This document shows positions 1 through 64,000 of a DNA stretch of 64,000 nt, piece after piece. A program made the position numbers and the translations under genes. Source of the DNA: Lachnospiraceae bacterium JLR.KK008. Lineage in GTDB: Bacteria; Bacillota; Clostridia; Lachnospirales; Lachnospiraceae. Every line of letters starts with the position of its first letter. Position 1 is the first letter of the stretch. Location of the stretch: the NCBI GenBank assembly GCA_037015955.1, contig CP143548.1, positions 2,536,001-2,600,000 of the forward strand, read 5' to 3'. The notes under the pieces are model-generated. The model saw only the letters and a list, made by a program, of their open reading frames with translations. It searched no databases and was not told where the DNA came from.

Positions 1-1327
1 CATAGTAGTCGATGATCTCTCTGTCCGTACTGTTATTTTCCACGACAATGATTTCATAGTTTTCATAGGTCGACCGGTCGAGTATCGATGTGATACACCG
101 GCTCAGATCCTCATAGTGGTCTTTGTTTGCGATAACAATCGATATTTTAGGATGCCCCGTCAACTGGTATTTGATGCGGAAGATCGTCTCAAACGCTCTC
201 GTACTCGTGATTTCGAAATGATCCATCCCGCATTTCCGCAGATGGTCGGCGATCGCTCCTCTCGCGGACTCGATGCAGTACATCTTGGCACTGATGTCCG
301 AGGCGACGCTCGCCTTATGCGAACGCCAGTAATATAAGAGCCTGGGCACATGTACGACCTTCTTCGCCCGTGTCGTCAGCCGCAGAATCATATCATGATC
401 CTGGCTGCCGTCAAACTGAGAGCGGAACAGCTCCGTGCCCTCCAGCAGCTCCCGGGAGAACGCACTGAAATGACAGATGTAATTATTCGCGCGCAGATTA
501 TCGATGGCGTAGTCCGGCTTAAAGTGCAGGGTGATCATATTGTCAATATCACCGTTCTTAAAGGTTGCCTCGTCGCAGTAGATATAGTCGGCGCCCTGCT
601 CACAGATCACTTTCATATACTCATATAAAACACTCGGATGCAGAATATCATCATGGTCAAACAGAGCGATATACTGTCCTGTAGCCATTTTATAACACTC
701 GTTTGTATTGCCGGAAATGCCCTCATTCGCGGCGAGCTTCCGATAAACGATGCGCTTGTCCCTCTCGCAATACTGCCTGCAGATCTCGCCCACACAGGCA
801 TGATCCGCATCCGAACCATCTGCCAGACACAGCTCCCATTTCCCGTATGTCTGTGCCGTCACGGAGTCGATCATCTCCGTGAGAAAGTTTTTCGGCGTAT
901 TATAGAGCGGAACGAGAATGCTGAATGTGATGTCCTGCGGAAACACTTCCCGTTCCATCGCCTCACGCTGCTCGCGCGTGGGGAAACTGGCCTTACCATG
1001 CTGACGCATGGCTTTCCTCTCGATCATTTTACTGCGCAGCTTGCGCGCGATCCCTTTCGGGCTTCCCAGGCGGACGATACGGTCTTTCATGCGGATCATC
1101 CAGTGCATCACGCTGCGAAGAGGCCCTGTCATCTTCCAGACCGGATTATTCTTAATCCGCTTCAGCTTAAAGTCCAGATCTTCCGATACTGCCAGCGCAT
1201 CCGCCAGCTTTGCTGCCAGCTGCGTATTCTTCTCTTTTTCTTTCTCATAGGCGAGCCGGTAATATTCCAGCAGCTCCGCCGAATCAGTTTTCATTTCCCC
1301 GTCGCTTCTTTTTTTCGTATCACTCAT
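1..1327 (-). CDS. multi-domain family 2 glycosyltransferase, C-terminus beyond window
   Basis: About 442 residues are visible; the gene runs off the left edge. It opens with a charged, coiled-coil-like stretch (residues 1-60), then a first GT-A/GT2 domain from about residue 135 (FSILVPLYNTP, later FDHDD as the metal/nucleotide-sugar motif). Near residue 400 a second GT2 domain begins (PKISIVIANKD, then VVENNSTD). Two GT2 modules in one chain are typical of polymerising or bifunctional transferases of rhamnan-type and O-antigen-type pathways. The start ATG overlaps the stop of the upstream gene by 4 bp (ATGA), so the two are translationally coupled and probably work on the same glycan. Donor and acceptor cannot be read from the sequence; rhamnose is an inference from the rfb genes in the same operon. 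Confidence 0.88.
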   Translation of the reverse strand, partial: MSDTKKRSDGEMKTDSAELLEYYRLAYEKEKEKNTQLAAKLADALAVSEDLDFKLKRIKNNPVWKMTGPLRSVMHWMIRMKDRIVRLGSPKGIARKLRSKMIERKAMRQHGKASFPTREQREAMEREVFPQDITFSILVPLYNTPKNFLTEMIDSVTAQTYGKWELCLADGSDADHACVGEICRQYCERDKRIVYRKLAANEGISGNTNECYKMATGQYIALFDHDDILHPSVLYEYMKVICEQGADYIYCDEATFKNGDIDNMITLHFKPDYAIDNLRANNYICHFSAFSRELLEGTELFRSQFDGSQDHDMILRLTTRAKKVVHVPRLLYYWRSHKASVASDISAKMYCIESARGAIADHLRKCGMDHFEITSTRAFETIFRIKYQLTGHPKISIVIANKDHYEDLSRCITSILDRSTYENYEIIVVENNSTDREIIDYY

Positions 1328-3219
1328 AAACTAAAACTCATTTCTGTCCTCTTGTACAATCTCTGGTTGGAACATCTGTCTTTCGCCAGCATGGAAACCG
1401 TATACGTATCCGACGGCAGCGCATCCTTGGGAATCCGGCAGACAAAACCGGCGAGCGCCACATTTATCTGCTGTGGAAGAATATCCACCACATCCTCCCG
1501 GTACCGCTCCAGAATCCGCACTTCATAGATCGCCCCCTGACTTCCGTGGAGAAGAAGGGTCCGCCGATACCGGCAGTTATCCATTCCCAGCACATACGAC
1601 CAGCCCTCGATCCAGCAGACGTCGCCCCGCTCCGTGAATTCCAGCTTCTTTTCCTCTCTCGCATGTTCGATGTTGACGGTCAGGCAGTCATTGCACCATT
1701 TTACAGGTTCTTCCCCTTTCCATCGTTTTACTTCCGTATAATAATCCCGCTTTTCAAATTCATACATATAATTAGGATAATACAGACTCGAATGGACAGC
1801 CAGGTTCCGGCTGTAAAAGGGATCAAAACTTTTCAGAGACGGGTGTCTGGCAAATAATTTTTCTTTTTCTTCCAGCAGCCGGATCCACTTCTCATCGGAG
1901 AGATTGTCATCTCCCCGGCTGAAAGACTCATGATGCCAGAGCGTCGCACTGCCGACAAAGACATTATAATATCCAAGCTCATAAAGCGTAAAACAGAGAT
2001 CCACATCGTTATAGGCGACAGCCAGACCCTCATAAAAGCGCCCGGCCTCCTGAAATTTCCGCTTATCAATGAGAAGACAGGCCGCCGTTACCCCTATCAT
2101 ATCATAAGTATGCCTGTTCTGACCATGATAATAAGAAATTTCATCATCGTGCTTTAATAATTTATGGACAGGACCTACTTTGATATTGGTAATTCCCGCA
2201 TGTTGGATGAGTCCGCTCTCCGGATAGAGCAGCTTGGCGCCTGCGGCTCCCACATGGGGCAGCGCCGCTTTCTCCAGTAATTTCAGCAGCCAGTCCGGCT
2301 GAATGACTTCCATGTCATCGTTCAGAAAGAGCAGATATTCACCGTGAGACTGATCAGCGCCCAGATTGCACATCACGGAAAAATTAAAGTCCATCGGTTC
2401 ATACAGATAACGAAATCCATAGATCCGGGCCAGCGCTTCCACCCGCTTCCTGTTCGCTTCGCCGCTTCCGTTGTCCACAACGATCAGTTCCAGAGATACC
2501 TGCTTCCCCGACGACAGCGTCAGCGCCGTTTTCTCCCGCACACTGGCAAGACAGGTTTCCAATACCTGCGGATTGTCTTTGGAAGGGATAATCACCGAGA
2601 TAAGGGGTGCTTGGGCTCCCTGGAAATCAGGATCAGACCGTTCCCTGTCGCGTTTTTGTCTGCGCATATGGATCAGCACCTTATCTACCGGGGCGATCGC
2701 CTTCTCCGTATCGCTCGCTGAGATCCACGTTTCCTCTGTTACCTTATGGGTGAGCGTCAGCAGCAGACGATAAGCAGCCTCGCCGCTGCAGTCTGTGAGC
2801 GCAGGCTCCCACTGCTCCGGCGGCATGTCTGCCAGAAGCGCCCTGCGCACCGCAAACAGATGACCAAAATACTGAAAGCTGTCAAGCGTATCCGGCGACC
2901 ACTGCGGCTTAAACCACGGATCACAGCGCCTGCCCGCTTCGTCCAGACAGTCCTCGTCGGCATAAGCGATCTGCACATAAGGATGCTGTCCAAAAAAAGC
3001 CGCCATCACGCCGGCGGCTTTTTCCTCCACGATTCCATCTCTGTCCGCAAAGAGTACGATCTCTTCATCCGCAGGCGGGAACTGCTCCTGTTTCCAGTTC
3101 TCATTGTGCAGATACCACTGCCTGTAACAGTCTTTCTGCCGCTCTACTTCCTCTGCGTATTGATTATAACATATGGTATTTAATTTTTGTTGAATCCACT
3201 CTTTTATTTGAAAAGCCAT
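1324..3219 (-). CDS. family 2 glycosyltransferase with degenerate N-terminal GT domain
   Basis: The protein has 631 residues. Residues 50-180 look like the second half of a GT2 module (YADEDCLDEAGRRCDPWF, then a WSPD segment) that lacks its nucleotide-binding start. A full GT2 domain starts near residue 205 (ISVIIPSKDN), with VVDNGSG near 248-254 and FLNDD at 299-303, and HHESFSRG follows later. The last 100 residues look beta-rich and may be an accessory sugar-binding region. The ATG has an AAAGGA site 5 nt upstream and lies 16 bp inside the end of the methyltransferase-kinase gene. The family resembles rhamnosyltransferases of the WbbL/GT2 type. Cytosolic or membrane-peripheral action on a lipid-linked glycan is expected; the exact linkage is unknown. 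Confidence 0.88.
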   Translation of the reverse strand: MAFQIKEWIQQKLNTICYNQYAEEVERQKDCYRQWYLHNENWKQEQFPPADEEIVLFADRDGIVEEKAAGVMAAFFGQHPYVQIAYADEDCLDEAGRRCDPWFKPQWSPDTLDSFQYFGHLFAVRRALLADMPPEQWEPALTDCSGEAAYRLLLTLTHKVTEETWISASDTEKAIAPVDKVLIHMRRQKRDRERSDPDFQGAQAPLISVIIPSKDNPQVLETCLASVREKTALTLSSGKQVSLELIVVDNGSGEANRKRVEALARIYGFRYLYEPMDFNFSVMCNLGADQSHGEYLLFLNDDMEVIQPDWLLKLLEKAALPHVGAAGAKLLYPESGLIQHAGITNIKVGPVHKLLKHDDEISYYHGQNRHTYDMIGVTAACLLIDKRKFQEAGRFYEGLAVAYNDVDLCFTLYELGYYNVFVGSATLWHHESFSRGDDNLSDEKWIRLLEEKEKLFARHPSLKSFDPFYSRNLAVHSSLYYPNYMYEFEKRDYYTEVKRWKGEEPVKWCNDCLTVNIEHAREEKKLEFTERGDVCWIEGWSYVLGMDNCRYRRTLLLHGSQGAIYEVRILERYREDVVDILPQQINVALAGFVCRIPKDALPSDTYTVSMLAKDRCSNQRLYKRTEMSFSL

Positions 3220-5291
3220 GTCAATCCTTTACTGAATCTCTGTTTTTCCTGCTTTCCGCCTCCAGCCATGCTCTCGGCCATCTCTTTGGAGACACGTGTT
3301 ATTTCAAGTTGAAACATGAGCGATGCTCCCACCGCGCCTTCCACTCCCATTACCGTAATATTCGGATCTTCCGTCGGGAAGACGATACCTTCTTCAGAAA
3401 TTAATTCTCCATTTAATTTAATTTGAGCATCTCGAAGAGAGAGCGTCTTTCCCGCGAGTGTCAACGATTTCACATAGACAATACAGTAATCGAGCGCCGG
3501 ATCGACGCGGACAGCCCGCAGGCCGGGTTTTATTTCAATATCTACTGTTATTATTTCTTTTTCCTGATAGCCTTCCTGCACAAAACGGGAATTGGCTTCC
3601 GAAAACCCTTCGCCAAAATCCTCATAGATCTGTATGCGGTTTCTCTCTTTCTCCTGCGCACACTTGCTCATCAGCGGTCCGGCAGGAATGACAGGGCAGT
3701 CGATCGCATCCCGCATCTCCACCATGGACATCCGGTTACCCGTACAGCGCTTCTGGAACGCTTTTTCCCGCTCCACAATCTCCCGCAGAAAAATCTCATT
3801 CCACTGCCCCTCTTCCTCCTGTCTCCCGGTGATTCTCCGGATCAGTTCCAGACTCTTCGCCTTTCTCTTATCCGCACCGATGCCATAACAGTACAATGCC
3901 CGCGTGATCGTCTCCGCCGCAGCAATCTTCTCCGCAGTCACCCACTCATAGTCAATCAGATGCCACTGCCCGCCGCATACAATCAGATTGGAGAAGATCA
4001 GGTCACAGTTATAGACGGCCGGGTTCTCTGGCCAGGTCACAAATGCGCAGTATTGATCAAAGAGCCGGTCGAACTCTGTCTCATCCCCCCGCTCCAGACA
4101 ATCGTCCAACAGTTGTTCCAGTGTTCTGCCCGGCAGATACTCAAAGACAGCCTCATTGCCATCCAGATGACAGCGGTTGATCTCCAGACCACTGCCCGCA
4201 TAGGCTGTCCTCAGACTATCATATGTCTCTTTCATTTTTTTTATGTGCCCCTGTGCCTGCTGCGTCAATGGGATCTTGCGCACCTCCGCGGCAGGAAGAC
4301 GCCCTCTGATCTGTGTGCAGATCGCGTATTCTTCGGCCCTGTCATTGGAAAACCGCGCATACGTCACAGGTAGCGGCTCCCCGATCACGAGCACATACGA
4401 ATTGGTAAAAATCGGAAACAGCTCCTCCCGGAGCACACTGTCAAACACATTGTTCTCGTCAAACAGAAACAGTCTGTCCCGGTCAAAGTTTCTCATATTA
4501 TCGCACAGTTCTCCGACCTGCGGCAGCCTGTCGTCGGAATAGAGACAGGTCATGAACTTATAATCTGGGTACGGATAATAGAAGGAATAGTCCGTAATGC
4601 CGTCCGCCTCACAGATTTCTTCCAGCGCCTTTCTCGTGAATGTGCGCACATTACCGCCGCGCGGATAGCCCTCAATGCCGTCAAACAGCGTGCCAAGGTG
4701 GTCTTCCCTGCATCCAGCCCAATATTTAAGACCGAGTCTGTTTTCGATCGCGATCACCAGACGACCGCCGGGTGCCAGATGTTTTTTCATGATCACCAGA
4801 AATGTCTCGTATGGCTGGCTGCCTCCGATATAGCTCTGCGCGTATTCAAAGACCCCGATGAGGAAAATATAGTCGTAATTACACGGAAGATCCGGCTCTA
4901 TCTCCTGAAAGTTGCCCAGTTTTATCGTCACATTGTCACAGTCAGGATGCCGGTACGCATTGATCAGGCTTCTCCTTTTTGACAGTTCGATACAGGTGAC
5001 GCTGCCAGCTTCCGCCGAGAGCGCGCCCGTAATGGCGCCGCAGCCGGAGCCGACTTCCAGCACGCGGTCGGTCGGCTTCAGTGGAATCCAGCGCACAATA
5101 TTTTCCCTCAGATAAGAGAGATGATAGAGGACCGGCCAGCTCCGGCGTTCCTCAATGATCCTCCCATAGTCCACCGGATTATACTTCCTGACGATATCCA
5201 GGATTTCATCTTCCACCACGCCGTCGCTGTAGAGGTCTTCTCCCGGATAATGGCTGTCATCTATCGTGATACTTCCTGTCACTTCTGTCAT
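3204..5291 (-). CDS. SAM methyltransferase-kinase fusion, WbdD-like chain terminator candidate
   Basis: I chose the ATG at 5291 (695 aa) rather than one three codons upstream because AAAGGA then sits 8 nt away. Residues 76-87 hold a clear SAM motif I (VLEVGSGCGAIT) with an acidic residue after strand 2 (CIEL). The middle (about 315-480) looks like a small kinase fold: D430, N435 and D447 lie in the order of a catalytic Asp, Mg-binding Asn and DFG-like Asp (CDLIFSN, then HLIDYEW). The last 130 residues look beta-rich. In E. coli O9a, WbdD (about 708 aa) joins the same two activities, caps the polymer end with methyl-phosphate and so sets chain length before Wzm/Wzt export. Here the gene lies 1 bp after a Wzt-like ATPase. 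The kinase call is from motif order only, and the substrate is unproven. Confidence 0.75.
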   Translation of the reverse strand: MTEVTGSITIDDSHYPGEDLYSDGVVEDEILDIVRKYNPVDYGRIIEERRSWPVLYHLSYLRENIVRWIPLKPTDRVLEVGSGCGAITGALSAEAGSVTCIELSKRRSLINAYRHPDCDNVTIKLGNFQEIEPDLPCNYDYIFLIGVFEYAQSYIGGSQPYETFLVIMKKHLAPGGRLVIAIENRLGLKYWAGCREDHLGTLFDGIEGYPRGGNVRTFTRKALEEICEADGITDYSFYYPYPDYKFMTCLYSDDRLPQVGELCDNMRNFDRDRLFLFDENNVFDSVLREELFPIFTNSYVLVIGEPLPVTYARFSNDRAEEYAICTQIRGRLPAAEVRKIPLTQQAQGHIKKMKETYDSLRTAYAGSGLEINRCHLDGNEAVFEYLPGRTLEQLLDDCLERGDETEFDRLFDQYCAFVTWPENPAVYNCDLIFSNLIVCGGQWHLIDYEWVTAEKIAAAETITRALYCYGIGADKRKAKSLELIRRITGRQEEEGQWNEIFLREIVEREKAFQKRCTGNRMSMVEMRDAIDCPVIPAGPLMSKCAQEKERNRIQIYEDFGEGFSEANSRFVQEGYQEKEIITVDIEIKPGLRAVRVDPALDYCIVYVKSLTLAGKTLSLRDAQIKLNGELISEEGIVFPTEDPNITVMGVEGAVGASLMFQLEITRVSKEMAESMAGGGKQEKQRFSKGLTWLFK

Positions 5292-5292
5292 T

Positions 5293-6615
5293 TTATACAT
5301 CCTTTACCGTTACTTTGGAATCCATATCATAGTAACCGACCGTATTTTTATCGGAGATTACCGTGATATTCATCACATCATAGAGCCTGTGATAGACGCA
5401 AAACCGGTCTCCCTCATACCCGGTGAGGCCGAGAGAGATCAGATATTCTCCACCCTGCAGATTCATCTTCTGCGTAAAGACCGCTTCTTTCACATTCCCC
5501 TTTTTTGCCGGTTCCAGATACGCCTTTTCGACCATCGTATTGGTCCCCGTGATCTCCACGCCGAGCGCGTTTTTGATCGAACAGGCAAAGATCGGCGCCG
5601 GAAGCTCGTCTGCAAATTCCACTTTCATATGCACGGAAAAAGTGCTTCCTTTGAGCACCGTATTCGTGCGCATTCCCTGATCGTCGGTCATATAATATTC
5701 CGTGATTGTCGCCTGTCTTGTGCCGTATTCCAGCGTATCGGCCGCGGAGTCCCCCTTCCCATTGCCGTCCTGCGTCCGCTCTTTTGCGGCTGCCGCATTT
5801 TCCTTGCGGGCGGCGGTGGAGACTTCCTCGTCATCCAGCAGGTTGGTACCCTCTTCCTGCGCCTCATGGACCGTATACTGTCCGACAAGCACCTGTTTAT
5901 AAATATCGATCATCTGTTTGGGAGAACCTTCCGCCAGCTTCTCTCCTTTGTTGAGAAGAATGACTCTGTCACAATACTTACTCACGCTGCTCAGATCATG
6001 ACTGACAAAAAGGATTGTCTTGCCCATCTTTTTAAACTCTTCGAATTTATGATAGCATTTCGCCTGAAAAAATACGTCTCCGACAGAGAGCGCCTCGTCT
6101 ACGATCAGGATTTCCGGGTCAATATTGATGGCTACGGCAAACGCCAGTCGGACAAACATACCGCTGGAATAGGTCTTGCAGGGCTGATACACATAGTCGC
6201 CGATGTCTGCAAAAGCCAGGATCTCATCCAGTTTCGCATCAATCTCCTCTCTGGAAAATCCGATCATCGTCCCGTTCAGATAAATATTTTCAATCCCGTT
6301 GTATTCCATATTAAAGCCGGCGCCCAGTTCCAGCAGGGCGGAAATCCTGCCGTCCACCTCCACACTGCCGGAAGTTGGATTTAAAACACCGGTGATGATC
6401 TTGAGAATCGTCGACTTGCCGGAGCCGTTCGTACCGATAATGCCTACCGTCTCCCCCTGACGAATTTCCATGTCTACTCCCCGCAGCGCATAATGTTCTT
6501 TGTATTTCTTTTTGCGGGACAGTCCAAGCGCTTCCTTCAGCCGGTCAATCGGCTTGTCATATAATTTATAGACTTTATTCAGATCTCTGACCCGAATTGT
6601 AACATTTTCATCCAT
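5293..6615 (-). CDS. wzt: polysaccharide ABC exporter ATPase with C-terminal carbohydrate-binding domain
   Basis: A 440-residue cytoplasmic ATPase. Walker A is at residues 61-69 (GTNGSGKST), the signature region near 149-157 (YSSGMFVRL in place of LSGGQ, normal for the Wzt/TagH class), Walker B near 168-174 (ILIVDEA), and the switch histidine is H206 (VSHDLSS). After about residue 240 a charged linker leads into a 150-residue beta-rich C-terminal region that fits the Wzt carbohydrate-binding domain, which in O9a-type systems recognises the capped chain end. It has an AGGGGA site before the ATG and follows the permease by 10 nt. The extra domain and the adjacent methyltransferase-kinase argue for selective export of terminated chains rather than a plain teichoic acid TagH. 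Confidence 0.87.
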   Translation of the reverse strand: MDENVTIRVRDLNKVYKLYDKPIDRLKEALGLSRKKKYKEHYALRGVDMEIRQGETVGIIGTNGSGKSTILKIITGVLNPTSGSVEVDGRISALLELGAGFNMEYNGIENIYLNGTMIGFSREEIDAKLDEILAFADIGDYVYQPCKTYSSGMFVRLAFAVAINIDPEILIVDEALSVGDVFFQAKCYHKFEEFKKMGKTILFVSHDLSSVSKYCDRVILLNKGEKLAEGSPKQMIDIYKQVLVGQYTVHEAQEEGTNLLDDEEVSTAARKENAAAAKERTQDGNGKGDSAADTLEYGTRQATITEYYMTDDQGMRTNTVLKGSTFSVHMKVEFADELPAPIFACSIKNALGVEITGTNTMVEKAYLEPAKKGNVKEAVFTQKMNLQGGEYLISLGLTGYEGDRFCVYHRLYDVMNITVISDKNTVGYYDMDSKVTVKDV

Positions 6616-6625
6616 ATCATTTCCC

Positions 6626-7621
6626 CTAGAGCATGTCCGCGAAGTGAACTTTCAGCCGTTTGAATATCAGCGCGCCAATGCCAAAGAGCACAGCCGTCGT
6701 AATCCAGAAAAACATTGTCGAGTAAAAATCCTCCCAGAACCATGTCTTTTCCAGAAGAGCGCTCCGATAACCGTTGACAATATAGAACATCGGATTGAAC
6801 TTAAAGAGAATCTGATACCGCTCCGGTACCATGCTCAGTTTCCAGAGGATCGGGGTCGCCCACATGCCCACCTGCAAAATGATGCCGATGATCTGCGTCA
6901 GATCACGGAAAAAGATAACGATCGAGCAGGTGGCATACGAAATACCGAGCACAAAAACAAACAGACAAAAGCTGTAATAGAAAATCTGTAACGTATGCGC
7001 ATCCGGAAAGAATCCATGCGCCATAAACAAAAGAAGCGTAAACAACACAAAGAAGCCGTGTATAAACGTAGCCCCGATGATCTTAATGATCGGAAGGATA
7101 CTGATCTTAAACACAACCTTCTTCACAAGGTAATTATATTCGAGCAGCGCCGTCGTCCCATTGCTGAGCGCCTCCGAAAAATAAAACCAGGGGACAAGCC
7201 CCGCAGTCAGCCAGAGCACGTAAGGCGCCGCCACACCGCTGGCGAGCACCTCTGCCTTGGCATTGAGCCCTTTCTCAAAAACGATCCAGTAGACCAGAAT
7301 CGTAACGACCGGTTGTACGAACGCCCAGACGATGCCGAGATAGGAACCCGCAAACCGTGTCTTGAAATCGTTTTTTGCCAGCTTCCAGATCAGTCGCCTG
7401 TTCTGATATAACTCGGAGGGCAGCACCGTGATCTTATCGTAGAGAACCCCATAGAGGATCAGGCTGACAATGATAATCGCCGAGGCGATCCATTTCTTGA
7501 TCAGTTCCTGGCTCGGATTGGCAAATGGATTCTCGTGCAGGATCAGTACGAGAAGGAAGGTCATCGCAACAATCGAGACAAGGGCAATATTTGCCTTTTT
7601 GGATAGCTTCCGTTTACTCAT
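6626..7621 (-). CDS. wzm: polysaccharide ABC-2 type exporter permease
   Basis: A 331-residue polytopic protein. After two extra N-terminal membrane segments (about residues 12-30 and 44-62) comes the ABC-2 core, starting at WKLAKNDFKTRFAGSYLG (residues 84-101), a motif shared by Wzm, TagG and RfbA-type permeases, followed by about six hydrophobic segments. Usual family members are about 260 aa, so the N-terminal hairpin is an extension. It ends 10 nt before the ATPase and starts 1 nt after the rfbC stop. It should move an undecaprenyl-linked glycan across the membrane together with the ATPase. A teichoic acid exporter is the main alternative, but the rfb genes and the MTase-kinase favour a rhamnose-containing polysaccharide. 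Confidence 0.87.
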   Translation of the reverse strand: MSKRKLSKKANIALVSIVAMTFLLVLILHENPFANPSQELIKKWIASAIIIVSLILYGVLYDKITVLPSELYQNRRLIWKLAKNDFKTRFAGSYLGIVWAFVQPVVTILVYWIVFEKGLNAKAEVLASGVAAPYVLWLTAGLVPWFYFSEALSNGTTALLEYNYLVKKVVFKISILPIIKIIGATFIHGFFVLFTLLLFMAHGFFPDAHTLQIFYYSFCLFVFVLGISYATCSIVIFFRDLTQIIGIILQVGMWATPILWKLSMVPERYQILFKFNPMFYIVNGYRSALLEKTWFWEDFYSTMFFWITTAVLFGIGALIFKRLKVHFADML

Positions 7622-7622
7622 T

Positions 7623-8183
7623 TCACTTTTTTCCTTCGGTATATTCCCTGATGCCCTGCCATTTCCTGTCTTTGTCGGAGATCGTCAGCTCCACGCCTTC
7701 CTGCAACGGCCACTCCACCCCAATATCCGGATCGCTCCACAGAAGGCCTCCCTCATCATTGGGATGATAAAAGTCCGTGCATTTATAGGCAAATTCCGCA
7801 TAATCGGATAACACAAGAAATCCATGGGCAAAATGTTTGGGGATAAAAAACTGCTTTTTATTCTCCTCCGAAAGACGAACACCAAACCACTTTCCATAAG
7901 TTGCAGAACCCTGCCGCAGATCGACAGCCACATCAAACACCTCTCCCCGGACGACTCTCACGAGCTTATCCTGAGGAAAATGGATTTGAAAATGAAGCCC
8001 CCGGAGCACGCCGCCTTTGGACGCGGACTGATTGTCCTGCACAAACACCTGGTCGATTCCGGCCTCCCGGAAATCTTCATAATTATAGGTCTCCATGAAA
8101 TAGCCTCTCTCATCCCCAAATACCGTAGGGGTGATGATTTTCAGTCCTTCTATGCCGCATGTTTCTACCGTAATTTTTCCCAT
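7623..8183 (-). CDS. rfbC: dTDP-4-dehydrorhamnose 3,5-epimerase
   Basis: At 186 residues this is normal for RmlC. The cupin-fold signature is present: the catalytic base H64 lies in VLRGLHFQ, the acid Y133 in AYKCTDFYHP, and the binding motif PKHFAHGFLVLS is at residues 115-126. It epimerises C3 and C5 of dTDP-4-keto-6-deoxyglucose to give dTDP-4-keto-L-rhamnose. It lies between the GH25 gene and the exporter permease, 12 nt and 1 nt away, so it is part of the same transcript as rfbA and rfbB. The next enzyme, the RfbD reductase, is not in this window, so completion to dTDP-L-rhamnose must depend on a gene elsewhere. Confidence 0.95.
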   Translation of the reverse strand: MGKITVETCGIEGLKIITPTVFGDERGYFMETYNYEDFREAGIDQVFVQDNQSASKGGVLRGLHFQIHFPQDKLVRVVRGEVFDVAVDLRQGSATYGKWFGVRLSEENKKQFFIPKHFAHGFLVLSDYAEFAYKCTDFYHPNDEGGLLWSDPDIGVEWPLQEGVELTISDKDRKWQGIREYTEGKK

Positions 8184-8195
8184 TTTCCTCGCTCC

Positions 8196-9458
8196 TTACT
8201 CCGTTTCGTTCCAATAACTGATATTGAAATCGACTCTGCCTTCGATGCCGTCGATGGAACCGTTGGACGTATACTGCCAGATCTGATATTTTCCCTCATA
8301 TTTGGGATATTCTCTGTATTCGGCCAACCAGATGACATTTGAGTCGAGCCTTGTCATATCCAGTTTATTATAATACCAATTTCTGGAAGCGTAAATGCCC
8401 GCACGATAACCGGCGTTCTCGATCGTCTCGCAAAACGCCTCCACCACTTCGGTCCTTGTCACCGTATCCAGACCGTCTGCCCGGCCGTTTCCGCCTGCAC
8501 CCTCCGTATCGATAAAGATCGGATAATCCAGCGGTCTGCCGTCATTGAGACAGAGAACCATACTGGCCTCTTCCACCGCTTCCACCGCATTCGTCGCCTG
8601 CGTAAAGAAATACAGGCCAATCTTTACACCTGCCGCTCTCGCTCCTTCAATATTCCGGTAAAAGTACGGATCTTCCACGAGTGTACCCGTAGAGGAACCC
8701 CGGTATCCACAGCGGATAATCGCAAACTCCACACCTGCAGCCCTGGCTTTCTCCCAGTCGATGTCCTTGTTCCATTTGGATACGTCAATGCCAAAACTGC
8801 GGTTTTCTTCCGACTGCTGAATATCTGTCATCTCGGTCTTGTCGGCATCGTCAGCCGCATCCCCTGCCTCGGTATCCTCTTTTTCCGCGTCAATCTCATC
8901 CTCTGTCTTGATCAGCAGAGAGATGTCGTCGATCGGTATATATTCCACTTTTTCCTTTACATTGATAAGAAGGGGCGTGGAAGGCACTTTATAGTCTCCG
9001 ACTTCCCGCAGCGCCACCTCATATTCCCCGGATGACAGATCACCGATATAGATGATGCCGTCCTGATCCAGATCCTTATATTCCTGCCCGTTCAGGGTAA
9101 TAAACAGCTCTTCTCCCGTCACAAGTTCGCCGAGCTCGTTGAGCACCTGCACCCGCAGGTCCTTCTCCACCGAAGTGGCGAGCAGACTGAGCTTTTTTCC
9201 AGAATTTTCCAGCAGCTTTTCATAGTCTGTCTTGTCCTGGTCAAAGAACGTCTCATCCCCGAGAAAGGCGGAATAGTCGATCGCTTCCTCCGTCTGTCCC
9301 GACGACGGCGCGACATCCGTCTCTTTCTGCTCCGCTGCCGGCGTGCTCGTCAATATCTCCGGATCCTGCCATACATTGATGCCCACCACTGTTCCGAGAA
9401 TGAGTAGCATCATCAGGACGACACAGACAACGGTGAGCGTTTTCGTCTTAGAGTCCAT
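8196..9458 (-). CDS. membrane-anchored GH25 muramidase within the dTDP-sugar operon
   Basis: 420 residues. A short cytoplasmic tip and one membrane anchor (about residues 8-30) lead to a spacer, a beta-sandwich-like domain (about 95-185, with [20 protein letters not shown]), an acidic linker and a C-terminal GH25 domain from residue 222. Active-site positions look intact: D225 in GIDVSKWN, D317 and E319 in FIDTEG. GH25 enzymes cleave the MurNAc-GlcNAc bond, so the protein is expected to act outside the membrane on peptidoglycan. Its ATG lies inside the end of rfbA (11 bp overlap) with GAGGT upstream, so it is translationally coupled to sugar synthesis. The layout repeats in the larger GH25 protein at 11569-14535. 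A role in opening the wall for glycan passage or attachment is inference. Confidence 0.9.
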
Positions 9459-10317
9459 TGGCGACCTCTACCAGATATTTCCCGTAGTTGCTTTTCATCA
9501 AAGGCTCTGCCAGTGCAAGAAGCTGCTCCCGGGAAATAAATTTGCGCCTGTATGCGATCTCTTCGATGCAGGAGATATACATACCCTGTCTCTTCTGCAC
9601 GGCTGCCACAAAATCAGAAGCGTCCAGAAGAGAATCATGATTTCCCGTATCGAGCCATGCAAACCCCCGGCCCAGCGTCTCCACATGCAGGGTGCCTCTC
9701 TTCAGATACTCGTTGTTGATACTCGTAATCTCGATCTCGCCCCGCGCGGAAGGTTTGACCTCTCTGGCGATCTCCACCACATCATTGTCATAGAAGTAGA
9801 GCCCCGGCACCGCATAATTGCTCTTTGGCTTCTCCGGTTTCTCCTCGATCGAAAGCGCCTTTCCGTTTTCATCGAACTCCACGACCCCGTATTCCCGCGG
9901 GTCCCGCACATAATAACCAAATATCGTAGCGCCTTTTTCCCGTTCAGCCGCCGCTTTCAACACACGCGAAAAGCTCTGTCCATAAAAAATATTGTCGCCA
10001 AGCACAAGCGCTGCGCTGTCTTTGCCGATAAAGTCCGCACCGATAATAAAGGCATCCGCCAGTCCTCTTGGCGTTTCCTGTATTGCATACTCAATACGCA
10101 TACCGAGCTGCTCTCCGGTGCCCAAAAGTTCCTCAAATACTTTGACGTCTCTCGGCGTGGAGATAATCAGAATATCCCGGATGCCAGCCAGCATCAGTGT
10201 AGACAGGGGATAATAGATCATTGGCTTATCATATACCGGCATGATCTGCTTGGAAATTGCCTTTGTCAACGGATACAGCCGGGTCCCCGACCCGCCCGCA
10301 AGAATAATACCTTTCAT
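9448..10317 (-). CDS. rfbA: glucose-1-phosphate thymidylyltransferase
   Basis: 289 residues, the standard length for RmlA. The N-terminal nucleotidyltransferase signature [11 protein letters not shown] (8-18) is followed by [25 protein letters not shown] and EEKPEKPKS are also present. It makes dTDP-glucose from dTTP and glucose-1-phosphate, the first step of the dTDP-rhamnose branch. A GGGAGGATAGACA leader places a good ribosome site before the ATG. Its 3' end encodes both its own stop and the start of the GH25 muramidase. It follows rfbB after 63 bp that can fold into a hairpin (10341-10370). Confidence 0.95.
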
Positions 10318-10340
10318 TGTCTATCCTCCCAACGTGCAGA

Positions 10341-10370
10341 AAGAAGGATTACTGTCTCATAACCCTTCTT
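10341..10370 (-). other. intercistronic hairpin between rfbB and rfbA
   Basis: Arms of 11 nt (10341-10351 and 10360-10370) pair with one mismatch around an 8-nt loop, in the 63-bp gap between rfbB and rfbA. No uridine run follows on the transcript, so it does not look like a full terminator. It could slow decay, process the mRNA or tune rfbA relative to rfbB. Confidence 0.4.
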
Positions 10371-10380
10371 CTCGCATTCT

Positions 10381-11463
10381 CTATTTTACATCATACATTT
10401 CATCATAATATTTCTGGTAATCGCCGCTTGTCACACGCTTCATCCAGTCTTCATGTTCAAAGAACCACTGGATCGTCAGCCGGATGCCTTCCCGGAACAT
10501 CGTCTCCGGCTCCCAGCCGATCTCATCCCTGATCTTATCCGGCGCAATCGCATACCGCCTGTCGTGTCCCTTGCGGTCCTCCACATACGTAATCAGGTCT
10601 TTGGACACCAGCGCTTTTCTCGAGTCGCTGTCTGGCAGCATTTCCTGCAGCGTCTCGATGATGATGTGGATGATCTCGATGTTCTGCTTCTCATTATGTC
10701 CGCCGATATTATACGTCTCAAACAGACGCCCTTTTTCCTGTACCATGTCGATGGCTTTGGCGTGGTCCTCCACATACAGCCAGTCGCGGACATTTTTTCC
10801 ATCCCCGTATACGGGGAGCTTTTTCCCGTGGAGCGCATTGTTGATAATCAGCGGTATCAGCTTCTCCGGGAACTGATACGGTCCGTAATTGTTGGAACAG
10901 TTCGTAATGTTCGCCGGAAACCGATAGGTGTCCATATAGGCTTTCACGAGCATGTCCGAAGAGGCTTTGCTCGCGGAATAAGGGCTGTGAGGCGCATAGG
11001 GTGTCGTCTCATAGAAATAGCCGCCATCCTCTTCCAGAGAACCGTAGACCTCATCCGTAGACACATGCAGGAAGCGTTTTCCTTCCCGGAAACTGCCGTC
11101 CGGCAACTCCCAGGCCTCCTTCGCACAGTTAAGCATTACAGCCGTGCCAAGCACATTGGTCTGCACGAACACTTCCGGGTTTTTGATACTTCTGTCCACG
11201 TGACTTTCCGCCGCGAAATGAACGACTCTGTCGATGTCATTTTCCGCAAAGATTTTGGAAATGGCCTCTTTGTCGCAAATATCCGCCCTGACAAACGTGT
11301 AATTGTCCCGTGACTCCAGCTCTTTCAGATTTTCCAGATTGCCCGCATAGGTGAGTGCGTCCACATTGATGATACGGATCTCATTGTCGTACTTCCGAAA
11401 CATATAATGAATATAATTTGAGCCAATGAAGCCCGCACCACCTGTTACCAAATACGTTCTCAT
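10381..11463 (-). CDS. rfbB: dTDP-glucose 4,6-dehydratase
   Basis: 360 residues, an extended SDR enzyme. The NAD-binding motif GGAGFIG is at 8-14; the catalytic set is S/T-D-E at 135-138 (VSTDEVYG) and Y162/K166 (YSASK). It converts dTDP-glucose to dTDP-4-keto-6-deoxyglucose. CAGGAGGACAAAC precedes the ATG. It is the first gene of the run of minus-strand genes that continues to the left window edge. I could not find a convincing promoter in the 105 bp before it, so it may be reached by read-through from the 11569-14535 gene or use a weak promoter. Confidence 0.95.
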   Translation of the reverse strand: MRTYLVTGGAGFIGSNYIHYMFRKYDNEIRIINVDALTYAGNLENLKELESRDNYTFVRADICDKEAISKIFAENDIDRVVHFAAESHVDRSIKNPEVFVQTNVLGTAVMLNCAKEAWELPDGSFREGKRFLHVSTDEVYGSLEEDGGYFYETTPYAPHSPYSASKASSDMLVKAYMDTYRFPANITNCSNNYGPYQFPEKLIPLIINNALHGKKLPVYGDGKNVRDWLYVEDHAKAIDMVQEKGRLFETYNIGGHNEKQNIEIIHIIIETLQEMLPDSDSRKALVSKDLITYVEDRKGHDRRYAIAPDKIRDEIGWEPETMFREGIRLTIQWFFEHEDWMKRVTSGDYQKYYDEMYDVK

Positions 11464-11568
11464 GTTTGTCCTCCTGTGACGCCGCGACGCGCCAGTTTTA
11501 CTTTTTACACACTATTTCATGTCTTTTCATACAAGGGCAACAACCCGAAAAATGTTCCGCTTTCCACA

Positions 11569-14535
11569 TTAACCCATATAGCTGAGATTCATATCCACAT
11601 TTCCGCTGATTCCGCTTACCTTTCCTTTGGACGTATACTGCCACATATCATATCTCGTGGCTTTATAAGTCGGCGCCGCCGCATACTGTGCCAGCCAGAT
11701 CTTGTAACCGCTGAGAGAAGCAGTATTCATCTTGCTCTCAAACCATGTCTTATTGGCATAGATACCCGCCGTATAGCCGCCGTTCTGGATCGTCCTGCAA
11801 AAGGCATTGACGACTGCGGTCCTTGTATTTCTGTCCAGTCCGTCCGCGCGTCCTCCGCTCGATTCCACATCGATAAAGACCGGATAGGAGAGCTTATGCC
11901 CTTTGATCAAGTTGAGCACCATGGATGCTTCCTCTACCGCCTCAACTTCGTTGACAGCCTGTGTGAAGAAATATACGCCGACTTTGATGCCGGCCGCCGC
12001 CGCACCCTGGATATTGGCCTTGAATTTCGGGTCCTGGATGAGTGCGCCCGTGGAAGAACCACGGTATCCGCAGCGAATGATCACATAATTGACGCCGGAA
12101 TTTTTTACCGCTGTCCAGTCGATCGTGCCATTCCATTTAGATACGTCAATACCCATTATACCAGAACTGGAATTTGTTGCCAATGCTCCGTCGCTGCCAA
12201 ATACATATTTGGCACCCTGAATGATCTGTTCTCCTGTGACAGGATTGCCGTTTTTGTCATAATAATACGTCTTGCCGTCGATCGTCTGCCATCCTGTATA
12301 TTTATATTTTACATTTTCCAGTTTTTTATAAAATTTATCCGCTGTATAATAGTCTGCCAGAACAGCCTCTACATATTCACCTTTTTTGTTTTTAATGTAA
12401 AGCTGGTTTCCGTCCTTGTCCTTTAACTTCGCTGTCGTATCTTTTTTCGGATTTAAAGTGACCGTCAGCTTGCAGGTCGCCGTCGCCGACGCTCCGCCGG
12501 CATCTTTGGCCGTCACGGTAAGAACCGCCTCTCCGGCCTCCAGACCGGTGACTGTCGCTTTTTCCGCATTGCTCTCCACCTTGGCGATCTCTTTTTTATC
12601 GACCGCAAAACTATAGGTGACAGCCCCATTCGCATTTGTTGCCGTAGCTTTCAGTTCCTTTGTATTTTCCGTATATAATTTTACACTTTCCGTATCCAGT
12701 GTAACAGTCAATGCGCTGGCCTTTGTGACCGTGACTTTGCACACGGCGCTCACATTGCTGTCCTCTGCGGAGACAGCCTTAACGACAGCCGTTCCTTCTG
12801 CCACCGCCGTCACTTTACCGTTTTCCACTTTGACAATCTTGTCGTTGTCACTGGACCAGTTTACGGTGCCTTTTGATGTTGTCGCCGTCAGAGTCGCCGT
12901 GCTTCCGACCGGGATTGACAATTCATTCTGGTTCAGCGTCACTGTGACCGCATCCTTTTTGACTGTAATGCTGCAAGTCGCTTTGACATTACTGTCCTTT
13001 GCGGAGATAGCGCTGATCGTCACCGTGCCCTCTTTTAATCCGGTCACTTTGCCGGAGCCGTCCACCGTAGCGACTGCCTTATCGCTGCTGCTCCAGTTGA
13101 CGCCTTTGTCCCCGTCAGAGAGATTTTCTCCCTCTACTTTTGCAGAAAGAGCTACCGAACCGCCAATCTTGATCTCCGATGCCCCGGAGATCGTCACTGC
13201 CGTCACTTTCGCCGCAGGTTTTTCCGGCTCCGCCGGTTTCTCCGGTTCTGCCGGCTTTTCCGGATCTTTCGGTTTCTCCGCTGGTTTTTCCGGTTCCGTT
13301 GGTTTCTCTGCCGGTTTTTCCGGTTCCGTCGGTTTCTCTGCCGGCTTTTCCGGTTCTGTCGGTTTCTCCGGCTCTGCCGGTTCCGTTGGCTCCGTCTCTT
13401 CCGGCGGCATCTCAGTCTCTTTTGACTGGTCGCTGCCTGTGACTTCGTCCCCGCCTTCCAGTGTCATTGCCCGAAACAGGCTTCTTCCTCTCACGGATGC
13501 GGAAGGATCCGGTATATCCTTCTTGTCGATCTCTTCATATTCCGCGCCGCTTCCCTCTGTCCCGTCGCTGCCGATCGCCGTTTTGGTAGACTCCACCCAC
13601 TCCACGGTATCTTTCAGCGCCGGTGCGGACTCCGGCTCCTGCACGGCCGTATCTTCCTTGGCCACATTAATCTGAGCCTCTGTCTTGATCTCATCCGCCA
13701 CGTCGATCTGCTTATATTCAATCTTATCTTTTACCGTAACGCTGACGGGCGCTGTCGAATACTTGTAACCGTCCAGACCGTCCGTCTCCACAATCGCCAC
13801 TTCATATTTCCCCGGCGTCAGTTCCGTCTTATAGATAATACCGTCTTTGTCATCATCCTCATAGGTGACGGTCTTGCCGTCCGGGCCTTTGACGCTGGCC
13901 TGGAACTTGATGCCGGAGATCAGTTTGCCGCCGGCACGGTTCATAAACTTGATCTTTAAGTCTCTCTGTACGGAAGTGAGATTGAGCAGCACTTCGTTTT
14001 CCACTGCCTCTTCTTCCGTCTCCTCTTCGGTCTCTTCTGTTTCCTCTGTCTCTTCGAGCATCTCCGAATTCATGGCTGCCACTTCCGCATCCGTTACGGC
14101 GATCAGACCACTCTCTCCGGTCAGACTGACTGCCCCCAGATCTTCTCCCAGCTCCGCAAAAGCCGCTACCTGATCGTCCATGCTCTTCGCCGACACATAA
14201 ACGCTTCCCGTAATGATCGCCATCACAAGTACGATCACCCCTGTGGAGACAATAATCCTGTCCCCTGCGCTCATCTCAGCTGCAGTCCCACAGATATTTT
14301 CCCAGAACAGCATCAGGAAATTTTCTTTTTTCCGTCTTTTCTTTTTCGATGCGGCTGCACTGCTTTTCTTCGCACGTGGCGCTTTCTCAGACGTCATTTT
14401 TGCCGTCCTGGTTCTCTTCCCCTCATCCCGGTGCCCGGCATCATACTTCGCTTTGGATTTCTTTTTATCTTTTGTATGTTTATCGAGCTCTAACTCGTCC
14501 AAAAAATCTAATTCATCGTCAAAATCTTTTCTCAT
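11569..14535 (-). CDS. large membrane-anchored surface protein: Pro-rich stalk, Big_2 domains, GH25 muramidase
   Basis: I place the start at the ATG at 14535 (988 aa), downstream of GGGAGGAG, rather than at an upstream TTG too close to the predicted transcription start. Order: a basic cytoplasmic tail (about 1-90), one membrane segment (94-116), an acidic Glu/Thr stretch (160-178), a beta-sandwich domain like that of the 420-aa GH25 protein (185-275), a Pro-Glu-Lys repeat stalk (380-441), three bacterial Ig-like Big_2 domains (about 444-700), a cell-wall-binding-like repeat (745-785, GWQTIDGKTYYYDKNG) and GH25 (795-988). Catalytic D797, D889 and E891 are present. It should span the wall and cut peptidoglycan glycan strands. 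It has its own strong promoter. Nothing suggests a phage origin: no holin or phage genes are nearby. Confidence 0.88.
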   Translation of the reverse strand: MRKDFDDELDFLDELELDKHTKDKKKSKAKYDAGHRDEGKRTRTAKMTSEKAPRAKKSSAAASKKKRRKKENFLMLFWENICGTAAEMSAGDRIIVSTGVIVLVMAIITGSVYVSAKSMDDQVAAFAELGEDLGAVSLTGESGLIAVTDAEVAAMNSEMLEETEETEETEEETEEEAVENEVLLNLTSVQRDLKIKFMNRAGGKLISGIKFQASVKGPDGKTVTYEDDDKDGIIYKTELTPGKYEVAIVETDGLDGYKYSTAPVSVTVKDKIEYKQIDVADEIKTEAQINVAKEDTAVQEPESAPALKDTVEWVESTKTAIGSDGTEGSGAEYEEIDKKDIPDPSASVRGRSLFRAMTLEGGDEVTGSDQSKETEMPPEETEPTEPAEPEKPTEPEKPAEKPTEPEKPAEKPTEPEKPAEKPKDPEKPAEPEKPAEPEKPAAKVTAVTISGASEIKIGGSVALSAKVEGENLSDGDKGVNWSSSDKAVATVDGSGKVTGLKEGTVTISAISAKDSNVKATCSITVKKDAVTVTLNQNELSIPVGSTATLTATTSKGTVNWSSDNDKIVKVENGKVTAVAEGTAVVKAVSAEDSNVSAVCKVTVTKASALTVTLDTESVKLYTENTKELKATATNANGAVTYSFAVDKKEIAKVESNAEKATVTGLEAGEAVLTVTAKDAGGASATATCKLTVTLNPKKDTTAKLKDKDGNQLYIKNKKGEYVEAVLADYYTADKFYKKLENVKYKYTGWQTIDGKTYYYDKNGNPVTGEQIIQGAKYVFGSDGALATNSSSGIMGIDVSKWNGTIDWTAVKNSGVNYVIIRCGYRGSSTGALIQDPKFKANIQGAAAAGIKVGVYFFTQAVNEVEAVEEASMVLNLIKGHKLSYPVFIDVESSGGRADGLDRNTRTAVVNAFCRTIQNGGYTAGIYANKTWFESKMNTASLSGYKIWLAQYAAAPTYKATRYDMWQYTSKGKVSGISGNVDMNLSYMG
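13210..13401 (-). repeat. in-frame Pro-Glu-Lys repeat coding tract
   Basis: About 64 codons encode repeated EPEKPAE/EKPTEP units in the wall-spanning stalk of the large GH25 protein. The DNA repeats (TTTTCCGG-type units with the variants GCCGGC and TCCGTC) are near-identical, so slippage could change the stalk length. Confidence 0.8.
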
Positions 14536-14589
14536 TTTGGCTTTTTCTCTCTCCTCCCTTTTTTTGTAATTGCTTAACAATTCTGCAAC

Positions 14590-14618
14590 ATTATAACATC
14601 ACATAATTGATACTTCAA
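14590..14618 (-). promoter_or_regulatory. sigma-A-type promoter for the large GH25 gene
   Basis: Read on the minus strand: TTGAAG, 17-nt spacer, TATAAT, with a TG one base before the -10 (extended -10). Expected transcription start is near 14583, giving a leader of about 48 nt that carries GGGAGGAG before the ATG at 14535. Confidence 0.75.
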
Positions 14619-14696
14619 GAAAAATCGAACCTTTCCACCAATTCCCACCCTTCTTCGACAAAGCAGGAAAAGTTGCATCCACACTGCCGGACACAG

Positions 14697-14741
14697 AAAA
14701 AACCACCGTACAGAACTGCCACTCCCTTCCTGTGCGGTGGT
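14697..14741 (-). terminator. rho-independent terminator after the hemerythrin-receiver gene
   Basis: Arms 14702-14713 and 14730-14741 form a 12-bp stem with a single G-T type exception, a 16-nt loop, and six T residues follow on the minus-strand transcript (14697-14702). It lies 50 nt after the stop of the gene ending at 14791 and separates it from the promoter of the large GH25 gene. Confidence 0.85.
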
Positions 14742-14790
14742 ATCTTATATGACAAATATGTTACAAAATATTTCATGCCCTAATATCAGT

Positions 14791-16188
14791 CTAGTTGCCT
14801 TCCATGCCGCTTTCTTCATTGGAAGCCTTATGCAGACTGCCGTCCTTTTTAATAAAAAAGTCGTCGATATTCTTCTTGATCTCCTCATGCGGCATACTCT
14901 TCAGGAGATACCCCGCCGGCTTGAGCGCGATCAGCTTACTGAGCCTCTCTTTGTCAACCGTACCCGACAGAAAAATAACGGGAACGTCAGCCATACCGAT
15001 TTCCGAACGAATCATCTTCAGTAGCTGTCCGCCGTCGCAGTCCGGCATGTTATAGTCGAGCAGCACAAGATCCGGCCGCTCCAGCACCAGGCATCGGATC
15101 GCAGATACCCCGGACTGTGCAAGCGTGACTTGATAATCATTCTGAAGCAGTCCTTTCAGCAGCTGACGGATCGTCTCGGAATCGTCAACGACAAGCACTT
15201 TCTTTTTTCTGATCTTTTTCTCCTGCGCAGTTTTCTGCAGATATTTTGATACTTCTTTGACCGCATTGTCCGCCTGAATGGTAACGCCTTCTTTTTTCCG
15301 TGCCATATGCGGCGTCATGGAACAGTACGCAAAATATCCGACTCCCGTATTGAATAAGAGACTGTGCTGCGGAAGCTGTCTCTCAAACATTTTTTCGAAT
15401 TGTTCGTAAGTCAGCAGGTTTTCACTCTGCAATTTATAACATTCCTCCGATGGAAACTGCTCAATGATACATTCCACAAACTGTCTCGCCGTATATCTCA
15501 CGGCGTTCATCACCGTAACGCTCAATTTATTTGACTGCTCGCCCATAATTTTCCCGACCGTCTCAAGCAGCAGCTTTTCTTCAAATATCAGGACCACGTC
15601 CCGCTGCCTTCCCTGATCACTGTCATATGTGAGCCGGTAGTAGATCCCTTTGCCAAACTTCTCACCGCCGTAACACTCGGTGACAAGCCGGGCTTCCAGC
15701 TGGAACATGCTCTCCAGAAGACGGAGGATCACCTGCTTGACCGCCATCTGCTCATCCGCCGGCAGAAGATTTGTCCATTTACTGACCTTGCCTCCTGCGA
15801 TCGCCTGATCTTCCGTCAAAGTGTGTCCGATCAGCCATCCGGCGCAAACCCCCATAAAATGATCGATCGCCTCCTTGGAGTACCTGCTCCTTTGCAGCTC
15901 CTTTTCAAGAGCCGGGATTGTCCACAGACGAAAATCTTCATGAAGACGCTTGTGTGTCTCAAACCCTTCATAAGAGATGGACGCCATGTAGGCCTCTTCC
16001 TCCGCAAAATGTTTCATCGCATGATCTTTAAAATATTTGATCCCTTCCTGACAGACCCAGGGCCTCTTGTCCTCGTGTTCGGCATAAGTAAACAACTTGT
16101 TTACGATGCCGAAAAGTTTCTGGTGTTCTTTGTCAATAAATTTCACTCCGATATTAAATCGGTCTTCCCATACCAGTTGATTCCCCAT
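14791..16188 (-). CDS. bacteriohemerythrin - CheX-like - response-regulator receiver fusion
   Basis: The start is the ATG at 16188 because AAGGAGG lies 5 nt upstream; an ORF extension of 13 codons lacks such a site. 465 residues. Residues 5-130 are a hemerythrin-like domain with candidate di-iron ligands H22, H56/H60, E64, H79, H83, H122 and D127 (MKHFAEEEAYM, ETHKRLH, GHTLTED). Residues 175-300 resemble a CheX/CheC-type phosphatase fold (LLLETVGKIMGEQSNKLS), which is a weaker call. Residues 328-450 are a receiver domain: D335/D336, phospho-acceptor D378 (VLLDYNMPD), S408 and K430. There is no DNA-binding output. The protein probably links oxygen or redox sensing to phospho-signalling, perhaps chemotaxis or stress. 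It has its own terminator and is functionally separate from the glycan genes around it. Confidence 0.85.
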   Translation of the reverse strand: MGNQLVWEDRFNIGVKFIDKEHQKLFGIVNKLFTYAEHEDKRPWVCQEGIKYFKDHAMKHFAEEEAYMASISYEGFETHKRLHEDFRLWTIPALEKELQRSRYSKEAIDHFMGVCAGWLIGHTLTEDQAIAGGKVSKWTNLLPADEQMAVKQVILRLLESMFQLEARLVTECYGGEKFGKGIYYRLTYDSDQGRQRDVVLIFEEKLLLETVGKIMGEQSNKLSVTVMNAVRYTARQFVECIIEQFPSEECYKLQSENLLTYEQFEKMFERQLPQHSLLFNTGVGYFAYCSMTPHMARKKEGVTIQADNAVKEVSKYLQKTAQEKKIRKKKVLVVDDSETIRQLLKGLLQNDYQVTLAQSGVSAIRCLVLERPDLVLLDYNMPDCDGGQLLKMIRSEIGMADVPVIFLSGTVDKERLSKLIALKPAGYLLKSMPHEEIKKNIDDFFIKKDGSLHKASNEESGMEGN

Positions 16189-16436
16189 ACAATCCTCCTT
16201 GATCACGATGCCGCCAATATGCCGCATTATTTAAAAATTTTATATCAAATTTTGTCGATTTTTAATATAATATGTAGTTTTTGCAAAAAAGAACCTGCCT
16301 CACTCTCAAAAAAACGCATTTTTTATAAAGTAGTCAGATCTTCGTCCCATATAATATATACTATAAATATAGAAGATTTGCAACAATATTTGGAAGACTT
16401 AGCCATCCTGGAGATAAAATGAAATCGATAACACAT
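16189..16436. other. AT-rich intergenic region, no gene recognised
   Basis: About 250 bp of AT-rich sequence between the hemerythrin fusion and the small transporter pair. A weak minus-strand promoter can be read (TTGCAA, 17 nt, TATATA, around 16355-16385), which would give a long leader for the hemerythrin gene. No convincing short gene, RNA family or terminator was seen. Confidence 0.5.
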
Positions 16437-16772
16437 TTACAGGTAGAATACGACCATCCCGGTCAGAATGCACAGCGTACCGGCCACTTTCTTTTTTGTC
16501 ATTTTTTCCCCAAAAAAGATCCTACTCAACACGAGCACCATCACATATCCAAGCGATTCAATGACCGGCCCGTTCTTGTAATCCATCTGCCGAAACGCCA
16601 AAACCGTGAGAAACATAGAGAGAAACAGCATCCCATATCCTGCAATCACATAAGGATTCACGTATTCCCGCCAGAAAGAATCATACGTTTTCATTGCGCT
16701 TTTTTTCAAAAGCAGCTGTGACGCGGAAGCAACAGCCACCGACAAAAGATAGAGCTGAAAATAGGGATTCAT
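16437..16772 (-). CDS. small four-helix DMT/SMR-type membrane protein, second half of a pair
   Basis: 111 residues with about four hydrophobic segments and almost no soluble part, the size of EmrE or ArnF. Conserved-looking features include SQLLLKKSAM in the first helix region and a late GTLCILTGMVVF helix. AAGGAGGAGAACGT precedes the ATG. Its ATG overlaps the stop of the 124-aa partner by 4 bp, so the two are made together and may form a heterodimer as ArnE/ArnF do. ArnE/ArnF flip undecaprenyl-phosphate-aminoarabinose. Given the glycan neighbourhood and the GtrII-like gene next door, flipping of a lipid-linked sugar is a better guess than drug efflux, but this is inference. Confidence 0.75.
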   Translation of the reverse strand: MNPYFQLYLLSVAVASASQLLLKKSAMKTYDSFWREYVNPYVIAGYGMLFLSMFLTVLAFRQMDYKNGPVIESLGYVMVLVLSRIFFGEKMTKKKVAGTLCILTGMVVFYL

Positions 16773-17143
16773 ACGTTCTCCTCCTTCAAATCGAGATTGA
16801 CGATCACCGTGCCTGCGATGACGAGCAGGACACCGGCCACGTTGCTGACCGTGATCTCGTCATGAAAGATCAGTACTGCCCACACCATCGACCAGACGAG
16901 CACCATCGCCCTGTTCGCGTAGGCGGCAGACAGTTCAAACCGTTTGATGACCTGCTGCCAGAGTATGGCATAGACACCGAGTATCACGATCTCGGTCCCG
17001 TAAAACAGGCAGAACCGCCATGAAAAAAGCGGCTGCGCAGCAGCCAGCTTGGCCGCAATACTGGAACCTGTATAGATCATAATCACGATCTGCAAAAACA
17101 GAATGTCTTTGATCGTGATGCCTTTTTTCTTTTTCTCTTTCAC
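16769..17143 (-). CDS. small four-helix DMT/SMR-type membrane protein, first half of a pair
   Basis: I place the start at GTG 17143 (124 aa) because AGGAGG lies 7 nt upstream; the longer reading would need a TTG with no such site. A Lys-rich start is followed by about four membrane helices (KDILFLQIVIMIYTGSS, WRFCLFYGTEIVILGVYAIL, WSMVWAVLIF, VAGVLLVIAGTVIV), the EamA/SMR half-transporter pattern. It has its own promoter, divergent from the GtrII-like gene. With the next gene it makes a two-subunit transporter of the ArnEF/EmrE class. The substrate is unknown. Confidence 0.75.
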   Translation of the reverse strand: MKEKKKKGITIKDILFLQIVIMIYTGSSIAAKLAAAQPLFSWRFCLFYGTEIVILGVYAILWQQVIKRFELSAAYANRAMVLVWSMVWAVLIFHDEITVSNVAGVLLVIAGTVIVNLDLKEENV

Positions 17144-17200
17144 GCATCTTCCTCCTCTTATCCGTCCGGGCAAACAGCCGCCGGGAAATCGTTCTCTTTA

Positions 17201-17229
17201 ACTGTACACAGAAACCGCCTGAAAATCAA
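17201..17229 (-). promoter_or_regulatory. promoter for the paired small transporters
   Basis: On the minus strand: TTGATT, 17-nt spacer, TACAGT; predicted start near 17194, about 50 nt before the GTG at 17143. It lies back to back with the plus promoter at 17254-17282. Confidence 0.6.
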
Positions 17230-17253
17230 CTTTTGACTTTATAGATTCTTAAA

Positions 17254-17282
17254 TTGATAATAAATGGCAAATGTAATATAAT
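17254..17282 (+). promoter_or_regulatory. strong sigma-A promoter for the GtrII-like gene
   Basis: TTGATA, exactly 17 nt, TATAAT; predicted start near 17289, followed by AGGAGGT (about 17308) and the ATG at 17323. One of the best promoter matches in the window. Confidence 0.85.
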
Positions 17283-17322
17283 AAGCCAATAAGAATTTGC
17301 GTGTGCAGGAGGTCGCCATATC

Positions 17323-18888
17323 ATGTTTTCGTTAAAAAGTCCCTCAGAATGTATCCGCCATGTGGAAAAGACTCTGTCAAAAGAACAGAAAACAGCTTTT
17401 CTCAGTACCTTCCTCATTGGCTTTTTCTGTCATCTGTTTATTATTACCAATTCTCTGTATAACCATGACGACATCCGCTATCTCTATGTCACCTTTGACA
17501 AGCCGGAACTCGGCCGCTGGCTGCTGACCTATGTGGCAGGGATCTCTTCCTATTTCAGTCTGCCCGTCGTCAACGGGATTCTGGCGCTGATCTATGCCGG
17601 AATTGCCAGTATGGTGATCGTACGTATGTTTGATATGAAAAATAAGGCTGCCATCATCCTCATGTCCGGCCTGCTGATCACGTTCCCTTCCGTGGCGACG
17701 ATCTACTCTTTCATGTTTGCCATTGATCCGTTCCTGTTCAGCTGTCTGCTCGGCACGCTGGCCGCCTATTTTGTCACCCGCACGCAGCGCAGATACGGCT
17801 GGCTGACCGGCGCCGTACTATTATGCTGCAGCGTTGGCATCTATCAGGCCTATCTGTCTTTCACCTTACTGTTAATGCTGTTATTTGCTGTCCTGATGCT
17901 CTTACAGCCGGAGAAATATGACGATCGGACAATCAAAGCAATGATCGTCCGTTACCTTCTCATGCTCAGCCTCGGTATGGGCGCCTACTATATCGGAATG
18001 ATCGCCACGCTCAAACTGAAGCATACACAGCTGAGCTCTTATCAGGGAATCGACGACAGCTCTGTCCCCGGACTTTCGGAGATCCGCACCCGTATCATCA
18101 CAGTCTTTCGTGATTTTGTCGACTTCTTCCGCCCTGGTCAGGTACTGGCCTTTAACAGTTGGATGCGGATTGCGCTGCTGGTTACGGTCGTGTTACTGTT
18201 GTTCTTTTTCTTTGTCTTTTATCTCAGACAGCGCCTGTACACGAACGCAATGCGGACAACCCTTCTGCTGCTTTGTCTGATCTGCATTCCGCTGTCAGCC
18301 AATGTTTTTTATCTGATCTCTTCCGGTGTGACCATCCATATGTTGATGCGGCATGGGTGGTGTCTGCTTTTTATCGCCGTACTCATCTTCTATGAGAAAA
18401 CGGCCCCTTACCTGGCAGTCAACCGGCAAAAGCTGCTGGAATGGATCTGCATCCTGTCCTCTCTGCTTGTTGTCTGGAATTATATACTGCTCACGAACAT
18501 TGCATATTTTAACATGAATTTCCGTTATGAGAAGACATACGCATTATGCCTCAACATAATGGACAAAATAGAACAGTCCGAGGATTATGACAGCCACCGC
18601 CCTATCGCCTTCATCGGCAATTACAGCAAAACTTATAAGATGGAAGCCGTCAAAGATCTGCTCGATCCTATGGTCGGAATGAGCGGTCCAAGAGTCTTTG
18701 GCGGTTCCAGCAGATGCTATCTGCCATTCATTCAAAACTGTCTCGGTGAAGATATTACCGTTGTCACACCGGAAGAGGAAGCTGCACTGAAAGAAACGCC
18801 GGAATTTCAGGAGATGCCCCGTTACCCGCATGACGGCTGTGTGCGGGTGATCAATGATGTGACTGTAATAAAACTCAATGATGATTAA
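17323..18888 (+). CDS. GtrII-like membrane glucosyltransferase
   Basis: 521 residues with roughly eleven hydrophobic segments and a C-terminal soluble tail of about 110 residues. The first extracytoplasmic loop carries SLYNHDDIRY (D49, D50), then DKPELGRWLL (64-66 GRW), the pattern of GtrII-type and related GT-C transferases that decorate surface glycans from a polyprenyl-phosphate sugar. AGGAGGT sits 8 nt before the ATG. The gene is transcribed away from the ArnEF-like pair, which would be a fitting flippase for its polyprenyl-linked donor, and is followed after 36 bp by an SGNH protein. The family call rests on motif and topology; the sugar is unknown. Confidence 0.75.
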   Translation: MFSLKSPSECIRHVEKTLSKEQKTAFLSTFLIGFFCHLFIITNSLYNHDDIRYLYVTFDKPELGRWLLTYVAGISSYFSLPVVNGILALIYAGIASMVIVRMFDMKNKAAIILMSGLLITFPSVATIYSFMFAIDPFLFSCLLGTLAAYFVTRTQRRYGWLTGAVLLCCSVGIYQAYLSFTLLLMLLFAVLMLLQPEKYDDRTIKAMIVRYLLMLSLGMGAYYIGMIATLKLKHTQLSSYQGIDDSSVPGLSEIRTRIITVFRDFVDFFRPGQVLAFNSWMRIALLVTVVLLLFFFFVFYLRQRLYTNAMRTTLLLLCLICIPLSANVFYLISSGVTIHMLMRHGWCLLFIAVLIFYEKTAPYLAVNRQKLLEWICILSSLLVVWNYILLTNIAYFNMNFRYEKTYALCLNIMDKIEQSEDYDSHRPIAFIGNYSKTYKMEAVKDLLDPMVGMSGPRVFGGSSRCYLPFIQNCLGEDITVVTPEEEAALKETPEFQEMPRYPHDGCVRVINDVTVIKLNDD

Positions 18889-18924
18889 CCTTTATTAATT
18901 TGCTGACAGGAGTATATAGAATAT

Positions 18925-20214
18925 ATGAAAGAAGATGAGAACAGAACCGACCTGTATATGATCGATCTCTCAGACGTTGATGACATAGATCTCGACAGTA
19001 CGGACCCAGAAATTTCCGCTCAGCCTCCCAAAGTCCCTTCTCATACACAGAAAGCGGCCCCGGAAGCTGTCCGGAAACCACGCAAACGTCCTGCCGACGC
19101 CCGAAAAACGACCTCCGGCAAAGCCAATGGGCATAAATCCGGCGCTAATAAATCCGGGACGAACGGGACAAAAAAGTCCGGTTCCAAAAAGACGGGCTCA
19201 AAAAAATCAGGTTCTTCCAAGGCTTCCTCCCGCAGGAAAAAGAAGAAAACCCAAAAGATAAAAGCCACGTATATCCATTTGGCTTTCACCGGTCTTATCA
19301 TACTGATCGCCATCGTGGCCATCGTCAAGCTCGTCCTCTGGAACCGTGGGCGGGAATCCGAGTACGACCCTACGGAAGATACCTCCCAGTTTGACATGGA
19401 GCCGGAAGATCATCGTGTTCCACTGACTTCCTCTGCCGTCGCTATGCAAAAAGATGATGGCATCACGACAATCCTTCTTCTCGGCAACGGCACACTCGCC
19501 AAGACAAAGGGAGAGGAAAGCAGTATTGGAAAGCGTCTGGAAACGCTCACCGGCGGTAAAGTATATGACGCCAGTCTCGATCATACGTACCTTTCCGTAA
19601 AAAATGCTTCTTATGATCCTTCGTATCCCACCGATGTATTCAGTCTCTATTGGATGTCGTACTGTATTTCGTCGGGAGAATTTGCGCTTCTGGAAGATAC
19701 CGCAAAGACATGGGAAGGAGATGACAGTGTCAGGGAAACGGTGGACATGCTCAAAGAGCTCGATATGGGCGACGTCGATGTGATCACGATTCTGTATGAC
19801 TCACATGACTATGAAGACAAGAGGCTGCTGTCGAGTCCTTATGACGACACCCTGCCCGTTACCTGCTGCGGCTGTCTGTATCAGTCCGTAAAACTATTAA
19901 AAGAAGCCTTTCCCCATATCCGTATTATCATCTCCTCCCCGTATTTCTGTTATGTGGAAGACGAGAACGGGGAGCAGCAGGACAGCGGTATGCTTGACAT
20001 GGGACAGGGCAGTCTGGCGGACTATATGATCGCCTATAAAAACATCGCTGTCGGCGCAGGTGTCTCCTACATCGACAACTATTACGGCACCGTCACACCG
20101 GAAAACTATGAGCAATATCTCGAGGACGACAAAGAACATTTAAATGAGGCAGGGCGAAACGCCATCGCCGAGCGGATCGCCGGTTTTATCGGTACTCAGC
20201 AGGCTTCCCAATGA
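18925..20214 (+). CDS. membrane-anchored SGNH/GDSL-like protein with basic Lys/Ser/Gly tail
   Basis: 429 residues. An acidic start (1-30) is followed by a very basic, low-complexity cytoplasmic stretch (50-112; repeats of KKSGS and KSG), one membrane segment (about 116-139) and an extracytoplasmic SGNH-like domain. Block I looks altered (ILLLGNGTLAK near 180, with Asn-Gly in place of the Ser), while block V is readable near the end (DKEHLNEAGRNA, giving D-x-x-H). Such proteins often act as O-acyl esterases or acyltransferase partners on glycans. The missing block I Ser means hydrolase activity is uncertain. It is in line with the GtrII-like gene, 36 bp away, with AGGAG upstream. Confidence 0.7.
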   Translation: MKEDENRTDLYMIDLSDVDDIDLDSTDPEISAQPPKVPSHTQKAAPEAVRKPRKRPADARKTTSGKANGHKSGANKSGTNGTKKSGSKKTGSKKSGSSKASSRRKKKKTQKIKATYIHLAFTGLIILIAIVAIVKLVLWNRGRESEYDPTEDTSQFDMEPEDHRVPLTSSAVAMQKDDGITTILLLGNGTLAKTKGEESSIGKRLETLTGGKVYDASLDHTYLSVKNASYDPSYPTDVFSLYWMSYCISSGEFALLEDTAKTWEGDDSVRETVDMLKELDMGDVDVITILYDSHDYEDKRLLSSPYDDTLPVTCCGCLYQSVKLLKEAFPHIRIIISSPYFCYVEDENGEQQDSGMLDMGQGSLADYMIAYKNIAVGAGVSYIDNYYGTVTPENYEQYLEDDKEHLNEAGRNAIAERIAGFIGTQQASQ

Positions 20215-20263
20215 GCCGGCATGGTTCCGTATCGTTCCGCGCCACACAGGACTGCCGCATCTG

Positions 20264-21697
20264 TTAATTTGACCGGTTCCTGCAAAAAAGGGACGACAAA
20301 ATGCCGGTACGCACCGCACCAAAGACAGCCAGCGGCACATAAATCAGCGCGCAGATACCTGTCAGAATCAGAAAATGATCGATCTGTACAATGCGAAAGA
20401 TATACAGTATCACAGCATACACTGCCATGTTCACAGCAAACAGCAGTGTATGTTTTTTTTGCCAGAACGAACCAAAGATACGCCTGACAGCCGCCCCACA
20501 GACAAACATGCCGACCGCTGTGACGAGAAGCGTTGCCGCAGCCGTGCCTGTCAGCGACCACCGCTGTGTGAAAACGACGCACAGCAGCGCCTGCGACGCC
20601 AGCATTCCCACGGAAAGCCATGCCAACAGTTTCTTGCGGTCAGCAGCGGAAAGAATCATGGAAAAGATCAGCGTCATCCCGAGAAAGGCGATGGCGAAGA
20701 TCAGCAGCGCCAGCGCATTTTCCCCTCTCCGGTAGCTCGGCCTGTAAAAGAGCGCCAGTATATGCCCGGAAGCGGCGGAAACAATCGTCACGATCGGCAG
20801 AATCAGGCCAAGCACAAGTCCCAGTACATCGGCAATTTTCTCTCTCGCCTCCTCTATTTTTCCCTGCATATAATTGCCGGTTACAATCGGCAGCACGACC
20901 GTATAAAAGGCGGTCAGCAGATAATATGGTATCTTGGCAAAATTGGCGACGCCCGTGTAATAGCCGACGGCCTCATTGTCTCCTGACACCCTCTTTAAGA
21001 TCAACGTGTCCAGATTCATCATAAACGTCGATGCGCCAAATAACAGTAAATAACTGGCCGCCGTCTTCACATACTCGCTTCGGTCCATCTGTTCATCGGT
21101 ATCATAAAAGGACAAACGGATCTTCCACACTCTAAGAGCCGAGATCGCTGAGATTACAACCGCCGCAAACAAGAATCCCATCTGCGTTCCGAGAATCGGA
21201 TCTGTGAACACAATACAGACGGCCGGAATCACACTCAGTTTCAAAAGCGGATAGAGGATGCTCGTGCCCGCCTCTGCGCGAAAATCTTTATGACCATTGA
21301 GAATCCCGAGCATCAGAGAATACAGGCCCGTAAACGGAAGCAAAAGCGCAACATTGCGGATATAGGGCGTCAATGCCCGATCCCCGAGCAGCCGCGCGAT
21401 CACAGGCGCGCCGCCATATGTGCCGATAAAAAAGAACAGGACAATGCCTGTCTGAAACAAAAGCCCCGTACGGATGAGATCTTTCTCCTCATAACGCTCC
21501 ATGGATATGGCTTTTGCCATCCCCTGCCGCACACCGTCCGTAAAAAAGATATATTCAAAATTCATTATTGTGATCACCGTTCCCACAATACCGTATTCTG
21601 CTTCCGGCAGATAACGCCCCAGAAAAAAGTGCATCGTATAACTTCCGACGACAAACGATATTTTGCTGAGCAGATGAAGAATGATCCCTGTATACAT
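20264..21697 (-). CDS. polysaccharide flippase, MATE/PST (Wzx) superfamily
   Basis: 477 residues with about 12-14 membrane helices. The N-terminus (LHLLSKISFVVGSYTMHFFL, then LPEAEYGIVGTVITIMNFEY) matches the start of Wzx-like oligosaccharide flippases, and a central NLDTLILKR segment fits the family. It should flip an undecaprenyl-diphosphate-linked oligosaccharide. AAGGAAAC precedes the ATG at 21697. It is convergent with the SGNH gene (50 bp between stops, no terminator seen) and divergent from the GT4 gene. It is one of two Wzx-like proteins in the window, so at least two repeat units or glycans are likely handled here. Confidence 0.87.
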   Translation of the reverse strand: MYTGIILHLLSKISFVVGSYTMHFFLGRYLPEAEYGIVGTVITIMNFEYIFFTDGVRQGMAKAISMERYEEKDLIRTGLLFQTGIVLFFFIGTYGGAPVIARLLGDRALTPYIRNVALLLPFTGLYSLMLGILNGHKDFRAEAGTSILYPLLKLSVIPAVCIVFTDPILGTQMGFLFAAVVISAISALRVWKIRLSFYDTDEQMDRSEYVKTAASYLLLFGASTFMMNLDTLILKRVSGDNEAVGYYTGVANFAKIPYYLLTAFYTVVLPIVTGNYMQGKIEEAREKIADVLGLVLGLILPIVTIVSAASGHILALFYRPSYRRGENALALLIFAIAFLGMTLIFSMILSAADRKKLLAWLSVGMLASQALLCVVFTQRWSLTGTAAATLLVTAVGMFVCGAAVRRIFGSFWQKKHTLLFAVNMAVYAVILYIFRIVQIDHFLILTGICALIYVPLAVFGAVRTGILSSLFCRNRSN

Positions 21698-21732
21698 ATG
21701 TTTCCTTCCACGGCGCCTCTGCGCACGCTCTA

Positions 21733-21760
21733 TTGAATTTTTTGTTTCTTATATTATAAT
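21733..21760 (+). promoter_or_regulatory. promoter for the GT4 gene at 21785
   Basis: TTGAAT, 16 nt, TATAAT; predicted start near 21767, just ahead of AGGAGGT and the ATG at 21785, so the leader is very short. Confidence 0.7.
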
Positions 21761-21784
21761 AATAACAGTCAGGAGGTACTCGCC

Positions 21785-22954
21785 ATGAGAAAAAAGAAAT
21801 TGCTCGTCACCGCATCCACCTTTCCGCGCTGGGCACAGGACACGGAACCACGGTTTATATTAGATTATTGTATCGGTCTGAGCAGATATTATGATGTCAC
21901 GGCGCTCGTTCCCGCCGCCATCGGCGCCGCCGACCGTGAAACGCTGGAAGGCATTCCCGTCATCCGCTACCATTACTTTCCGCTCCATAAGTGGGAGACG
22001 CTCTGCTATCCCGGTGCAATCGTTCCCCGCATCAAAGAAAAAAAGAGCCGGATCTTACTCGTTCCCTTTTTGCTGCTCGCCCAGTTTCTGGCCGTGCGCC
22101 ACTATGAAAAAGACTTTGACATCGTCCACGCCCACTGGCTCATCCCGCAGGGGATCATCGCTTCCTTTTGCAAAAAGCCGTTTCTCGTCACCGGGCATGG
22201 CGGAGATGTCGGTGAGCTAAACGGCTCTGTCTTCTATCTGCTGAAGAAGCGCTGTCTGAAAAGGGCAGCCGCCGCTACCGTCGTCTCCGCACATCTGAAG
22301 AAACTGTTAAAAGAAACCTACGGTTACACGCGCGCAGCCGTGATCCCGATGGGCTGTAACACCTCATACTTTTCACCCGCCCGGAGAACGGACAACTTCT
22401 TTTCACAGGGAGAGCGGAAAGTAATCCTCTTTGTCGGCCGTCTGGCGGAGAAGAAAGGAACCGCCTATCTGATCAGAGCTATGAGTCAGGTCGATGCGCT
22501 GCTCGTCATCGTCGGCAGCGGGCCGCTGGAGTCTGCCTGCAAGTCGCTCGTGCGTGAACTGCATCTGGAAGATAAGGTACGCTTCCTCGGCCCGAAACCT
22601 CACACTGAACTGCGTGCCGTCTACGCCAGCGCCGATATATTCGCTGCGCCCTCTGTCACTGCCAGAGGCGGTGACGTGGAAGGGTTCGGCCTTGTCATTC
22701 TGGAGGCGATGGCTTCCGGCCTGCCCGTCATCGCCAGCCGCTCCGGCGGTATCACCGATCTGATCACAGACGGCCAGAACGGTCTGCTGGCGGAGGAACG
22801 CAACGTCGACCAGCTCGCCGCCCATCTGAGCAGACTGGTTGCTGACGAAGGCCTTCGCCGCACATTATCCGCAGCCTCTCTGCAGACGGCCGCACGCTTT
22901 GACTACTCTGTCATCGCCGAAAAGTATCACGACATCATGGAACAGATGATCTGA
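21785..22954 (+). CDS. family 4 glycosyltransferase
   Basis: 389 residues, GT-B fold. The acceptor half has HAHWLIPQG (115-123) and TGHGGDVGELN (136-146), and the donor half starts at VILFVGRLAEKKG (213-225). The EX7E motif is E299...E307 within VEGFGLVILEAMASG. AGGAGGT precedes the ATG. It stands alone on the plus strand and ends 2 bp from the stop of the convergent GT2 gene. Retaining sugar transfer from a nucleotide sugar to a lipid-linked acceptor on the cytoplasmic side is expected; donor unknown. Confidence 0.9.
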   Translation: MRKKKLLVTASTFPRWAQDTEPRFILDYCIGLSRYYDVTALVPAAIGAADRETLEGIPVIRYHYFPLHKWETLCYPGAIVPRIKEKKSRILLVPFLLLAQFLAVRHYEKDFDIVHAHWLIPQGIIASFCKKPFLVTGHGGDVGELNGSVFYLLKKRCLKRAAAATVVSAHLKKLLKETYGYTRAAVIPMGCNTSYFSPARRTDNFFSQGERKVILFVGRLAEKKGTAYLIRAMSQVDALLVIVGSGPLESACKSLVRELHLEDKVRFLGPKPHTELRAVYASADIFAAPSVTARGGDVEGFGLVILEAMASGLPVIASRSGGITDLITDGQNGLLAEERNVDQLAAHLSRLVADEGLRRTLSAASLQTAARFDYSVIAEKYHDIMEQMI

Positions 22955-22956
22955 AA

Positions 22957-23943
22957 TCAGGTTTCCCTTTCCGCCTGTCTGTCGTCCACATCCGGGCGAC
23001 GCGGGCCGTCATATTCCAACCGGCGCAGATGATACTGCACGTCTTCCAGTATTTTCCGGTTGGCAGCGATCACGTCCGCCTGCAGCCCGATGATAAATGT
23101 CATGAATCCCATAATCATCAGCGTGCAGGCGAGAATAAGCGACTGCACATGCCCGGAACCGCCGACCGTAAAATAAAAGCACAGGAAACGGATGCCGATA
23201 CCAAGCCCGATCAAAAACGGTACCGCGCCGACCAGCGTAAAGAAAAACATCGGCCGGTACATCATAAACGCCCGCAGGATTGTGAGCATGGACCGCTTGA
23301 CATAGGATGCCATACTCTTAAACAGCCGCGACGAACGCAGCTCGGGATTCGTGCGGATCGGTACCGAGGTGATGGCCATCCGGTTCCTTCCCGCCTGGAC
23401 GATCGTCTCCAGCGTGTACGTATATTCGTTGACGACATTCATATGCATGGCGGCGTCCCTGCTGAATGCCCGGAAACCACTGGGCGCATCGGGGATGTCT
23501 GTCCGGGAAGCCTTGCGCACGACAAAGCTGCCCAAATGCTGCAGCTTCTTTTTCAGAGGAGAGAAATGCTCCGTCTCATCGATTGGCCGTTCGCCGATTA
23601 CGACCTCCGCCTTTCCATCCAGAATCGGACGGATCAGTTTGCTAATGTCCTCGCCGCAGTACTGATTGTCCGCATCCGTGTTGACGATAATATCCGCGCC
23701 CTGGCGCAGCGCCGCGTCCAGCCCGGCCATAAATCCACGGGCCAGCCCTTTGTTTCGCGGAAAGCTGACAATATGATGCACACCCCAGTTTCTTGCCACT
23801 TCCACCGTATTATCCTCACTGCCGTCATTGATGATCAAATATTCGATCTCATCGACCCCGTCGATCTGCCGCGGCAGGTCGTTGAGCGCAATCTCCAGCG
23901 TTTCCGCCTCGTTCAGACAGGGGATCTGAATGATCAGTTTCAT
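22957..23943 (-). CDS. polyprenyl-phosphate glycosyltransferase, DPM1/GT2 type with two membrane segments
   Basis: 328 residues. The GT2 domain shows IPCLNEAETL at the start, IINDGSEDNT, and TDADNQY (D90, D92) as the metal motif. Two C-terminal hydrophobic segments (about 231-257 and 268-292) anchor it. This pattern is that of dolichol/undecaprenyl-phosphate mannose or glucose synthases, which make the donor for GT-C enzymes. GGAGGC precedes the ATG, and it starts 4 bp after the stop of the 748-aa membrane protein. It is the last gene of the minus-strand unit starting at 34829 and probably supplies polyprenyl-phosphate sugar to the polytopic proteins in that unit. Confidence 0.87.
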   Translation of the reverse strand: MKLIIQIPCLNEAETLEIALNDLPRQIDGVDEIEYLIINDGSEDNTVEVARNWGVHHIVSFPRNKGLARGFMAGLDAALRQGADIIVNTDADNQYCGEDISKLIRPILDGKAEVVIGERPIDETEHFSPLKKKLQHLGSFVVRKASRTDIPDAPSGFRAFSRDAAMHMNVVNEYTYTLETIVQAGRNRMAITSVPIRTNPELRSSRLFKSMASYVKRSMLTILRAFMMYRPMFFFTLVGAVPFLIGLGIGIRFLCFYFTVGGSGHVQSLILACTLMIMGFMTFIIGLQADVIAANRKILEDVQYHLRRLEYDGPRRPDVDDRQAERET

Positions 23944-23947
23944 ATAC

Positions 23948-26194
23948 TTATGCCTCCTCTTCCCACGACTCGCTCAGACTGATCTCATGAAGAGACAGCT
24001 TCAGTCTGTATTCCACATAATTGAGCGGAATCGGCGTCCATGGATTTGTAATATTGAAATAATCGAGATAACTCAGATGATTCCAGTTCGTATATACCTT
24101 GTTCACAGTGAGCGCGCCGTCCTGCCAGTTCTCATCCGCCTCCATCTTTTTCTCCAGTTCCCCCTCATAGTCGAGATAATAGACATTGCGGTAGCGCAGA
24201 GACAGTTTCCCAATCTGCCCCCGCAGATTTTCATCGGCATAATACACATCACAGCCCGTCAACAGTTTCACTGGAAAGATGAATACGATCTGCTGCTCGT
24301 CCGGACCGACGATAAAGGCATCTTCCGCCGTAATGTCCTCACAGACATCCCCCAGCACTTCCCACTCGCACCGCGTGTGATCCTTCTGCGTGCGCAGTCC
24401 CAGATCATAGGGAAGGAAACTCACAAACGCCAGCACAAGCATACCGGCGGCAAACAGACGCTGCCTTCTGCCCGTTCCTGTCTCCTCCAGCAGCCTTCCT
24501 GCAAGCAGAAAGACGATGCTCAAAAAAATGGTCACATATCTGGCATAATAATAATAGAACAACACATCCAGCCGCATAAACGAAGAATAGGCGATCACAC
24601 AGTAGAAAAACAACAGGGTCAGCGCCGCCGTATCACTGCGCCGCAGCGCCTGTTCCGGTTTCCAGAACAGGAAGACAAACAGAAACGGGATCAGTACCAG
24701 TCCCGTCATATAGAGATAAGTGCTGATCTGCAGATATTCAAAATAGCGGACATACTCCGCCTGGATCACCCCTTTGTATACAAAGAACAGCGCCGAGACC
24801 AAAAGCAGAACACGGATGCCCCAGCGACAGAGCTGTGCAAACAGACGGCTCTGGCCGGCCTTGCACCGGATGCTCTCCGCAAAGGCAGCTCCTTTCCCGC
24901 TCATCAAAAAGACGGCGCCGCCGCCGAGCACAACGCACAGGAGAAGGATCACAGGTTTGATATTGTTTTCATTAATGATCTGCCGCGATATTTTCCAGAG
25001 TACATTGTAGTTGCCGTATGAATAATACGGCGCAATCGCAAATGACCAGAACGCGCTCAGCGCATAACCGGTCAGTGTGCCGATCACCGACACAAGCCAG
25101 CCCTTTTCCCCGTCTGTAAAATACATGACGAAAAGCACGATGATCAGGATTGGCATAAAGACATAAATGCTGATATGGGAGAAGGCAAAGGCCGTCAGCG
25201 GAATCCAGGCCATCCAGGCATTTTTCCGCTCACCGGTGAGGATCAACAGAAAGACCGCAAAGATCACCGCCAGACCCACTTCCGTCAGCGACGACTTGGA
25301 GCCCCATAAAATGATCGGACTGAACGCCGTCAGCAGTGAGAGCAGGAAACAGGTAACGCGCCGCAGTTTCATCTGCTCCGCGATAAACCAGACGAGAAAG
25401 ATCAGACAGATATACAGCACTGTCTGCACGCCGATCATCTGCGCATAGCCAAACAGGATTCCCCAGAGAGCAAGAACCGCCGAGTACGTCGGCAGGCCAT
25501 GGATTGTTCCGATGATACGGTCAAAATTCGCCGCATCTGTGTCCGTCTCCTCAATGACCCGCGGCAGATAAAGATTGTTCTGCCCGTAGACGAAATCCAG
25601 ATATTTCTGCCGTTCCTCGTCCGTCTCCAGCTTTGTAAACTCCTCCATCTCCATATAATTATGCGTATCATACGCCATAAGCGCAAGCGCTTTCACCTGA
25701 TAGGTACCCTGATCCTGCCCCATACTATAGAGCTCGAACTTGTTCCATGTAAACGGAAGCGCCAATATGACTACGAGAAGCGGCAATGCACAGGCGCGCA
25801 CATCCCAGGTCACATCAGGTCTGAGCGCCTGCCAGAACGTGACGGAGCCGGTCCCTGCGCCTGACGCGGTCTCCGGGCCGCCGCCCGCCGAATCCGCAGA
25901 CGGGCTCTCACCTGCATTTTCCATAGACTGTCTCCCGTTCGCGGCTGCTGCGCGGCGAAACTCCCGCCTAATCAAAGCTGCGTCTGCGGCCGCCTCCAGT
26001 GCGAGACAGACTGTCAGCACCTGGACAAAGTCAAATACGTCCGCCCAGAAAAATCCTGCGCTGACAACCGTATACAGGAAGAAAAAACTGCAGACAGTAA
26101 AGACAGCGAGTCTGACAAGGCCGATACCCGGTCTGGCTTTGGCGATCATACAGGCACATAACCATATATTAGCGATACATAACAAAAGAATCAT
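23948..26194 (-). CDS. large polytopic membrane protein, GT-C-like, function unknown
   Basis: 748 residues, about 12-14 membrane helices. The first large outer loop after helix five carries YSMGQDQGTYQVKALAL and a long soluble segment, a layout seen in GT-C fold transferases with an acidic residue (here D in the GQDQGTYQ segment) in the first loop. The last 170 residues are soluble. TTTTGGAGGGACT precedes the ATG. It sits between CotH and the DPM-like GT2, whose product could be its donor. I do not recognise a named family with confidence; transfer of a polyprenyl-linked sugar outside the membrane is inference. Confidence 0.65.
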   Translation of the reverse strand: MILLLCIANIWLCACMIAKARPGIGLVRLAVFTVCSFFFLYTVVSAGFFWADVFDFVQVLTVCLALEAAADAALIRREFRRAAAANGRQSMENAGESPSADSAGGGPETASGAGTGSVTFWQALRPDVTWDVRACALPLLVVILALPFTWNKFELYSMGQDQGTYQVKALALMAYDTHNYMEMEEFTKLETDEERQKYLDFVYGQNNLYLPRVIEETDTDAANFDRIIGTIHGLPTYSAVLALWGILFGYAQMIGVQTVLYICLIFLVWFIAEQMKLRRVTCFLLSLLTAFSPIILWGSKSSLTEVGLAVIFAVFLLILTGERKNAWMAWIPLTAFAFSHISIYVFMPILIIVLFVMYFTDGEKGWLVSVIGTLTGYALSAFWSFAIAPYYSYGNYNVLWKISRQIINENNIKPVILLLCVVLGGGAVFLMSGKGAAFAESIRCKAGQSRLFAQLCRWGIRVLLLVSALFFVYKGVIQAEYVRYFEYLQISTYLYMTGLVLIPFLFVFLFWKPEQALRRSDTAALTLLFFYCVIAYSSFMRLDVLFYYYYARYVTIFLSIVFLLAGRLLEETGTGRRQRLFAAGMLVLAFVSFLPYDLGLRTQKDHTRCEWEVLGDVCEDITAEDAFIVGPDEQQIVFIFPVKLLTGCDVYYADENLRGQIGKLSLRYRNVYYLDYEGELEKKMEADENWQDGALTVNKVYTNWNHLSYLDYFNITNPWTPIPLNYVEYRLKLSLHEISLSESWEEEA

Positions 26195-26224
26195 AGTCCC
26201 TCCAAAAGCGACGCATATGTCATA

Positions 26225-28255
26225 TTATTCTCCGGCAATCAAAATGCTGCCGTCCGTATTGCTGCGATACTGCGCCACAAAGTACAGATCACTGCCATCA
26301 TAGGCCTTCGTAAAGTCATAAGGCTCTTTCGTATAGCCGTTGAGCCAGCACACAAACGTGTAGCCTTCTTTTACGGGGGGCAGCGGCTCCTCCAGCACAT
26401 CTCCCACAAGTCCTTCCACATAGGATATGTACATATCTGCATCTCCGCCGTCCAGATAAACTTTCTTAGACTCACGGCCTTCCACCCACAGTCCGGTGAG
26501 ATAATACTCTCTCGTACTGATAAATGCTTTGAGCTGCTCTATATGATCCGCATATTCCCGGGCCCGGGCTTCCTGATCTCTGCCTTTATTCCTGTCCCAG
26601 CGCACACCGTCCATAAGCGCACTCGCCTCAATCTGCGCCGCCAGTGCATCAATCTCCTCGTCTTCCAGTTCCTTCAGAAGCGGCAGAAATGTTTCCGCAT
26701 AGGTTTTCCGGACCGCGCTTTGAAACTCATCTCTCTCATAGAGCCGATACCAGATCGAAAAATCATCCATCGGCAGCGCCGCGAACAGCCCGTATGGACT
26801 GACACTGCTGATGTAGTTCTGATTTGTCAGCGGACTCATGATCGGATTGCCCAGACTCATATCATAATCCCACACGGGGCCTGCGTAAAATCTGCCGTCC
26901 ACACGGTCCGTGTCCTTGTAAAAATACTGGCTTGTCGACGAAGCATCATAATTGCGGACAATCTCTTCCACGAGATACTTTCTGACAAAGCTCTCCGCGT
27001 CAATATAATCCGTATAGTGCAGTCCCGTGCCCGGATTGACGCCGTCCTCCGCATAGAGCGCATCCTCAAATGTCTGCCAGCAGCCGGCAATATACTGCAC
27101 CTGTGCTTTATCGGCATATTTGGGCCGCTTCACTGTCACGGGCTGACCATGGCTGGTAATAAAAAAGCTGGCGCTCTCATAAATCCGGGACGGCCGCTCG
27201 ATCTCCAGCAGATAACCGCCGGTTATATCGTCCGTGCCGACCTGCGTCTCATATCCCCGGTAAGCAAGCCCGTTCGCCGTCTGTTCGATACCGGCCTGCT
27301 GCGGATCTTCTTTGGCGAGCAGTGCCCGGCCTGCCAGATCCCGCTCCTCCGGCGTCGGTTCATATAACGTAAAATCTTCCAGATTGCGGACCGCCACCCG
27401 CTCGGGACCGATCTCCACTTTCTCGCTGATCTGATAACAGCCCTGATATTCTCCGTTCAGATACAGATCGACAAACCCGCTCTCCGGAGAATAGGCCATC
27501 CCGGCCCGGGTTGCCATATCATAAGTAACTTTATTGCGCAGCAATGTCTTGTCGGACCAGTTACTGAGAAGATTCCATTTGACGGCCCCGCCCATACCGA
27601 GGAAATCGGTAGCGCTGCTCATTGCCATCTGATACGGCTTCTTGACCCAGTCAGCCGACGTATTGCCCCGCACACGCAGCCCCTCGGCAATCCCTTCGGT
27701 CAGTGCTCTGCCCTCTCTGTCTACGAGCAAGACATCGATACCGCTCTGCTCTTTGCGGGGCTGCTCTGCCAGTCCTTCCAGCTTTTCATCTTCCATCTCG
27801 ATGAACAGTGCGGGAACCTGATCTGCCGCCACCACTTCCAGCGGATAAATTTCCTCTCCCACACCGAGCAGATACTCTCCTTCCCGCAGGGCATCGGTCC
27901 TTCCGCGGGAGAGACGGATATTGCCCTCCTCCGGGAAACTGTCCATCTCATTGACCCAGAGCCGCAGCCTCTCCCCGCCTCCGCTCCACAGCTTCAGACT
28001 CTCCCCTTCCTGCCAGAACGACGGCAGAAAGAGATAATATTTGCTTTCTTTTTCATTCCACCAAAAAGAGATCGTCTTCGAGCGGAAACGGGAGAAGGGC
28101 ACCGACACATAGAGCTGTCCCGCCTGTTCCTGCCACCGCTTCCCTCCCGGCCAGACAGCGCTTCCCACTGCTCTGTTGCCATAGAATGTCATGCCTGTGA
28201 TCAGCGTCAGCAGAGAGAGAACCGCCACCGCCAGACAGATAGTTTTTCTTCTCAT
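26225..28255 (-). CDS. CotH-family protein with C-terminal Listeria-Bacteroides-type repeat
   Basis: 676 residues. An N-terminal signal anchor (about 5-25) precedes an extracytoplasmic chain. The CotH signature begins at RVRGNTSADWVKKPYQM (194-210), continues with LLSNWSDKTLLRNKVTYDMA (229-248) and LYLNGEYQGCYQISEKVE (264-281), and ends with a WDYDMSLGNP metal-site-like motif. A final 70 residues (KEGYTFVCWL, then YDFTKAYDGSDLYFVAQY) match the beta-repeat found in wall-facing proteins. CotH in Bacillus is a secreted-type kinase of spore coat proteins. Here it lies between UDP-glucuronate epimerase and a GT-C-like gene, so a wall or glycan substrate is possible. A paralogue lies at 40394-42214. 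Confidence 0.83.
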   Translation of the reverse strand: MRRKTICLAVAVLSLLTLITGMTFYGNRAVGSAVWPGGKRWQEQAGQLYVSVPFSRFRSKTISFWWNEKESKYYLFLPSFWQEGESLKLWSGGGERLRLWVNEMDSFPEEGNIRLSRGRTDALREGEYLLGVGEEIYPLEVVAADQVPALFIEMEDEKLEGLAEQPRKEQSGIDVLLVDREGRALTEGIAEGLRVRGNTSADWVKKPYQMAMSSATDFLGMGGAVKWNLLSNWSDKTLLRNKVTYDMATRAGMAYSPESGFVDLYLNGEYQGCYQISEKVEIGPERVAVRNLEDFTLYEPTPEERDLAGRALLAKEDPQQAGIEQTANGLAYRGYETQVGTDDITGGYLLEIERPSRIYESASFFITSHGQPVTVKRPKYADKAQVQYIAGCWQTFEDALYAEDGVNPGTGLHYTDYIDAESFVRKYLVEEIVRNYDASSTSQYFYKDTDRVDGRFYAGPVWDYDMSLGNPIMSPLTNQNYISSVSPYGLFAALPMDDFSIWYRLYERDEFQSAVRKTYAETFLPLLKELEDEEIDALAAQIEASALMDGVRWDRNKGRDQEARAREYADHIEQLKAFISTREYYLTGLWVEGRESKKVYLDGGDADMYISYVEGLVGDVLEEPLPPVKEGYTFVCWLNGYTKEPYDFTKAYDGSDLYFVAQYRSNTDGSILIAGE

Positions 28256-28271
28256 CTCTACCCCTTACCGG

Positions 28272-29264
28272 TCAACGATAGTATTCCCGAAACCATGTCA
28301 CGAACGCAGACAACCCTTCCTCGATCGAGGTATCCGGGCGGAACCCGAAATCTCTCATCAGCTCCGACACATCCGCGTACGTCTGATAGACATCCCCCGG
28401 CTGCATCGGATAATACTCCTTCTTTGCCTCTCTGCCCAGGCACTGCTCCAGCACGGTAATGAAATCCATCAGCTTTACCGGCTTGTTATTGCCGATATTA
28501 TAGATCTTATAGGCGATTCCATTTTCATTTTTCTGCGGAGGATTGCAGAGAATATTGTACACACCTGTCACAATATCATCGATATACGTAAAATCGCGCA
28601 GCATATCGCCGTTATTATAGATAGGAATCGGTTCCCCGTTCATGATCTTTTTGGCGAATTTAAAATATGCCATATCCGGCCGGCCCATGGGACCATAGAC
28701 TGTAAAAAATCGCAGACCTGTCACCGGGTAACCATACAGCTTACTATAAGCATGCGCCATCAGTTCGTTCGACTTTTTAGTCGCCGCATAAAGGCTCACC
28801 GGCCCGTCCACCTTATCCTCCGTCGAAAAAGGCACTTTCTCGTTGCCGCCGTACACGGAACTGGAAGAAGCAAACACAAGATGTTCGACGCCATAATGGC
28901 GACAGCCCTCCAGAATGTTGAAAAATCCCACCAGATTGGAAGACACATAAGCATCCGGATTGTCAATGCTATAGCGTACACCTGCCTGGGCGCCCAGATT
29001 GACCACGATCTGCGGAGCGTATGTCTCGAACAGGGAAAACACTGCCTGTTTATCCGCCAGATCCCCCTTCACGAACGTATAGGCCGGAAATTGCTTCAAA
29101 ATCTCCAGCCGCGCTTCCTTCAGGGACACCTCATAATAATCGTTCATATTGTCGAACCCGATAACTCTGGCTCCCTTTTCCAGCAGCCGCTTTGACAGGT
29201 GGAAGCCGATAAACCCGGCTCCTCCCGTGATCAGATAAATTTTTGCATTGTCAAAAGCATTCAT
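28272..29264 (-). CDS. UDP-glucuronate 4-epimerase-like NAD-dependent epimerase
   Basis: I start at ATG 29264 (330 aa) since AGGAGG is 6 nt upstream. Extended SDR: GGAGFIGFHL near the start for NAD, DNMNDYYEVSLKEARL after strand 2, SSSSVYGGN and YAATKKSNE for the S-Y-K triad. VYGPMGRPDMAYFKF is the pattern typical of UDP-glucuronate 4-epimerases rather than UDP-glucose epimerases. The product would be UDP-galacturonate, an acidic sugar for the surface glycan. It lies between a membrane protein gene (30 bp upstream) and CotH (16 bp downstream). UDP-GlcA needs a UDP-glucose dehydrogenase, which is not in the window. Confidence 0.87.
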   Translation of the reverse strand: MNAFDNAKIYLITGGAGFIGFHLSKRLLEKGARVIGFDNMNDYYEVSLKEARLEILKQFPAYTFVKGDLADKQAVFSLFETYAPQIVVNLGAQAGVRYSIDNPDAYVSSNLVGFFNILEGCRHYGVEHLVFASSSSVYGGNEKVPFSTEDKVDGPVSLYAATKKSNELMAHAYSKLYGYPVTGLRFFTVYGPMGRPDMAYFKFAKKIMNGEPIPIYNNGDMLRDFTYIDDIVTGVYNILCNPPQKNENGIAYKIYNIGNNKPVKLMDFITVLEQCLGREAKKEYYPMQPGDVYQTYADVSELMRDFGFRPDTSIEEGLSAFVTWFREYYR

Positions 29265-29294
29265 ATTGCTCCTCCTGTCAGTCAATCTGAATTT

Positions 29295-30152
29295 TTATTC
29301 TGTCTGCGTATAAAAGTCCTCCCTGTCCGGATCAATCAGGGATTCAAATTCCGCTTTCTTCTCTTCCGCAAATTCTGCCCGGTCAAAAATATAAATATCA
29401 TAATTTTCCACCGTAGTCAGATAACTGAATTCATATTTGTCGATCGGTTTGGTGCCCACAACAGGAGTGCCCGTGCGCAGCACGATATACTCCACCCCCT
29501 GTGCTCTGGCATAGTCGGTGATCGCATAGGAACGGACCGGATTGGACTCCATCGCCTCATAGAGAGGATTGTTGCTCCAACCGTCCACAAGCGCCTCTCT
29601 GCCATAGGCAAGATGGATGGACGCATCATACTGACGGATAAACTGTAACATCTCACTCGGCACGACCGCTTTGACTTCTCTGTCATCCACGTGCATGACA
29701 TCCGCCACGGAAATGACGGAACCCGGCAGATGATAGAGGTTTTCCGCCCGCGTGACCATGGGGTTTTGGTAGATCAGACTGCCGCTGCGCACGATAAATA
29801 AAAGAAACAAAATACTGACTATGATCCGCTTTCGCCTTGTCTCGATCTGACTGACCGCCCGGGCCGCCGCATAGGAGACAATCATCCCCATGGGAATGAG
29901 CCACAGGAGCCGATAATAGACTTGCGAATCGAGAAAAATGTGCATCGCGGCCCAGGCAAAAAACGGAAAGAAAAACAGTGCAATGATCCCTGCCGTCAGA
30001 TAGACGAACAGTGCTCTGACTTCCCCCCGCTCCTCGGTGACCCACAGATACAACACCGCTGCCATTACAAGCAGCGTCAGCATACTGCTGCCGCCATAAT
30101 TTTTATAGATCGTGACAGTCGTTCTGATCACTTCATCCATCGCGTTTTTCAT
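29295..30152 (-). CDS. membrane protein with C-terminal extracytoplasmic domain, unknown function
   Basis: 285 residues. Four to five membrane segments in the first 125 residues (LTLLVMAAVLYLWV, LTAGIIALFFFPFFAWAAM, LLWLIPMGMIVSYAAARAV, IIVSILFLLFIV) are followed by a soluble domain of about 150 residues with alternating strands and helices (VEYIVLRTG, TTVENYDIYIFDRAEF). The start could also be a second ATG four codons in, better placed after AAAGGA. It follows the 348-aa protein by 30 bp. Together they look like the two halves of a longer polytopic protein, in which the second carries the outer domain. That the split is natural or a fission is undecided. Confidence 0.65.
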   Translation of the reverse strand: MKNAMDEVIRTTVTIYKNYGGSSMLTLLVMAAVLYLWVTEERGEVRALFVYLTAGIIALFFFPFFAWAAMHIFLDSQVYYRLLWLIPMGMIVSYAAARAVSQIETRRKRIIVSILFLLFIVRSGSLIYQNPMVTRAENLYHLPGSVISVADVMHVDDREVKAVVPSEMLQFIRQYDASIHLAYGREALVDGWSNNPLYEAMESNPVRSYAITDYARAQGVEYIVLRTGTPVVGTKPIDKYEFSYLTTVENYDIYIFDRAEFAEEKKAEFESLIDPDREDFYTQTE

Positions 30153-30182
30153 CCTTTCGTGTTTCCCTGTCCCGGGCGGTCT

Positions 30183-31229
30183 CTATTTTAAAAACAGATA
30201 CAGCAGCCCGAAAAAGATACTCGGCACAATGCAGGCTCCCGCCTGCACGATGATCAGTGCCTTTTTCTTTACGGCCGCAATCATCACTGCGGCCATCAGG
30301 ATCAGTACAGGTACCGTAAAGATACCGGTACTGGTCGTAAAGACGGTACAGAGCACGATGACAAAGAGCATCGCCCATTCTCCGACATCCATCTCCTCCT
30401 TTGCCATGAACAAAAGCCACAGAAACACCACCGGGACCATCAGATTGGGGAACATGGCCTTGCCCTGAGAAGTCCGCGTATAAATAAAACTCTCCGCCGC
30501 GTAAATGGAAATATTGCCAAACAGATACCAGACATTCAAAAACAGCAGAAACAGCCATTTATTTTTCCGCTGATGCGGAAACAACTGGGAACCAACCTGA
30601 CCATAAATTTCATACATCAGAAACAAAAACAGACTGCTGATATAACTGTGACAGATGATCGTCACATGGATACCGCTCACCTCGGACAGCCAGGCCATGA
30701 AAATCGGCACACATGACAGTGCATGTCTCACATCCAGCTCCCCGTTGGCGCCGTAATAAGGCGTGAACCGGTACATCGTATCCGTATGCTGGCTTGTCAG
30801 GGAAGTCGCTACAAAAAAAGCATCGTCTCCGTCCAGATACTGCATGTAAAAGGCAAAGACAAGCTGCATGACAATCAGCAGCACGACAAGCCCCATAAGC
30901 GCCAGCTGCCCTCTCTCCGGTCTCGCCTCTCTCAGCTTTTTCAGACAGACTGCCACACTGTTTCGTCCCATAAACAGAAAGAACACGGCCAGGACGCCGA
31001 TCACGATCGTATAACACTGGACGACCAGCGTAAAGGATGCTTCACAGACGATAAAGGGCACGGCCAGAAGCTGGAATACGCCAAACATCATCATCCATCC
31101 GCTCAGCCATACCATGCCAAACGATTTATGTTCTTCCTTCATGAAATGGACCGGAAACAGTCCCATGCAAAACGGCAGCACCCATGTGCATACTGCCAGC
31201 AGTCCGATATGCAGCCACATGATCGTCAC
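30183..31229 (-). CDS. polytopic membrane protein, unknown function
   Basis: 348 residues with about nine helices. I use the GTG at 31229, with GGAG 7 nt upstream and a 4-bp overlap (GTGA) with the SGNH gene stop. The main outer loop carries FYMQYLDGDDAFFVATSL (Asp-rich, near 130) then YRFTPYYGANGELD, features that would suit a GT-C-like active site. It resembles uncharacterised membrane proteins often found in Lachnospiraceae glycan loci. It lacks the large C-terminal outer domain that the next gene provides. Confidence 0.65.
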   Translation of the reverse strand: MTIMWLHIGLLAVCTWVLPFCMGLFPVHFMKEEHKSFGMVWLSGWMMMFGVFQLLAVPFIVCEASFTLVVQCYTIVIGVLAVFFLFMGRNSVAVCLKKLREARPERGQLALMGLVVLLIVMQLVFAFYMQYLDGDDAFFVATSLTSQHTDTMYRFTPYYGANGELDVRHALSCVPIFMAWLSEVSGIHVTIICHSYISSLFLFLMYEIYGQVGSQLFPHQRKNKWLFLLFLNVWYLFGNISIYAAESFIYTRTSQGKAMFPNLMVPVVFLWLLFMAKEEMDVGEWAMLFVIVLCTVFTTSTGIFTVPVLILMAAVMIAAVKKKALIIVQAGACIVPSIFFGLLYLFLK

Positions 31230-32287
31230 TCACTTTCTCCAAAAAGTGCATCATAGTCATACGCATCTATCATGCTTTTCATCTTTCTCAGCTCTTCCTC
31301 GTAGTTCTCTCTGGTAATCCTGTGCTCTCCGCTGACAAAACACTCTGTCATATAGCGATTGATACTCTGATTGTAATGGCTCGCATCCGCATACAGATCC
31401 AGATCGACGACGACCTCTTCCAGAGTTGGAAAAAAGAACAGCTCGACGTTATCGTATGCTAACAGTTTTTCCATAAAGTACCGATATTCATACATAACCG
31501 CGTCCATTTGATTGTTGCGGACATATTCATACCAGTACAAAATACTGTATGGCGGAAAAAATATTGTAAACTGCGTCTGCGGATGTGATTCGATCACAGG
31601 CAGGATATTCGCCTGCAGATTGGCATCCAGTCCTTCGATAAACAGATCCTCCGGGAAGAAAGCATCGTTATCCTCCGGTATGGTATAATGTTCCAGCACA
31701 TAAGCCCGACTGTAACAACCCTGAAGCTGTGGCTCCGAACAGTAGACGCTGCTTAAGTCTGTCGGCTGCCCCTCTGCCACCGGTTTGAGAATATAGTCGA
31801 GCAGTACGTCCTTATTATACCAGTAATTGACATCGCTAAACAAATTGGAGTCGTGCAGATGCGCAGGATGCGGATATTTCGTCTCCTGTGTGCCGCCCGT
31901 ATAGGAGGCAAGATCGACGCCGATAAACACCCGCTTCAGTTCCTGCCTGCTCTCGTCCACCCGTTTCATGATAATATGAATGTCCCGCGGATAAGCGCCA
32001 TTGTAACTGAGCTTGACCATCTTCAGTCCCATCTGCTCTGCAAACCAGTCTGTCTCGAAATTGACAGTCATGGAAGAACCGAGCATCACACTGTCATATT
32101 CCATATGCCACGCCATCCCCGGATTCTGATTGAGCTGATTATCAATCTGATAGGGGAACCGTTCCAGTGGCCTGTGATAATGAAAAAACGGGTCCACAAT
32201 GATCACAAGTCCCGCGATACTGCCCAGACCAACCAATATGAAACTGCCTGTCATACGAAGCCATCGTTTGTAAGTCATCATTTCCAT
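31226..32287 (-). CDS. SGNH-type acyltransferase partner of MBOAT, membrane-anchored
   Basis: 353 residues. One N-terminal membrane segment (about 12-31) and a soluble outer domain. Block I is DSVMLGSSMTV (S71/S72) and block V is DASHYNQS (D301, H304), so a Ser-His-Asp set is readable. Such proteins (AlgX/AlgJ/DHHW-like, PatB-like) take acyl groups from an adjacent MBOAT and place them on a polysaccharide. The MBOAT gene ends 5 bp upstream and the start of the next gene overlaps by 4 bp, so all three are coupled. Acetyl is the usual group in this class. The target glycan is inferred. Confidence 0.78.
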   Translation of the reverse strand: MEMMTYKRWLRMTGSFILVGLGSIAGLVIIVDPFFHYHRPLERFPYQIDNQLNQNPGMAWHMEYDSVMLGSSMTVNFETDWFAEQMGLKMVKLSYNGAYPRDIHIIMKRVDESRQELKRVFIGVDLASYTGGTQETKYPHPAHLHDSNLFSDVNYWYNKDVLLDYILKPVAEGQPTDLSSVYCSEPQLQGCYSRAYVLEHYTIPEDNDAFFPEDLFIEGLDANLQANILPVIESHPQTQFTIFFPPYSILYWYEYVRNNQMDAVMYEYRYFMEKLLAYDNVELFFFPTLEEVVVDLDLYADASHYNQSINRYMTECFVSGEHRITRENYEEELRKMKSMIDAYDYDALFGESE

Positions 32288-32292
32288 ATCCG

Positions 32293-33792
32293 TTAAAAAT
32301 TAAAATACAAAAAGGTACTGACTTCCGAAAAAGAGACGAGCGACCAGAGATATAATACTACAATGAAAATCGCATTCCCGGCCGTCGGCCTGAATGTGTC
32401 GGTCTTCTCCTTTCCGTTTCTACAGCATAGCAGCATGATCCAGGCCGCCGCCATATAGCAAAACATCAGCACATAGTCACAGAGCACTCCACTTGCAAAT
32501 GCACCGCTTCCGGCGGCGTCCAGATGCAGCAGCTTGAACAGATAAAAGAATTCCGGTGTCCGGAACTGCCCGGCAAAGGCCGCCGGCACACCGGACAGCG
32601 TATAGTCCCCTGCAACCTTGCCGAGCAGCTGCAGTACCTGTCCGATGCTGTCCGCCCTGAAAAATACCCAGAATATCTGTACACAGATCATCGTCGCCGC
32701 CCAGGTGACAAACCGGGGCAGCTTTTCGATCGTTGCCTGATAGCGCTTTGTCAGCACATAGGCCCCTCCGTGAAGTGCACCCCAGCAGACAAAGGTCCAC
32801 CCCGCGCCGTGCCAGATGCCACTGACCAGATATACCAGAAACAAATTACCATATGTACGCAGTTTCCCTTTCCGATTACCTCCAAGCGGAATATAAACAT
32901 ACTTTGTAAAAAAACGGGTCAGCGTCATATGCCACCGTTTCCAGAAGTCGACCATATTGACCGCTTTGTAAGGTGAGAGAAAATTGACCGGAATCTCAAT
33001 ATTGAACATCAGCCCGATTCCTCTCGCCATATCACAGTATCCGCTGAAGTCAAAATAGAGCTGCACCGAATAACTCATGATCATCCAGACCGCAGCGAGT
33101 CCGTTCAAGCTGTCCATGTTCTCAAATCCCCAGGAGACCGCCCTGCCGAACATGTCCGCGACCAGCACTTTCTTCGCCAGACCACAGACAAAGACATAGA
33201 CCCCTTTGGAAACATTTTCCTCGTTCCATTTCTTTTTTGTCACGTCCTGAAACTGGCCGATCATTTCGTCATGGGTTACAATCGGTCCTGCAATAAGTTG
33301 AGGGAAAAATGTCACAAACAGCGCGTAGTCGATAAAAGAATCGTTTTTCGTCTCCCCGCGGTAGGTATCCACCAGAAAGCCCACCTGCTGAAACGTGAAA
33401 AAGCTGATCCCGAGCGGCAGCAGCACATGCTGCAGCGGCAGATCCGCATGAAACGCCAGATTGATATTCGTTACAAAGAAATCAAAATATTTATAATAAA
33501 ACAATACGCCAAGATTAGCTGCCACTCCCGCCGCCGTAAGATACAGATCTCTCCTGCGTCTCTGCGGCCGGCCCCGGTCACCGAGAAGCACACGATACAA
33601 CCCGTAATTGCCCAGAATGCTGCCAACGATAATCGGCAGATAGTGGACATTAAACCACGCATAAAACCAGAGTGACATCGCCGTCAGCCACAGTTTGCCC
33701 CATTCATATTTTCTGGCAGCGCCACAGATATAATAGCCTGCCAGAGCGAGCGGCAGAAACAACAACATGAAAATATAGGAATTAAAGAGCAT
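32293..33792 (-). CDS. MBOAT O-acyltransferase (AlgI/DltB/PatA-like)
   Basis: 499 residues with about 11-12 helices. Family marks are present: SFFTFQQVGFLVD (130-142), FFPQLIAGPI (162-171), DFWKRWHMTL (282-291; H288) and the catalytic H328 in SGIWHGAGW. It moves an acyl group from a cytosolic donor through the membrane to an outer acceptor, with the SGNH protein downstream as the usual partner. AAAGGGTTAGCA precedes the ATG. It begins 2 bp after the stop of an acyltransferase-3 gene, so two different acylation routes sit in the same operon. Confidence 0.92.
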   Translation of the reverse strand: MLFNSYIFMLLFLPLALAGYYICGAARKYEWGKLWLTAMSLWFYAWFNVHYLPIIVGSILGNYGLYRVLLGDRGRPQRRRRDLYLTAAGVAANLGVLFYYKYFDFFVTNINLAFHADLPLQHVLLPLGISFFTFQQVGFLVDTYRGETKNDSFIDYALFVTFFPQLIAGPIVTHDEMIGQFQDVTKKKWNEENVSKGVYVFVCGLAKKVLVADMFGRAVSWGFENMDSLNGLAAVWMIMSYSVQLYFDFSGYCDMARGIGLMFNIEIPVNFLSPYKAVNMVDFWKRWHMTLTRFFTKYVYIPLGGNRKGKLRTYGNLFLVYLVSGIWHGAGWTFVCWGALHGGAYVLTKRYQATIEKLPRFVTWAATMICVQIFWVFFRADSIGQVLQLLGKVAGDYTLSGVPAAFAGQFRTPEFFYLFKLLHLDAAGSGAFASGVLCDYVLMFCYMAAAWIMLLCCRNGKEKTDTFRPTAGNAIFIVVLYLWSLVSFSEVSTFLYFNF

Positions 33793-33794
33793 TG

Positions 33795-34829
33795 CTAACC
33801 CTTTTCAGGAATCCCACAGCAGATCCTGAATACCTTCGCCTTAGTGATAATATAGCGGGACACTGCCAGAACGATGGCCGTATCCATGATAAAATTTCCC
33901 CCGATGATCAGAACCGGACTTTCCACATGAAGGACAGATACGAGCAGCGTGCGTGTTGCCACAAGCGCATAGGCATCAAACAGATACATCTGCAGCGACC
34001 ATGTCCCGCAACTGACCAGTAACGCTCCGATCTTTCCCCTGCACATACAGGCAAGTCCGTAAAAGAATAGAAAGCCGGCAAATACACATAATACTTCCAG
34101 ATACCGGTACGGCAGTTCCCACCGGCCATCCCCACCAAAGACCATCATCCCTGCAAAGCAGAGCCCCATGACGACAACGGCAGGAAACAGATACTGCTTT
34201 CGCGAAAAAACCGGCAGCAGCCTGTCCGCTTTCCTGCGCAGACCATACCCAATCAGAAAGTACCACAAATACTGACTGACCATATTCAGCAGCAGCAGAT
34301 CCGTCACATATGGCTTCAACACAAAGAGCAGGACTACGAACAGAATACATAGTTTCTGCCGTCTCTGCGCCCCCTCCCTGGAAACACCGTCTGCGCTGCT
34401 CACAAGCAGCCTTTCCAGAGCCGGAAAGACCATGACGATCACAAAGAGCGTCCACAGAAACCAATCGCTTCCCCCATACAGTACAAAGTCAACGAGCGCT
34501 TCCTTCGCATTCATCCGTTCATTGACAAAGGGATTCGGTATCAGCCGCGGCAGGATGTCCAGCAGCGAAAATACGACATGGGGAATGAGAATACGTCTGC
34601 ACTTGCGCAGCGCATACTGCCAATATCCGCCATGAAAGGAATAGCAAAAACCCGATACGAGAAAAAACAGCGGCATCTGCACTGTCCACAAAAATGTATG
34701 CAGTGTCTTGCACCACTGGATTTCATGAAGATTCAGCGGAAAAACGATCACGGAATGATACAGCAGAACCATCAGAATCGCCATTCCCCGCAGTATGTCC
34801 ATTTCCTTCCATCGCTTTTGATCAGCCAT
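33795..34829 (-). CDS. acyltransferase-3 family membrane protein (OafA/fucose O-acetylase-like)
   Basis: I start at ATG 34829 (344 aa), placed 6 nt after GAGGT. About ten membrane helices. The N-terminal MDILRGMAILMVLLYHS (R and H typical of acyltransferase-3 proteins) and PLFFLVSGFCYSFH motifs are clear. This family O-acetylates surface sugars, using cytosolic acetyl-CoA. It is the first gene of a ten-gene minus-strand unit and has its own promoter at 34853-34881. It lacks the C-terminal SGNH domain of long OafA proteins. Confidence 0.85.
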   Translation of the reverse strand: MADQKRWKEMDILRGMAILMVLLYHSVIVFPLNLHEIQWCKTLHTFLWTVQMPLFFLVSGFCYSFHGGYWQYALRKCRRILIPHVVFSLLDILPRLIPNPFVNERMNAKEALVDFVLYGGSDWFLWTLFVIVMVFPALERLLVSSADGVSREGAQRRQKLCILFVVLLFVLKPYVTDLLLLNMVSQYLWYFLIGYGLRRKADRLLPVFSRKQYLFPAVVVMGLCFAGMMVFGGDGRWELPYRYLEVLCVFAGFLFFYGLACMCRGKIGALLVSCGTWSLQMYLFDAYALVATRTLLVSVLHVESPVLIIGGNFIMDTAIVLAVSRYIITKAKVFRICCGIPEKG

Positions 34830-34852
34830 AAGTTTACCTCGCCAGATGTTAT

Positions 34853-34881
34853 ATTTTATCATATTCCCCATTTTATTACAA
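34853..34881 (-). promoter_or_regulatory. promoter of the 34829-22957 operon
   Basis: On the minus strand: TTGTAA, 17 nt, TAAAAT, with the ATG at 34829 preceded by GAGGT. No other clear promoter is seen for about 12 kb downstream. It is back to back with the plus promoter at 34905-34933. Confidence 0.65.
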
Positions 34882-34904
34882 CTTTATCACTGTTTTTTCC
34901 TGCA

Positions 34905-34933
34905 TTGACACTTCCTGCAAAATATAAGATAAT
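34905..34933 (+). promoter_or_regulatory. strong promoter of the 34969-38838 unit
   Basis: TTGACA, 17 nt, GATAAT; predicted start near 34940, then AAAGGATGG and the ATG at 34969. Confidence 0.82.
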
Positions 34934-34968
34934 ATGCGCATGAGCTTGTAGAAAAGGATGGAACATCG

Positions 34969-35634
34969 ATGTCAAACAAAAAATATACAAGATTGTTTTC
35001 TTTTTGTCCGTATCTGATCATTATTTTGGTTCTTTTCCTCTGTCTGTCCGTATGGCCCTGGCAGTTGATCGGGCATACTTCCTATAAAAATGTCTCCCTT
35101 GAAAAGGGTATCTTCCCCAACCTGAATCTCTCCGACGGTTCGATCCTCACCGGGCAGTTTACTCCCGCGCACAGTCGGCTGGACAGTATTTCCTTTCAGT
35201 TTCTGATCAGCGGCCGGGCGCCGGACGGTACGGTCACGCTGGAGCTGTATGACAAAGACGAAAAAAAAATCTGTTCCACCGTTCTCGAATCGGGCGACGT
35301 GATGAATTACCGCTGGGTACATTTTCCCATCGAGGACCCTGACCTGGAACTCACACCCGGCGAATCGTACACATGGCGGTTGAAAGCCCGCGACTATGAG
35401 GAGGCGTCTCTCGCCCTCTACAGCGGCAGTCCTGTCATCGGACCGGAGGAATCCGGACCGTTCTACTATAATGGAAACCCGGAGGAGAAACTGCTTCCGG
35501 CCATGACGTTCACTTACACCGACCGGGTGGACAGAGAACACTGTCTTCCCTATGATACCGCTTTCCTGCTATTCGGCCTGCTCTTACTTGCCGCATACTA
35601 TAAATTTGAAAAGACAACCGAGGAAACACTATGA
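34969..35634 (+). CDS. double-anchored extracytoplasmic beta-domain protein, unknown function
   Basis: 221 residues. One membrane segment at each end (about 13-33 and 199-213) bounds a roughly 160-residue outer domain rich in predicted strands (GSILTGQFTPA, SISFQFLISG, VTLELYDKDEKKI, YTWRLKARDY). It looks like a small carbohydrate-binding or jelly-roll module fixed to the outer face. The stop overlaps the next ATG by 4 bp (ATGA), so it is coupled to the 760-aa membrane protein and may be its accessory subunit. I do not recognise a named family. Confidence 0.7.
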   Translation: MSNKKYTRLFSFCPYLIIILVLFLCLSVWPWQLIGHTSYKNVSLEKGIFPNLNLSDGSILTGQFTPAHSRLDSISFQFLISGRAPDGTVTLELYDKDEKKICSTVLESGDVMNYRWVHFPIEDPDLELTPGESYTWRLKARDYEEASLALYSGSPVIGPEESGPFYYNGNPEEKLLPAMTFTYTDRVDREHCLPYDTAFLLFGLLLLAAYYKFEKTTEETL

Positions 35635-37913
35635 CGATCCTACAGAAACTTTGTAAACAATCCATTCCCTATCTATTCTTCCTGCTCGCCGGCATCTTTT
35701 TCCTGCGCATGACAGATGAAAGCCGTATCCCATTGACGATCAACGCCTCAGAGATGAACCGTCTCTCCGGCTATGAGGATAACACTTATATCGGACTCAC
35801 GCCCGACAGCCAGTACAGCGGTACGATGCTCGCCAGTGCCAGCTATCTGCTTGACCCCGGCGCTTATAAACTCGGTATCGCCTTTTCGACAAACGGAGAG
35901 GATGACAAACTGATCGTCTATGACAACGGAGCCGAACTTGGTTCCTGTAAACTGGACCCCGATGTGACCTATCAGGAATATGCCTTTGAACTGGAGCGTT
36001 CCTGTCTCGACTTCCGGTTTGAGATCGAATACAGCGGTACGAGTAACATTCTCATCCAGAGTGTCACCCTGATTCCGGAGGGACAGTTTTATCATGACAC
36101 AGCTTTCCTGATCGTCATACTGACCATACTGACTGCAGCCTTCGCTCTCTGGCGCTGTTATTATAACAGAACCGGCAGACAGATCCGGGATCATTATGTG
36201 GCCTTCACGCTGATCGGCATCGGCTTTTTTGCCTCTCTGCCCTATCTCAATACCGGGCTTTCCTGGGCGGTGGATCTGTGCTATCACCTGATCCGCATCG
36301 AAGGCATCAAGGACGGCCTGCTGGCAGGTCAGTTTCCGGTCGTAATCTATCCGGAAGCGCTGCATGGAAACGGATACCTCAACTGTATGTATCCCAACCT
36401 GTTTCTATATCTCCCCGCCTGGCTGCGGATGAAAGGCGTCTCCATGGCGGACAGTTTTAAATGTCTTGTATTTTTATGCAACTTCGTCACTGCTTACCTC
36501 ACTTATCACTGTACGAAAACGATTGGCGGTACGACAAAAGCGGCGCTCCTGGCTTCCCTTCTGTACACCTGCTGTCCTTACCGTTTCACAAATATTTACG
36601 CCCGGGGCGCGGTCGGCGAGTTTCTGGCAATGGCCTTCTTTCCGCTTGTCTTTGCCGGACTCTATCATATTTTTATCGGAGACCGGAAAAAATGGGGGTA
36701 TCTCGTACTCGGGATGACGGGCCTGCTACAGACCCACATTTTAAGTGTCACACTGGCCGGGATTTTCTGTGCGGTCCTCTCCGTGATCTATCTGAAGAAG
36801 ATCCTTCTTGAATCCCGGTTTCTCGAGCTGGCCAAAGCAGTGGCCGTCAGTGTGCTCATGAATGCGGGCTTCCTCGTCCCCTTTCTTGATTTTTATCAAA
36901 ACGGGAATCTCTGGATGGATGCCCTTGACCTCGGCACTTACGAAGAATATACGATGAACCTCTCGGGACTGTTCGGATTGCAGCTGACCGGTGACTACTA
37001 TATGCTTACACTGGGAATCCCCCTGGCCGTATGCGCGGTCATCTCGCTGGCCTATATTCTGCTCGAGCAGCAGCCCGGAGAACAGGAAGCGTATCTGCGT
37101 TATCTGTTCCTGATCGGCGCTTTCCTGATCTTCATGTCACTGAACTTCTTCCCCGGATGGAAGATGATGGCGATCCCCGCCCTGGAGATCGTACTCAAAA
37201 AGATCCAGTTCGCATGGCGGCTGCTCGGACCTGCGAGCCTCCTCTTTGCCGTTGTCGGCAGTATCTGCTGTTTCCGTTCGCAGATGCTCAGTAAATACAG
37301 CCGCATTCTCTTCGTAGCGCTGGCCGGCATCTGTCTGTTCTCCGCCACCCGCTTTAAGGGAGAGGACTTTGCCTATTCGGTCGATCAGGAATATACACAT
37401 GGGCATGTGAGTAAACTGATCGGTATTCCCAAAGGCGCCAATACCGTCGTCTATCCGTTTGAGTGGCGTCCACGCCACACGATCGACGCCGAAATCACAA
37501 CAGAGACGGAAATTTCAGACAGCAGTCAGGTCAATCTTCGCGATATGGAAAGGACAGGAACAACCACCACGCTCGAATATACCTGCCTTTCAAACGATCA
37601 GTATATCGAAGTGCCTGTCATCTACTATAAAGACTACGCGGCGACAGACGAGACGGGAGCCTCAGTCCCTCTGGAGAAAGGCAAGAATAACCGCATCCGT
37701 ATCCTGTTGCAGGGAGACGGAAAACCGCACACCGTAACGTTGCACTATGCAGTTCCGGCCTCCTACACGGTATCGGCCTGGCTGTCCATCCTCACGGCTC
37801 TGCTCTTTGTACTCATTTACATTGTGCCCCGTCTGTGGAACCTGGACACTGTCATCAGAAAGGAAAAGAAAAATGTTAGACAAGATCGCAGTTCTGATCC
37901 CCTGCTACAATGA
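35631..37913 (+). CDS. polytopic membrane protein with PTPS-related/YfhO-like layout
   Basis: 760 residues. An N-terminal anchor and a beta-rich outer segment (residues 40-145) come before about 11 helices and a second outer domain (about 590-725). The main loop carries WAVDLCYHLIRIEGIKDG and GQFPVVIYP, the pattern of the membrane family labelled 6-pyruvoyl-tetrahydropterin-synthase-related, which are GT-C-like. An acidic Asp plus His in that loop could be catalytic. It is coupled to the 221-aa beta protein upstream, and the following DPM-like GT2 begins inside its 3' end. A transferase using a polyprenyl-phosphate sugar made by that GT2 is the natural inference. Confidence 0.72.
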   Translation: MTILQKLCKQSIPYLFFLLAGIFFLRMTDESRIPLTINASEMNRLSGYEDNTYIGLTPDSQYSGTMLASASYLLDPGAYKLGIAFSTNGEDDKLIVYDNGAELGSCKLDPDVTYQEYAFELERSCLDFRFEIEYSGTSNILIQSVTLIPEGQFYHDTAFLIVILTILTAAFALWRCYYNRTGRQIRDHYVAFTLIGIGFFASLPYLNTGLSWAVDLCYHLIRIEGIKDGLLAGQFPVVIYPEALHGNGYLNCMYPNLFLYLPAWLRMKGVSMADSFKCLVFLCNFVTAYLTYHCTKTIGGTTKAALLASLLYTCCPYRFTNIYARGAVGEFLAMAFFPLVFAGLYHIFIGDRKKWGYLVLGMTGLLQTHILSVTLAGIFCAVLSVIYLKKILLESRFLELAKAVAVSVLMNAGFLVPFLDFYQNGNLWMDALDLGTYEEYTMNLSGLFGLQLTGDYYMLTLGIPLAVCAVISLAYILLEQQPGEQEAYLRYLFLIGAFLIFMSLNFFPGWKMMAIPALEIVLKKIQFAWRLLGPASLLFAVVGSICCFRSQMLSKYSRILFVALAGICLFSATRFKGEDFAYSVDQEYTHGHVSKLIGIPKGANTVVYPFEWRPRHTIDAEITTETEISDSSQVNLRDMERTGTTTTLEYTCLSNDQYIEVPVIYYKDYAATDETGASVPLEKGKNNRIRILLQGDGKPHTVTLHYAVPASYTVSAWLSILTALLFVLIYIVPRLWNLDTVIRKEKKNVRQDRSSDPLLQ

Positions 37914-38838
37914 AGAGCAGACGATCGAGAAGGTAATCAGAGACGCCAAAACCGCTCTGCCGGAAGCCGTCATCTATGTATACGACAACAATTCGACCGA
38001 CGGCACCGCCCGCATCGCCTCCGCGGCAGGCGCAGTGGTGAGAAAGGAATATCAGCAGGGTAAGGGCAATGTCATCCGGCGCATGTTTCGTGAGATCGAC
38101 GCCCAGTGTTATCTGCTTATCGATGGGGACGATACTTACCCGCTCGAACATGCCGCAGATATGACCGGCAGGATTCTTGAGCGTCACGCGGATATGGTCG
38201 TGGGCGACAGACTCTCTTCCACCTACTTTTCCGAAAACAAACGACCGTTCCACAATTTCGGCAACAGTCTCGTGCGCGGGAGTATCAATTATCTGTTCCG
38301 CTCTGACATCAAAGATATTATGACCGGCTATCGTGCATTCAGTTATTCCTTTGTGAAGACATTCCCGGTCCTCTCACAGGGTTTCGAAATCGAGACAGAG
38401 ATGACGATCCACGCCGTCTACAATCATATGCAGATCGAAAATGTAGTCGTCGATTACCGCGACAGACCGCAGGGAAGCGTATCCAAGCTGAACACATATT
38501 CCGACGGCTTCCGGGTACTGAAGATGATCATGCGGCTCTTTAAGACATACAAACCGCTGGCATTCTTTTCCATCATTGCCGCCTGCCTGATGCTGCTGGC
38601 CATCGGCTTCTTCCTCCCGGTCTTTATCCGTTTCCTGGAGACGCATCTTGTCTTGCAGATACCGACACTCGTCATGTGCGGTTTTGTGGCATTGGCCGCC
38701 CTCCAGTCATTCTTTGCCGGACTGATACTAAGCAATATGAGTGAAAATAACAGACGCGACTTTGAATACCAGCTCCACAGAACGGAAGATATGTTTAAGA
38801 AACTCAAAGAAGAAATGCAGAGAGAAAAGGTGGAATGA
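37873..38838 (+). CDS. polyprenyl-phosphate glycosyltransferase, DPM/GT2 type with two membrane segments
   Basis: I start at the ATG 37873 (321 aa), after AAAGGAAAAG; a longer reading would run back into the preceding gene in another frame. GT2 features: VLIPCYNEEQTIEKV at the start, YDNNSTDGTA, DGDDTYPLEHA as metal motif, GYRAFSYSFVK and two C-terminal helices (about 228-255 and 267-293). It makes a membrane-linked sugar donor. It overlaps the PTPS-related gene by 41 bp, so both are translated from one message. It is a second, diverged counterpart of the GT2 at 22957-23943. Confidence 0.87.
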   Translation: MLDKIAVLIPCYNEEQTIEKVIRDAKTALPEAVIYVYDNNSTDGTARIASAAGAVVRKEYQQGKGNVIRRMFREIDAQCYLLIDGDDTYPLEHAADMTGRILERHADMVVGDRLSSTYFSENKRPFHNFGNSLVRGSINYLFRSDIKDIMTGYRAFSYSFVKTFPVLSQGFEIETEMTIHAVYNHMQIENVVVDYRDRPQGSVSKLNTYSDGFRVLKMIMRLFKTYKPLAFFSIIAACLMLLAIGFFLPVFIRFLETHLVLQIPTLVMCGFVALAALQSFFAGLILSNMSENNRRDFEYQLHRTEDMFKKLKEEMQREKVE

Positions 38839-39114
38839 GCCGGTCTCTTCCACCATAACCAATGCAGGAAAAAAGAAACAGCAAACGATCATACGTCATT
38901 GCTGAGCAACAACGCAGACGGACTGCATTCGCCATCCAGGCTCAGGCAGCCCTTTTCCGGACTTCCCTGTCCGGAAACTGCTACTATCGGACAGGACAAT
39001 GGAAAATACAAATATCCTTCGCAAATCGCAAACACGAAAATCTTTCTGTCCTTCTGCGCCGATCAGAAAATAATGAATCGTTGCCGTTCTTTTATTCCTT
39101 CTGCGTTTATCGTA
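38839..39114. other. 276-bp gap between convergent units, with competing hairpins
   Basis: No gene recognised. A perfect 9-bp stem (38954-38962 with 38969-38977) shares bases with a second possible 7-bp stem (38967-38973 with 38988-38994), so only one can form. Neither has a U-run, so neither is a standard terminator. Confidence 0.45.
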
Positions 39115-40404
39115 TCACTTCCACCGTCTCATAAACGCCGCAAACCGTACGCCGAATATGACGAGCGTCGTCATACTTGACACAAGCAATGCGACATTGA
39201 TCCCGTCCATCCCCCATTGGATGATACACGGATAAGAGACACCGATCACTGCTGCTGTTCCCGCCGCCGCTCCAAGCAGCAGTCCTTTCCTGTCCCGCAG
39301 CACGGTCAGCACATTGCCCATAAACCAGATCAGCGCAATAATCCCACAACAAAACACGGTCGGCATGAGCAGATATACATACGGTCTGATCGTCTCTGTG
39401 AACACAAGCACGAGCACCCATTCACCAAGCAGAGCACACCCGCCGAGCGCAGCCGCAACCAGCGCCACTATCACTATGGTCAGCTTCCCAAACAGCGACA
39501 GAAACTTCTTTTTCTCGTTCCGCGCCACATACTCAGAAAACAGCGCCGTAAATGTCGTAAAGATATAAGAAGCAAACAGTTGAATGACCGAAGCGGGAAT
39601 CGCCACGGACGCATAATATCCGAGCATTTCGCTCCCGGCGACCTTCTCCAACACATAGCGGGGAATCGGCACAACCATATTCAAACAGATCGCATAGACA
39701 AACAGCGGAAAGCATTCCTTTGTGAGCGAGAGCAGCGCTCCTTTGTCAAACCGCAGAGAAAACGAGGCGAAACGGTACGCCTGTGGAATATCGTAGAGAA
39801 AGATCACACCATAAACGGCCACCAGCATGACTGCCGTTGTCACCGCCAGATTGCCCGTGAGCTTTTCCAGTACAATAAATGACAAAAGTGTCAGAATTGC
39901 CCGCAGCAGAAACGATTTCCCGGCCACATCGAGACGCCATGCTTTCTGATCAATGCCGTGAAACACATCCACAACCGGCTCGCCGAGACGGTAGACCATA
40001 AACAGAAGCAAAAATACCGTCACATAAACGCCATAGCCATTACACAACACAAACAGCAAATAGAGCGCCAGTGCGGCTCCGGTCATTACCACCCGGTGCG
40101 TCACATAAATATCCTCGTCATATTTGCCCGAAAGATCTGACACCTGATAATTGCGGATACAGAAATAGGCAATGTTCGTAAAGATATTCGTCAGCGACAA
40201 CCCCAGCGACAGATAGCCTGCCTCCGCATATCCGGCCAGATGTACGATGAGAATCGTCATCGCCCACTGAGCGCCGATAAAGCCGGTAGAACCGATCACA
40301 TTCCAGAGCATGTTTTTGCGGATCGTATCGGCCGGAATATCCGCCCGGACATTTCCGCCCCCTTCCACCTTCTTTTCCAGACCGCTCTCCGTCCTATGTT
40401 TCAT
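39115..40404 (-). CDS. polysaccharide flippase, MATE/PST (Wzx) superfamily
   Basis: 429 residues with about 12 helices. Features typical of Wzx: RKNMLWNVIGSTGFIGAQW near residue 29, then AGYLSLGLSLTNIFTNIAYF. GAGGAAG precedes the ATG, which lies 11 bp inside the end of the CotH gene. It is the last gene of the minus-strand unit that starts at 51903, so it most likely flips the lipid-linked repeat unit built by that unit. It is clearly diverged from the other flippase at 20264-21697. Confidence 0.87.
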   Translation of the reverse strand: MKHRTESGLEKKVEGGGNVRADIPADTIRKNMLWNVIGSTGFIGAQWAMTILIVHLAGYAEAGYLSLGLSLTNIFTNIAYFCIRNYQVSDLSGKYDEDIYVTHRVVMTGAALALYLLFVLCNGYGVYVTVFLLLFMVYRLGEPVVDVFHGIDQKAWRLDVAGKSFLLRAILTLLSFIVLEKLTGNLAVTTAVMLVAVYGVIFLYDIPQAYRFASFSLRFDKGALLSLTKECFPLFVYAICLNMVVPIPRYVLEKVAGSEMLGYYASVAIPASVIQLFASYIFTTFTALFSEYVARNEKKKFLSLFGKLTIVIVALVAAALGGCALLGEWVLVLVFTETIRPYVYLLMPTVFCCGIIALIWFMGNVLTVLRDRKGLLLGAAAGTAAVIGVSYPCIIQWGMDGINVALLVSSMTTLVIFGVRFAAFMRRWK

Positions 40405-42214
40405 TGCGCACTTCCTCTTCTTTCCTGTAAACCGCTTTCAGCACAAACGGTACACCGTCATACGGCTCCGTAAAGTCGTACACTTCTCCGGTATCTTCCC
40501 GAACCCAGTGGTCGAACCGGTAGCCCTCCCATTTGGGGTCCCGCGGTTCGTGTAACGTCCTACCCTCGACGGCGTCGATCTCCGTCACATACATGACACC
40601 CTCGCCCGGATCACAGACAATCAGATCATACGTACGTCCTTCCAGCCAGATGTCACTCAGAAATTCCATCCGCAGACGCAGAAATTCCCTGATCCTCTCA
40701 ATCTCCGTCTCATATTGCTGCGCAAATTCAAGTTCTTCTTCCCGCTTAAAATCTTCAAACGTATCCCAGCGCATATAGTCCATGTAGGCGCTGTCCCAGA
40801 TCTCATCCCGATAGCTGTCGATCCCTTCCGCAAGCATCGACTCGACCGCAGGAATCGCCATCGTTTCAAATTCCTCGATGACCTTTTCCCGGAAACGGGG
40901 AATCTGATACAGATCATACCACCAGGAGGCGTCTTCCCGCTTTTTGGCTGCGAAGATTCCCCGCGGCTCCTGAAAGTTGACCGGACGGGTATTTTCAATA
41001 ATCGGATTGCCAAGCGTCTTGTCATAATCCCACACCGGTCCCGCATATATTTTCGGCTCCGCACTGTCTGTCTGACCGGCTTCGGTCTGCCCTGCCGCCT
41101 CCCGGTAAAAATACTGGCTCGAATACATGGCGTCCAGATTTTTACCGATCTCTTCGATGAGATACTTTCTGGCAAAGCTCGTCAGATCCATAGTCCCCTC
41201 GTCAAATGTCCCCGCCCGGATACCATTTTCCATCTCCTGAAACGTATCGGCGATATAGGTAAACTGTAACGGTGTGGGCGCCGCAGGCCGTTTGACCACG
41301 ACATTCTGCCCGTTCGTTGTCGTGAAATAATAGTCCGCCTCCGCCAGCCTGTCTTCATAGGGATATTCCAGTGTGATCAGAAATCCTGTCTTTTCCTGCA
41401 CTGTGTCGGTATTGATGTCCACTCTGCCGTGCCCGGTCTCCACCTTCTCTGAGATCTGATAGGATCCCCGGTACTCATTATTCACATACAGGTCGACAAA
41501 CATGCTGACCGGAGAATAGTCCAGCCCCAGGTCTCCGGACAGATCATACATAATGCGGTCACGAAGGAGAGACTGATCCTGCCTGTTTGCGAGCAGAATG
41601 TATTTATCCTGCGCGCCGTTTCCGAGCAGGTCCACACTCTCCTCCAGCGTCATCTGATAGGGCTTTTTATCTTCCAGAAAAGTAGCGTTACCTCTTGATT
41701 TTAACTTTTTCACTGCTCCGGCGGCGCTCACCGTCCCGTCCGCCGCGATGACCTGATACAGACCGGGTTCTCCGTTTCCCTTCTCCGCCTCGATATGGTC
41801 GAGACTGCCGGACTGCGTTGTCAGAAAGAGCGCCGGCACTTTGGAAGAATACATGACGACGACCGTAAACTGTGTATTTCCAACATGCAGCGTATGCTCA
41901 CCCGCCGTGAGCGAGACAGTCTGTTCCTCATCCGCAAACGGCTCTTCGTCCCATATCTTTCCTGCCCATCCGCCGCCGATGATCTGCGCAGACGCTTTCC
42001 CGCCGCAAAAAGAGGGGAGAAACAGATATTCTTTGTTGTTATAATAATTGTGCCACAATTTCAGATTGATCTCATTTTCCTGTGCTGCCACTGCAAAAAT
42101 GATGTCCTCAAAGGACACCGGCTGCTGCGACTCCCAGTGCAGGCGCAGCGACACATAAGCGGACAGTAAAAAGACCGCCGCCAGAAGTCCGACCACTTTA
42201 ACTTTTGTCTTCAT
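40394..42214 (-). CDS. CotH-family protein, paralogue of 26225-28255
   Basis: I start at ATG 42214 (606 aa), after GGGACGG; it overlaps the GT4 gene end by 17 bp. A signal anchor (about 5-22) is followed by an outer chain with the CotH pattern: KSRGNATFLEDKKPYQM, LLANRQDQSLLRDRIMYDL, LYVNNEYRGSYQISEKVE and WDYDKTLGNP. The C-terminal segment (EGYRFDHWVREDTGEVYDF) is again a Listeria-Bacteroides-type repeat. The shared layout with the 676-aa protein shows duplication between two glycan operons. Kinase activity on an outer protein or glycan is possible by analogy with spore CotH; nothing else here is sporulation-related. Confidence 0.82.
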   Translation of the reverse strand: MKTKVKVVGLLAAVFLLSAYVSLRLHWESQQPVSFEDIIFAVAAQENEINLKLWHNYYNNKEYLFLPSFCGGKASAQIIGGGWAGKIWDEEPFADEEQTVSLTAGEHTLHVGNTQFTVVVMYSSKVPALFLTTQSGSLDHIEAEKGNGEPGLYQVIAADGTVSAAGAVKKLKSRGNATFLEDKKPYQMTLEESVDLLGNGAQDKYILLANRQDQSLLRDRIMYDLSGDLGLDYSPVSMFVDLYVNNEYRGSYQISEKVETGHGRVDINTDTVQEKTGFLITLEYPYEDRLAEADYYFTTTNGQNVVVKRPAAPTPLQFTYIADTFQEMENGIRAGTFDEGTMDLTSFARKYLIEEIGKNLDAMYSSQYFYREAAGQTEAGQTDSAEPKIYAGPVWDYDKTLGNPIIENTRPVNFQEPRGIFAAKKREDASWWYDLYQIPRFREKVIEEFETMAIPAVESMLAEGIDSYRDEIWDSAYMDYMRWDTFEDFKREEELEFAQQYETEIERIREFLRLRMEFLSDIWLEGRTYDLIVCDPGEGVMYVTEIDAVEGRTLHEPRDPKWEGYRFDHWVREDTGEVYDFTEPYDGVPFVLKAVYRKEEEVRNET

Positions 42215-43379
42215 AAAACCGTCCCAGTTCCCTGGCGTTCTCCGCCACATCATATCCGCTGCGGGCGATCACATCCGCATAACGCTCCCGCCCTGCGGCT
42301 GCCATTGTCAACGCCTGCCGCGCCCAATTCTGCGGCGTCTCCGATAGCGGCATCGTCCGCACGAGATCGGTCAATACAACCTCATCCGTGACCGTGTCCG
42401 CCATAAGCACCGGCAGCCCTGCTGCCTGCGCCTCCACGAGCGTCACCGGCAGTCCCTCAAAAAGAGAAGGAAAGAGCATCCCATCCGCCGCCTGCATGAG
42501 CGCCGGAACATCGGTACGCATTCCCAGCAAAAAGACATGTCCTTCCAGTCCGTATGCCCTGATCTGTTCCCTGATCTTCTGCTCCAACGGCCCCGCGCCG
42601 CATAAATACAGGACCGTCCGCGGATTCAGAGCAGCGATCTCTCTCATAATACGCAGCAAAAAGGCATGATTTTTCTGCTCTTCCAGACGGCCGATATGAA
42701 GAAATACGGTCACTTCCCGCTCCCCGCCGTTTCCGCCATTTTCCGCTGTCTCTGCTTCCTCCGGTTCGCATGAAGTCAGCGTCATACCGCTCATAAGCTC
42801 CCGCCGTTTTCCGGCGCGCACCGCTGCGTCAAACCGAAAGCACTCCGGATCAATGCCGTTTAATAAAATCCGGAAATTACTTTTCCCGCAGGCCCGCTTC
42901 CCATAAAGCCATCTGCCGGCCCACGCGGAACAGGCAAACAGATAGTCCGCCTGGAACCGCAGCGGCGCCTGCATGATATTTTTTATAACCGCCGAAAATC
43001 CGCTGCCCGAGGATGTATTGTGGCTGTGGACGATCGTCACCAGCCCCGCTCTCTTTGCCTCCTGCAGGTAGAGAACGGCCGTGCTGCGCATATGTCCGTG
43101 TATGATACGATACTCCGGATGCGCCTGAAAAAACGCCCGCCACTGTCTGCGGTAGCGAAGCGCCGTGCCAGGCGTAAACCGCTCCATCGAATAGATCCTG
43201 CCGCCAAGCCGCTTCACTTCCTTCGTATAATCGCAGATTTCCTCCGTATGAATGACAAAGTCAAACTGGATGCGGCTCCTGTCCATATGACGATAGAGAT
43301 TCATAATCATCGTCTCCGCCCCGCCCCGGTCCAGCCGCCCCAGCACCTGTAATATGCGAATCGGTCTCTCCCTGTCCAT
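42198..43379 (-). CDS. family 4 glycosyltransferase (EpsF-like)
   Basis: 393 residues, GT-B fold. RGGAETMIMNLYRHMD near residue 17-32 is the GT4 acceptor-side signature, HGHMRST and IVHSHNTSS follow, and the donor half begins at VTVFLHIGRLEEQKNH. A late SLFEGLPVTLVEAQAAGLPV gives the EX7E pair. GAGGAATAAGGT precedes the ATG. It follows the SGNH gene by 3 bp and precedes CotH. It adds a sugar to the lipid-linked unit on the inner face; donor unknown. Confidence 0.9.
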   Translation of the reverse strand: MDRERPIRILQVLGRLDRGGAETMIMNLYRHMDRSRIQFDFVIHTEEICDYTKEVKRLGGRIYSMERFTPGTALRYRRQWRAFFQAHPEYRIIHGHMRSTAVLYLQEAKRAGLVTIVHSHNTSSGSGFSAVIKNIMQAPLRFQADYLFACSAWAGRWLYGKRACGKSNFRILLNGIDPECFRFDAAVRAGKRRELMSGMTLTSCEPEEAETAENGGNGGEREVTVFLHIGRLEEQKNHAFLLRIMREIAALNPRTVLYLCGAGPLEQKIREQIRAYGLEGHVFLLGMRTDVPALMQAADGMLFPSLFEGLPVTLVEAQAAGLPVLMADTVTDEVVLTDLVRTMPLSETPQNWARQALTMAAAGRERYADVIARSGYDVAENARELGRFYEDKS

Positions 43380-43382
43380 ACC

Positions 43383-44831
43383 TTATTCCTCTGACGGCCT
43401 GATCGCAGTGTTCACATCATCACTGGCAAAGCCGACCTGATCGACAAGCTGGCCCCATTCATTGTCATAGACCCATATCGTAATACCGTTATCTGTCAGC
43501 AGAACATCCCTGCCGTCCCACCAGATACCGTCCGCCGTCACTTCCAATTTTTTCCGCAAAAGGATCTGTGTTCCCAGGCGTCTTTCCGTGCGCTGGTCTT
43601 CCTCCGTCAGCACGTCGTCTGGACAGATACCGTTCTCTTCCACAATGCTGAAATTCCCGGTCATCTTCTCTTCCTCCAGATTGAGCACCGTGCTCAGATA
43701 TTGTTTGTAGAACTGTAATTTCTCCGTATCCCCGTGAAAGGAAAACACGACCGTATGTCCGGTGTAGGGGATGAGATTGAGATATGCGTCCAGCCCCTGC
43801 GTCCGTGTAAGCGCCTCATTGGCCCTGTCATGAGCTCTGTCACGCAGGGCAATGTCCCACGAATTCTCTCTGTCTTCGCCGCGCCGGTCCGGAAGATCAT
43901 AGCGATCCTTCAAATATTGCCCCAGATACAGAGAGGCCTTGCGGGAACCGGTGCGGTTAAAATGTGACCAGTCACGGAAGTCGAGTACCGGGTCCACCTC
44001 CAGCTCATCCAGCAGATCGTAATAATTCACAAAAGGCAGATCATACTGCCGGGCCAGCTCCTCCACCTGCTCCGTATCGGTGATCGTCCAGCCCATATTC
44101 GGTCCCTTGAACAAAAATAATTCAATCCCGTTCTCGCGGCACAGAGCAACGATCTTTGCCAGCGCCTCTTTGTTTTCATCCGGAATGGTTTCTCCCGAGC
44201 TTCCATAATAGGCAGAAAAATCAAGCGGATTGTCCGTGATCTTGTCCGGCGTATAGGCTCCCTTCGTGTAATTGACACCACTTTTGTCAAAGTCTTCTAA
44301 TGTCAGTTCCTTCCAGCGGTCCTTATACTGAAGGATCGGCAGCATCTGCATGGCGTACATTTCCCTGTTCGACTCCAGCATCTGATATAGCTGCGTCATC
44401 TTATCGACAGAAAACCTCAGGTCTGTCATCGCATAAGTCCATACTTCCAGATCATCAGGATCAGCCTTTTTCACGATGCCGACGACTTCCAGTCCGATCA
44501 CTTTCGGTTTCTGATACCGCAGCACTTCCTTCAGATACAGATATTCCGAGACAAACGGCTGCGCCGAGCAACCAAAGTCATAGGAAGCAATCCCATATTC
44601 TTCATATAAAACAAGCGGGTCTGCCGTGCAGAACATCTGGCTGCTTCCAAGAAACACGACATCAATGTCATTTTCCTTCTCCGCATAAAATCCTCTTACG
44701 ACATCACTGCCCCTGTGCTCCGTGCTCTTGATGAGCAATTTCTGTATGCCAGACAAAAGGAGGAAAAGAATCGCCAGAAATACGATGACCTTTCCACCGC
44801 TCAATATGATGTTCCCTCTGTTTTCTTTCAT
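43383..44831 (-). CDS. SGNH-type acyltransferase partner of the second MBOAT
   Basis: 482 residues. A membrane anchor (about 13-33) and a large outer domain. Block I is DVVFLGSSQMFC (S63/S64) and block V is FRDWSHFNRTG (D287, H290). It lies in the same unit as the MBOAT at 44933-46513 with a 101-bp gap. The last 150 residues form an extra beta-rich region absent from the other SGNH partner (31226-32287), perhaps for glycan binding. It would transfer the MBOAT-carried acyl group to the polymer. The long gap and weak ribosome site suggest lower expression than its neighbours. Confidence 0.78.
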   Translation of the reverse strand: MKENRGNIILSGGKVIVFLAILFLLLSGIQKLLIKSTEHRGSDVVRGFYAEKENDIDVVFLGSSQMFCTADPLVLYEEYGIASYDFGCSAQPFVSEYLYLKEVLRYQKPKVIGLEVVGIVKKADPDDLEVWTYAMTDLRFSVDKMTQLYQMLESNREMYAMQMLPILQYKDRWKELTLEDFDKSGVNYTKGAYTPDKITDNPLDFSAYYGSSGETIPDENKEALAKIVALCRENGIELFLFKGPNMGWTITDTEQVEELARQYDLPFVNYYDLLDELEVDPVLDFRDWSHFNRTGSRKASLYLGQYLKDRYDLPDRRGEDRENSWDIALRDRAHDRANEALTRTQGLDAYLNLIPYTGHTVVFSFHGDTEKLQFYKQYLSTVLNLEEEKMTGNFSIVEENGICPDDVLTEEDQRTERRLGTQILLRKKLEVTADGIWWDGRDVLLTDNGITIWVYDNEWGQLVDQVGFASDDVNTAIRPSEE

Positions 44832-44932
44832 ATCCCTGCGCTCCCGTTAAACAGTGCCAAATTGATCGGAAATCCTTCACCGGCCATATCTCTCCGGCTG
44901 TTTTTCGCAGATACCAAGCCCTGACCACGCTG

Positions 44933-46513
44933 TCAGAACCCGGCATAAATAAAGTTTGACGTGTCATAGGACGCTCCATAGCAGCCGAGCACCAAAACAC
45001 TGAAAAACAATCCATACCAGACTGCCCAGCGGACGACAAGCGGTCTCTCGTCCAGCCAGTCCCGAACATCGCCGTCCTCCCGCTTGCGGGAAACATGAGA
45101 AATCGCCCCCAGAAGAAGCAGGCCCGCTGCCGTCACCGCCAGCTCCTTCTTACCAAGCCCGAGAGAAAACAGCCCGCTTCCGAGGATTCCCGCATTCCAG
45201 CGCAAAACTCCATTTCGCAGCAGGTAACATGCCTGTTTCAGACTATCAGCCCGGAAAAAGATCATGCCTGTGGCAAAACAGAGAAACGTGCGTATCCGCT
45301 GAATGATAATCCACCACCAGGCATCTTTATTGATATGGAAAAAAGCCAGTCCCTTCTTCCATACCGGCTCCATCATCTGGCTGCCGACAATCAGAAACCA
45401 AAACCAGAAGCCCTCGCCGATCACATATTTCCAGTCGTTGCCATGCCACACGCCCATGGCCGTCCAGAGCACAAATAAGCCGGCCCAGGTAGGAATCCGC
45501 TTCCCGAGACTTTTACCCCAACGCTTTTTGATCTTACTGCCCATCCGATACCAGGTCTCAGTCTTCAGCACCGGATACATTATATAGTCTTTCAGCCATG
45601 TGCCGAGCGTAATATGCCATCTCTGCCAGAATTCCTGTATTGTGCGCGCCGAGAATGGCTGCCGGAAATTCTCCGGCAAAACGACGCCAAAACATTCCGA
45701 CGTGCCGAGCACAATGTCCATACAGCCCGCAAAGTCGGTATATAACTGCAAAATAAAAGCAAAAGCCGCCGCCCAGACATAGAACCCGGAATATGTATCC
45801 GGATCTCCGTACACCGTATTCACGATCACCGCCAGCCGTTCGGAGAGGACGAGCTTCTGGAAAAATCCCCACAGCACTCTCTGGATGCCGTGCAGCACTC
45901 TTATCCCCTGAAACCGCGCGCCCGCATACAGCGTCTGTGACAGCTCTCCATACCGGCTGATCGGTCCCGATACCATCTGCGGAAAATAACAGCCAAAAAG
46001 CAACACCTTGCCGATATTTCTTTCCGCCTGGCATTTCCCCCAGTAACAGTCAAGCAGATACCCTGTGATCTGCAGCGTATAAAAGCTGATACCGAGTGAG
46101 GCTGTAAACCGGAAATAAGGTGTCTCTGTCAGCCCGCCGGACAAATGATATACAAAAAAGACAGGCTGCAGAAAAAGATTCAGATATTTCAGTACCGCCA
46201 AAATACCAAAATTGACGGTCAGTACGGCCGTCAGCCAGATTCTTTTCTCTTTCTCCGCCCGGCTGCACTGACCGGAATCCCTGTTTTCCGTATCTGCCAG
46301 CCGCCCATCAATGACCGCAAAGCGTATGGTCGCCCAATAAACCGTACCCACACTGACAAGCAGATAGATGATCGTGACAGGCGCTGCACTGATCAGATAA
46401 AAGAGCAGGCTCCCCGTCAGCAGCACATACCAGCGCGCTTTCCCGGGGACCCCGTAATAGATCAGCAGCAAGACAAAACAAAACGCCAGAAAATAGATCG
46501 ATGTTACACTCAT
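44933..46513 (-). CDS. MBOAT O-acyltransferase, second copy (DltB/AlgI-like)
   Basis: 526 residues with about 11 helices. Family marks: SFYTLQITGYLLDCYWGK (142-160), CYFPQMVSGPI (175-185), EFWQRWHITLGTW (294-306; H300) and catalytic H357 in GVWHGNDW. GGAGTAAAAC precedes the ATG, and the SDR gene ends 13 bp upstream. Unlike the MBOAT at 32293, it is linked to an acyl carrier protein, MaoC, SDR and FkbH. Its acyl donor may therefore be an ACP thioester, as DltB and its carrier DltC work for D-alanine. The product could be an unusual hydroxyacyl ester on the glycan. Confidence 0.92.
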   Translation of the reverse strand: MSVTSIYFLAFCFVLLLIYYGVPGKARWYVLLTGSLLFYLISAAPVTIIYLLVSVGTVYWATIRFAVIDGRLADTENRDSGQCSRAEKEKRIWLTAVLTVNFGILAVLKYLNLFLQPVFFVYHLSGGLTETPYFRFTASLGISFYTLQITGYLLDCYWGKCQAERNIGKVLLFGCYFPQMVSGPISRYGELSQTLYAGARFQGIRVLHGIQRVLWGFFQKLVLSERLAVIVNTVYGDPDTYSGFYVWAAAFAFILQLYTDFAGCMDIVLGTSECFGVVLPENFRQPFSARTIQEFWQRWHITLGTWLKDYIMYPVLKTETWYRMGSKIKKRWGKSLGKRIPTWAGLFVLWTAMGVWHGNDWKYVIGEGFWFWFLIVGSQMMEPVWKKGLAFFHINKDAWWWIIIQRIRTFLCFATGMIFFRADSLKQACYLLRNGVLRWNAGILGSGLFSLGLGKKELAVTAAGLLLLGAISHVSRKREDGDVRDWLDERPLVVRWAVWYGLFFSVLVLGCYGASYDTSNFIYAGF

Positions 46514-46526
46514 TGTTTTACTCCGC

Positions 46527-47258
46527 TTATTTTCCTCCGTTGATCACCAGATTCTGTCCGGTGATACAGCCCGCAGACTCCGATAATAGATAGGAAAAAG
46601 CCGGAATGACATCATCCACTGTCAGATTCCTGCCAAGAGGACTGCCCGCCGCGTTCTGCTCGATCACCAGCTCCGGGATGTCTTTTAAAAACTTCGTCTC
46701 CATCATCTCCGGCGACACCGCATTTACCGTAATTCCCTTGTCGGCATATTCCACCGACAGCGACCGCATCAACCCGAGAAGGGCATATTTGACCGTGACA
46801 TAAGGACTCAGAAACTTCGGCGGTCTTCCATCCACATAGGAAGTCAGCATAAATATAATCCTTCCATGCTTCTGTTTGACCATATCCGGAAGAAACGCCT
46901 GTAAAATATGGACCGGCGCTTCCAGAGAAGTGTCCAGCCCGGCCCCAAAGTCGTCCCAGCCACACTTGATAAACTTCACGTTCCGGCATCGCGGCGCACT
47001 GAAATGCACGATATGATCAGGCTTCCAGCCTTTTTCCCTGATATAGTCGACCATATGCACCGCACTGTCTTTCTCGGAAAAATCCGCCTGCAGCAGTACG
47101 AGCTTTTTCCCCAGCCTGCGGCTAAGCGCCGTCAGCTTTTCGTTCATATGACAATAATGTCCGAGTATCGTATCGTATCTGTCAGCCACCGCTTCCATCA
47201 GCGCACAGCCAATATCCGAGGAGGCTCCCAATAATAAAAGTGTTTTACCGCTTTCCAT
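46527..47258 (-). CDS. SDR-family oxidoreductase (FabG-like)
   Basis: 243 residues, classical SDR. NAD(P)-binding motif GASSDIG (11-17, a slight variant of TGxxxGxG), the active-site Y-x-x-x-K in YVTVKYALLG, and the late INGG motif at the C-terminus. The Ser of the catalytic set appears in MLTSYVDG. It overlaps the MaoC gene end by 14 bp. Next to ACP and MaoC it probably reduces a beta-ketoacyl or oxidises a hydroxyacyl group on the carrier. A sugar-modifying SDR is the alternative. Confidence 0.85.
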   Translation of the reverse strand: MESGKTLLLLGASSDIGCALMEAVADRYDTILGHYCHMNEKLTALSRRLGKKLVLLQADFSEKDSAVHMVDYIREKGWKPDHIVHFSAPRCRNVKFIKCGWDDFGAGLDTSLEAPVHILQAFLPDMVKQKHGRIIFMLTSYVDGRPPKFLSPYVTVKYALLGLMRSLSVEYADKGITVNAVSPEMMETKFLKDIPELVIEQNAAGSPLGRNLTVDDVIPAFSYLLSESAGCITGQNLVINGGK

Positions 47259-47670
47259 TCAACACACCTACTTTCATTGTTCCACGAACGACCTTGTCCC
47301 CATCCTGATTGATGATCTCCACCTTTAACACGACAAAGGAAAAGGTGTCATTCTTTTCTTTCACCGTTCCTTTCACTGTCAGACGGTCTCCGGGAAACAC
47401 CGCTCTGGCAAACTTCACGTCCGTCTCCAGGATCAGGCTGTTCTCCCCCGGCAGATAGACGCCGGCCAGTGTTGAAAGAAAGGAAGCCGTCAGCATCCCG
47501 TACGTCACCTGCCCCGGATACCCCATCGCTCTGGCAAATGTCTCATCGCAGTGCAGCGGATTATCATCCCCCGTAATCCGGCGGAATGCCTCCATCATTT
47601 CCGGCTCCACCACTGTCTCGAAAGACTCTGTCATCCCCACCGACAACTCTTCATAGGAATAGTGATTCAT
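47245..47670 (-). CDS. MaoC-like (R)-hydratase/dehydratase
   Basis: 141 residues, the length of a single hot-dog MaoC domain. GDDNPLHCDETFARAMGYPG is the MaoC active-site region (Asp and His of the catalytic pair), followed by YGMLTASFLSTL. It interconverts trans-2-enoyl and (R)-3-hydroxyacyl thioesters. The gene starts 1 bp after the ACP stop and overlaps the SDR start, so ACP, MaoC and SDR are a tight translational unit. The substrate is probably ACP-bound. Confidence 0.9.
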   Translation of the reverse strand: MNHYSYEELSVGMTESFETVVEPEMMEAFRRITGDDNPLHCDETFARAMGYPGQVTYGMLTASFLSTLAGVYLPGENSLILETDVKFARAVFPGDRLTVKGTVKEKNDTFSFVVLKVEIINQDGDKVVRGTMKVGVLNGKR

Positions 47671-47671
47671 A

Positions 47672-47911
47672 TTAAATTCTCTCCAAAATAATATCTACCA
47701 TGGCGCCGACATGTTCCATTGTCGTCGCCTCTCCCATCGTAAATTTCATCCCGAACTTTTTCTCTATGGCCACGATCAGATTGATATGCTCCAGGCTGTC
47801 CCAGTCCTCAATATCGTCCGCCGTTGTTGTTTCCCCTACCGTAATCTCCTCGTCGTCAAAAATATCGCGAAACACTTCGTTTACCCCTGCAAACACTTCT
47901 TCTCTTGTCAT
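47672..47911 (-). CDS. acyl carrier protein
   Basis: I start at ATG 47911 (79 aa), after GGGAGG. An acidic four-helix carrier: DWDSLEHINLI holds the phosphopantetheine serine S39. The size and charge fit stand-alone ACP/PCP-like carriers. It is followed at once by MaoC and SDR and preceded, beyond the palindrome, by FkbH, which in known pathways loads a three-carbon unit from 1,3-bisphosphoglycerate onto a carrier. It is therefore the likely shuttle for the acyl group handled by the nearby MBOAT. Confidence 0.92.
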   Translation of the reverse strand: MTREEVFAGVNEVFRDIFDDEEITVGETTTADDIEDWDSLEHINLIVAIEKKFGMKFTMGEATTMEHVGAMVDIILERI

Positions 47912-47973
47912 TTTATCGTCCTCCCTTTTCACCTTCCGTATCTACATAGCTGCGAAACACAATCATTTATGAA

Positions 47974-48194
47974 ATTTCATTCACTACACCTAGTGTGAGA
48001 CTGATCGTTTCCTTAATGGCAAAAGCACGAAAGTCAGACACGCCGGACATTTCGATGAGCCTGTAAGTGCAAAAACCATGTTCAGCGAAGACTTCCATGG
48101 TTTTTCAGTCTCATCTCCATGGCGGTCAGATGCCTTTCTTTGCTTTTGCCATAAGGAAACGATTTTGGCACAAACGGTGGAATTTATATGAAAT
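47974..48194. repeat. long imperfect palindrome between FkbH and ACP genes
   Basis: Nested arms pair in order: 47974-47980 with 48188-48194 (7 bp), 48006-48027 with 48141-48161 (22/21 nt, one deletion), 48054-48063 with 48106-48115 (9 of 10), and 48071-48080 with 48096-48105 (10 bp perfect, 15-nt loop). The whole folds as one hairpin about 220 nt long. A 9-nt stretch (48063-48071) is also complementary to 48206-48214 next to the FkbH stop. It may be a small palindromic mobile element (MITE-like) or an RNA structure that separates FkbH from ACP expression. Both strands contain short ORFs, which I regard as shadows of the symmetry. Confidence 0.7.
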
Positions 48195-48210
48195 CTCAAC
48201 TCATCTGCAC

Positions 48211-50004
48211 TTACGCAGTCGTCTGTCCCGTATCCACCTCAATCACCTTATTCTGTCGTTTATATTCTGAGACGGCGAGCTGCCATTTCGTATTTCCCTG
48301 CCCGTCCTCTTCCACTTTAGTAAATCCCCGCTGGCCATAGAACTCTTTCACCATACCGTTTTTGGCCGTCGGATAGTAAAATCCGCAGATCGTGCGCACG
48401 TCTCTCTCCTGTGCCTGTGCCACAAGAGTGTCCATCATCGCGCATTCCATGTCCCGTTTCAATACCCGGCAGCTCATGAGCCACAGTTCAATCAGCAGCG
48501 CCTCTCCTTCCAGTCTGCCGATCACCACAGAGACGACGCCATTGTCACCGAACCGGTCCTCCAGCCTGCCATACAGCGTGATACGGGATTCATCTGCGGC
48601 AGCCGCCTCAATCTCCGACTGCGAATAGCGTTTCGTCGTCAGGTTAAACTGATTGCTCTTATTTGTAAGCTGGGCGATCCGCGCCATATAGACCGGCGCA
48701 AAAGGCCTGATCTGTGCCTTCATCTCCAGGGATAGCAGATAATCCTCATAGGTGGCAAACGATGCCTGCAGAGCCGCCCGTTTTGCATTTTCCTGATACA
48801 TCTCGTTACGTTTCAGATCGTCGTTCGATATATCGGTCGCCTCAAAAAATCCGCTTCGGTCCAGTATTTTCACATAATGTTCCACCGTACCGATCTCCGG
48901 TACGGCCACACCCGGCAGCTGCGCCCCGACGATCGCCCGCTCTGCCGGGTTGTCGTCCACAAATACGAGACTCTCCGGCAATAACTGCAACTTTTCGGCG
49001 ATTCTGGCTAGATTCCGGTCTTTTGGCTCCCAGTTGGCCATGATCTCGATGAAATCCTCTTTTCTCAGCACACTCTGAGGGTGCGCCAGACCGGCTACGG
49101 CATTCTCATAATCGTTTTTGGAATCGATATTCAGGAGAACGCCAAGCTGTGTCTGTTCCTTCAGATAGCGCTGAAACTCCTGATAGACCTGTCCCATCGA
49201 AGTCTCCTGCCCGATCTCGATCCTGTCGACACCATCGTCGCCGATCACACCGCCCCACAGCGTATTATCGAGATCGAGGACATACCCTTTTTTATTTTTG
49301 CCGGACAGAGACTTGATCATCCTGGCCAGACTGAATGCAAAATCAGGAATCGCTGGCACACAGCAGCAGTATTTGTACATATGCCAGTAAAACGGATCGG
49401 ACCACTGTTCCAGTCCGTAACTGGCGGACAGATAATTGATGTCGTGAATATAAAACTTTTCATGGCTGCGGGCGTACTCTGCAAACAGCAGGTTCAGCCT
49501 CGTGATATAGTTGACTTTGCCATGAATATCGCTGGCTTCCTTATTGCCGAGAAGACGGTAGTAAGGATATTCGAAATTGTTCTGAATGACGGCGCAGTGA
49601 AATTTCTCCCGAATACTCTCCCACATGGCGGTATACTTCCCGACTTCCTGCTCCAGCATCTCCTCCACCCGCTCCTGCGAATCGGCCAGTGCCGGAAAGC
49701 GGCTGATATTGCGTCCGGACGTATGCAGATAGACAATGTCAGGCGCAAACGCGGTCAGCGCTTCCCCCGGAAACATTGCCTCCTCGTAATACTGATCGTA
49801 TTCCGATTCATAAAACTCAGGCGCTATCCCATAATTCAGCAAAAAGAGCTCCAGCATTGCCCTAATGTCATTGGTCGTGGAGCCGCCTAGCATGGCGATC
49901 TTTCTCACGATCCTGCTGCTGCCGTCCTCCAGCAGCTCTTTTCTGATTCTCTTTTTCTTCTTCAGCAAATATTGTCCGTCAAACGGATATTCCAGACATT
50001 TCAT
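48211..50004 (-). CDS. FkbH-like HAD protein with SGNH-like N-terminus and GNAT-like C-terminus
   Basis: 597 residues. The N-terminal third has an SGNH-like block (AMLGGSTTNDIRAM, 37-50). The HAD-IIIC core starts with VLDLDNTLWGGVIGDDG (nucleophile D244, D246), and VFVDDNPAER is the late acidic motif. The last 165 residues resemble a GNAT-like domain (IAQLTNKSNQFNLTTKRYS, FGDNGVV). FkbH proteins dephosphorylate 1,3-bisphosphoglycerate and load glyceryl onto an ACP; other members are fused to or paired with glycan enzymes. An ACP follows after 299 bp. AGGAAGAAG lies before the ATG. The product could be a glyceryl or lactyl-type group for the glycan. Confidence 0.87.
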   Translation of the reverse strand: MKCLEYPFDGQYLLKKKKRIRKELLEDGSSRIVRKIAMLGGSTTNDIRAMLELFLLNYGIAPEFYESEYDQYYEEAMFPGEALTAFAPDIVYLHTSGRNISRFPALADSQERVEEMLEQEVGKYTAMWESIREKFHCAVIQNNFEYPYYRLLGNKEASDIHGKVNYITRLNLLFAEYARSHEKFYIHDINYLSASYGLEQWSDPFYWHMYKYCCCVPAIPDFAFSLARMIKSLSGKNKKGYVLDLDNTLWGGVIGDDGVDRIEIGQETSMGQVYQEFQRYLKEQTQLGVLLNIDSKNDYENAVAGLAHPQSVLRKEDFIEIMANWEPKDRNLARIAEKLQLLPESLVFVDDNPAERAIVGAQLPGVAVPEIGTVEHYVKILDRSGFFEATDISNDDLKRNEMYQENAKRAALQASFATYEDYLLSLEMKAQIRPFAPVYMARIAQLTNKSNQFNLTTKRYSQSEIEAAAADESRITLYGRLEDRFGDNGVVSVVIGRLEGEALLIELWLMSCRVLKRDMECAMMDTLVAQAQERDVRTICGFYYPTAKNGMVKEFYGQRGFTKVEEDGQGNTKWQLAVSEYKRQNKVIEVDTGQTTA

Positions 50005-50082
50005 CGTCGTTCTTCTTCCTCACTGTCTTGTAACCGTCACCGTTCCTACGATTCCTCACAGCCTCATCATCCCGGCGTTTCT

Positions 50083-51903
50083 TCACGGCCTCGTGACCGT
50101 CACCGGCTCGGCGCCAAGCTCCTCATACCAGTATTTCTCTCCGTTTTGGAGCTGCAGGGTAACTTGACGGTCGCCCTGCCAGTCGAATTGTAGCGGCATA
50201 TCATAATACGCTCCCGGCGCCAGATTGCCCCACAGGTTTGTCCCGATGTCGTCCCGCTCCTTACAGCCGATCCGCACCTCGTCATACTTTGTGTTGATCA
50301 GACTCTCTCCCGTATTTTTCACACGGATCGTCACATAGCAGGTGTCTCCCTCTTCCTCCTGGGAGAGCAGTTCATACTCCACCCGCCCTTTCATATCTTC
50401 CGGCATCCGGGAATAATAATAGAGCGGCGTCTCATGTTCATTCATGACAATCTCCAGATTCCCCGCCGCCGCTGCCGCGTCGAGCAGCGGGTCGATCCTC
50501 TCTGCCGGCGCATGGGAAGCCAGAATATAACACCTGTCTTCCTGCAGAACTTTGTCAATATCTCCCTGCGCATCTTCCTTGTTCAGCGTATCTGTCGCCC
50601 AGATGATATTGTCCTGTGCGACATTGCCGATACGCTCCGTATCATAACCGATCTTATACTTTGTCACCGGAATGCTCTGGTAATAGACATATACCATTTC
50701 CCCCTCCGTCACATGTTCCTGCAGATAAGCGATAACCGGATTGGCTTCTTCTCCGGCCTGATAGACATTCTCACTGTGCCGGTACACCAGAATCCCATTG
50801 TTCGTGAGCAGCAATGTAAACATCAGAAACACCGCCGTCAACTCCGCTTTCCTGCTGCTGACAGCCATCTTATCTATGGCATAAAAGGCAAGGATCGTAA
50901 AAATCGGAAAGGAAAAACACCAGAGCCTGTCCGCGATCGGAAACATATGAATAGAGGACGCGAACAAAGATACCAGAAAGCCGAGAAAGATAACGACACT
51001 GTACCGGTTCTTCTCCCAGAACATTCCGATCGCAAAGGCTGCCAGGACAAAGGCAATCATAAAGATGCGGGCTTCCCGGAATGTGATAAATATCTCATAG
51101 ACCATCGCCTGCGCCTGCCGCAGATCTTCGATGCTCCTGGGGATGAGCGGAAAGCTGGCATTATCCCAATAGCTCTGCATACTGCCGCTGAGCGCGATTC
51201 CCCGCAGCCAGTAAACATAATAGATGACAAAACTGATGCCGATACCGATGCCGGTGACAATACTGTTCTTCACCCTTGTTTTATCTTTTGCCAGTATACC
51301 GGTCACAAATTCGTACAGGAGCACACCGCCCACAAAAAAGCAGACCGGATTGGCGCCCCAGATAAAGACCATAAAGCCAAGCATCATCTTCCACCACGCA
51401 AGGCCCTTCTCCTTATACCGATAATAGAGAACGAGGACGAGCAGCACCCAGATACATTCGGAGAGATACTGCTTGAATTCATTGGAATACTTTAAAATAA
51501 AGTTCATATTGGCAAGGAACGCCGAGACAAGAAGCGGATATTTGATCCGGAACAATTCCCTGGCCACATACCCGCTCAGAAACAGCACGGCAACATAGGC
51601 AATAATCGAGAAGCTGCGCAGCACGAATTCCGTGTTGCCGAAGATACAGGTGAGCAGCTTTACACAATACAGATAAAGGACCGGCGCACTCTGATCCCAC
51701 TCGAAGACTCCGCTAGTCAGACCGAACAAAGACCGCTTGCTGAAGGAAAAAGCCAGCATCGCCTCATCCAGCCAGAGTGTCCGGCCTACACAGTTCATAA
51801 AAATGCTCACACCGATACCGGCCGCAATGATACACAGGCCAATCACATCCGCCGCCTTTTTGATATTATTTTCTTTTTTCCAGTTGTTCCAACATTGCTT
51901 CAT
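50083..51903 (-). CDS. GT39/ArnT-like membrane glycosyltransferase with C-terminal beta domain
   Basis: I start at ATG 51903 (606 aa), after GGAG 6 nt away; a 30-codon longer reading is less likely. About 11 helices. The first outer loop has LWLDEAMLA (D46, E47), the acidic pair of GT39/PMT/ArnT enzymes, then WDQSAPVLYLYCVKLL. The C-terminus beyond residue 500 adds a soluble beta-sandwich-like domain. It uses a polyprenyl-phosphate sugar and modifies a protein or glycan outside the membrane. It is the first gene of the 51903-39115 unit. It is paralogous to 56604-58088, which lacks the last 110 residues. Confidence 0.82.
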   Translation of the reverse strand: MKQCWNNWKKENNIKKAADVIGLCIIAAGIGVSIFMNCVGRTLWLDEAMLAFSFSKRSLFGLTSGVFEWDQSAPVLYLYCVKLLTCIFGNTEFVLRSFSIIAYVAVLFLSGYVARELFRIKYPLLVSAFLANMNFILKYSNEFKQYLSECIWVLLVLVLYYRYKEKGLAWWKMMLGFMVFIWGANPVCFFVGGVLLYEFVTGILAKDKTRVKNSIVTGIGIGISFVIYYVYWLRGIALSGSMQSYWDNASFPLIPRSIEDLRQAQAMVYEIFITFREARIFMIAFVLAAFAIGMFWEKNRYSVVIFLGFLVSLFASSIHMFPIADRLWCFSFPIFTILAFYAIDKMAVSSRKAELTAVFLMFTLLLTNNGILVYRHSENVYQAGEEANPVIAYLQEHVTEGEMVYVYYQSIPVTKYKIGYDTERIGNVAQDNIIWATDTLNKEDAQGDIDKVLQEDRCYILASHAPAERIDPLLDAAAAAGNLEIVMNEHETPLYYYSRMPEDMKGRVEYELLSQEEEGDTCYVTIRVKNTGESLINTKYDEVRIGCKERDDIGTNLWGNLAPGAYYDMPLQFDWQGDRQVTLQLQNGEKYWYEELGAEPVTVTRP

Positions 51904-52000
51904 AAACACTCCGTCCGCTGACGCCGCTCTCCCGCCGTCTCTGTAGTCATTCCCACTGTCATGCAAAGAAATACAAATTTTATTTCCGGACAATAAATTC

Positions 52001-52029
52001 AGTATATCAAATCTGGAAAATCATGTAAA
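52001..52029 (-). promoter_or_regulatory. promoter of the 51903-39115 unit
   Basis: On the minus strand: TTTACA, 17 nt, TATACT; predicted start near 51994, leaving a leader of about 90 nt to the ATG at 51903. Confidence 0.7.
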
Positions 52030-52032
52030 CTC

Positions 52033-52096
52033 TATCGTTGTTTTATTTTATAAAGTATGATAGCATTATATCGTTAATGGGCATACTGTTATCGTT
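52033..52096. promoter_or_regulatory. three TATCGTT repeats in the divergent promoter region
   Basis: TATCGTT occurs at 52033-52039, 52069-52075 and 52090-52096, between the minus promoter (52001-52029) and the GT4 start at 52139. The plus promoter for 52139 cannot be assigned with confidence (TTGTTT at 52038 with TAGCAT 17 nt on is a weak match). The repeats may be regulator sites, or chance in AT-rich DNA. Confidence 0.35.
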
Positions 52097-52138
52097 TCCA
52101 AACAGAAGTGTTTCTACGACAAAGGATGGATAAAATTT

Positions 52139-53290
52139 ATGAAGATCTGTTTTGTACTTCCCCATTTCTACCCGTATGTAGGCGGCGGGGAACGTATTTT
52201 TTATGATATGGTAAAAGGTCTCCTCGAAAGAGGCCACCAAATCCGTGTGCTCGCAAGAAATGTCGGCGATGAGTACATGGGCCATAAAACAGTGGAGGGT
52301 ATGGAAGTCTGGTATTTCCCATGGAAGTCGTTGTTTGGCCATCCGCTCATTCCCGCCAGAGATATTGAAAAGCATATCCGCTGGTGTGATGTGGTGCACG
52401 CTTCCATTTTCACTCCGGCCTTTCCTTCGAGCCGTCTGGCCCGAAAATATCACAAACCCTCCGTGCTGACCGTACACGAAGTCCGTGGTCCCAAATGGTT
52501 CTGGGCCGAAGACTGGGTCCACGCCAGCGGCTTCTGGCTGTATGAACAGTTTGTCTGCCGCCAGCCTTTCGATGTATATCACGCGGTATCCAGAGCGACC
52601 AAACGAGATATTCTGAAGTACTGCGGAAAAAATAAAAATGTCGTCTGTGTCTATAACGCAGTCAATGAGATGGACACTTCCGTCGCCGAGAAATCCTCAT
52701 TAGATTTAAGAACTTATTTCCGCCTCGGGCAGAAGGAACGCATCTTTTTATACTATGGCAGACCCGGGCAGACGAAAGGCATCTATGTCTATCAGGAGGC
52801 AATCCGCGCCTTACAGACCCGGAATGTCGATCTGGAACAGATCCGCTTCTGCTTTATTCTCGGGGCAGAACCGGTGAAACTGCGCCGGAAATTCATCGAC
52901 TCCATTCACAAATATGGCCTGGATGACAAAGTGCTGATCCGTGATTCCCTCCCGAGGGAAGATCTGTGCCGCTGCATATTACAGGCTGACTATGTTGTCG
53001 TCCCCTCCATCACCGAGGGATTCGGACTCAGCGCATTGGAAGCCTGCCAGATGGGAAAGAAGATCATCTCCAGCACCGGAGGTGCACTGCCCGAAGTCGT
53101 CTATGGGGATTGTCTCTTTTTTGAGAACCGAAACAGTGAAGCGCTGGCAGACCGATTGCAGAGTGTTATTGAAAAAGGTGACGCTGCCTTCGACCACATC
53201 CCGCCGCGCAGCTTTCCTTATGACAAGATGGTCGATGGCATCGAACGGATCTATCAAAAATTATTGCGCAGAAAAAAGGACAAGCCATGA
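52139..53290 (+). CDS. family 4 glycosyltransferase
   Basis: 383 residues, GT-B fold. YPYVGGGERIFYDMVKGL at residues 11-28 is the GT4 acceptor-side signature. VVHASIFTPAFPSSRL and TVHEVRGPKWF follow, the donor half has LYYGRPGQTKG, and EX7E is in ITEGFGLSALEACQMG. AAAGGATGG precedes the ATG. The stop overlaps the next ATG by 4 bp, so it is paired with the GT2 at 53287. Both probably build one side branch or repeat unit. Confidence 0.9.
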   Translation: MKICFVLPHFYPYVGGGERIFYDMVKGLLERGHQIRVLARNVGDEYMGHKTVEGMEVWYFPWKSLFGHPLIPARDIEKHIRWCDVVHASIFTPAFPSSRLARKYHKPSVLTVHEVRGPKWFWAEDWVHASGFWLYEQFVCRQPFDVYHAVSRATKRDILKYCGKNKNVVCVYNAVNEMDTSVAEKSSLDLRTYFRLGQKERIFLYYGRPGQTKGIYVYQEAIRALQTRNVDLEQIRFCFILGAEPVKLRRKFIDSIHKYGLDDKVLIRDSLPREDLCRCILQADYVVVPSITEGFGLSALEACQMGKKIISSTGGALPEVVYGDCLFFENRNSEALADRLQSVIEKGDAAFDHIPPRSFPYDKMVDGIERIYQKLLRRKKDKP

Positions 53291-54246
53291 AACGTGTGAT
53301 CATTACCATGCCTGTATATAACGGAGAAGCCTATTTGCCCGCCCTGTTAGACAGCATTGCGGCTCAGACCTATCCCGCCCTCAGACTCTATGTGCGGGAC
53401 GACGGTTCCACGGACGCTTCCGTCCGCATTCTGCGGGATTACCAGCGCAGTTTTCCGGAGGGCAAAGAACTCATTCTGATCAATGATCTCGATCACGACA
53501 TGTGCAACAAAGGACCGCATGAGAATTTCCACCACATTTTCCGCACACTGGAGAACTATGCACAGGACGATGCCGACTGTTATTTTTTCTGCGACCAGGA
53601 TGATGTCTGGGCACCGGAAAAGATAACCCGCGCCGTCAGACAGATGGACCGCTATCCTGCGGACACCCCGGTTCTCTATATTCATAACTATTATGTATGC
53701 GACGGTGAGCTGAATGTACAGCACACGCTGCCGGGCAGGCCTTCCGTCAGCCCACAGCAGATGAAAGAAATCAGTCTGGCAAAAGTCATTATGACAGGCA
53801 CCTGGGCTGGCATGGGCATGGCACAGGGATTTAACCTGGCTTTGAAAAAACTGGCGTTTGACAGCGGTCCCCTCACCCCCTCGGTAGCAGTCGACTGCTG
53901 GATCTCCTGGGTCGTCGCCGGAATGAACGGCGCGCTCATCTACGACAGAAAACCGCTCGCGCATTACAGGCGGCACACCGGCACATTCAGCTCCGGCAAC
54001 GCCGGCGGTCTGAAACGTTACCATGACTGGTATCGGCATATGAACCGCCATTGCGCCAATATTGTCAACGGCATTCACGATTATCATCTGCTCTACGCCG
54101 ACCAGATGACGCCCCCGCGCAGACAATTTCTGGAACTGTACGACAGTAAACAAAACCTTCGCAAATGCTGTTATCCCCGGCGTCTCCGCGACAGCCTGGT
54201 GGCAGAGCTGGCACTGCGAGTACTGGCGCTGATTGGGAAAATATAA
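53287..54246 (+). CDS. family 2 glycosyltransferase, rhamnosyltransferase-like
   Basis: 319 residues, GT-A fold. Start VIITMPVYNGEAYLPALLD, then RDDGSTDASVRI, and FCDQDDVWAPEK (DQDD as the metal/donor motif) of the WbbL/rhamnosyl and alpha-galactosyl type. DCWISWVVAG and YRRHTGTFSSGN at the C-terminal side support the rhamnosyltransferase-like group. It is coupled to the upstream GT4 by ATGA. dTDP-rhamnose would come from the rfb genes at 7623-11463 if RfbD is present elsewhere. Confidence 0.9.
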   Translation: MKRVIITMPVYNGEAYLPALLDSIAAQTYPALRLYVRDDGSTDASVRILRDYQRSFPEGKELILINDLDHDMCNKGPHENFHHIFRTLENYAQDDADCYFFCDQDDVWAPEKITRAVRQMDRYPADTPVLYIHNYYVCDGELNVQHTLPGRPSVSPQQMKEISLAKVIMTGTWAGMGMAQGFNLALKKLAFDSGPLTPSVAVDCWISWVVAGMNGALIYDRKPLAHYRRHTGTFSSGNAGGLKRYHDWYRHMNRHCANIVNGIHDYHLLYADQMTPPRRQFLELYDSKQNLRKCCYPRRLRDSLVAELALRVLALIGKI

Positions 54247-54264
54247 GAGATACGGGCTGCCAAT

Positions 54265-54424
54265 GGTCTAAGTCATGGAGAATGACACACTTATGCCTGT
54301 CCTCTACATTTTAGATACTGGTATCAGAAAAATGTACCCCAACATAACACTTTGTTTTTTCAATCTTCTGTTCTACGCAGGGCAATGTCTTCCCTGTGGC
54401 GTTGGTCTGAATGTTATCGCTCAT
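54265..54424 (-). pseudogene. TnpW-like mobile-element remnant, stopped early
   Basis: An ATG at 54424 follows a perfect AAAGGAGGAAC site and opens a 37-codon frame (MSDNIQTNATGKTLP, then KTKCYVGVHFSDTSI) ending at TAA 54311. The frame past the stop continues with sense (EDRHKCVILHDLD), matching the usual end of transposon-encoded TnpW-type proteins of Clostridia (about 55-60 aa). I read it as a TnpW-family gene broken by one in-frame stop. The similarity is from memory of the family pattern. Confidence 0.5.
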
Positions 54425-54450
54425 GTTCCTCCTTTTGAGTATAAAAAAGA

Positions 54451-54480
54451 CGCATGGTTTACAATTTGCTGTTCCATGCG
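54451..54480. terminator. bidirectional terminator hairpin
   Basis: Arms CGCATGG (54451-54457) and CCATGCG (54474-54480) with a 16-nt loop; TTTT follows on the plus strand and six T residues follow on the minus strand. It fits termination of the Rpn gene (minus, stop at 54519), and perhaps also the GT2 unit on the plus strand. Confidence 0.72.
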
Positions 54481-54518
54481 CTTTTATGTTGTTATTTTGA
54501 CATTAAAGTTTTTGCCGA

Positions 54519-55394
54519 TTATGCTAACTGCATAGCCTCGGCTTCGATTTCTTTTAATTCATCTAAAGATAATGACGGAACACAATCCGCTATATCTTCC
54601 AGTGCCATTTTTCCTTTTTTTATCAACCTTTCGGCTGTTTCTCTGTCTTTCTTATGAACAAGAGTATTTTCCATATCCTTCCAATATGTTTTCATTATCT
54701 GCTCATCGTTAAATAAACTCATCATAATCGTTACTACCTCCGCTTCTTTTCTCATCAGATATTCTTTTAAGATGTTCCTATTCTTGCAAATACGAATTGT
54801 CTCTTTAACGGTCTGCTCTGTCATTCCATACAATTTTCTCTGTTCATCAAAAACTCTACAGAAAATAATATATTGATTGATAATGTCATCTGTGTCACTC
54901 TCATAGATGACCTTTGCCCTTACTTCAATGTCAATATCCGCACCGTTAAAAAATTCCTTGGACAACGATATTGTATCGGTTTTTCTGCCTTTATTCCCTG
55001 TAAAAATCACATAAAGTTCAGGCTTCGGCATTTTCACTTTCTTGCTTTTATATAGACTCTGACTGGTTCGCTCAAAATATTCATGGTAGCTTTGTGCTAA
55101 ATACAACAATATTCTGATTAAAATATTTACTGTCCAACTGGCTTGTGCCTCCAAAAGTAAAAGCAGTCTGTTATTACCGACCATGATACCCAAATCATTA
55201 TATAGGTTATCTGTAAGCACATTATCTATTGTGACAATATCCAGCGTGTCCTCTGTTGTATCTGTATCCTCTGGGTGTATTGTTTTATACAGTTTCAACA
55301 AATTCTTTTTATCTTGGAAAAGATCTAAAAAAACACTGTTTTTTGCGGTACGCTTTGCCTTCACTTCCTGCGTCTGTTTTATATCGTCCGACAC
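54519..55394 (-). CDS. Rpn/YhgA family PD-(D/E)XK nuclease-like protein
   Basis: 291 residues from a GTG (55394) preceded by GAGGTGG. FLDLFQDKKNLLKLYKTIHP near residue 23 and NDLGIMVGNNRLLLLLEAQA are the Rpn pattern: an Asp, then E-x-Q of the PD-(D/E)XK core, then LYLAQSYHEYFERTSQSLY. Rpn proteins promote recombination in E. coli and are often in variable, phage-defence or mobile regions. The base composition is clearly more AT-rich than the glycan genes, and a TnpW-like remnant and a RhuM-like remnant flank it, so it came with transferred DNA. The C-terminal third (helix-rich) is usual for the family. Confidence 0.87.
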   Translation of the reverse strand: MSDDIKQTQEVKAKRTAKNSVFLDLFQDKKNLLKLYKTIHPEDTDTTEDTLDIVTIDNVLTDNLYNDLGIMVGNNRLLLLLEAQASWTVNILIRILLYLAQSYHEYFERTSQSLYKSKKVKMPKPELYVIFTGNKGRKTDTISLSKEFFNGADIDIEVRAKVIYESDTDDIINQYIIFCRVFDEQRKLYGMTEQTVKETIRICKNRNILKEYLMRKEAEVVTIMMSLFNDEQIMKTYWKDMENTLVHKKDRETAERLIKKGKMALEDIADCVPSLSLDELKEIEAEAMQLA

Positions 55395-55458
55395 CTTACC
55401 ACCTCGATTTCTAAAAATCTATGGCAATAGATATAATATAGCTTACTCTTGTCATATT

Positions 55459-55744
55459 TCAATTATACAAAAAAATATCTGCCTTTACAATTAAATTCAC
55501 ATTAAATTTCTTCCTCCGTTTAGTCCTGCTCTGATGTCTGTTCTCGTTCTTAGTCTCCCTTTCAAGGTTCTTTTTGTTGCTGATGACCTCGGCATTTGTC
55601 AGCTGCTCTACCTGTTTATTTGCCTCGGATAGCCAAATGATTATTGTTTGTTCTGGACGATTGAAACAATTCTGCCATTTGCTGCTGGGTAAACCAGACT
55701 GTTTCCTCCACAAAATAGACATCTGTTTTCTTATCCTTCAAGCA
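55459..55744 (-). pseudogene. RhuM-family DNA-binding protein remnant, frameshifted
   Basis: The minus strand reads KKTDVYFVEETVWFTQQQM then AELFQSSRT (55735 down to about 55660), the N-terminal helix-turn-helix region of RhuM-like virulence/mobile-element proteins. It then hits a stop. Another frame goes on with SEANKQVEQLTNAEVISNK up to 55459. The total is far shorter than the 300-plus residues of intact members. Deletion plus frameshift is the simplest reading. The second part may come from a different gene. Confidence 0.6.
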
Positions 55745-55794
55745 ACATCATCGGTAAAAACCGGATTTGTCTCCATCAATCCAGTTCGAAGTAT

Positions 55795-56529
55795 TTAAAA
55801 TTTCTTTATCTTTCTCACTGCAATGCCGACAAAGTCAGAATATTTCTGAATAACCGTATCAAAAAACAGGCGGTCTCTGTTGGCATACGCATTCTCGATT
55901 GCCAGCCAGTCATTCCATGCTGCCATAAAACTTTTCATCTCCCATGTCTCCACAAAGGCAATGTCCGGGTGTTCCCCAATCATGGCTTTCCACCAGCTAC
56001 AGCTGTGAAACATATGATCGTCTTCTCCCAACCATTCATGAATGGTTTCCCGCTGTTTTCCCTCATACGCTTCCTGAATACCCGGAACCGCGATCAGTAC
56101 CATACCGCCACTCTTCACATACGGCAGAATCTTAGTCTGAAAAAATCCCTCTTTTCCGGCAAAATAATGATAGGCATCAACGCTGATGACAGCATCAAAA
56201 AACTCTTTTTCGAATGTCAGGTTTTCAGCGTCTTCCTGAAGAGGAATCACCTGATCCGAAATGTCCCACGCCTGAAACCTTCCGGCATTTGCCTCCGCAT
56301 CTGTCCACAGATCATTCGCATAGACGATAGCATCTGTCTCCCTGGCGATGAAAAGACTGGTCAGGCCCGTGCCGCAGCCCAGATCCAGAATGCGGTTTCG
56401 TTTGTACAGATGTCCCTGCTCTGTTTGCAGCGGATAAGTTTCCAGCAGTTCCCCGGCCAGACGGACACTATTGGGGCCCATCAGATATTCTGCCGTAAAA
56501 TATTGTTGGTATTGTGCAAAAGACCTCAC
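55795..56529 (-). CDS. class I SAM-dependent methyltransferase
   Basis: 244 residues from GTG 56529 with GGAGGGAG 7 nt upstream. Motif I ILDLGCGTGLTSLF near 47-60, then VYANDLW as the acidic residue after strand 2, and AENLTFEKEFFDAVISVDAY as motif post-II/IV region. It is the UbiE/Coq5-like small-molecule type. It follows the GT39-like gene by 74 bp on the same strand and may methylate a sugar or lipid carrier, but it could equally belong to the mobile segment next to it. The substrate is unknown. Confidence 0.87.
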   Translation of the reverse strand: MRSFAQYQQYFTAEYLMGPNSVRLAGELLETYPLQTEQGHLYKRNRILDLGCGTGLTSLFIARETDAIVYANDLWTDAEANAGRFQAWDISDQVIPLQEDAENLTFEKEFFDAVISVDAYHYFAGKEGFFQTKILPYVKSGGMVLIAVPGIQEAYEGKQRETIHEWLGEDDHMFHSCSWWKAMIGEHPDIAFVETWEMKSFMAAWNDWLAIENAYANRDRLFFDTVIQKYSDFVGIAVRKIKKF

Positions 56530-56603
56530 TTTCTCACTCCCTCCATATCTATAATCCTGTCTTGTTACGTCTCTTCCTGCAATATTTTATACCGCACTGC
56601 CTG

Positions 56604-58088
56604 TTAATACCTGCTGAAATAATACAGTCTTGTCTCCTGCACTTCCAGCACAGTCTCCACGCTTCCTTCTGCAGCAAGCCGCTCCAACAGTGGGTCCAAC
56701 GTTTCGCCATCCGCCTGGGAAGTAAGAATATAACACTTGCCTGTCTGTACGATCTGGCCTGCGTCCACTTCCGCCAGTACACTTGTCCCCCATAAAATAT
56801 TGTCCTGCCCGCCGCCTATACTGTTGACACCATAGCCATTTTTGTAAGAGACTACAGGAATACTGTTATAAAACACATATACTTTTTCGTCTTCTTTTAT
56901 ATTTTCCCGCACATAATCAATCAGCGGATTAGCCTCATTACCTGCCCAGTAGACCTCATCCCTGTCCGCATATGTGCGGATACCGCTGTTCGTGCAAATC
57001 AGGACGGCCATCAGGAAGACGGCAAAGAGCTCTCCGCCCCCGGTCCCTCCCTTTATGAGCATCCTGTCGATAAAGTAAAAGGCCAGAATGGCAAAGATCG
57101 GAAATGAAAAGCACCAAAGCCTGTCCCGAATCGGAAACATGGTGAGAGAAGAAGCAAACAGAGCCAGCAGAAAGCCAAATGCAAGGACAAAGCAATACCG
57201 GCTGCGCTGCCAGATCCCCATGACCAATGCCGCCAGTACTAACGCCGCCAGCAATAACCGTAGTTCATCATGACAGGCGCCAAAGAGACGCCGGATCAGC
57301 TTCCAGCCGAGGTCAAATTCATCCCTGCTCTTTGGAAAAAATGGAAACTGGTCATTGACCCAATAGTTCTGCATAAAATCATCGGTCGCTGCCGCTTTCA
57401 GCCAGTAAAAATAGTAGATGACAAAACTGCCGCAGATGCCGATACCGCTAATAACGCTGTGAATGACCCTGTCCCCCTCTTTCCGGAATATACCTGTCAG
57501 AAATTCACAGGTGAGAACGCCGCCCACAAAGAAGCAGACCGGATTGGCCGCCCAGATAAACGTCATATAGAGCAGTGCCATTCCCCACCAGGGGATCTTT
57601 TTTTCCTGATACCAGTGATAGACGACAAGCACGAGCAGCACCCAGATACACTCGGAAACATACGGTTTGAATACATTGGAGTATTTCAGGAGAAAATCAA
57701 TGTTGGCCACAAATGCCGCACATAACACCGCATATCGGCAGCGAAAGAGCTTCCCGGATACATACCATGTGAGAAACAGCGTCGCAATATAGGAAAATAC
57801 GGAAAATGCGCGCAAAACGCCTTCCGAGTCCCCAAAGATAATCATCAGCAGTTTCACGATGTAGAGGTAAATCACCGGCGCGCTCTGCACGTAATCAAGC
57901 GGCTGCCCGGTCAGTTGAAACAGAGAGCGGTTTTCCAGCGACGAAACAAGATACGCCTCATCCAGCCATAGAGAACGTCCGGCAAAGTTCATGTAAATAC
58001 TTACGCCAATCCCACAGAGGATGACTGCCATCCCCAAAAGATCCGTGACCTGTTGCAATTTTCCCTGCGATTTCCATTTTACTGACAT
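56604..58088 (-). CDS. GT39/ArnT-like membrane glycosyltransferase, shorter paralogue
   Basis: 494 residues, about 11 helices. SLWLDEAYLVSSL (D43, E44) and VQSAPVIYLYIVKLL match the paralogue at 50083-51903, as do KYSN and SECIWVLLVLV later. The end is at a YYFSRY segment, about 110 residues earlier than the paralogue, without the beta domain. AGGAGAACAGT precedes the ATG. The donor should be a polyprenyl-phosphate sugar. The two copies flank a 4.7-kb stretch that includes the mobile remnants, which may mark recombination between them. Confidence 0.82.
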   Translation of the reverse strand: MSVKWKSQGKLQQVTDLLGMAVILCGIGVSIYMNFAGRSLWLDEAYLVSSLENRSLFQLTGQPLDYVQSAPVIYLYIVKLLMIIFGDSEGVLRAFSVFSYIATLFLTWYVSGKLFRCRYAVLCAAFVANIDFLLKYSNVFKPYVSECIWVLLVLVVYHWYQEKKIPWWGMALLYMTFIWAANPVCFFVGGVLTCEFLTGIFRKEGDRVIHSVISGIGICGSFVIYYFYWLKAAATDDFMQNYWVNDQFPFFPKSRDEFDLGWKLIRRLFGACHDELRLLLAALVLAALVMGIWQRSRYCFVLAFGFLLALFASSLTMFPIRDRLWCFSFPIFAILAFYFIDRMLIKGGTGGGELFAVFLMAVLICTNSGIRTYADRDEVYWAGNEANPLIDYVRENIKEDEKVYVFYNSIPVVSYKNGYGVNSIGGGQDNILWGTSVLAEVDAGQIVQTGKCYILTSQADGETLDPLLERLAAEGSVETVLEVQETRLYYFSRY

Positions 58089-58150
58089 ACTGTTCTCCTG
58101 TTTTGTTAAAAATAAAATAAATGACGATACTGTTATGTGATACCTGTCTA

Positions 58151-58159
58151 TGTTATAAT
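58151..58159 (+). promoter_or_regulatory. extended -10 promoter element for the 58283-60578 pair, overlapping an inverted repeat
   Basis: TGTTATAAT is an extended -10. No good -35 is seen. Inverted arms CTGTTAT (58130-58136) and ATAACAG (58158-58164) overlap it, so a dimeric regulator could block it. Confidence 0.45.
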
Positions 58160-58282
58160 AACAGATATGATGCCGCCGGATGGCATTATAAATTCATCCG
58201 CTGTGCGTTTACACACCAGCTCAAAGTTATCATATACTCAAAATTTCTGTCATGTCAACCATTTACAGACCGGAGAGATACA

Positions 58283-58927
58283 ATGTTTAAAGAAGCCTTG
58301 ATCGGTATTTTTATCTTATTTCTATTTTACCTTGTCTGGCGACAGCTGTGGAAGAAAAACCGGAGGACGGCCGGCGCCGTGCTGACGGTTATCCTTCTGC
58401 TTTCCTGCTTCGCCAATGTGATATACAATCACCTTGTCATGTTTCCTGATTTTTATATGGACACCGTGAGCGGCGTGTTCCGCTATGGCACATTCAAAGG
58501 CAACTTGCTTGCTTACTCTGACGAGTTTATGTTTCAGGATGAAATCATTTTCCCGGTCCTTCGTGACCGCCAGGTATTCCTTGACACGGACGCCGGATTT
58601 TATGAGAAGTTTTTCTCTCTCTATGCCGGTTCCTGCGAGCCGCTTTCCGCTGTGTCAGAGCATAGGGATGCGATCATTTCCCGGGCGGAAGATTTCGACT
58701 TTTCCCATGAATTCTCCTGTATGGGTATTATGGATTATGTGACGGACGGACTGCCGCAGGAGCTGACCGCATCCTTTGAGGAAGAAATCTATCCTACCCT
58801 GTATATCAACACCGCTTCCCTGCAGGGACAGCAGCAGCTCGCCGCTGTGATGGACGAAAACTATGATCTCTATATTATGTCCAAAGCCTACTATGATAAC
58901 ACGACCGGAGGAAATAACCATGAATAA
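58283..58927 (+). CDS. membrane-anchored extracytoplasmic protein, unknown function
   Basis: I start at ATG 58283 (214 aa), after CGGAGAGA. Two membrane segments (about 4-22 and 31-49, facing each other as a hairpin, or an anchor plus short helix) precede a soluble domain (MDTVSGVFRYGTFKGNLLA, DEIIFPVLRDRQVFLD). No family recognised. It overlaps the 552-aa membrane protein by 8 bp, so the two are made together, in the same style as the 221/760-aa pair at 34969-37913. Confidence 0.7.
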   Translation: MFKEALIGIFILFLFYLVWRQLWKKNRRTAGAVLTVILLLSCFANVIYNHLVMFPDFYMDTVSGVFRYGTFKGNLLAYSDEFMFQDEIIFPVLRDRQVFLDTDAGFYEKFFSLYAGSCEPLSAVSEHRDAIISRAEDFDFSHEFSCMGIMDYVTDGLPQELTASFEEEIYPTLYINTASLQGQQQLAAVMDENYDLYIMSKAYYDNTTGGNNHE

Positions 58928-60578
58928 AAAAGCGATTGTTACAGGCAGTCTGTTTGTATTCGTATGCTGCCTTGTGTTTACCGCAGGGGCTTTGATAAAC
59001 CGTGCCTCCCTGGAAGCGCTTACCTGCGACAATGTCTTCTCTTATCAATGCCGGCAGGCCGTTGCCATCCTGCTCTTATTTTTTATGGGCGCATTTTTTC
59101 TGATGATGATCCGGGACAAGCTGTCCTGTAACTGGATTTTGCTGTTCGCCTTTCCGGCCGGCATCTGTCTCTGGGTCTTTCCCAGTCTGCTCCTTTTGCT
59201 GCTCGGCATTCCCTATACCCTGCTCAATGTAACGCTGCTGGTCGCCGCGATCATGGGAATCCTGCTTCTCTTCCTGATCCGACGCACCCATAAGCAAAAC
59301 GATGCCTTCCGCAGCCCTGCAAAACAAACTTCCACAGACGCAGGCGCCGGGAACAGCACGCTGACACAGGCCGGCTTTCTGCAGTCGCTTCCGATGCTGC
59401 TTTTTTTCATCGGCGCAACACTTTTGGCCTCCAGCGGCCTGATCTATGTCTTTGTCAGCTACGATTCCTTTTTCTATTTCACCAATTACGGCAACACGCT
59501 GACGATTGTTAAAAACTTTAAGGACATTGTCGGCGACAACAGTTTTACCTTAACCAATATCAGCCAGTTTTTGCCGCTGCTCAACTCCTATACATCGTTT
59601 TGGGGGCTCGACCAGTGTTATCAGATGCAGGCATTTCTCTCCATTGATCTGATTGCCTGCTTTTTCTATGGACTGCATCAGTACGGAAAGGATGGTCCGA
59701 AACACCGCACACTCTTCTACAGTGCGCTGATGACCGCCTTCCTCGTCACTGCCACCTCATTTCTCGTGGCCTCCACATGGATACTTGCCAATATGTACTG
59801 CATGGCATATTTGTTTTTTGCAATGCTCCTGCTCGAAGACTGCCTGCTGCCCGCCCGAAGAGAAGCCCATATTTTAACCGCTCTGTTTTTTGCCGCGCTG
59901 ACGCTGCTGCGCAAAGACGGCATTATCTTCGTCTGCTTTTTTATGGTCTATTTCGTGCTCAAAAGTGACTGGAGCCGCCGGGACCTGTTCTGTGTCTTCC
60001 TGCCCTCCGTCATTTCAGAACTCTGGTGGCTGTTTTACGTGCGCGTTATCTTAAAGGCGACAGTAGAGCAGGCTGCCTTTACATCCATCGCCAACAATGC
60101 CAATGTCGCGTTCGTGATCGCAGCCATCTCCGCCACCTGCCTGTATCTCTTCGTCCTGCACCCACTTTTCATAAAGCGGCTGCCCTTTTCTGAGACATGG
60201 CTGATCTATGGCGGACTGTTCTGCCTGCTGGCCATTCTCACCATCCGCGACTGGAACCAGGTCGTGGACAATATTGACATGACGATCCGCAATATGTTTC
60301 TCTATCCTGCTTCCTGGGGGATCAGTGGAATCTTGTTTGGTATCCTCCTTGTAACCACCTTCGTATATCATCCCTTCTGGGATGTCGATACCTTCCTCTG
60401 GGCGGGATACGTGATCCTGAACTTTATTTCTTACTGCGCCGTAGGAAAGAATCTTTGGGTCAACTGGGATGACTCTTACAACCGCATCGTCTTACAGATC
60501 ATTCCTGTCTTCGTCTTCATTTGCGGGAAGAAGTTATTTTCCCTCCTTCAACTGTATAGACAAGATCACAGTTCTTAA
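58920..60578 (+). CDS. polytopic membrane protein, GT-C-like, unknown function
   Basis: I start at ATG 58920 (552 aa), after CGGAGGAAA. About 12-13 helices. The main outer loop holds YVFVSYDSFFYFTNYGNTL with later FLPLLNSYTSFWGLDQCYQM, a layout similar to other polytopic proteins of unknown role in such loci. The C-terminus overlaps the convergent PglK-like gene by 62 bp, which is unusual and means the two mRNAs share an antisense end. Polymerase or GT-C transferase are both possible; I see no Wzy or ligase motif that decides. Confidence 0.65.
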   Translation: MNKKAIVTGSLFVFVCCLVFTAGALINRASLEALTCDNVFSYQCRQAVAILLLFFMGAFFLMMIRDKLSCNWILLFAFPAGICLWVFPSLLLLLLGIPYTLLNVTLLVAAIMGILLLFLIRRTHKQNDAFRSPAKQTSTDAGAGNSTLTQAGFLQSLPMLLFFIGATLLASSGLIYVFVSYDSFFYFTNYGNTLTIVKNFKDIVGDNSFTLTNISQFLPLLNSYTSFWGLDQCYQMQAFLSIDLIACFFYGLHQYGKDGPKHRTLFYSALMTAFLVTATSFLVASTWILANMYCMAYLFFAMLLLEDCLLPARREAHILTALFFAALTLLRKDGIIFVCFFMVYFVLKSDWSRRDLFCVFLPSVISELWWLFYVRVILKATVEQAAFTSIANNANVAFVIAAISATCLYLFVLHPLFIKRLPFSETWLIYGGLFCLLAILTIRDWNQVVDNIDMTIRNMFLYPASWGISGILFGILLVTTFVYHPFWDVDTFLWAGYVILNFISYCAVGKNLWVNWDDSYNRIVLQIIPVFVFICGKKLFSLLQLYRQDHSS

Positions 60579-62265
60579 TCGTAGACAGCCGGTGGGCAAT
60601 GATGATCAGTGTCTTACTGCCTGCCAGATAGTCAATCGCCTCCATAACGGCTGCTTCCGTGTCGTTGTCCAGCGCAGAAGTGGCCTCATCCAGTACGAGC
60701 ACCTGCGGATTATGATACAGCGCCCGGGCAATTCCAATGCGCTGCCTCTGTCCGCCGGAAAGCCGCACACCGCCTTCTCCGATGACCGTATCCAGCCCTT
60801 CTTCGAGCGAGTCAACGAACTCTTTGAGCTGTGCTTCCTGCAATGCTTCCTGCAGGCGCGCTTCATCGATCTCCTCTCTGGCAATTCCAAATAAAATATT
60901 GTCCCTGATCGACGCATCGAGCAACGAAATCGACTGGGGAATATACCCCAGCTTTTTATTCCAGTCATGAATCCCTCTTCTGATGTCTGTTCCGTCTACA
61001 AGGACTGCACCCTCCTGCGGTTCCAGCAGTCCCAGAATAATGTCCGCCAGCGTCGTCTTGCCCTGTCCCGACGGGCCGATGAAAGCAACCGATTTATTTT
61101 TTGGAATCACCAGTGACGCATGGGTAAACACGTTATTTTCCTTATTGGGATAGTGAAAGCTGATATTGTCCACCCGGATCTCTTTCTCAAACAGGATCTT
61201 ATCCGCATCTTCCACTGTCCGCATTTTCTCCATCAGCTCCTCAATTTCTTTCAGGTCGTGATAGATTGCGTCGATCGCCGGTTTGCTGAACATGATCCTG
61301 CTCAGGTACTCCGCCATCCGGTTTGCCGAAGGCAGCATCCGAAATGCCGCTACCGCAAATACCGAGATCGTCGGAATAAAGTTCGCCGGATCTGCCCCCA
61401 GATATATTTTCACACACACAATCAGTAAAAGCCCGGAGATACAGATAGTCTCCATGACCGGTTTGGGAATCATGCTGTATACTTTGAATTTTCTGTTGCT
61501 CTCCGCATACTCTTTATATTCTTCATTATAATTCTCCACAAAGACTTTTTCTCTGTTTAATACCTTGATCTCTTTGACGCCGCCCAGCGCTTCCAGCACG
61601 GCCTGCCTTGTATTCCCCTGACTGTCACGGCTTCTCCTGCCTGCCTGTTTCAGTCTCTTTTTAAATACCTTCAGAAACACCAGCCCGAAAATACCCACAA
61701 GCGCGATCAGACCGGCCGTGATACTGATGTCCTGATAAAGCAGAAACAGTAACAGGGCAAGGCACACGCCACCTTCCGACGCAAACTGCAGTCCTGCCAG
61801 AATGGCTTCAAAGAAAGACACCGTATCTTCGTTGATATTACGGCTCAGCTCCGCACTGTTGTGATCCAGATGAAACAGATACGGCTGATTCATATAACAG
61901 TCCATCATCTGATAGGAAAGTTTTCGCTGATTGTCATACGTGAAGCGGTACTGCATACTGTGCATGACATAGACATAAATATTTTTCAAAATGTAGATCA
62001 CGATGATCGCACTGCCGAGGAAAATGATATAACGATTCATATCCCGGAAATCAAAGGCCTCGTAAACGGCGCCAAGATAGGGGTTTTGCAGTACTTGCTG
62101 CGGGTTCAGCACCGTACTGATAAACGGCAGCACCGCGCTGACTCCCACCAGCTCCACAAATGCCCCGACAATGATAACGACAAAAAGCAGAGCTGCTTTC
62201 AGCTTCTGCTTTTTGTCAAATATATAACAGATCTTCCGCCATGTTCCGATTTTATTCTGCTCCAT
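60517..62265 (-). CDS. PglK/MsbA-type ABC flippase with fused permease and ATPase
   Basis: 582 residues. Six helices in the first 310 residues, then an ATPase with Walker A GPSGQGKTT, signature LSGGQRQRIG, Walker B VLVLDEATSALD and a late AHRLSTI switch. The start MEQNKIGTWRKICYIFDKKQ, GAFVELVGVSAVLPFIST resembles PglK-type lipid-linked oligosaccharide flippases more than drug exporters. The stop region overlaps the convergent 552-aa gene by 62 bp. It follows ManC by 115 bp and probably flips a lipid-linked glycan outward, the third or fourth export route in this window. Confidence 0.87.
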   Translation of the reverse strand: MEQNKIGTWRKICYIFDKKQKLKAALLFVVIIVGAFVELVGVSAVLPFISTVLNPQQVLQNPYLGAVYEAFDFRDMNRYIIFLGSAIIVIYILKNIYVYVMHSMQYRFTYDNQRKLSYQMMDCYMNQPYLFHLDHNSAELSRNINEDTVSFFEAILAGLQFASEGGVCLALLLFLLYQDISITAGLIALVGIFGLVFLKVFKKRLKQAGRRSRDSQGNTRQAVLEALGGVKEIKVLNREKVFVENYNEEYKEYAESNRKFKVYSMIPKPVMETICISGLLLIVCVKIYLGADPANFIPTISVFAVAAFRMLPSANRMAEYLSRIMFSKPAIDAIYHDLKEIEELMEKMRTVEDADKILFEKEIRVDNISFHYPNKENNVFTHASLVIPKNKSVAFIGPSGQGKTTLADIILGLLEPQEGAVLVDGTDIRRGIHDWNKKLGYIPQSISLLDASIRDNILFGIAREEIDEARLQEALQEAQLKEFVDSLEEGLDTVIGEGGVRLSGGQRQRIGIARALYHNPQVLVLDEATSALDNDTEAAVMEAIDYLAGSKTLIIIAHRLSTIKNCDLVYTVEGGKITSSRK

Positions 62266-62380
62266 ATTTCACTGACTCTCCTGTTCCATGCCCCTTATCC
62301 CGCCTGAAAATATCCTTCTTTCTCCCTGCCGCTCACAGATTCGCAAAGACGGGAAGGAATATCCTGATGCCGTGATGTCA

Positions 62381-63745
62381 TCAGCAATTACCAGTCAGAT
62401 ACCCATCCCAGTCCCACGGCAGCCGCTCAATGTCTTCCTCTACCAGATCGGTGCCAATCTGCACCTCGATAAAGTCCACGCCTTCCCGGGAAGCCATACC
62501 GTGCTTGTGCTCTCTTGGAATGTACAAGACATCGCCTCTCACGACTTCTCTCGTCTCACCGTCCAGCAAAAACAATCCTTTTCCATCAATGATCGTCCAG
62601 ATCTCGTCCCGCAGATGGTGGAGCTGATAACTGAGCCCCCGCCCGGCCTCCACGTGCATACTCTTTGTCAGAGAGCTTTCCTTCCCCGACCTGCACTGCT
62701 GCACATCCAGCACCTTATATTCCCCCCACTGACGCTTTTCATACATCGGCCGGTTATGGATTTGCTCCACATAAGGTTTCATAAACGAGCTGGAATGCTT
62801 GTCGCTGACAAGAATACCGTCCGCACTGGCCACCACGACCGTGTCCTTGAGTCCAAGCGCTACCACGGGAATTTCCAGTTCATTGATCACATGCGTATTT
62901 TCACACGTCTCGCCCCGGATGACGAAACCGCCGTCCGGCTCCTTCATCTGTTCCGTCAGCGTATTCCACGTTCCCAGGTCGTTCCATTCCCCTTTGTAAG
63001 ACGTATACACGATCGATGTCTCTTTTTCCAACACTGCATAGTCAAAACTGGTCAGAGGCAGTTTCTCATACTGTTCATATACTTTTGCAAACGAGAACTG
63101 TCCGGTCTCTTTTTGCAGCAAATGCTTTACAAACGACGCGCGGAACATAAACACGCCGCCGCTCCAAAGCGCGCCGTCCTCCACCAGTTTTCTCGCCTGC
63201 TCCAGACCAGGTTTTTCCATATACCGCTCCACCCGGCCGAAACATTTGTCCGGCTCCGGACGGCCTGTAACATAGCCATATTTCTCTGAAGGATACGTAG
63301 GATGCACGCAGAGAAGGCAGATCTTGGCCCCGGAATCGCGCAGGGCGGATTCCATCTCGTTCAATTTATCAAAGTAAGCCTGCTCTGCATAGGTATCGAC
63401 CGGAAGCACTGCAATCATCTCATCTTCATCGATCTGCTTTTTCTCAAGCAGCCATGCCCCGGACAGCAGAATCGCCGGATACGTGTCCCGTCTGGACGGC
63501 TCCAGCACCTTTTCCACCTGCTCCCCAAGCTGGCGCCTCATCGAATCTCGTTGCGCTTCACTGGAAGCCACCACGATCTGTGCATCAGGGCAGCTCTTAC
63601 TGACCTGGCGGAAGATCCGCTGGATCATGGATTCCGAATTTCCATCCTCGTCTTGCAGTACCTTCAGGAATTGTTTCGAGCGGGCGTCACTGGACAACGG
63701 CCAGAGCCGCTTACCGGAACCACCGGATAATAATATGATTTTCAT
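62381..63745 (-). CDS. manC: mannose-1-phosphate guanylyltransferase / mannose-6-phosphate isomerase
   Basis: 454 residues, the standard bifunctional ManC length. N-terminal GGSGKRLWPLSSDARSKQFL signature (8-27), FMFRASFV and a YMEKP lysine region, then a C-terminal cupin isomerase (WGEYKVLDVQQC, LHHLRDEIWTIIDG, HKHGMASRE). It makes GDP-mannose, and the isomerase end produces mannose-6-phosphate from fructose-6-phosphate. AAAGGAAG precedes the ATG. It follows the end of a GT4 gene by 58 bp and precedes the PglK-like gene. Mannose, or a GDP-mannose-derived sugar such as fucose, is therefore expected in one of the glycans. Confidence 0.94.
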   Translation of the reverse strand: MKIILLSGGSGKRLWPLSSDARSKQFLKVLQDEDGNSESMIQRIFRQVSKSCPDAQIVVASSEAQRDSMRRQLGEQVEKVLEPSRRDTYPAILLSGAWLLEKKQIDEDEMIAVLPVDTYAEQAYFDKLNEMESALRDSGAKICLLCVHPTYPSEKYGYVTGRPEPDKCFGRVERYMEKPGLEQARKLVEDGALWSGGVFMFRASFVKHLLQKETGQFSFAKVYEQYEKLPLTSFDYAVLEKETSIVYTSYKGEWNDLGTWNTLTEQMKEPDGGFVIRGETCENTHVINELEIPVVALGLKDTVVVASADGILVSDKHSSSFMKPYVEQIHNRPMYEKRQWGEYKVLDVQQCRSGKESSLTKSMHVEAGRGLSYQLHHLRDEIWTIIDGKGLFLLDGETREVVRGDVLYIPREHKHGMASREGVDFIEVQIGTDLVEEDIERLPWDWDGYLTGNC

Positions 63746-63803
63746 CGTTGTATCTTCCTTTTTCTTTCTCTGTTATATTTGATATGATCTGTTCAGGCTG
63801 AAC

Positions 63804-64000
63804 TTACGACAAATGACAGATCGCTTCCATCAGTTTCAGATATTCCGCCGCAACCCGGCTCCACTGGAACCGTTCTCTCACGAGCTGACGGCTGCGCTCC
63901 CCCATCTGGCGGCGCAGCGCGTTATCTCTGCACAGGCAGACGATCTTCTCTGCAAATTGCTCCGCCGGTACCGCATATCCGTTCCCGTCAATCAGCTCCA
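63804..64000 (-). CDS. family 4 glycosyltransferase, C-terminal end only
   Basis: The last 65 codons (stop TAA at 63804-63806) read LIDGNGYAVPAEQFAEKIV, then LRRQMGERSRQLVRERFQW and AAEYLKLMEAI, the usual C-terminal helices of GT4 proteins (GxxxVP, then the RxxxxERFxW ending). The N-terminal part lies outside the window. It is on the same strand as manC, 58 bp upstream, so it probably shares its transcript. Confidence 0.78.
   Translation of the reverse strand, partial: ELIDGNGYAVPAEQFAEKIVCLCRDNALRRQMGERSRQLVRERFQWSRVAAEYLKLMEAICHLS

Follow-up and report, generated by a model that had tools for sequence, protein, structure and literature searches.

A gene block predicted to acylate a surface glycan from a carrier protein in a Lachnospiraceae genome

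Gene content of the locus

We analyzed a window of 64,000 nucleotides (the whole stretch from position 2,536,001 to 2,600,000 of contig CP143548.1) from Lachnospiraceae bacterium JLR.KK008. Six genes, encoding FkbH, an acyl carrier protein (ACP), MaoC, SDR, MBOAT and SGNH proteins, form one co-directional block inside a large surface-glycan locus (Table 1). All six are on the minus strand at the positions given by the original prediction, which had also named three neighbours. The GT4 glycosyltransferase was confirmed, the GT39-like enzyme was recovered weakly (a PMT_2 match under its cut-off), and the flippase is a label by appearance only because its ORF had no family match in profile searches.

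Table 1. Features of the block and its neighbours in the window.
Feature	Position	Strand	Evidence
GT-C-like membrane protein, opens co-directional run	50083..51993	-	PMT_2 E 0.0014, under cut-off
FkbH, 597 aa	48211..50004	-	TIGR01686 262 bits (cut-off 146.65); FkbH_N PF21211
Palindromic repeat element	48004..48163	.	between FkbH and ACP
ACP	47672..47932	-	PP-binding E 0.0039 (under Pfam cut-off); NCBIfam ACP models
MaoC hot-dog dehydratase/hydratase	47245..47670	-	PF01575, 66.5 bits
SDR reductase	46527..47258	-	PF13561, 127.7 bits
MBOAT acyltransferase, carrier-linked clade	44933..46513	-	PF03062, 48.3 bits
SGNH partner	43383..44831	-	fold match to DltD from weak model; Lipase_GDSL_2 E 0.027
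GT4 glycosyltransferase	42198..43379	-	PF00534/PF13439
CotH-like protein	40394..42253	-	PF08757
Membrane protein, flippase-like by appearance only	39115..40404	-	ORF

From ACP to MBOAT the genes are tightly packed: one pair overlaps by 14 nt, and the other gaps measure 1 and 13 nt. An exception in the block is the 278-nt gap between FkbH and ACP, which is filled by a palindromic repeat whose 33-nt arms (48004-48036 and 48131-48163) are 73% complementary (z = −7.8). Three places elsewhere in the host genome are related to this repeat. In the closest relative (locus L050), FkbH adjoins ACP without it. The ACP gene is likelier to start at the ATG at 47911, behind AGGGAGG, than at 47932.

FkbH has the architecture of a HAD-IIIC phosphatase joined to an acyl loading enzyme. 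It passed the TIGR01686 cut-off, HAD motifs are present, and residues D244, D246, T248, S295, K328, D350, D351 and C512 were invariant in all 24 aligned FkbH proteins. It is predicted to put glyceryl from 1,3-bisphosphoglycerate onto the ACP. The ACP was matched by NCBIfam ACP models (best E 6.6e-9, every match under the model cut-off), with no DltC model among its nine matches at E ≤ 0.001. W44-D45-S46 surrounds the phosphopantetheine serine, and the median net charge across 35 cassette ACPs was −12. The host genome gave no TIGR01734 (DltA) match at E ≤ 1e-10, which agrees with the earlier proposal that FkbH takes the loader's place and no adenylating enzyme is present.

MaoC residues D35 and H40, which we take to be the catalytic pair, were invariant (20/20 aligned) and aligned with those of 1iq6, which together with 5cpg is the closest PDB sequence; both are (R)-specific enoyl-CoA hydratases. 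For the SDR, the Tyr and Lys corresponding to Y153 and K157 were kept in 12/12 aligned rows. The catalytic Ser at −13 was found in six of these rows, the window SDR included, and S or T at −14 in all 12. The SDR scored with FabG-type models, all under their cut-offs. Together, the two enzymes would convert a glyceryl thioester to lactyl, a product that the original prediction left unnamed. The SGNH protein is predicted to make the final transfer to the glycan. Its S64, D287 and H290 were invariant (7/7). It matched no family at E ≤ 0.001 in Pfam or NCBIfam profile searches, and its model was weak (pLDDT 64.9), with DltD 6pfx as the best PDB match (E 6.8e-6).

The MBOAT and its carrier-linked clade

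The active-site histidines H300 and H357 of the MBOAT were invariant in 25/25 sequences, and its AlphaFold model (pLDDT 86.7) had DltB 6bug as the best PDB match. The C-terminal motif FIYAGF is a form of FXYXXF, described as the acyl-shuttle motif of MBOAT-SGNH pairs in part of a 2025 paper (PMC12148441). FXYXXF was found in 23/25 clade MBOATs and likewise in 32/32 unlinked MBOATs; therefore, the motif is no evidence for a carrier. The window MBOAT scored 132.9 bits against the DltB equivalog cut-off of 375. We rejected the TIGR04091 score as a mark of carrier use, since unlinked MBOATs scored as high (146-163 bits) as linked ones.

In our trees, the window MBOAT falls inside a clade of carrier-linked enzymes (support 100/100). 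Because other members of this clade adjoin DltA-like ligases, FkbH appears to stand in the loader's place. The FkbH-type branch within the clade contains 27 rows (support 99/95), of which only five were fetched regardless of FkbH; all five come from FkbH genomes. Most tree rows were picked for nearness to FkbH, so the count of 24/25 near FkbH is partly circular. The idea that every relative of the window MBOAT sits with FkbH was rejected. With at most five candidates scored per genome, 14 of the 20 loci among the matches listed (L177-L196) adjoin a DltA-like ligase, three assigned by profile scan and the others by eye. One of the remaining loci (L178) had no loader seen, and five lacked an adjacent loader but came from FkbH genomes. 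SGNH matches occurred at 13 of the 14 ligase loci, and an ACP-like ORF was recognized by eye at 10.

A basic segment replaces the PLGG loop in the window MBOAT. This loop was lost in 48/50 carrier-linked MBOATs (the exceptions are L107 and L117) and kept in 35/35 others, a count that leaves out three DltB-like rows, F_L092, the duplicate L161, six 'U' rows and true DltB. The unlinked MBOATs were the top Pfam scorers, a choice that favours the PLGG type; an ACP was sought mostly within a flank of about 1-1.5 kb, and none was found. A phylogeny-aware test comprised only five independent pairs and was not significant (p = 0.125). One source reports that DltC docks on DltB at a helix (PMC11035591, consulted in part), which corresponds to the PLGG site when placed on our alignment.

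Recurrence of the gene sets in Lachnospiraceae

We investigated the co-occurrence of FkbH and MaoC in 299 genomes of the family. FkbH was present in 17/17 genomes with a close MaoC versus 46/282 without one (Fisher p = 4.7e-13), so the association is not due to chance. With the family and order samples pooled, a close MaoC was found solely in FkbH genomes (33/33).

After merging by coordinates, 77 listed FkbH hits gave 73 loci, two G205 pieces lying beyond the fetched stretch. Within 6 kb of the 56 main-type loci, ACP was present at 50 and MBOAT at 32, some of these MBOATs being 2-4 kb off or on the opposite strand (L131, L140, L143). The 17 low-scoring loci (divergent or partial) had ACP at 10 and MBOAT at none; they are a weak control because seven lacked any partner and could be fragments or different proteins. 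FkbH and ACP beside MBOAT are a recurrent set in the family, which supports the earlier view of an ACP working with MBOAT and SGNH by a Dlt-like logic. At the 32 FkbH-MBOAT loci, MaoC and SDR were both present in 4 and both absent in 25, and are thus an add-on to this set. The 14 SDRs counted at FkbH loci include that of L034, a fragment scoring 33 bits where the contig ends, and the weak, opposite-strand hits of L135 and L142.

The original prediction had proposed a possibly self-contained system. By the criterion set in that prediction, this does not hold for the loci examined, because 25/37 MaoC-cassette loci had no MBOAT within 8 kb: the ACP-MaoC-SDR block is mostly found apart from MBOAT (present at 12/37) and SGNH (8/37). 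Eight of the 37 stretches were shorter than 12 kb; on those of at least 12 kb, the counts were 11/29 and 8/29. Other neighbours were AAC(3)/DUF4910 (9/37), GNAT (6/37) and NeuB (6/37). SDR was present at 12/12 MaoC loci with MBOAT versus 2/9 with AAC(3)/DUF4910, the other seven having MaoC without SDR; locus L113 has SDR without MaoC. The notion that FkbH adjoins every MaoC was also rejected, FkbH lying within 8 kb at 26/37 loci and being absent at 11. For ten of these 11 (all but L051, a named contig) the genome was checked, and all ten have FkbH elsewhere. In L061 and L064 a split transketolase pair separates FkbH from ACP, and the ACP cassette of L017 contains such a pair too.

Proposed route, alternatives and known systems

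The acyl group probably passes from FkbH to ACP, MBOAT and SGNH, although we infer every reaction. The basis is gene content, gene order, conservation, catalytic residues and an MBOAT clade that also holds systems with DltA-like ligases. In the scheme, FkbH would use the glycolytic acyl phosphate 1,3-bisphosphoglycerate to form glyceryl-S-ACP and remove the 3-phosphate. MaoC would then eliminate water across C2-C3 of glyceryl-ACP to give the enol of pyruvyl-ACP, and SDR would reduce the 2-keto group to lactyl-ACP. This product would dock on the basic segment of MBOAT, which would carry the acyl through the membrane onto the Tyr of FIYAGF. Finally, the SGNH serine would relay it to a hydroxyl group on the extracellular glycan that this locus builds. 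The scheme as a whole, carrier-fed acylation of a surface glycan in which FkbH replaces the adenylating enzyme, seems to us slightly better than an even bet; that the delivered acyl is lactyl falls a little below one. A table row in a metabolic-model paper gives the FkbH reaction as 1,3-bpg + ACP -> D-lactate-ACP (PMC7901079). The transketolase pair is outside what the lactyl scheme explains.

Glyceryl itself may be delivered by the same route, with MaoC and SDR acting on another substrate. We consider this unlikely. MBOATs from the many loci without MaoC and SDR intermingle in the trees with those from loci having them, so this MBOAT type seems to tolerate an unmodified acyl. However, the window ACP, MaoC, SDR and MBOAT genes are 1-13 nt apart or overlapping, SDR is kept wherever MaoC and MBOAT occur together, and the MaoC catalytic residues do not vary. 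Slightly less likely again is a 3-hydroxyacyl group such as 3-hydroxybutyryl, for which MaoC would hydrate crotonyl-ACP or SDR would reduce acetoacetyl-ACP from fatty-acid or butyrate metabolism. The co-occurrence of MaoC with FkbH in 17/17 genomes argues against it by tying MaoC to a C3 source, and no ketosynthase was seen by eye among the listed window ORFs, L062 being the only related locus where one was noticed (also by eye). In its favour are the hydratases nearest to MaoC, the FabG-type scores of the SDR (under cut-offs) and the NeuB genes near cassette loci; nonulosonic acids often bear 3-hydroxybutyryl.

There is little chance that pyruvyl or 2-hydroxyacryloyl is delivered while the SDR is inactive or serves another substrate. 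The half of SDR rows lacking Ser and the AAC(3)/DUF4910 loci with MaoC alone would fit such an acyl, but the window SDR has this Ser, Tyr and Lys are kept in every row, and SDR accompanies MaoC at every MBOAT locus. Equally improbable are two pathways side by side, in which MBOAT and SGNH would acetylate the glycan from acetyl-CoA and FkbH, ACP, MaoC and SDR would feed a cytoplasmic transferase. Elsewhere the ACP cassette is indeed near soluble-type transferases (AAC(3)/DUF4910, GNAT), and TIGR04091 scores fail to part the window MBOAT from unlinked ones. However, the MBOAT clade is common to DltA-like-ligase operons, the loop at the carrier-docking helix is replaced, and no cytoplasmic acyltransferase gene was seen between FkbH and SGNH. 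Several observations count against the proposed scheme: the incomplete SDR serine, the MaoC loci without SDR or without nearby FkbH, the SDR without MaoC in L113, PLGG kept in L107 and L117, the p-value for independent pairs and the pLDDT of the SGNH model.

Judging from sequence, the gene set probably starts from a glycolysis intermediate, builds a small acid on a carrier (lactate being the likeliest) and then esterifies a surface sugar chain with it. From these data, MBOATs appear to include a carrier-linked branch that recurs in one gut-type family, uses interchangeable loaders and bears a recognizable sequence mark. If this is true, genomes could be used to predict which surface glycans bear unusual ester groups such as glyceryl, lactyl or amino acids in place of acetate. 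As a tentative generalization, which we hold more doubtful than the lactyl assignment, one MBOAT/SGNH machine may have evolved to take acyl groups from carriers, its loading module being exchanged among lineages (amino-acid adenylation, FkbH, FkbH with MaoC and SDR, or FkbH with transketolase) to write different surface-glycan esters. Its mark would be PLGG loss at the docking helix, and here glycolysis would supply the lactyl directly, with neither free lactate nor an ATP-dependent ligation involved.

We found no description of the window system in the open-access literature, most subscription journals being outside its scope, and nothing useful on gellan glyceryl genes as a precedent. FkbH and a carrier protein are reported to load glycerate in polyketide, tetronate and cyanobacterial peptide clusters (PMC4979870, PMC10143770, PMC7901079, each consulted in part). 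Unlike these clusters, the window showed no ketosynthase among its listed ORFs, and a membrane acyltransferase is the predicted recipient of its acyl. The suomilide cluster holds both FkbH and MBOAT, which serve separate parts of the molecule according to the section cited (PMC10143770). In the flagellar glycan locus of Campylobacter jejuni, the gene cj1302 likewise places an FkbH domain in a surface-glycan setting; the account given there has no carrier protein or MBOAT (PMC7099621), and the likeness is by description only.

PatAB/AlgI-type O-acetylation has an MBOAT-SGNH pair in common with the window set, including the FXYXXF motif fused at the C-terminus (PMC12148441, in the part consulted), whereas the window block encodes an ACP and its PLGG loop is replaced. 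A statement in the same paper that MBOAT/SGNH pathways other than Dlt are without a carrier protein, evidently being acyl-CoA users, differs from the carrier-linked branch indicated here (PMC12148441). The ligase-ACP-MBOAT-SGNH operons of the same family share the MBOAT clade but differ in their loader, an amino-acid-adenylating enzyme (TIGR01733 over cut-off, 3/3 scanned). Some of them also have a gene resembling an Asp/Glu racemase or a PLP decarboxylase, one of each having been scanned.

Membership in DltABCD was rejected, since the genome gave no DltA match, the MBOAT is far under the DltB cut-off and no DltC model matches the ACP. In Dlt, as outlined in part of one source, a thioester-loaded carrier feeds an MBOAT, and the last step is carried out beyond the membrane by an SGNH protein (PMC12148441); the window set would resemble this, and its MBOAT and SGNH models are closest to DltB and DltD. 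The differences are that FkbH is present instead of a DltA-like enzyme, that the thioester is probably modified by MaoC and SDR, and that the acyl shuttle forms part of the MBOAT itself, fused at its C-terminus, instead of residing on a DltX. Thus, by analogy, the system appears to work like Dlt but is not Dlt: it would be a relative of the D-alanine route in which the usual ATP-using loading enzyme has been replaced.

Gene order and surroundings of the locus

The genome of JLR.KK008 is a single contig of 3.19 Mb. ORFs and family searches on the minus strand of the window matched the gene identities and coordinates of the original prediction. From ACP to MBOAT the genes are spaced by gaps of 1 and 13 nt and by a 14-nt overlap. 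The SGNH protein had no match among curated families at E ≤ 0.001; its label is backed by S64, D287 and H290, which were invariant in 7/7 aligned sequences, and by the best Foldseek match of its weak model (pLDDT 64.9), which was DltD (6pfx, E 6.8 × 10−6).

A palindromic repeat separates FkbH from ACP. The stretch that holds it (47960–48210) folds at −94.3 kcal/mol (z −7.8), three more related places with 80–91% identity were found in the same genome, and a fetched locus, L050, lacks it at the corresponding position. It resembles a miniature mobile element and may lower the expression of genes downstream of FkbH. A TwoAYGGAY RNA (RF01731, 55.7 bits) lies 3' of the flippase-like gene, and the glycan locus holds two CotH-like genes.

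Features of the window and of related loci
Feature	Location	Strand	Context
GT-C-like protein, FkbH, ACP, MaoC, SDR, MBOAT, SGNH, GT4, CotH, flippase-like protein	window	−	in this order
Palindromic repeat	window 48004–48163		FkbH–ACP gap
TwoAYGGAY RNA	window 38873–39024	−	3' of flippase-like gene, same strand
CotH-like gene	window 40394–42253		Pfam match
CotH-like gene	window 26225–28255		recognised by reading only
MBOAT, SGNH-like and acyltransferase-3 trio	window 31226–34871		PLGG loop, FLYFNF tail
Second MaoC (L049, L084)	own genome C1:2691000–2715900		more distant MaoC; a further MBOAT + SGNH pair, which keeps the PLGG loop, lies roughly 12 kb away
Split transketolase pair	L061:10466–12240		between FkbH and ACP
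Split transketolase pair	L064:7766–9528		between FkbH and ACP
Split transketolase pair	L017:1881–3249		adjoins MaoC-ACP-SDR-MBOAT

Distribution of the cassette and of the FkbH-ACP-MBOAT core

We searched 299 genomes of the same family with MaoC, and 39 matched at E ≤ 1 × 10−8. A close group scoring ≥104 bits comprised 19 places in 17 genomes, and the following place scored 83.5. FkbH was present in 63 of the 299 genomes, that is, in 17/17 with close MaoC vs 46/282 others (Fisher's test, p = 4.7 × 10−13), and in 33/33 close-MaoC genomes when the family and order samples were combined. With the MaoC profile, the order sample (392 genomes) gave 21 places scoring ≥162 bits, after which the score fell to 134, and the phylum sample (398 genomes) exceeded 162 bits in the own genome only (next best 141). 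The sole other sampled genome of the same genus, G080, lacks FkbH and close MaoC and carries instead a version of the MBOAT operon with a DltA-like ligase (L188); thus, the locus looks accessory.

The original prediction regarded the MaoC block and MBOAT/SGNH as parts of a possible self-contained system. This view did not hold, because the two were separable in most of the 37 MaoC-cassette loci: MBOAT occurred in 12 (11/29 among stretches ≥12 kb long) and SGNH in 8, beside ACP in 34, SDR in 27, FkbH within 8 kb in 26, AAC(3)/DUF4910 in 9, GNAT in 6, NeuB in 6 and transketolase-type genes in 4. All six predicted gene types were found together in 7/37 loci (the window, L031, L047, L055, L061, L067 and L068), in varying order, which in L055 is identical to the window. 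The ACP-MaoC-SDR block is a plug-in common to several transferases. SDR accompanied MaoC in 12/12 loci with MBOAT vs 2/9 with AAC(3)/DUF4910, 7/9 of the latter lacking it. The AAC(3)-like and/or DUF4910 (M28-like) proteins near ACP-MaoC (L032, L033, L035–L037, L039, L043, L051, L064) possibly perform N-acyl transfer from the same carrier.

The same 299 genomes yielded 73 FkbH loci in 63 genomes. Among the 56 main-type loci (≥500 bits against our own profile), ACP was found in 50 and MBOAT within 6 kb in 32, so the recurrent core is FkbH-ACP-MBOAT. Both MaoC and SDR were absent from 25/32 FkbH-MBOAT loci and present in 4/32; the other 3/32 scored SDR only, convincingly just in L113. The 17 low-scoring loci, divergent or partial, contained an ACP-like match (10), GNAT (7) and NeuB (6), and MBOAT in 0/17. 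Six loci (L096, L110, L115, L133, L134, L146) combine divergent FkbH and ACP with GNAT and NeuB, and perhaps serve glyceryl N-acylation of nonulosonic acids.

MBOAT phylogeny and a possible sequence mark of carrier use

Related MBOATs are common in the family, occurring at E ≤ 1 × 10−50 in at least 275/299 genomes, at a loose threshold that also admits unlinked types. In a 75-row tree the window MBOAT fell within a 25-row clade (support 100/100), 24 rows of which lie ≤6 kb from FkbH, the rows having been chosen partly by that proximity; the remaining row, L059, comes from an ACP-MaoC-SDR locus whose FkbH is some 11 kb distant. We also fetched 20 high-scoring MBOATs away from FkbH loci, among the matches listed, and 14 of these adjoin a ligase (L177, L179, L180, L185–L194, L196), with an SGNH match in 13 and an ACP-like ORF, judged by eye, in 10. 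The three ligases scanned all passed an amino-acid adenylation model, with DltA scores of 277–312 bits, below the cut-off of 560, and the one ACP scanned was closest to DltC, also below cut-off. Some of these operons hold an Asp/Glu racemase-like gene (L185, L188, L190, L196; L188 scanned) or a PLP decarboxylase-like gene (L187, L191, L192, L194; L192 scanned), and the group they esterify may be an amine or an amino acid different from D-Ala.

In a second tree (71 rows), ligase-type and FkbH-type MBOATs formed one 45-row clade (100/100) containing a 27-row FkbH-type branch (99/95). Five rows of this branch were fetched regardless of FkbH, and 5/5 came from FkbH genomes; the FkbH-linked rows L044, L097 and L138 fell outside it. 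MaoC-bearing and MaoC-less loci intermingle in the MBOAT tree, which points to repeated gain or loss of MaoC/SDR tailoring.

As described in a passage on DltB (PMC11035591), the carrier rests on the horizontal helix HC via M302, V305, I306, M309, K312 and R317. At this position, by our own placing on the alignment, MBOATs unlinked to a carrier have YIPLGG[NS]R-like loops (segment median 38 residues, charge +4) and clade MBOATs have a segment of 55 residues with charge +8; the median charge of cassette ACPs is −12. The PLGG loop was absent in 48/50 carrier-linked MBOATs (exceptions L107 and L117) vs 0/35 others. A tree that excluded the loop columns gave 5 changes in the loop and 7 in linkage. 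Loop loss would mark carrier use as a pattern and not as a proof, because only five independent pairs were found (median 4 to 0, one tie, p = 0.125). The C-terminal FXYXXF, called an acyl-shuttle motif in a passage of PMC12148441, was found in 23/25 clade MBOATs (FIYAGF in the window) and also in 32/32 unlinked ones; therefore, it is a sign of the MBOAT-SGNH shuttle and not of the carrier. The trio with the second MBOAT of the window, which probably acetylates, keeps the loop and has no ACP gene within it; it can be set against the carrier-linked pair as a comparison inside the window.

Proposed chemistry and relation to Dlt

The HAD residues and C512 of FkbH were invariant in 24/24 aligned sequences, which makes it likely that the donor carries a phosphate, as 1,3-bisphosphoglycerate does. 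MaoC D35/H40 were kept in 20/20. Because no chain-extending enzyme was seen in the window, we propose a dehydration of glyceryl-ACP, giving enol-pyruvyl-ACP, and a reduction of the latter to lactyl-ACP. A metabolic-modelling paper (PMC7901079) gives D-lactate-ACP as the FkbH product, with the FR901464 cluster paper as source. However, the lactyl scheme is weakened by the loss of the SDR catalytic Ser in 6/12 aligned rows, by MaoC without SDR in AAC(3)/DUF4910 loci, by SDR without MaoC in L113, and by the transketolase pairs of L061, L064 and L017, which perhaps lead to a longer or branched acyl group. In the genome with L017, FkbH also stands beside a transketolase piece at the end of another contig (L088). 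We infer a lactyl group.

The adenylating enzyme was predicted to be absent, and no DltA-like match was found in the own genome. With this DltA result and the outcomes for DltB score and DltC, the system was judged not to be Dlt itself; the Dlt-like logic of the original prediction stands as a manner of working. The putative FkbH-ACP-MBOAT-SGNH route rests on genomics, from which the system is predicted to work in the same manner as Dlt, but with FkbH as loader; the fused acyl shuttle of its MBOAT is of the PatA type.
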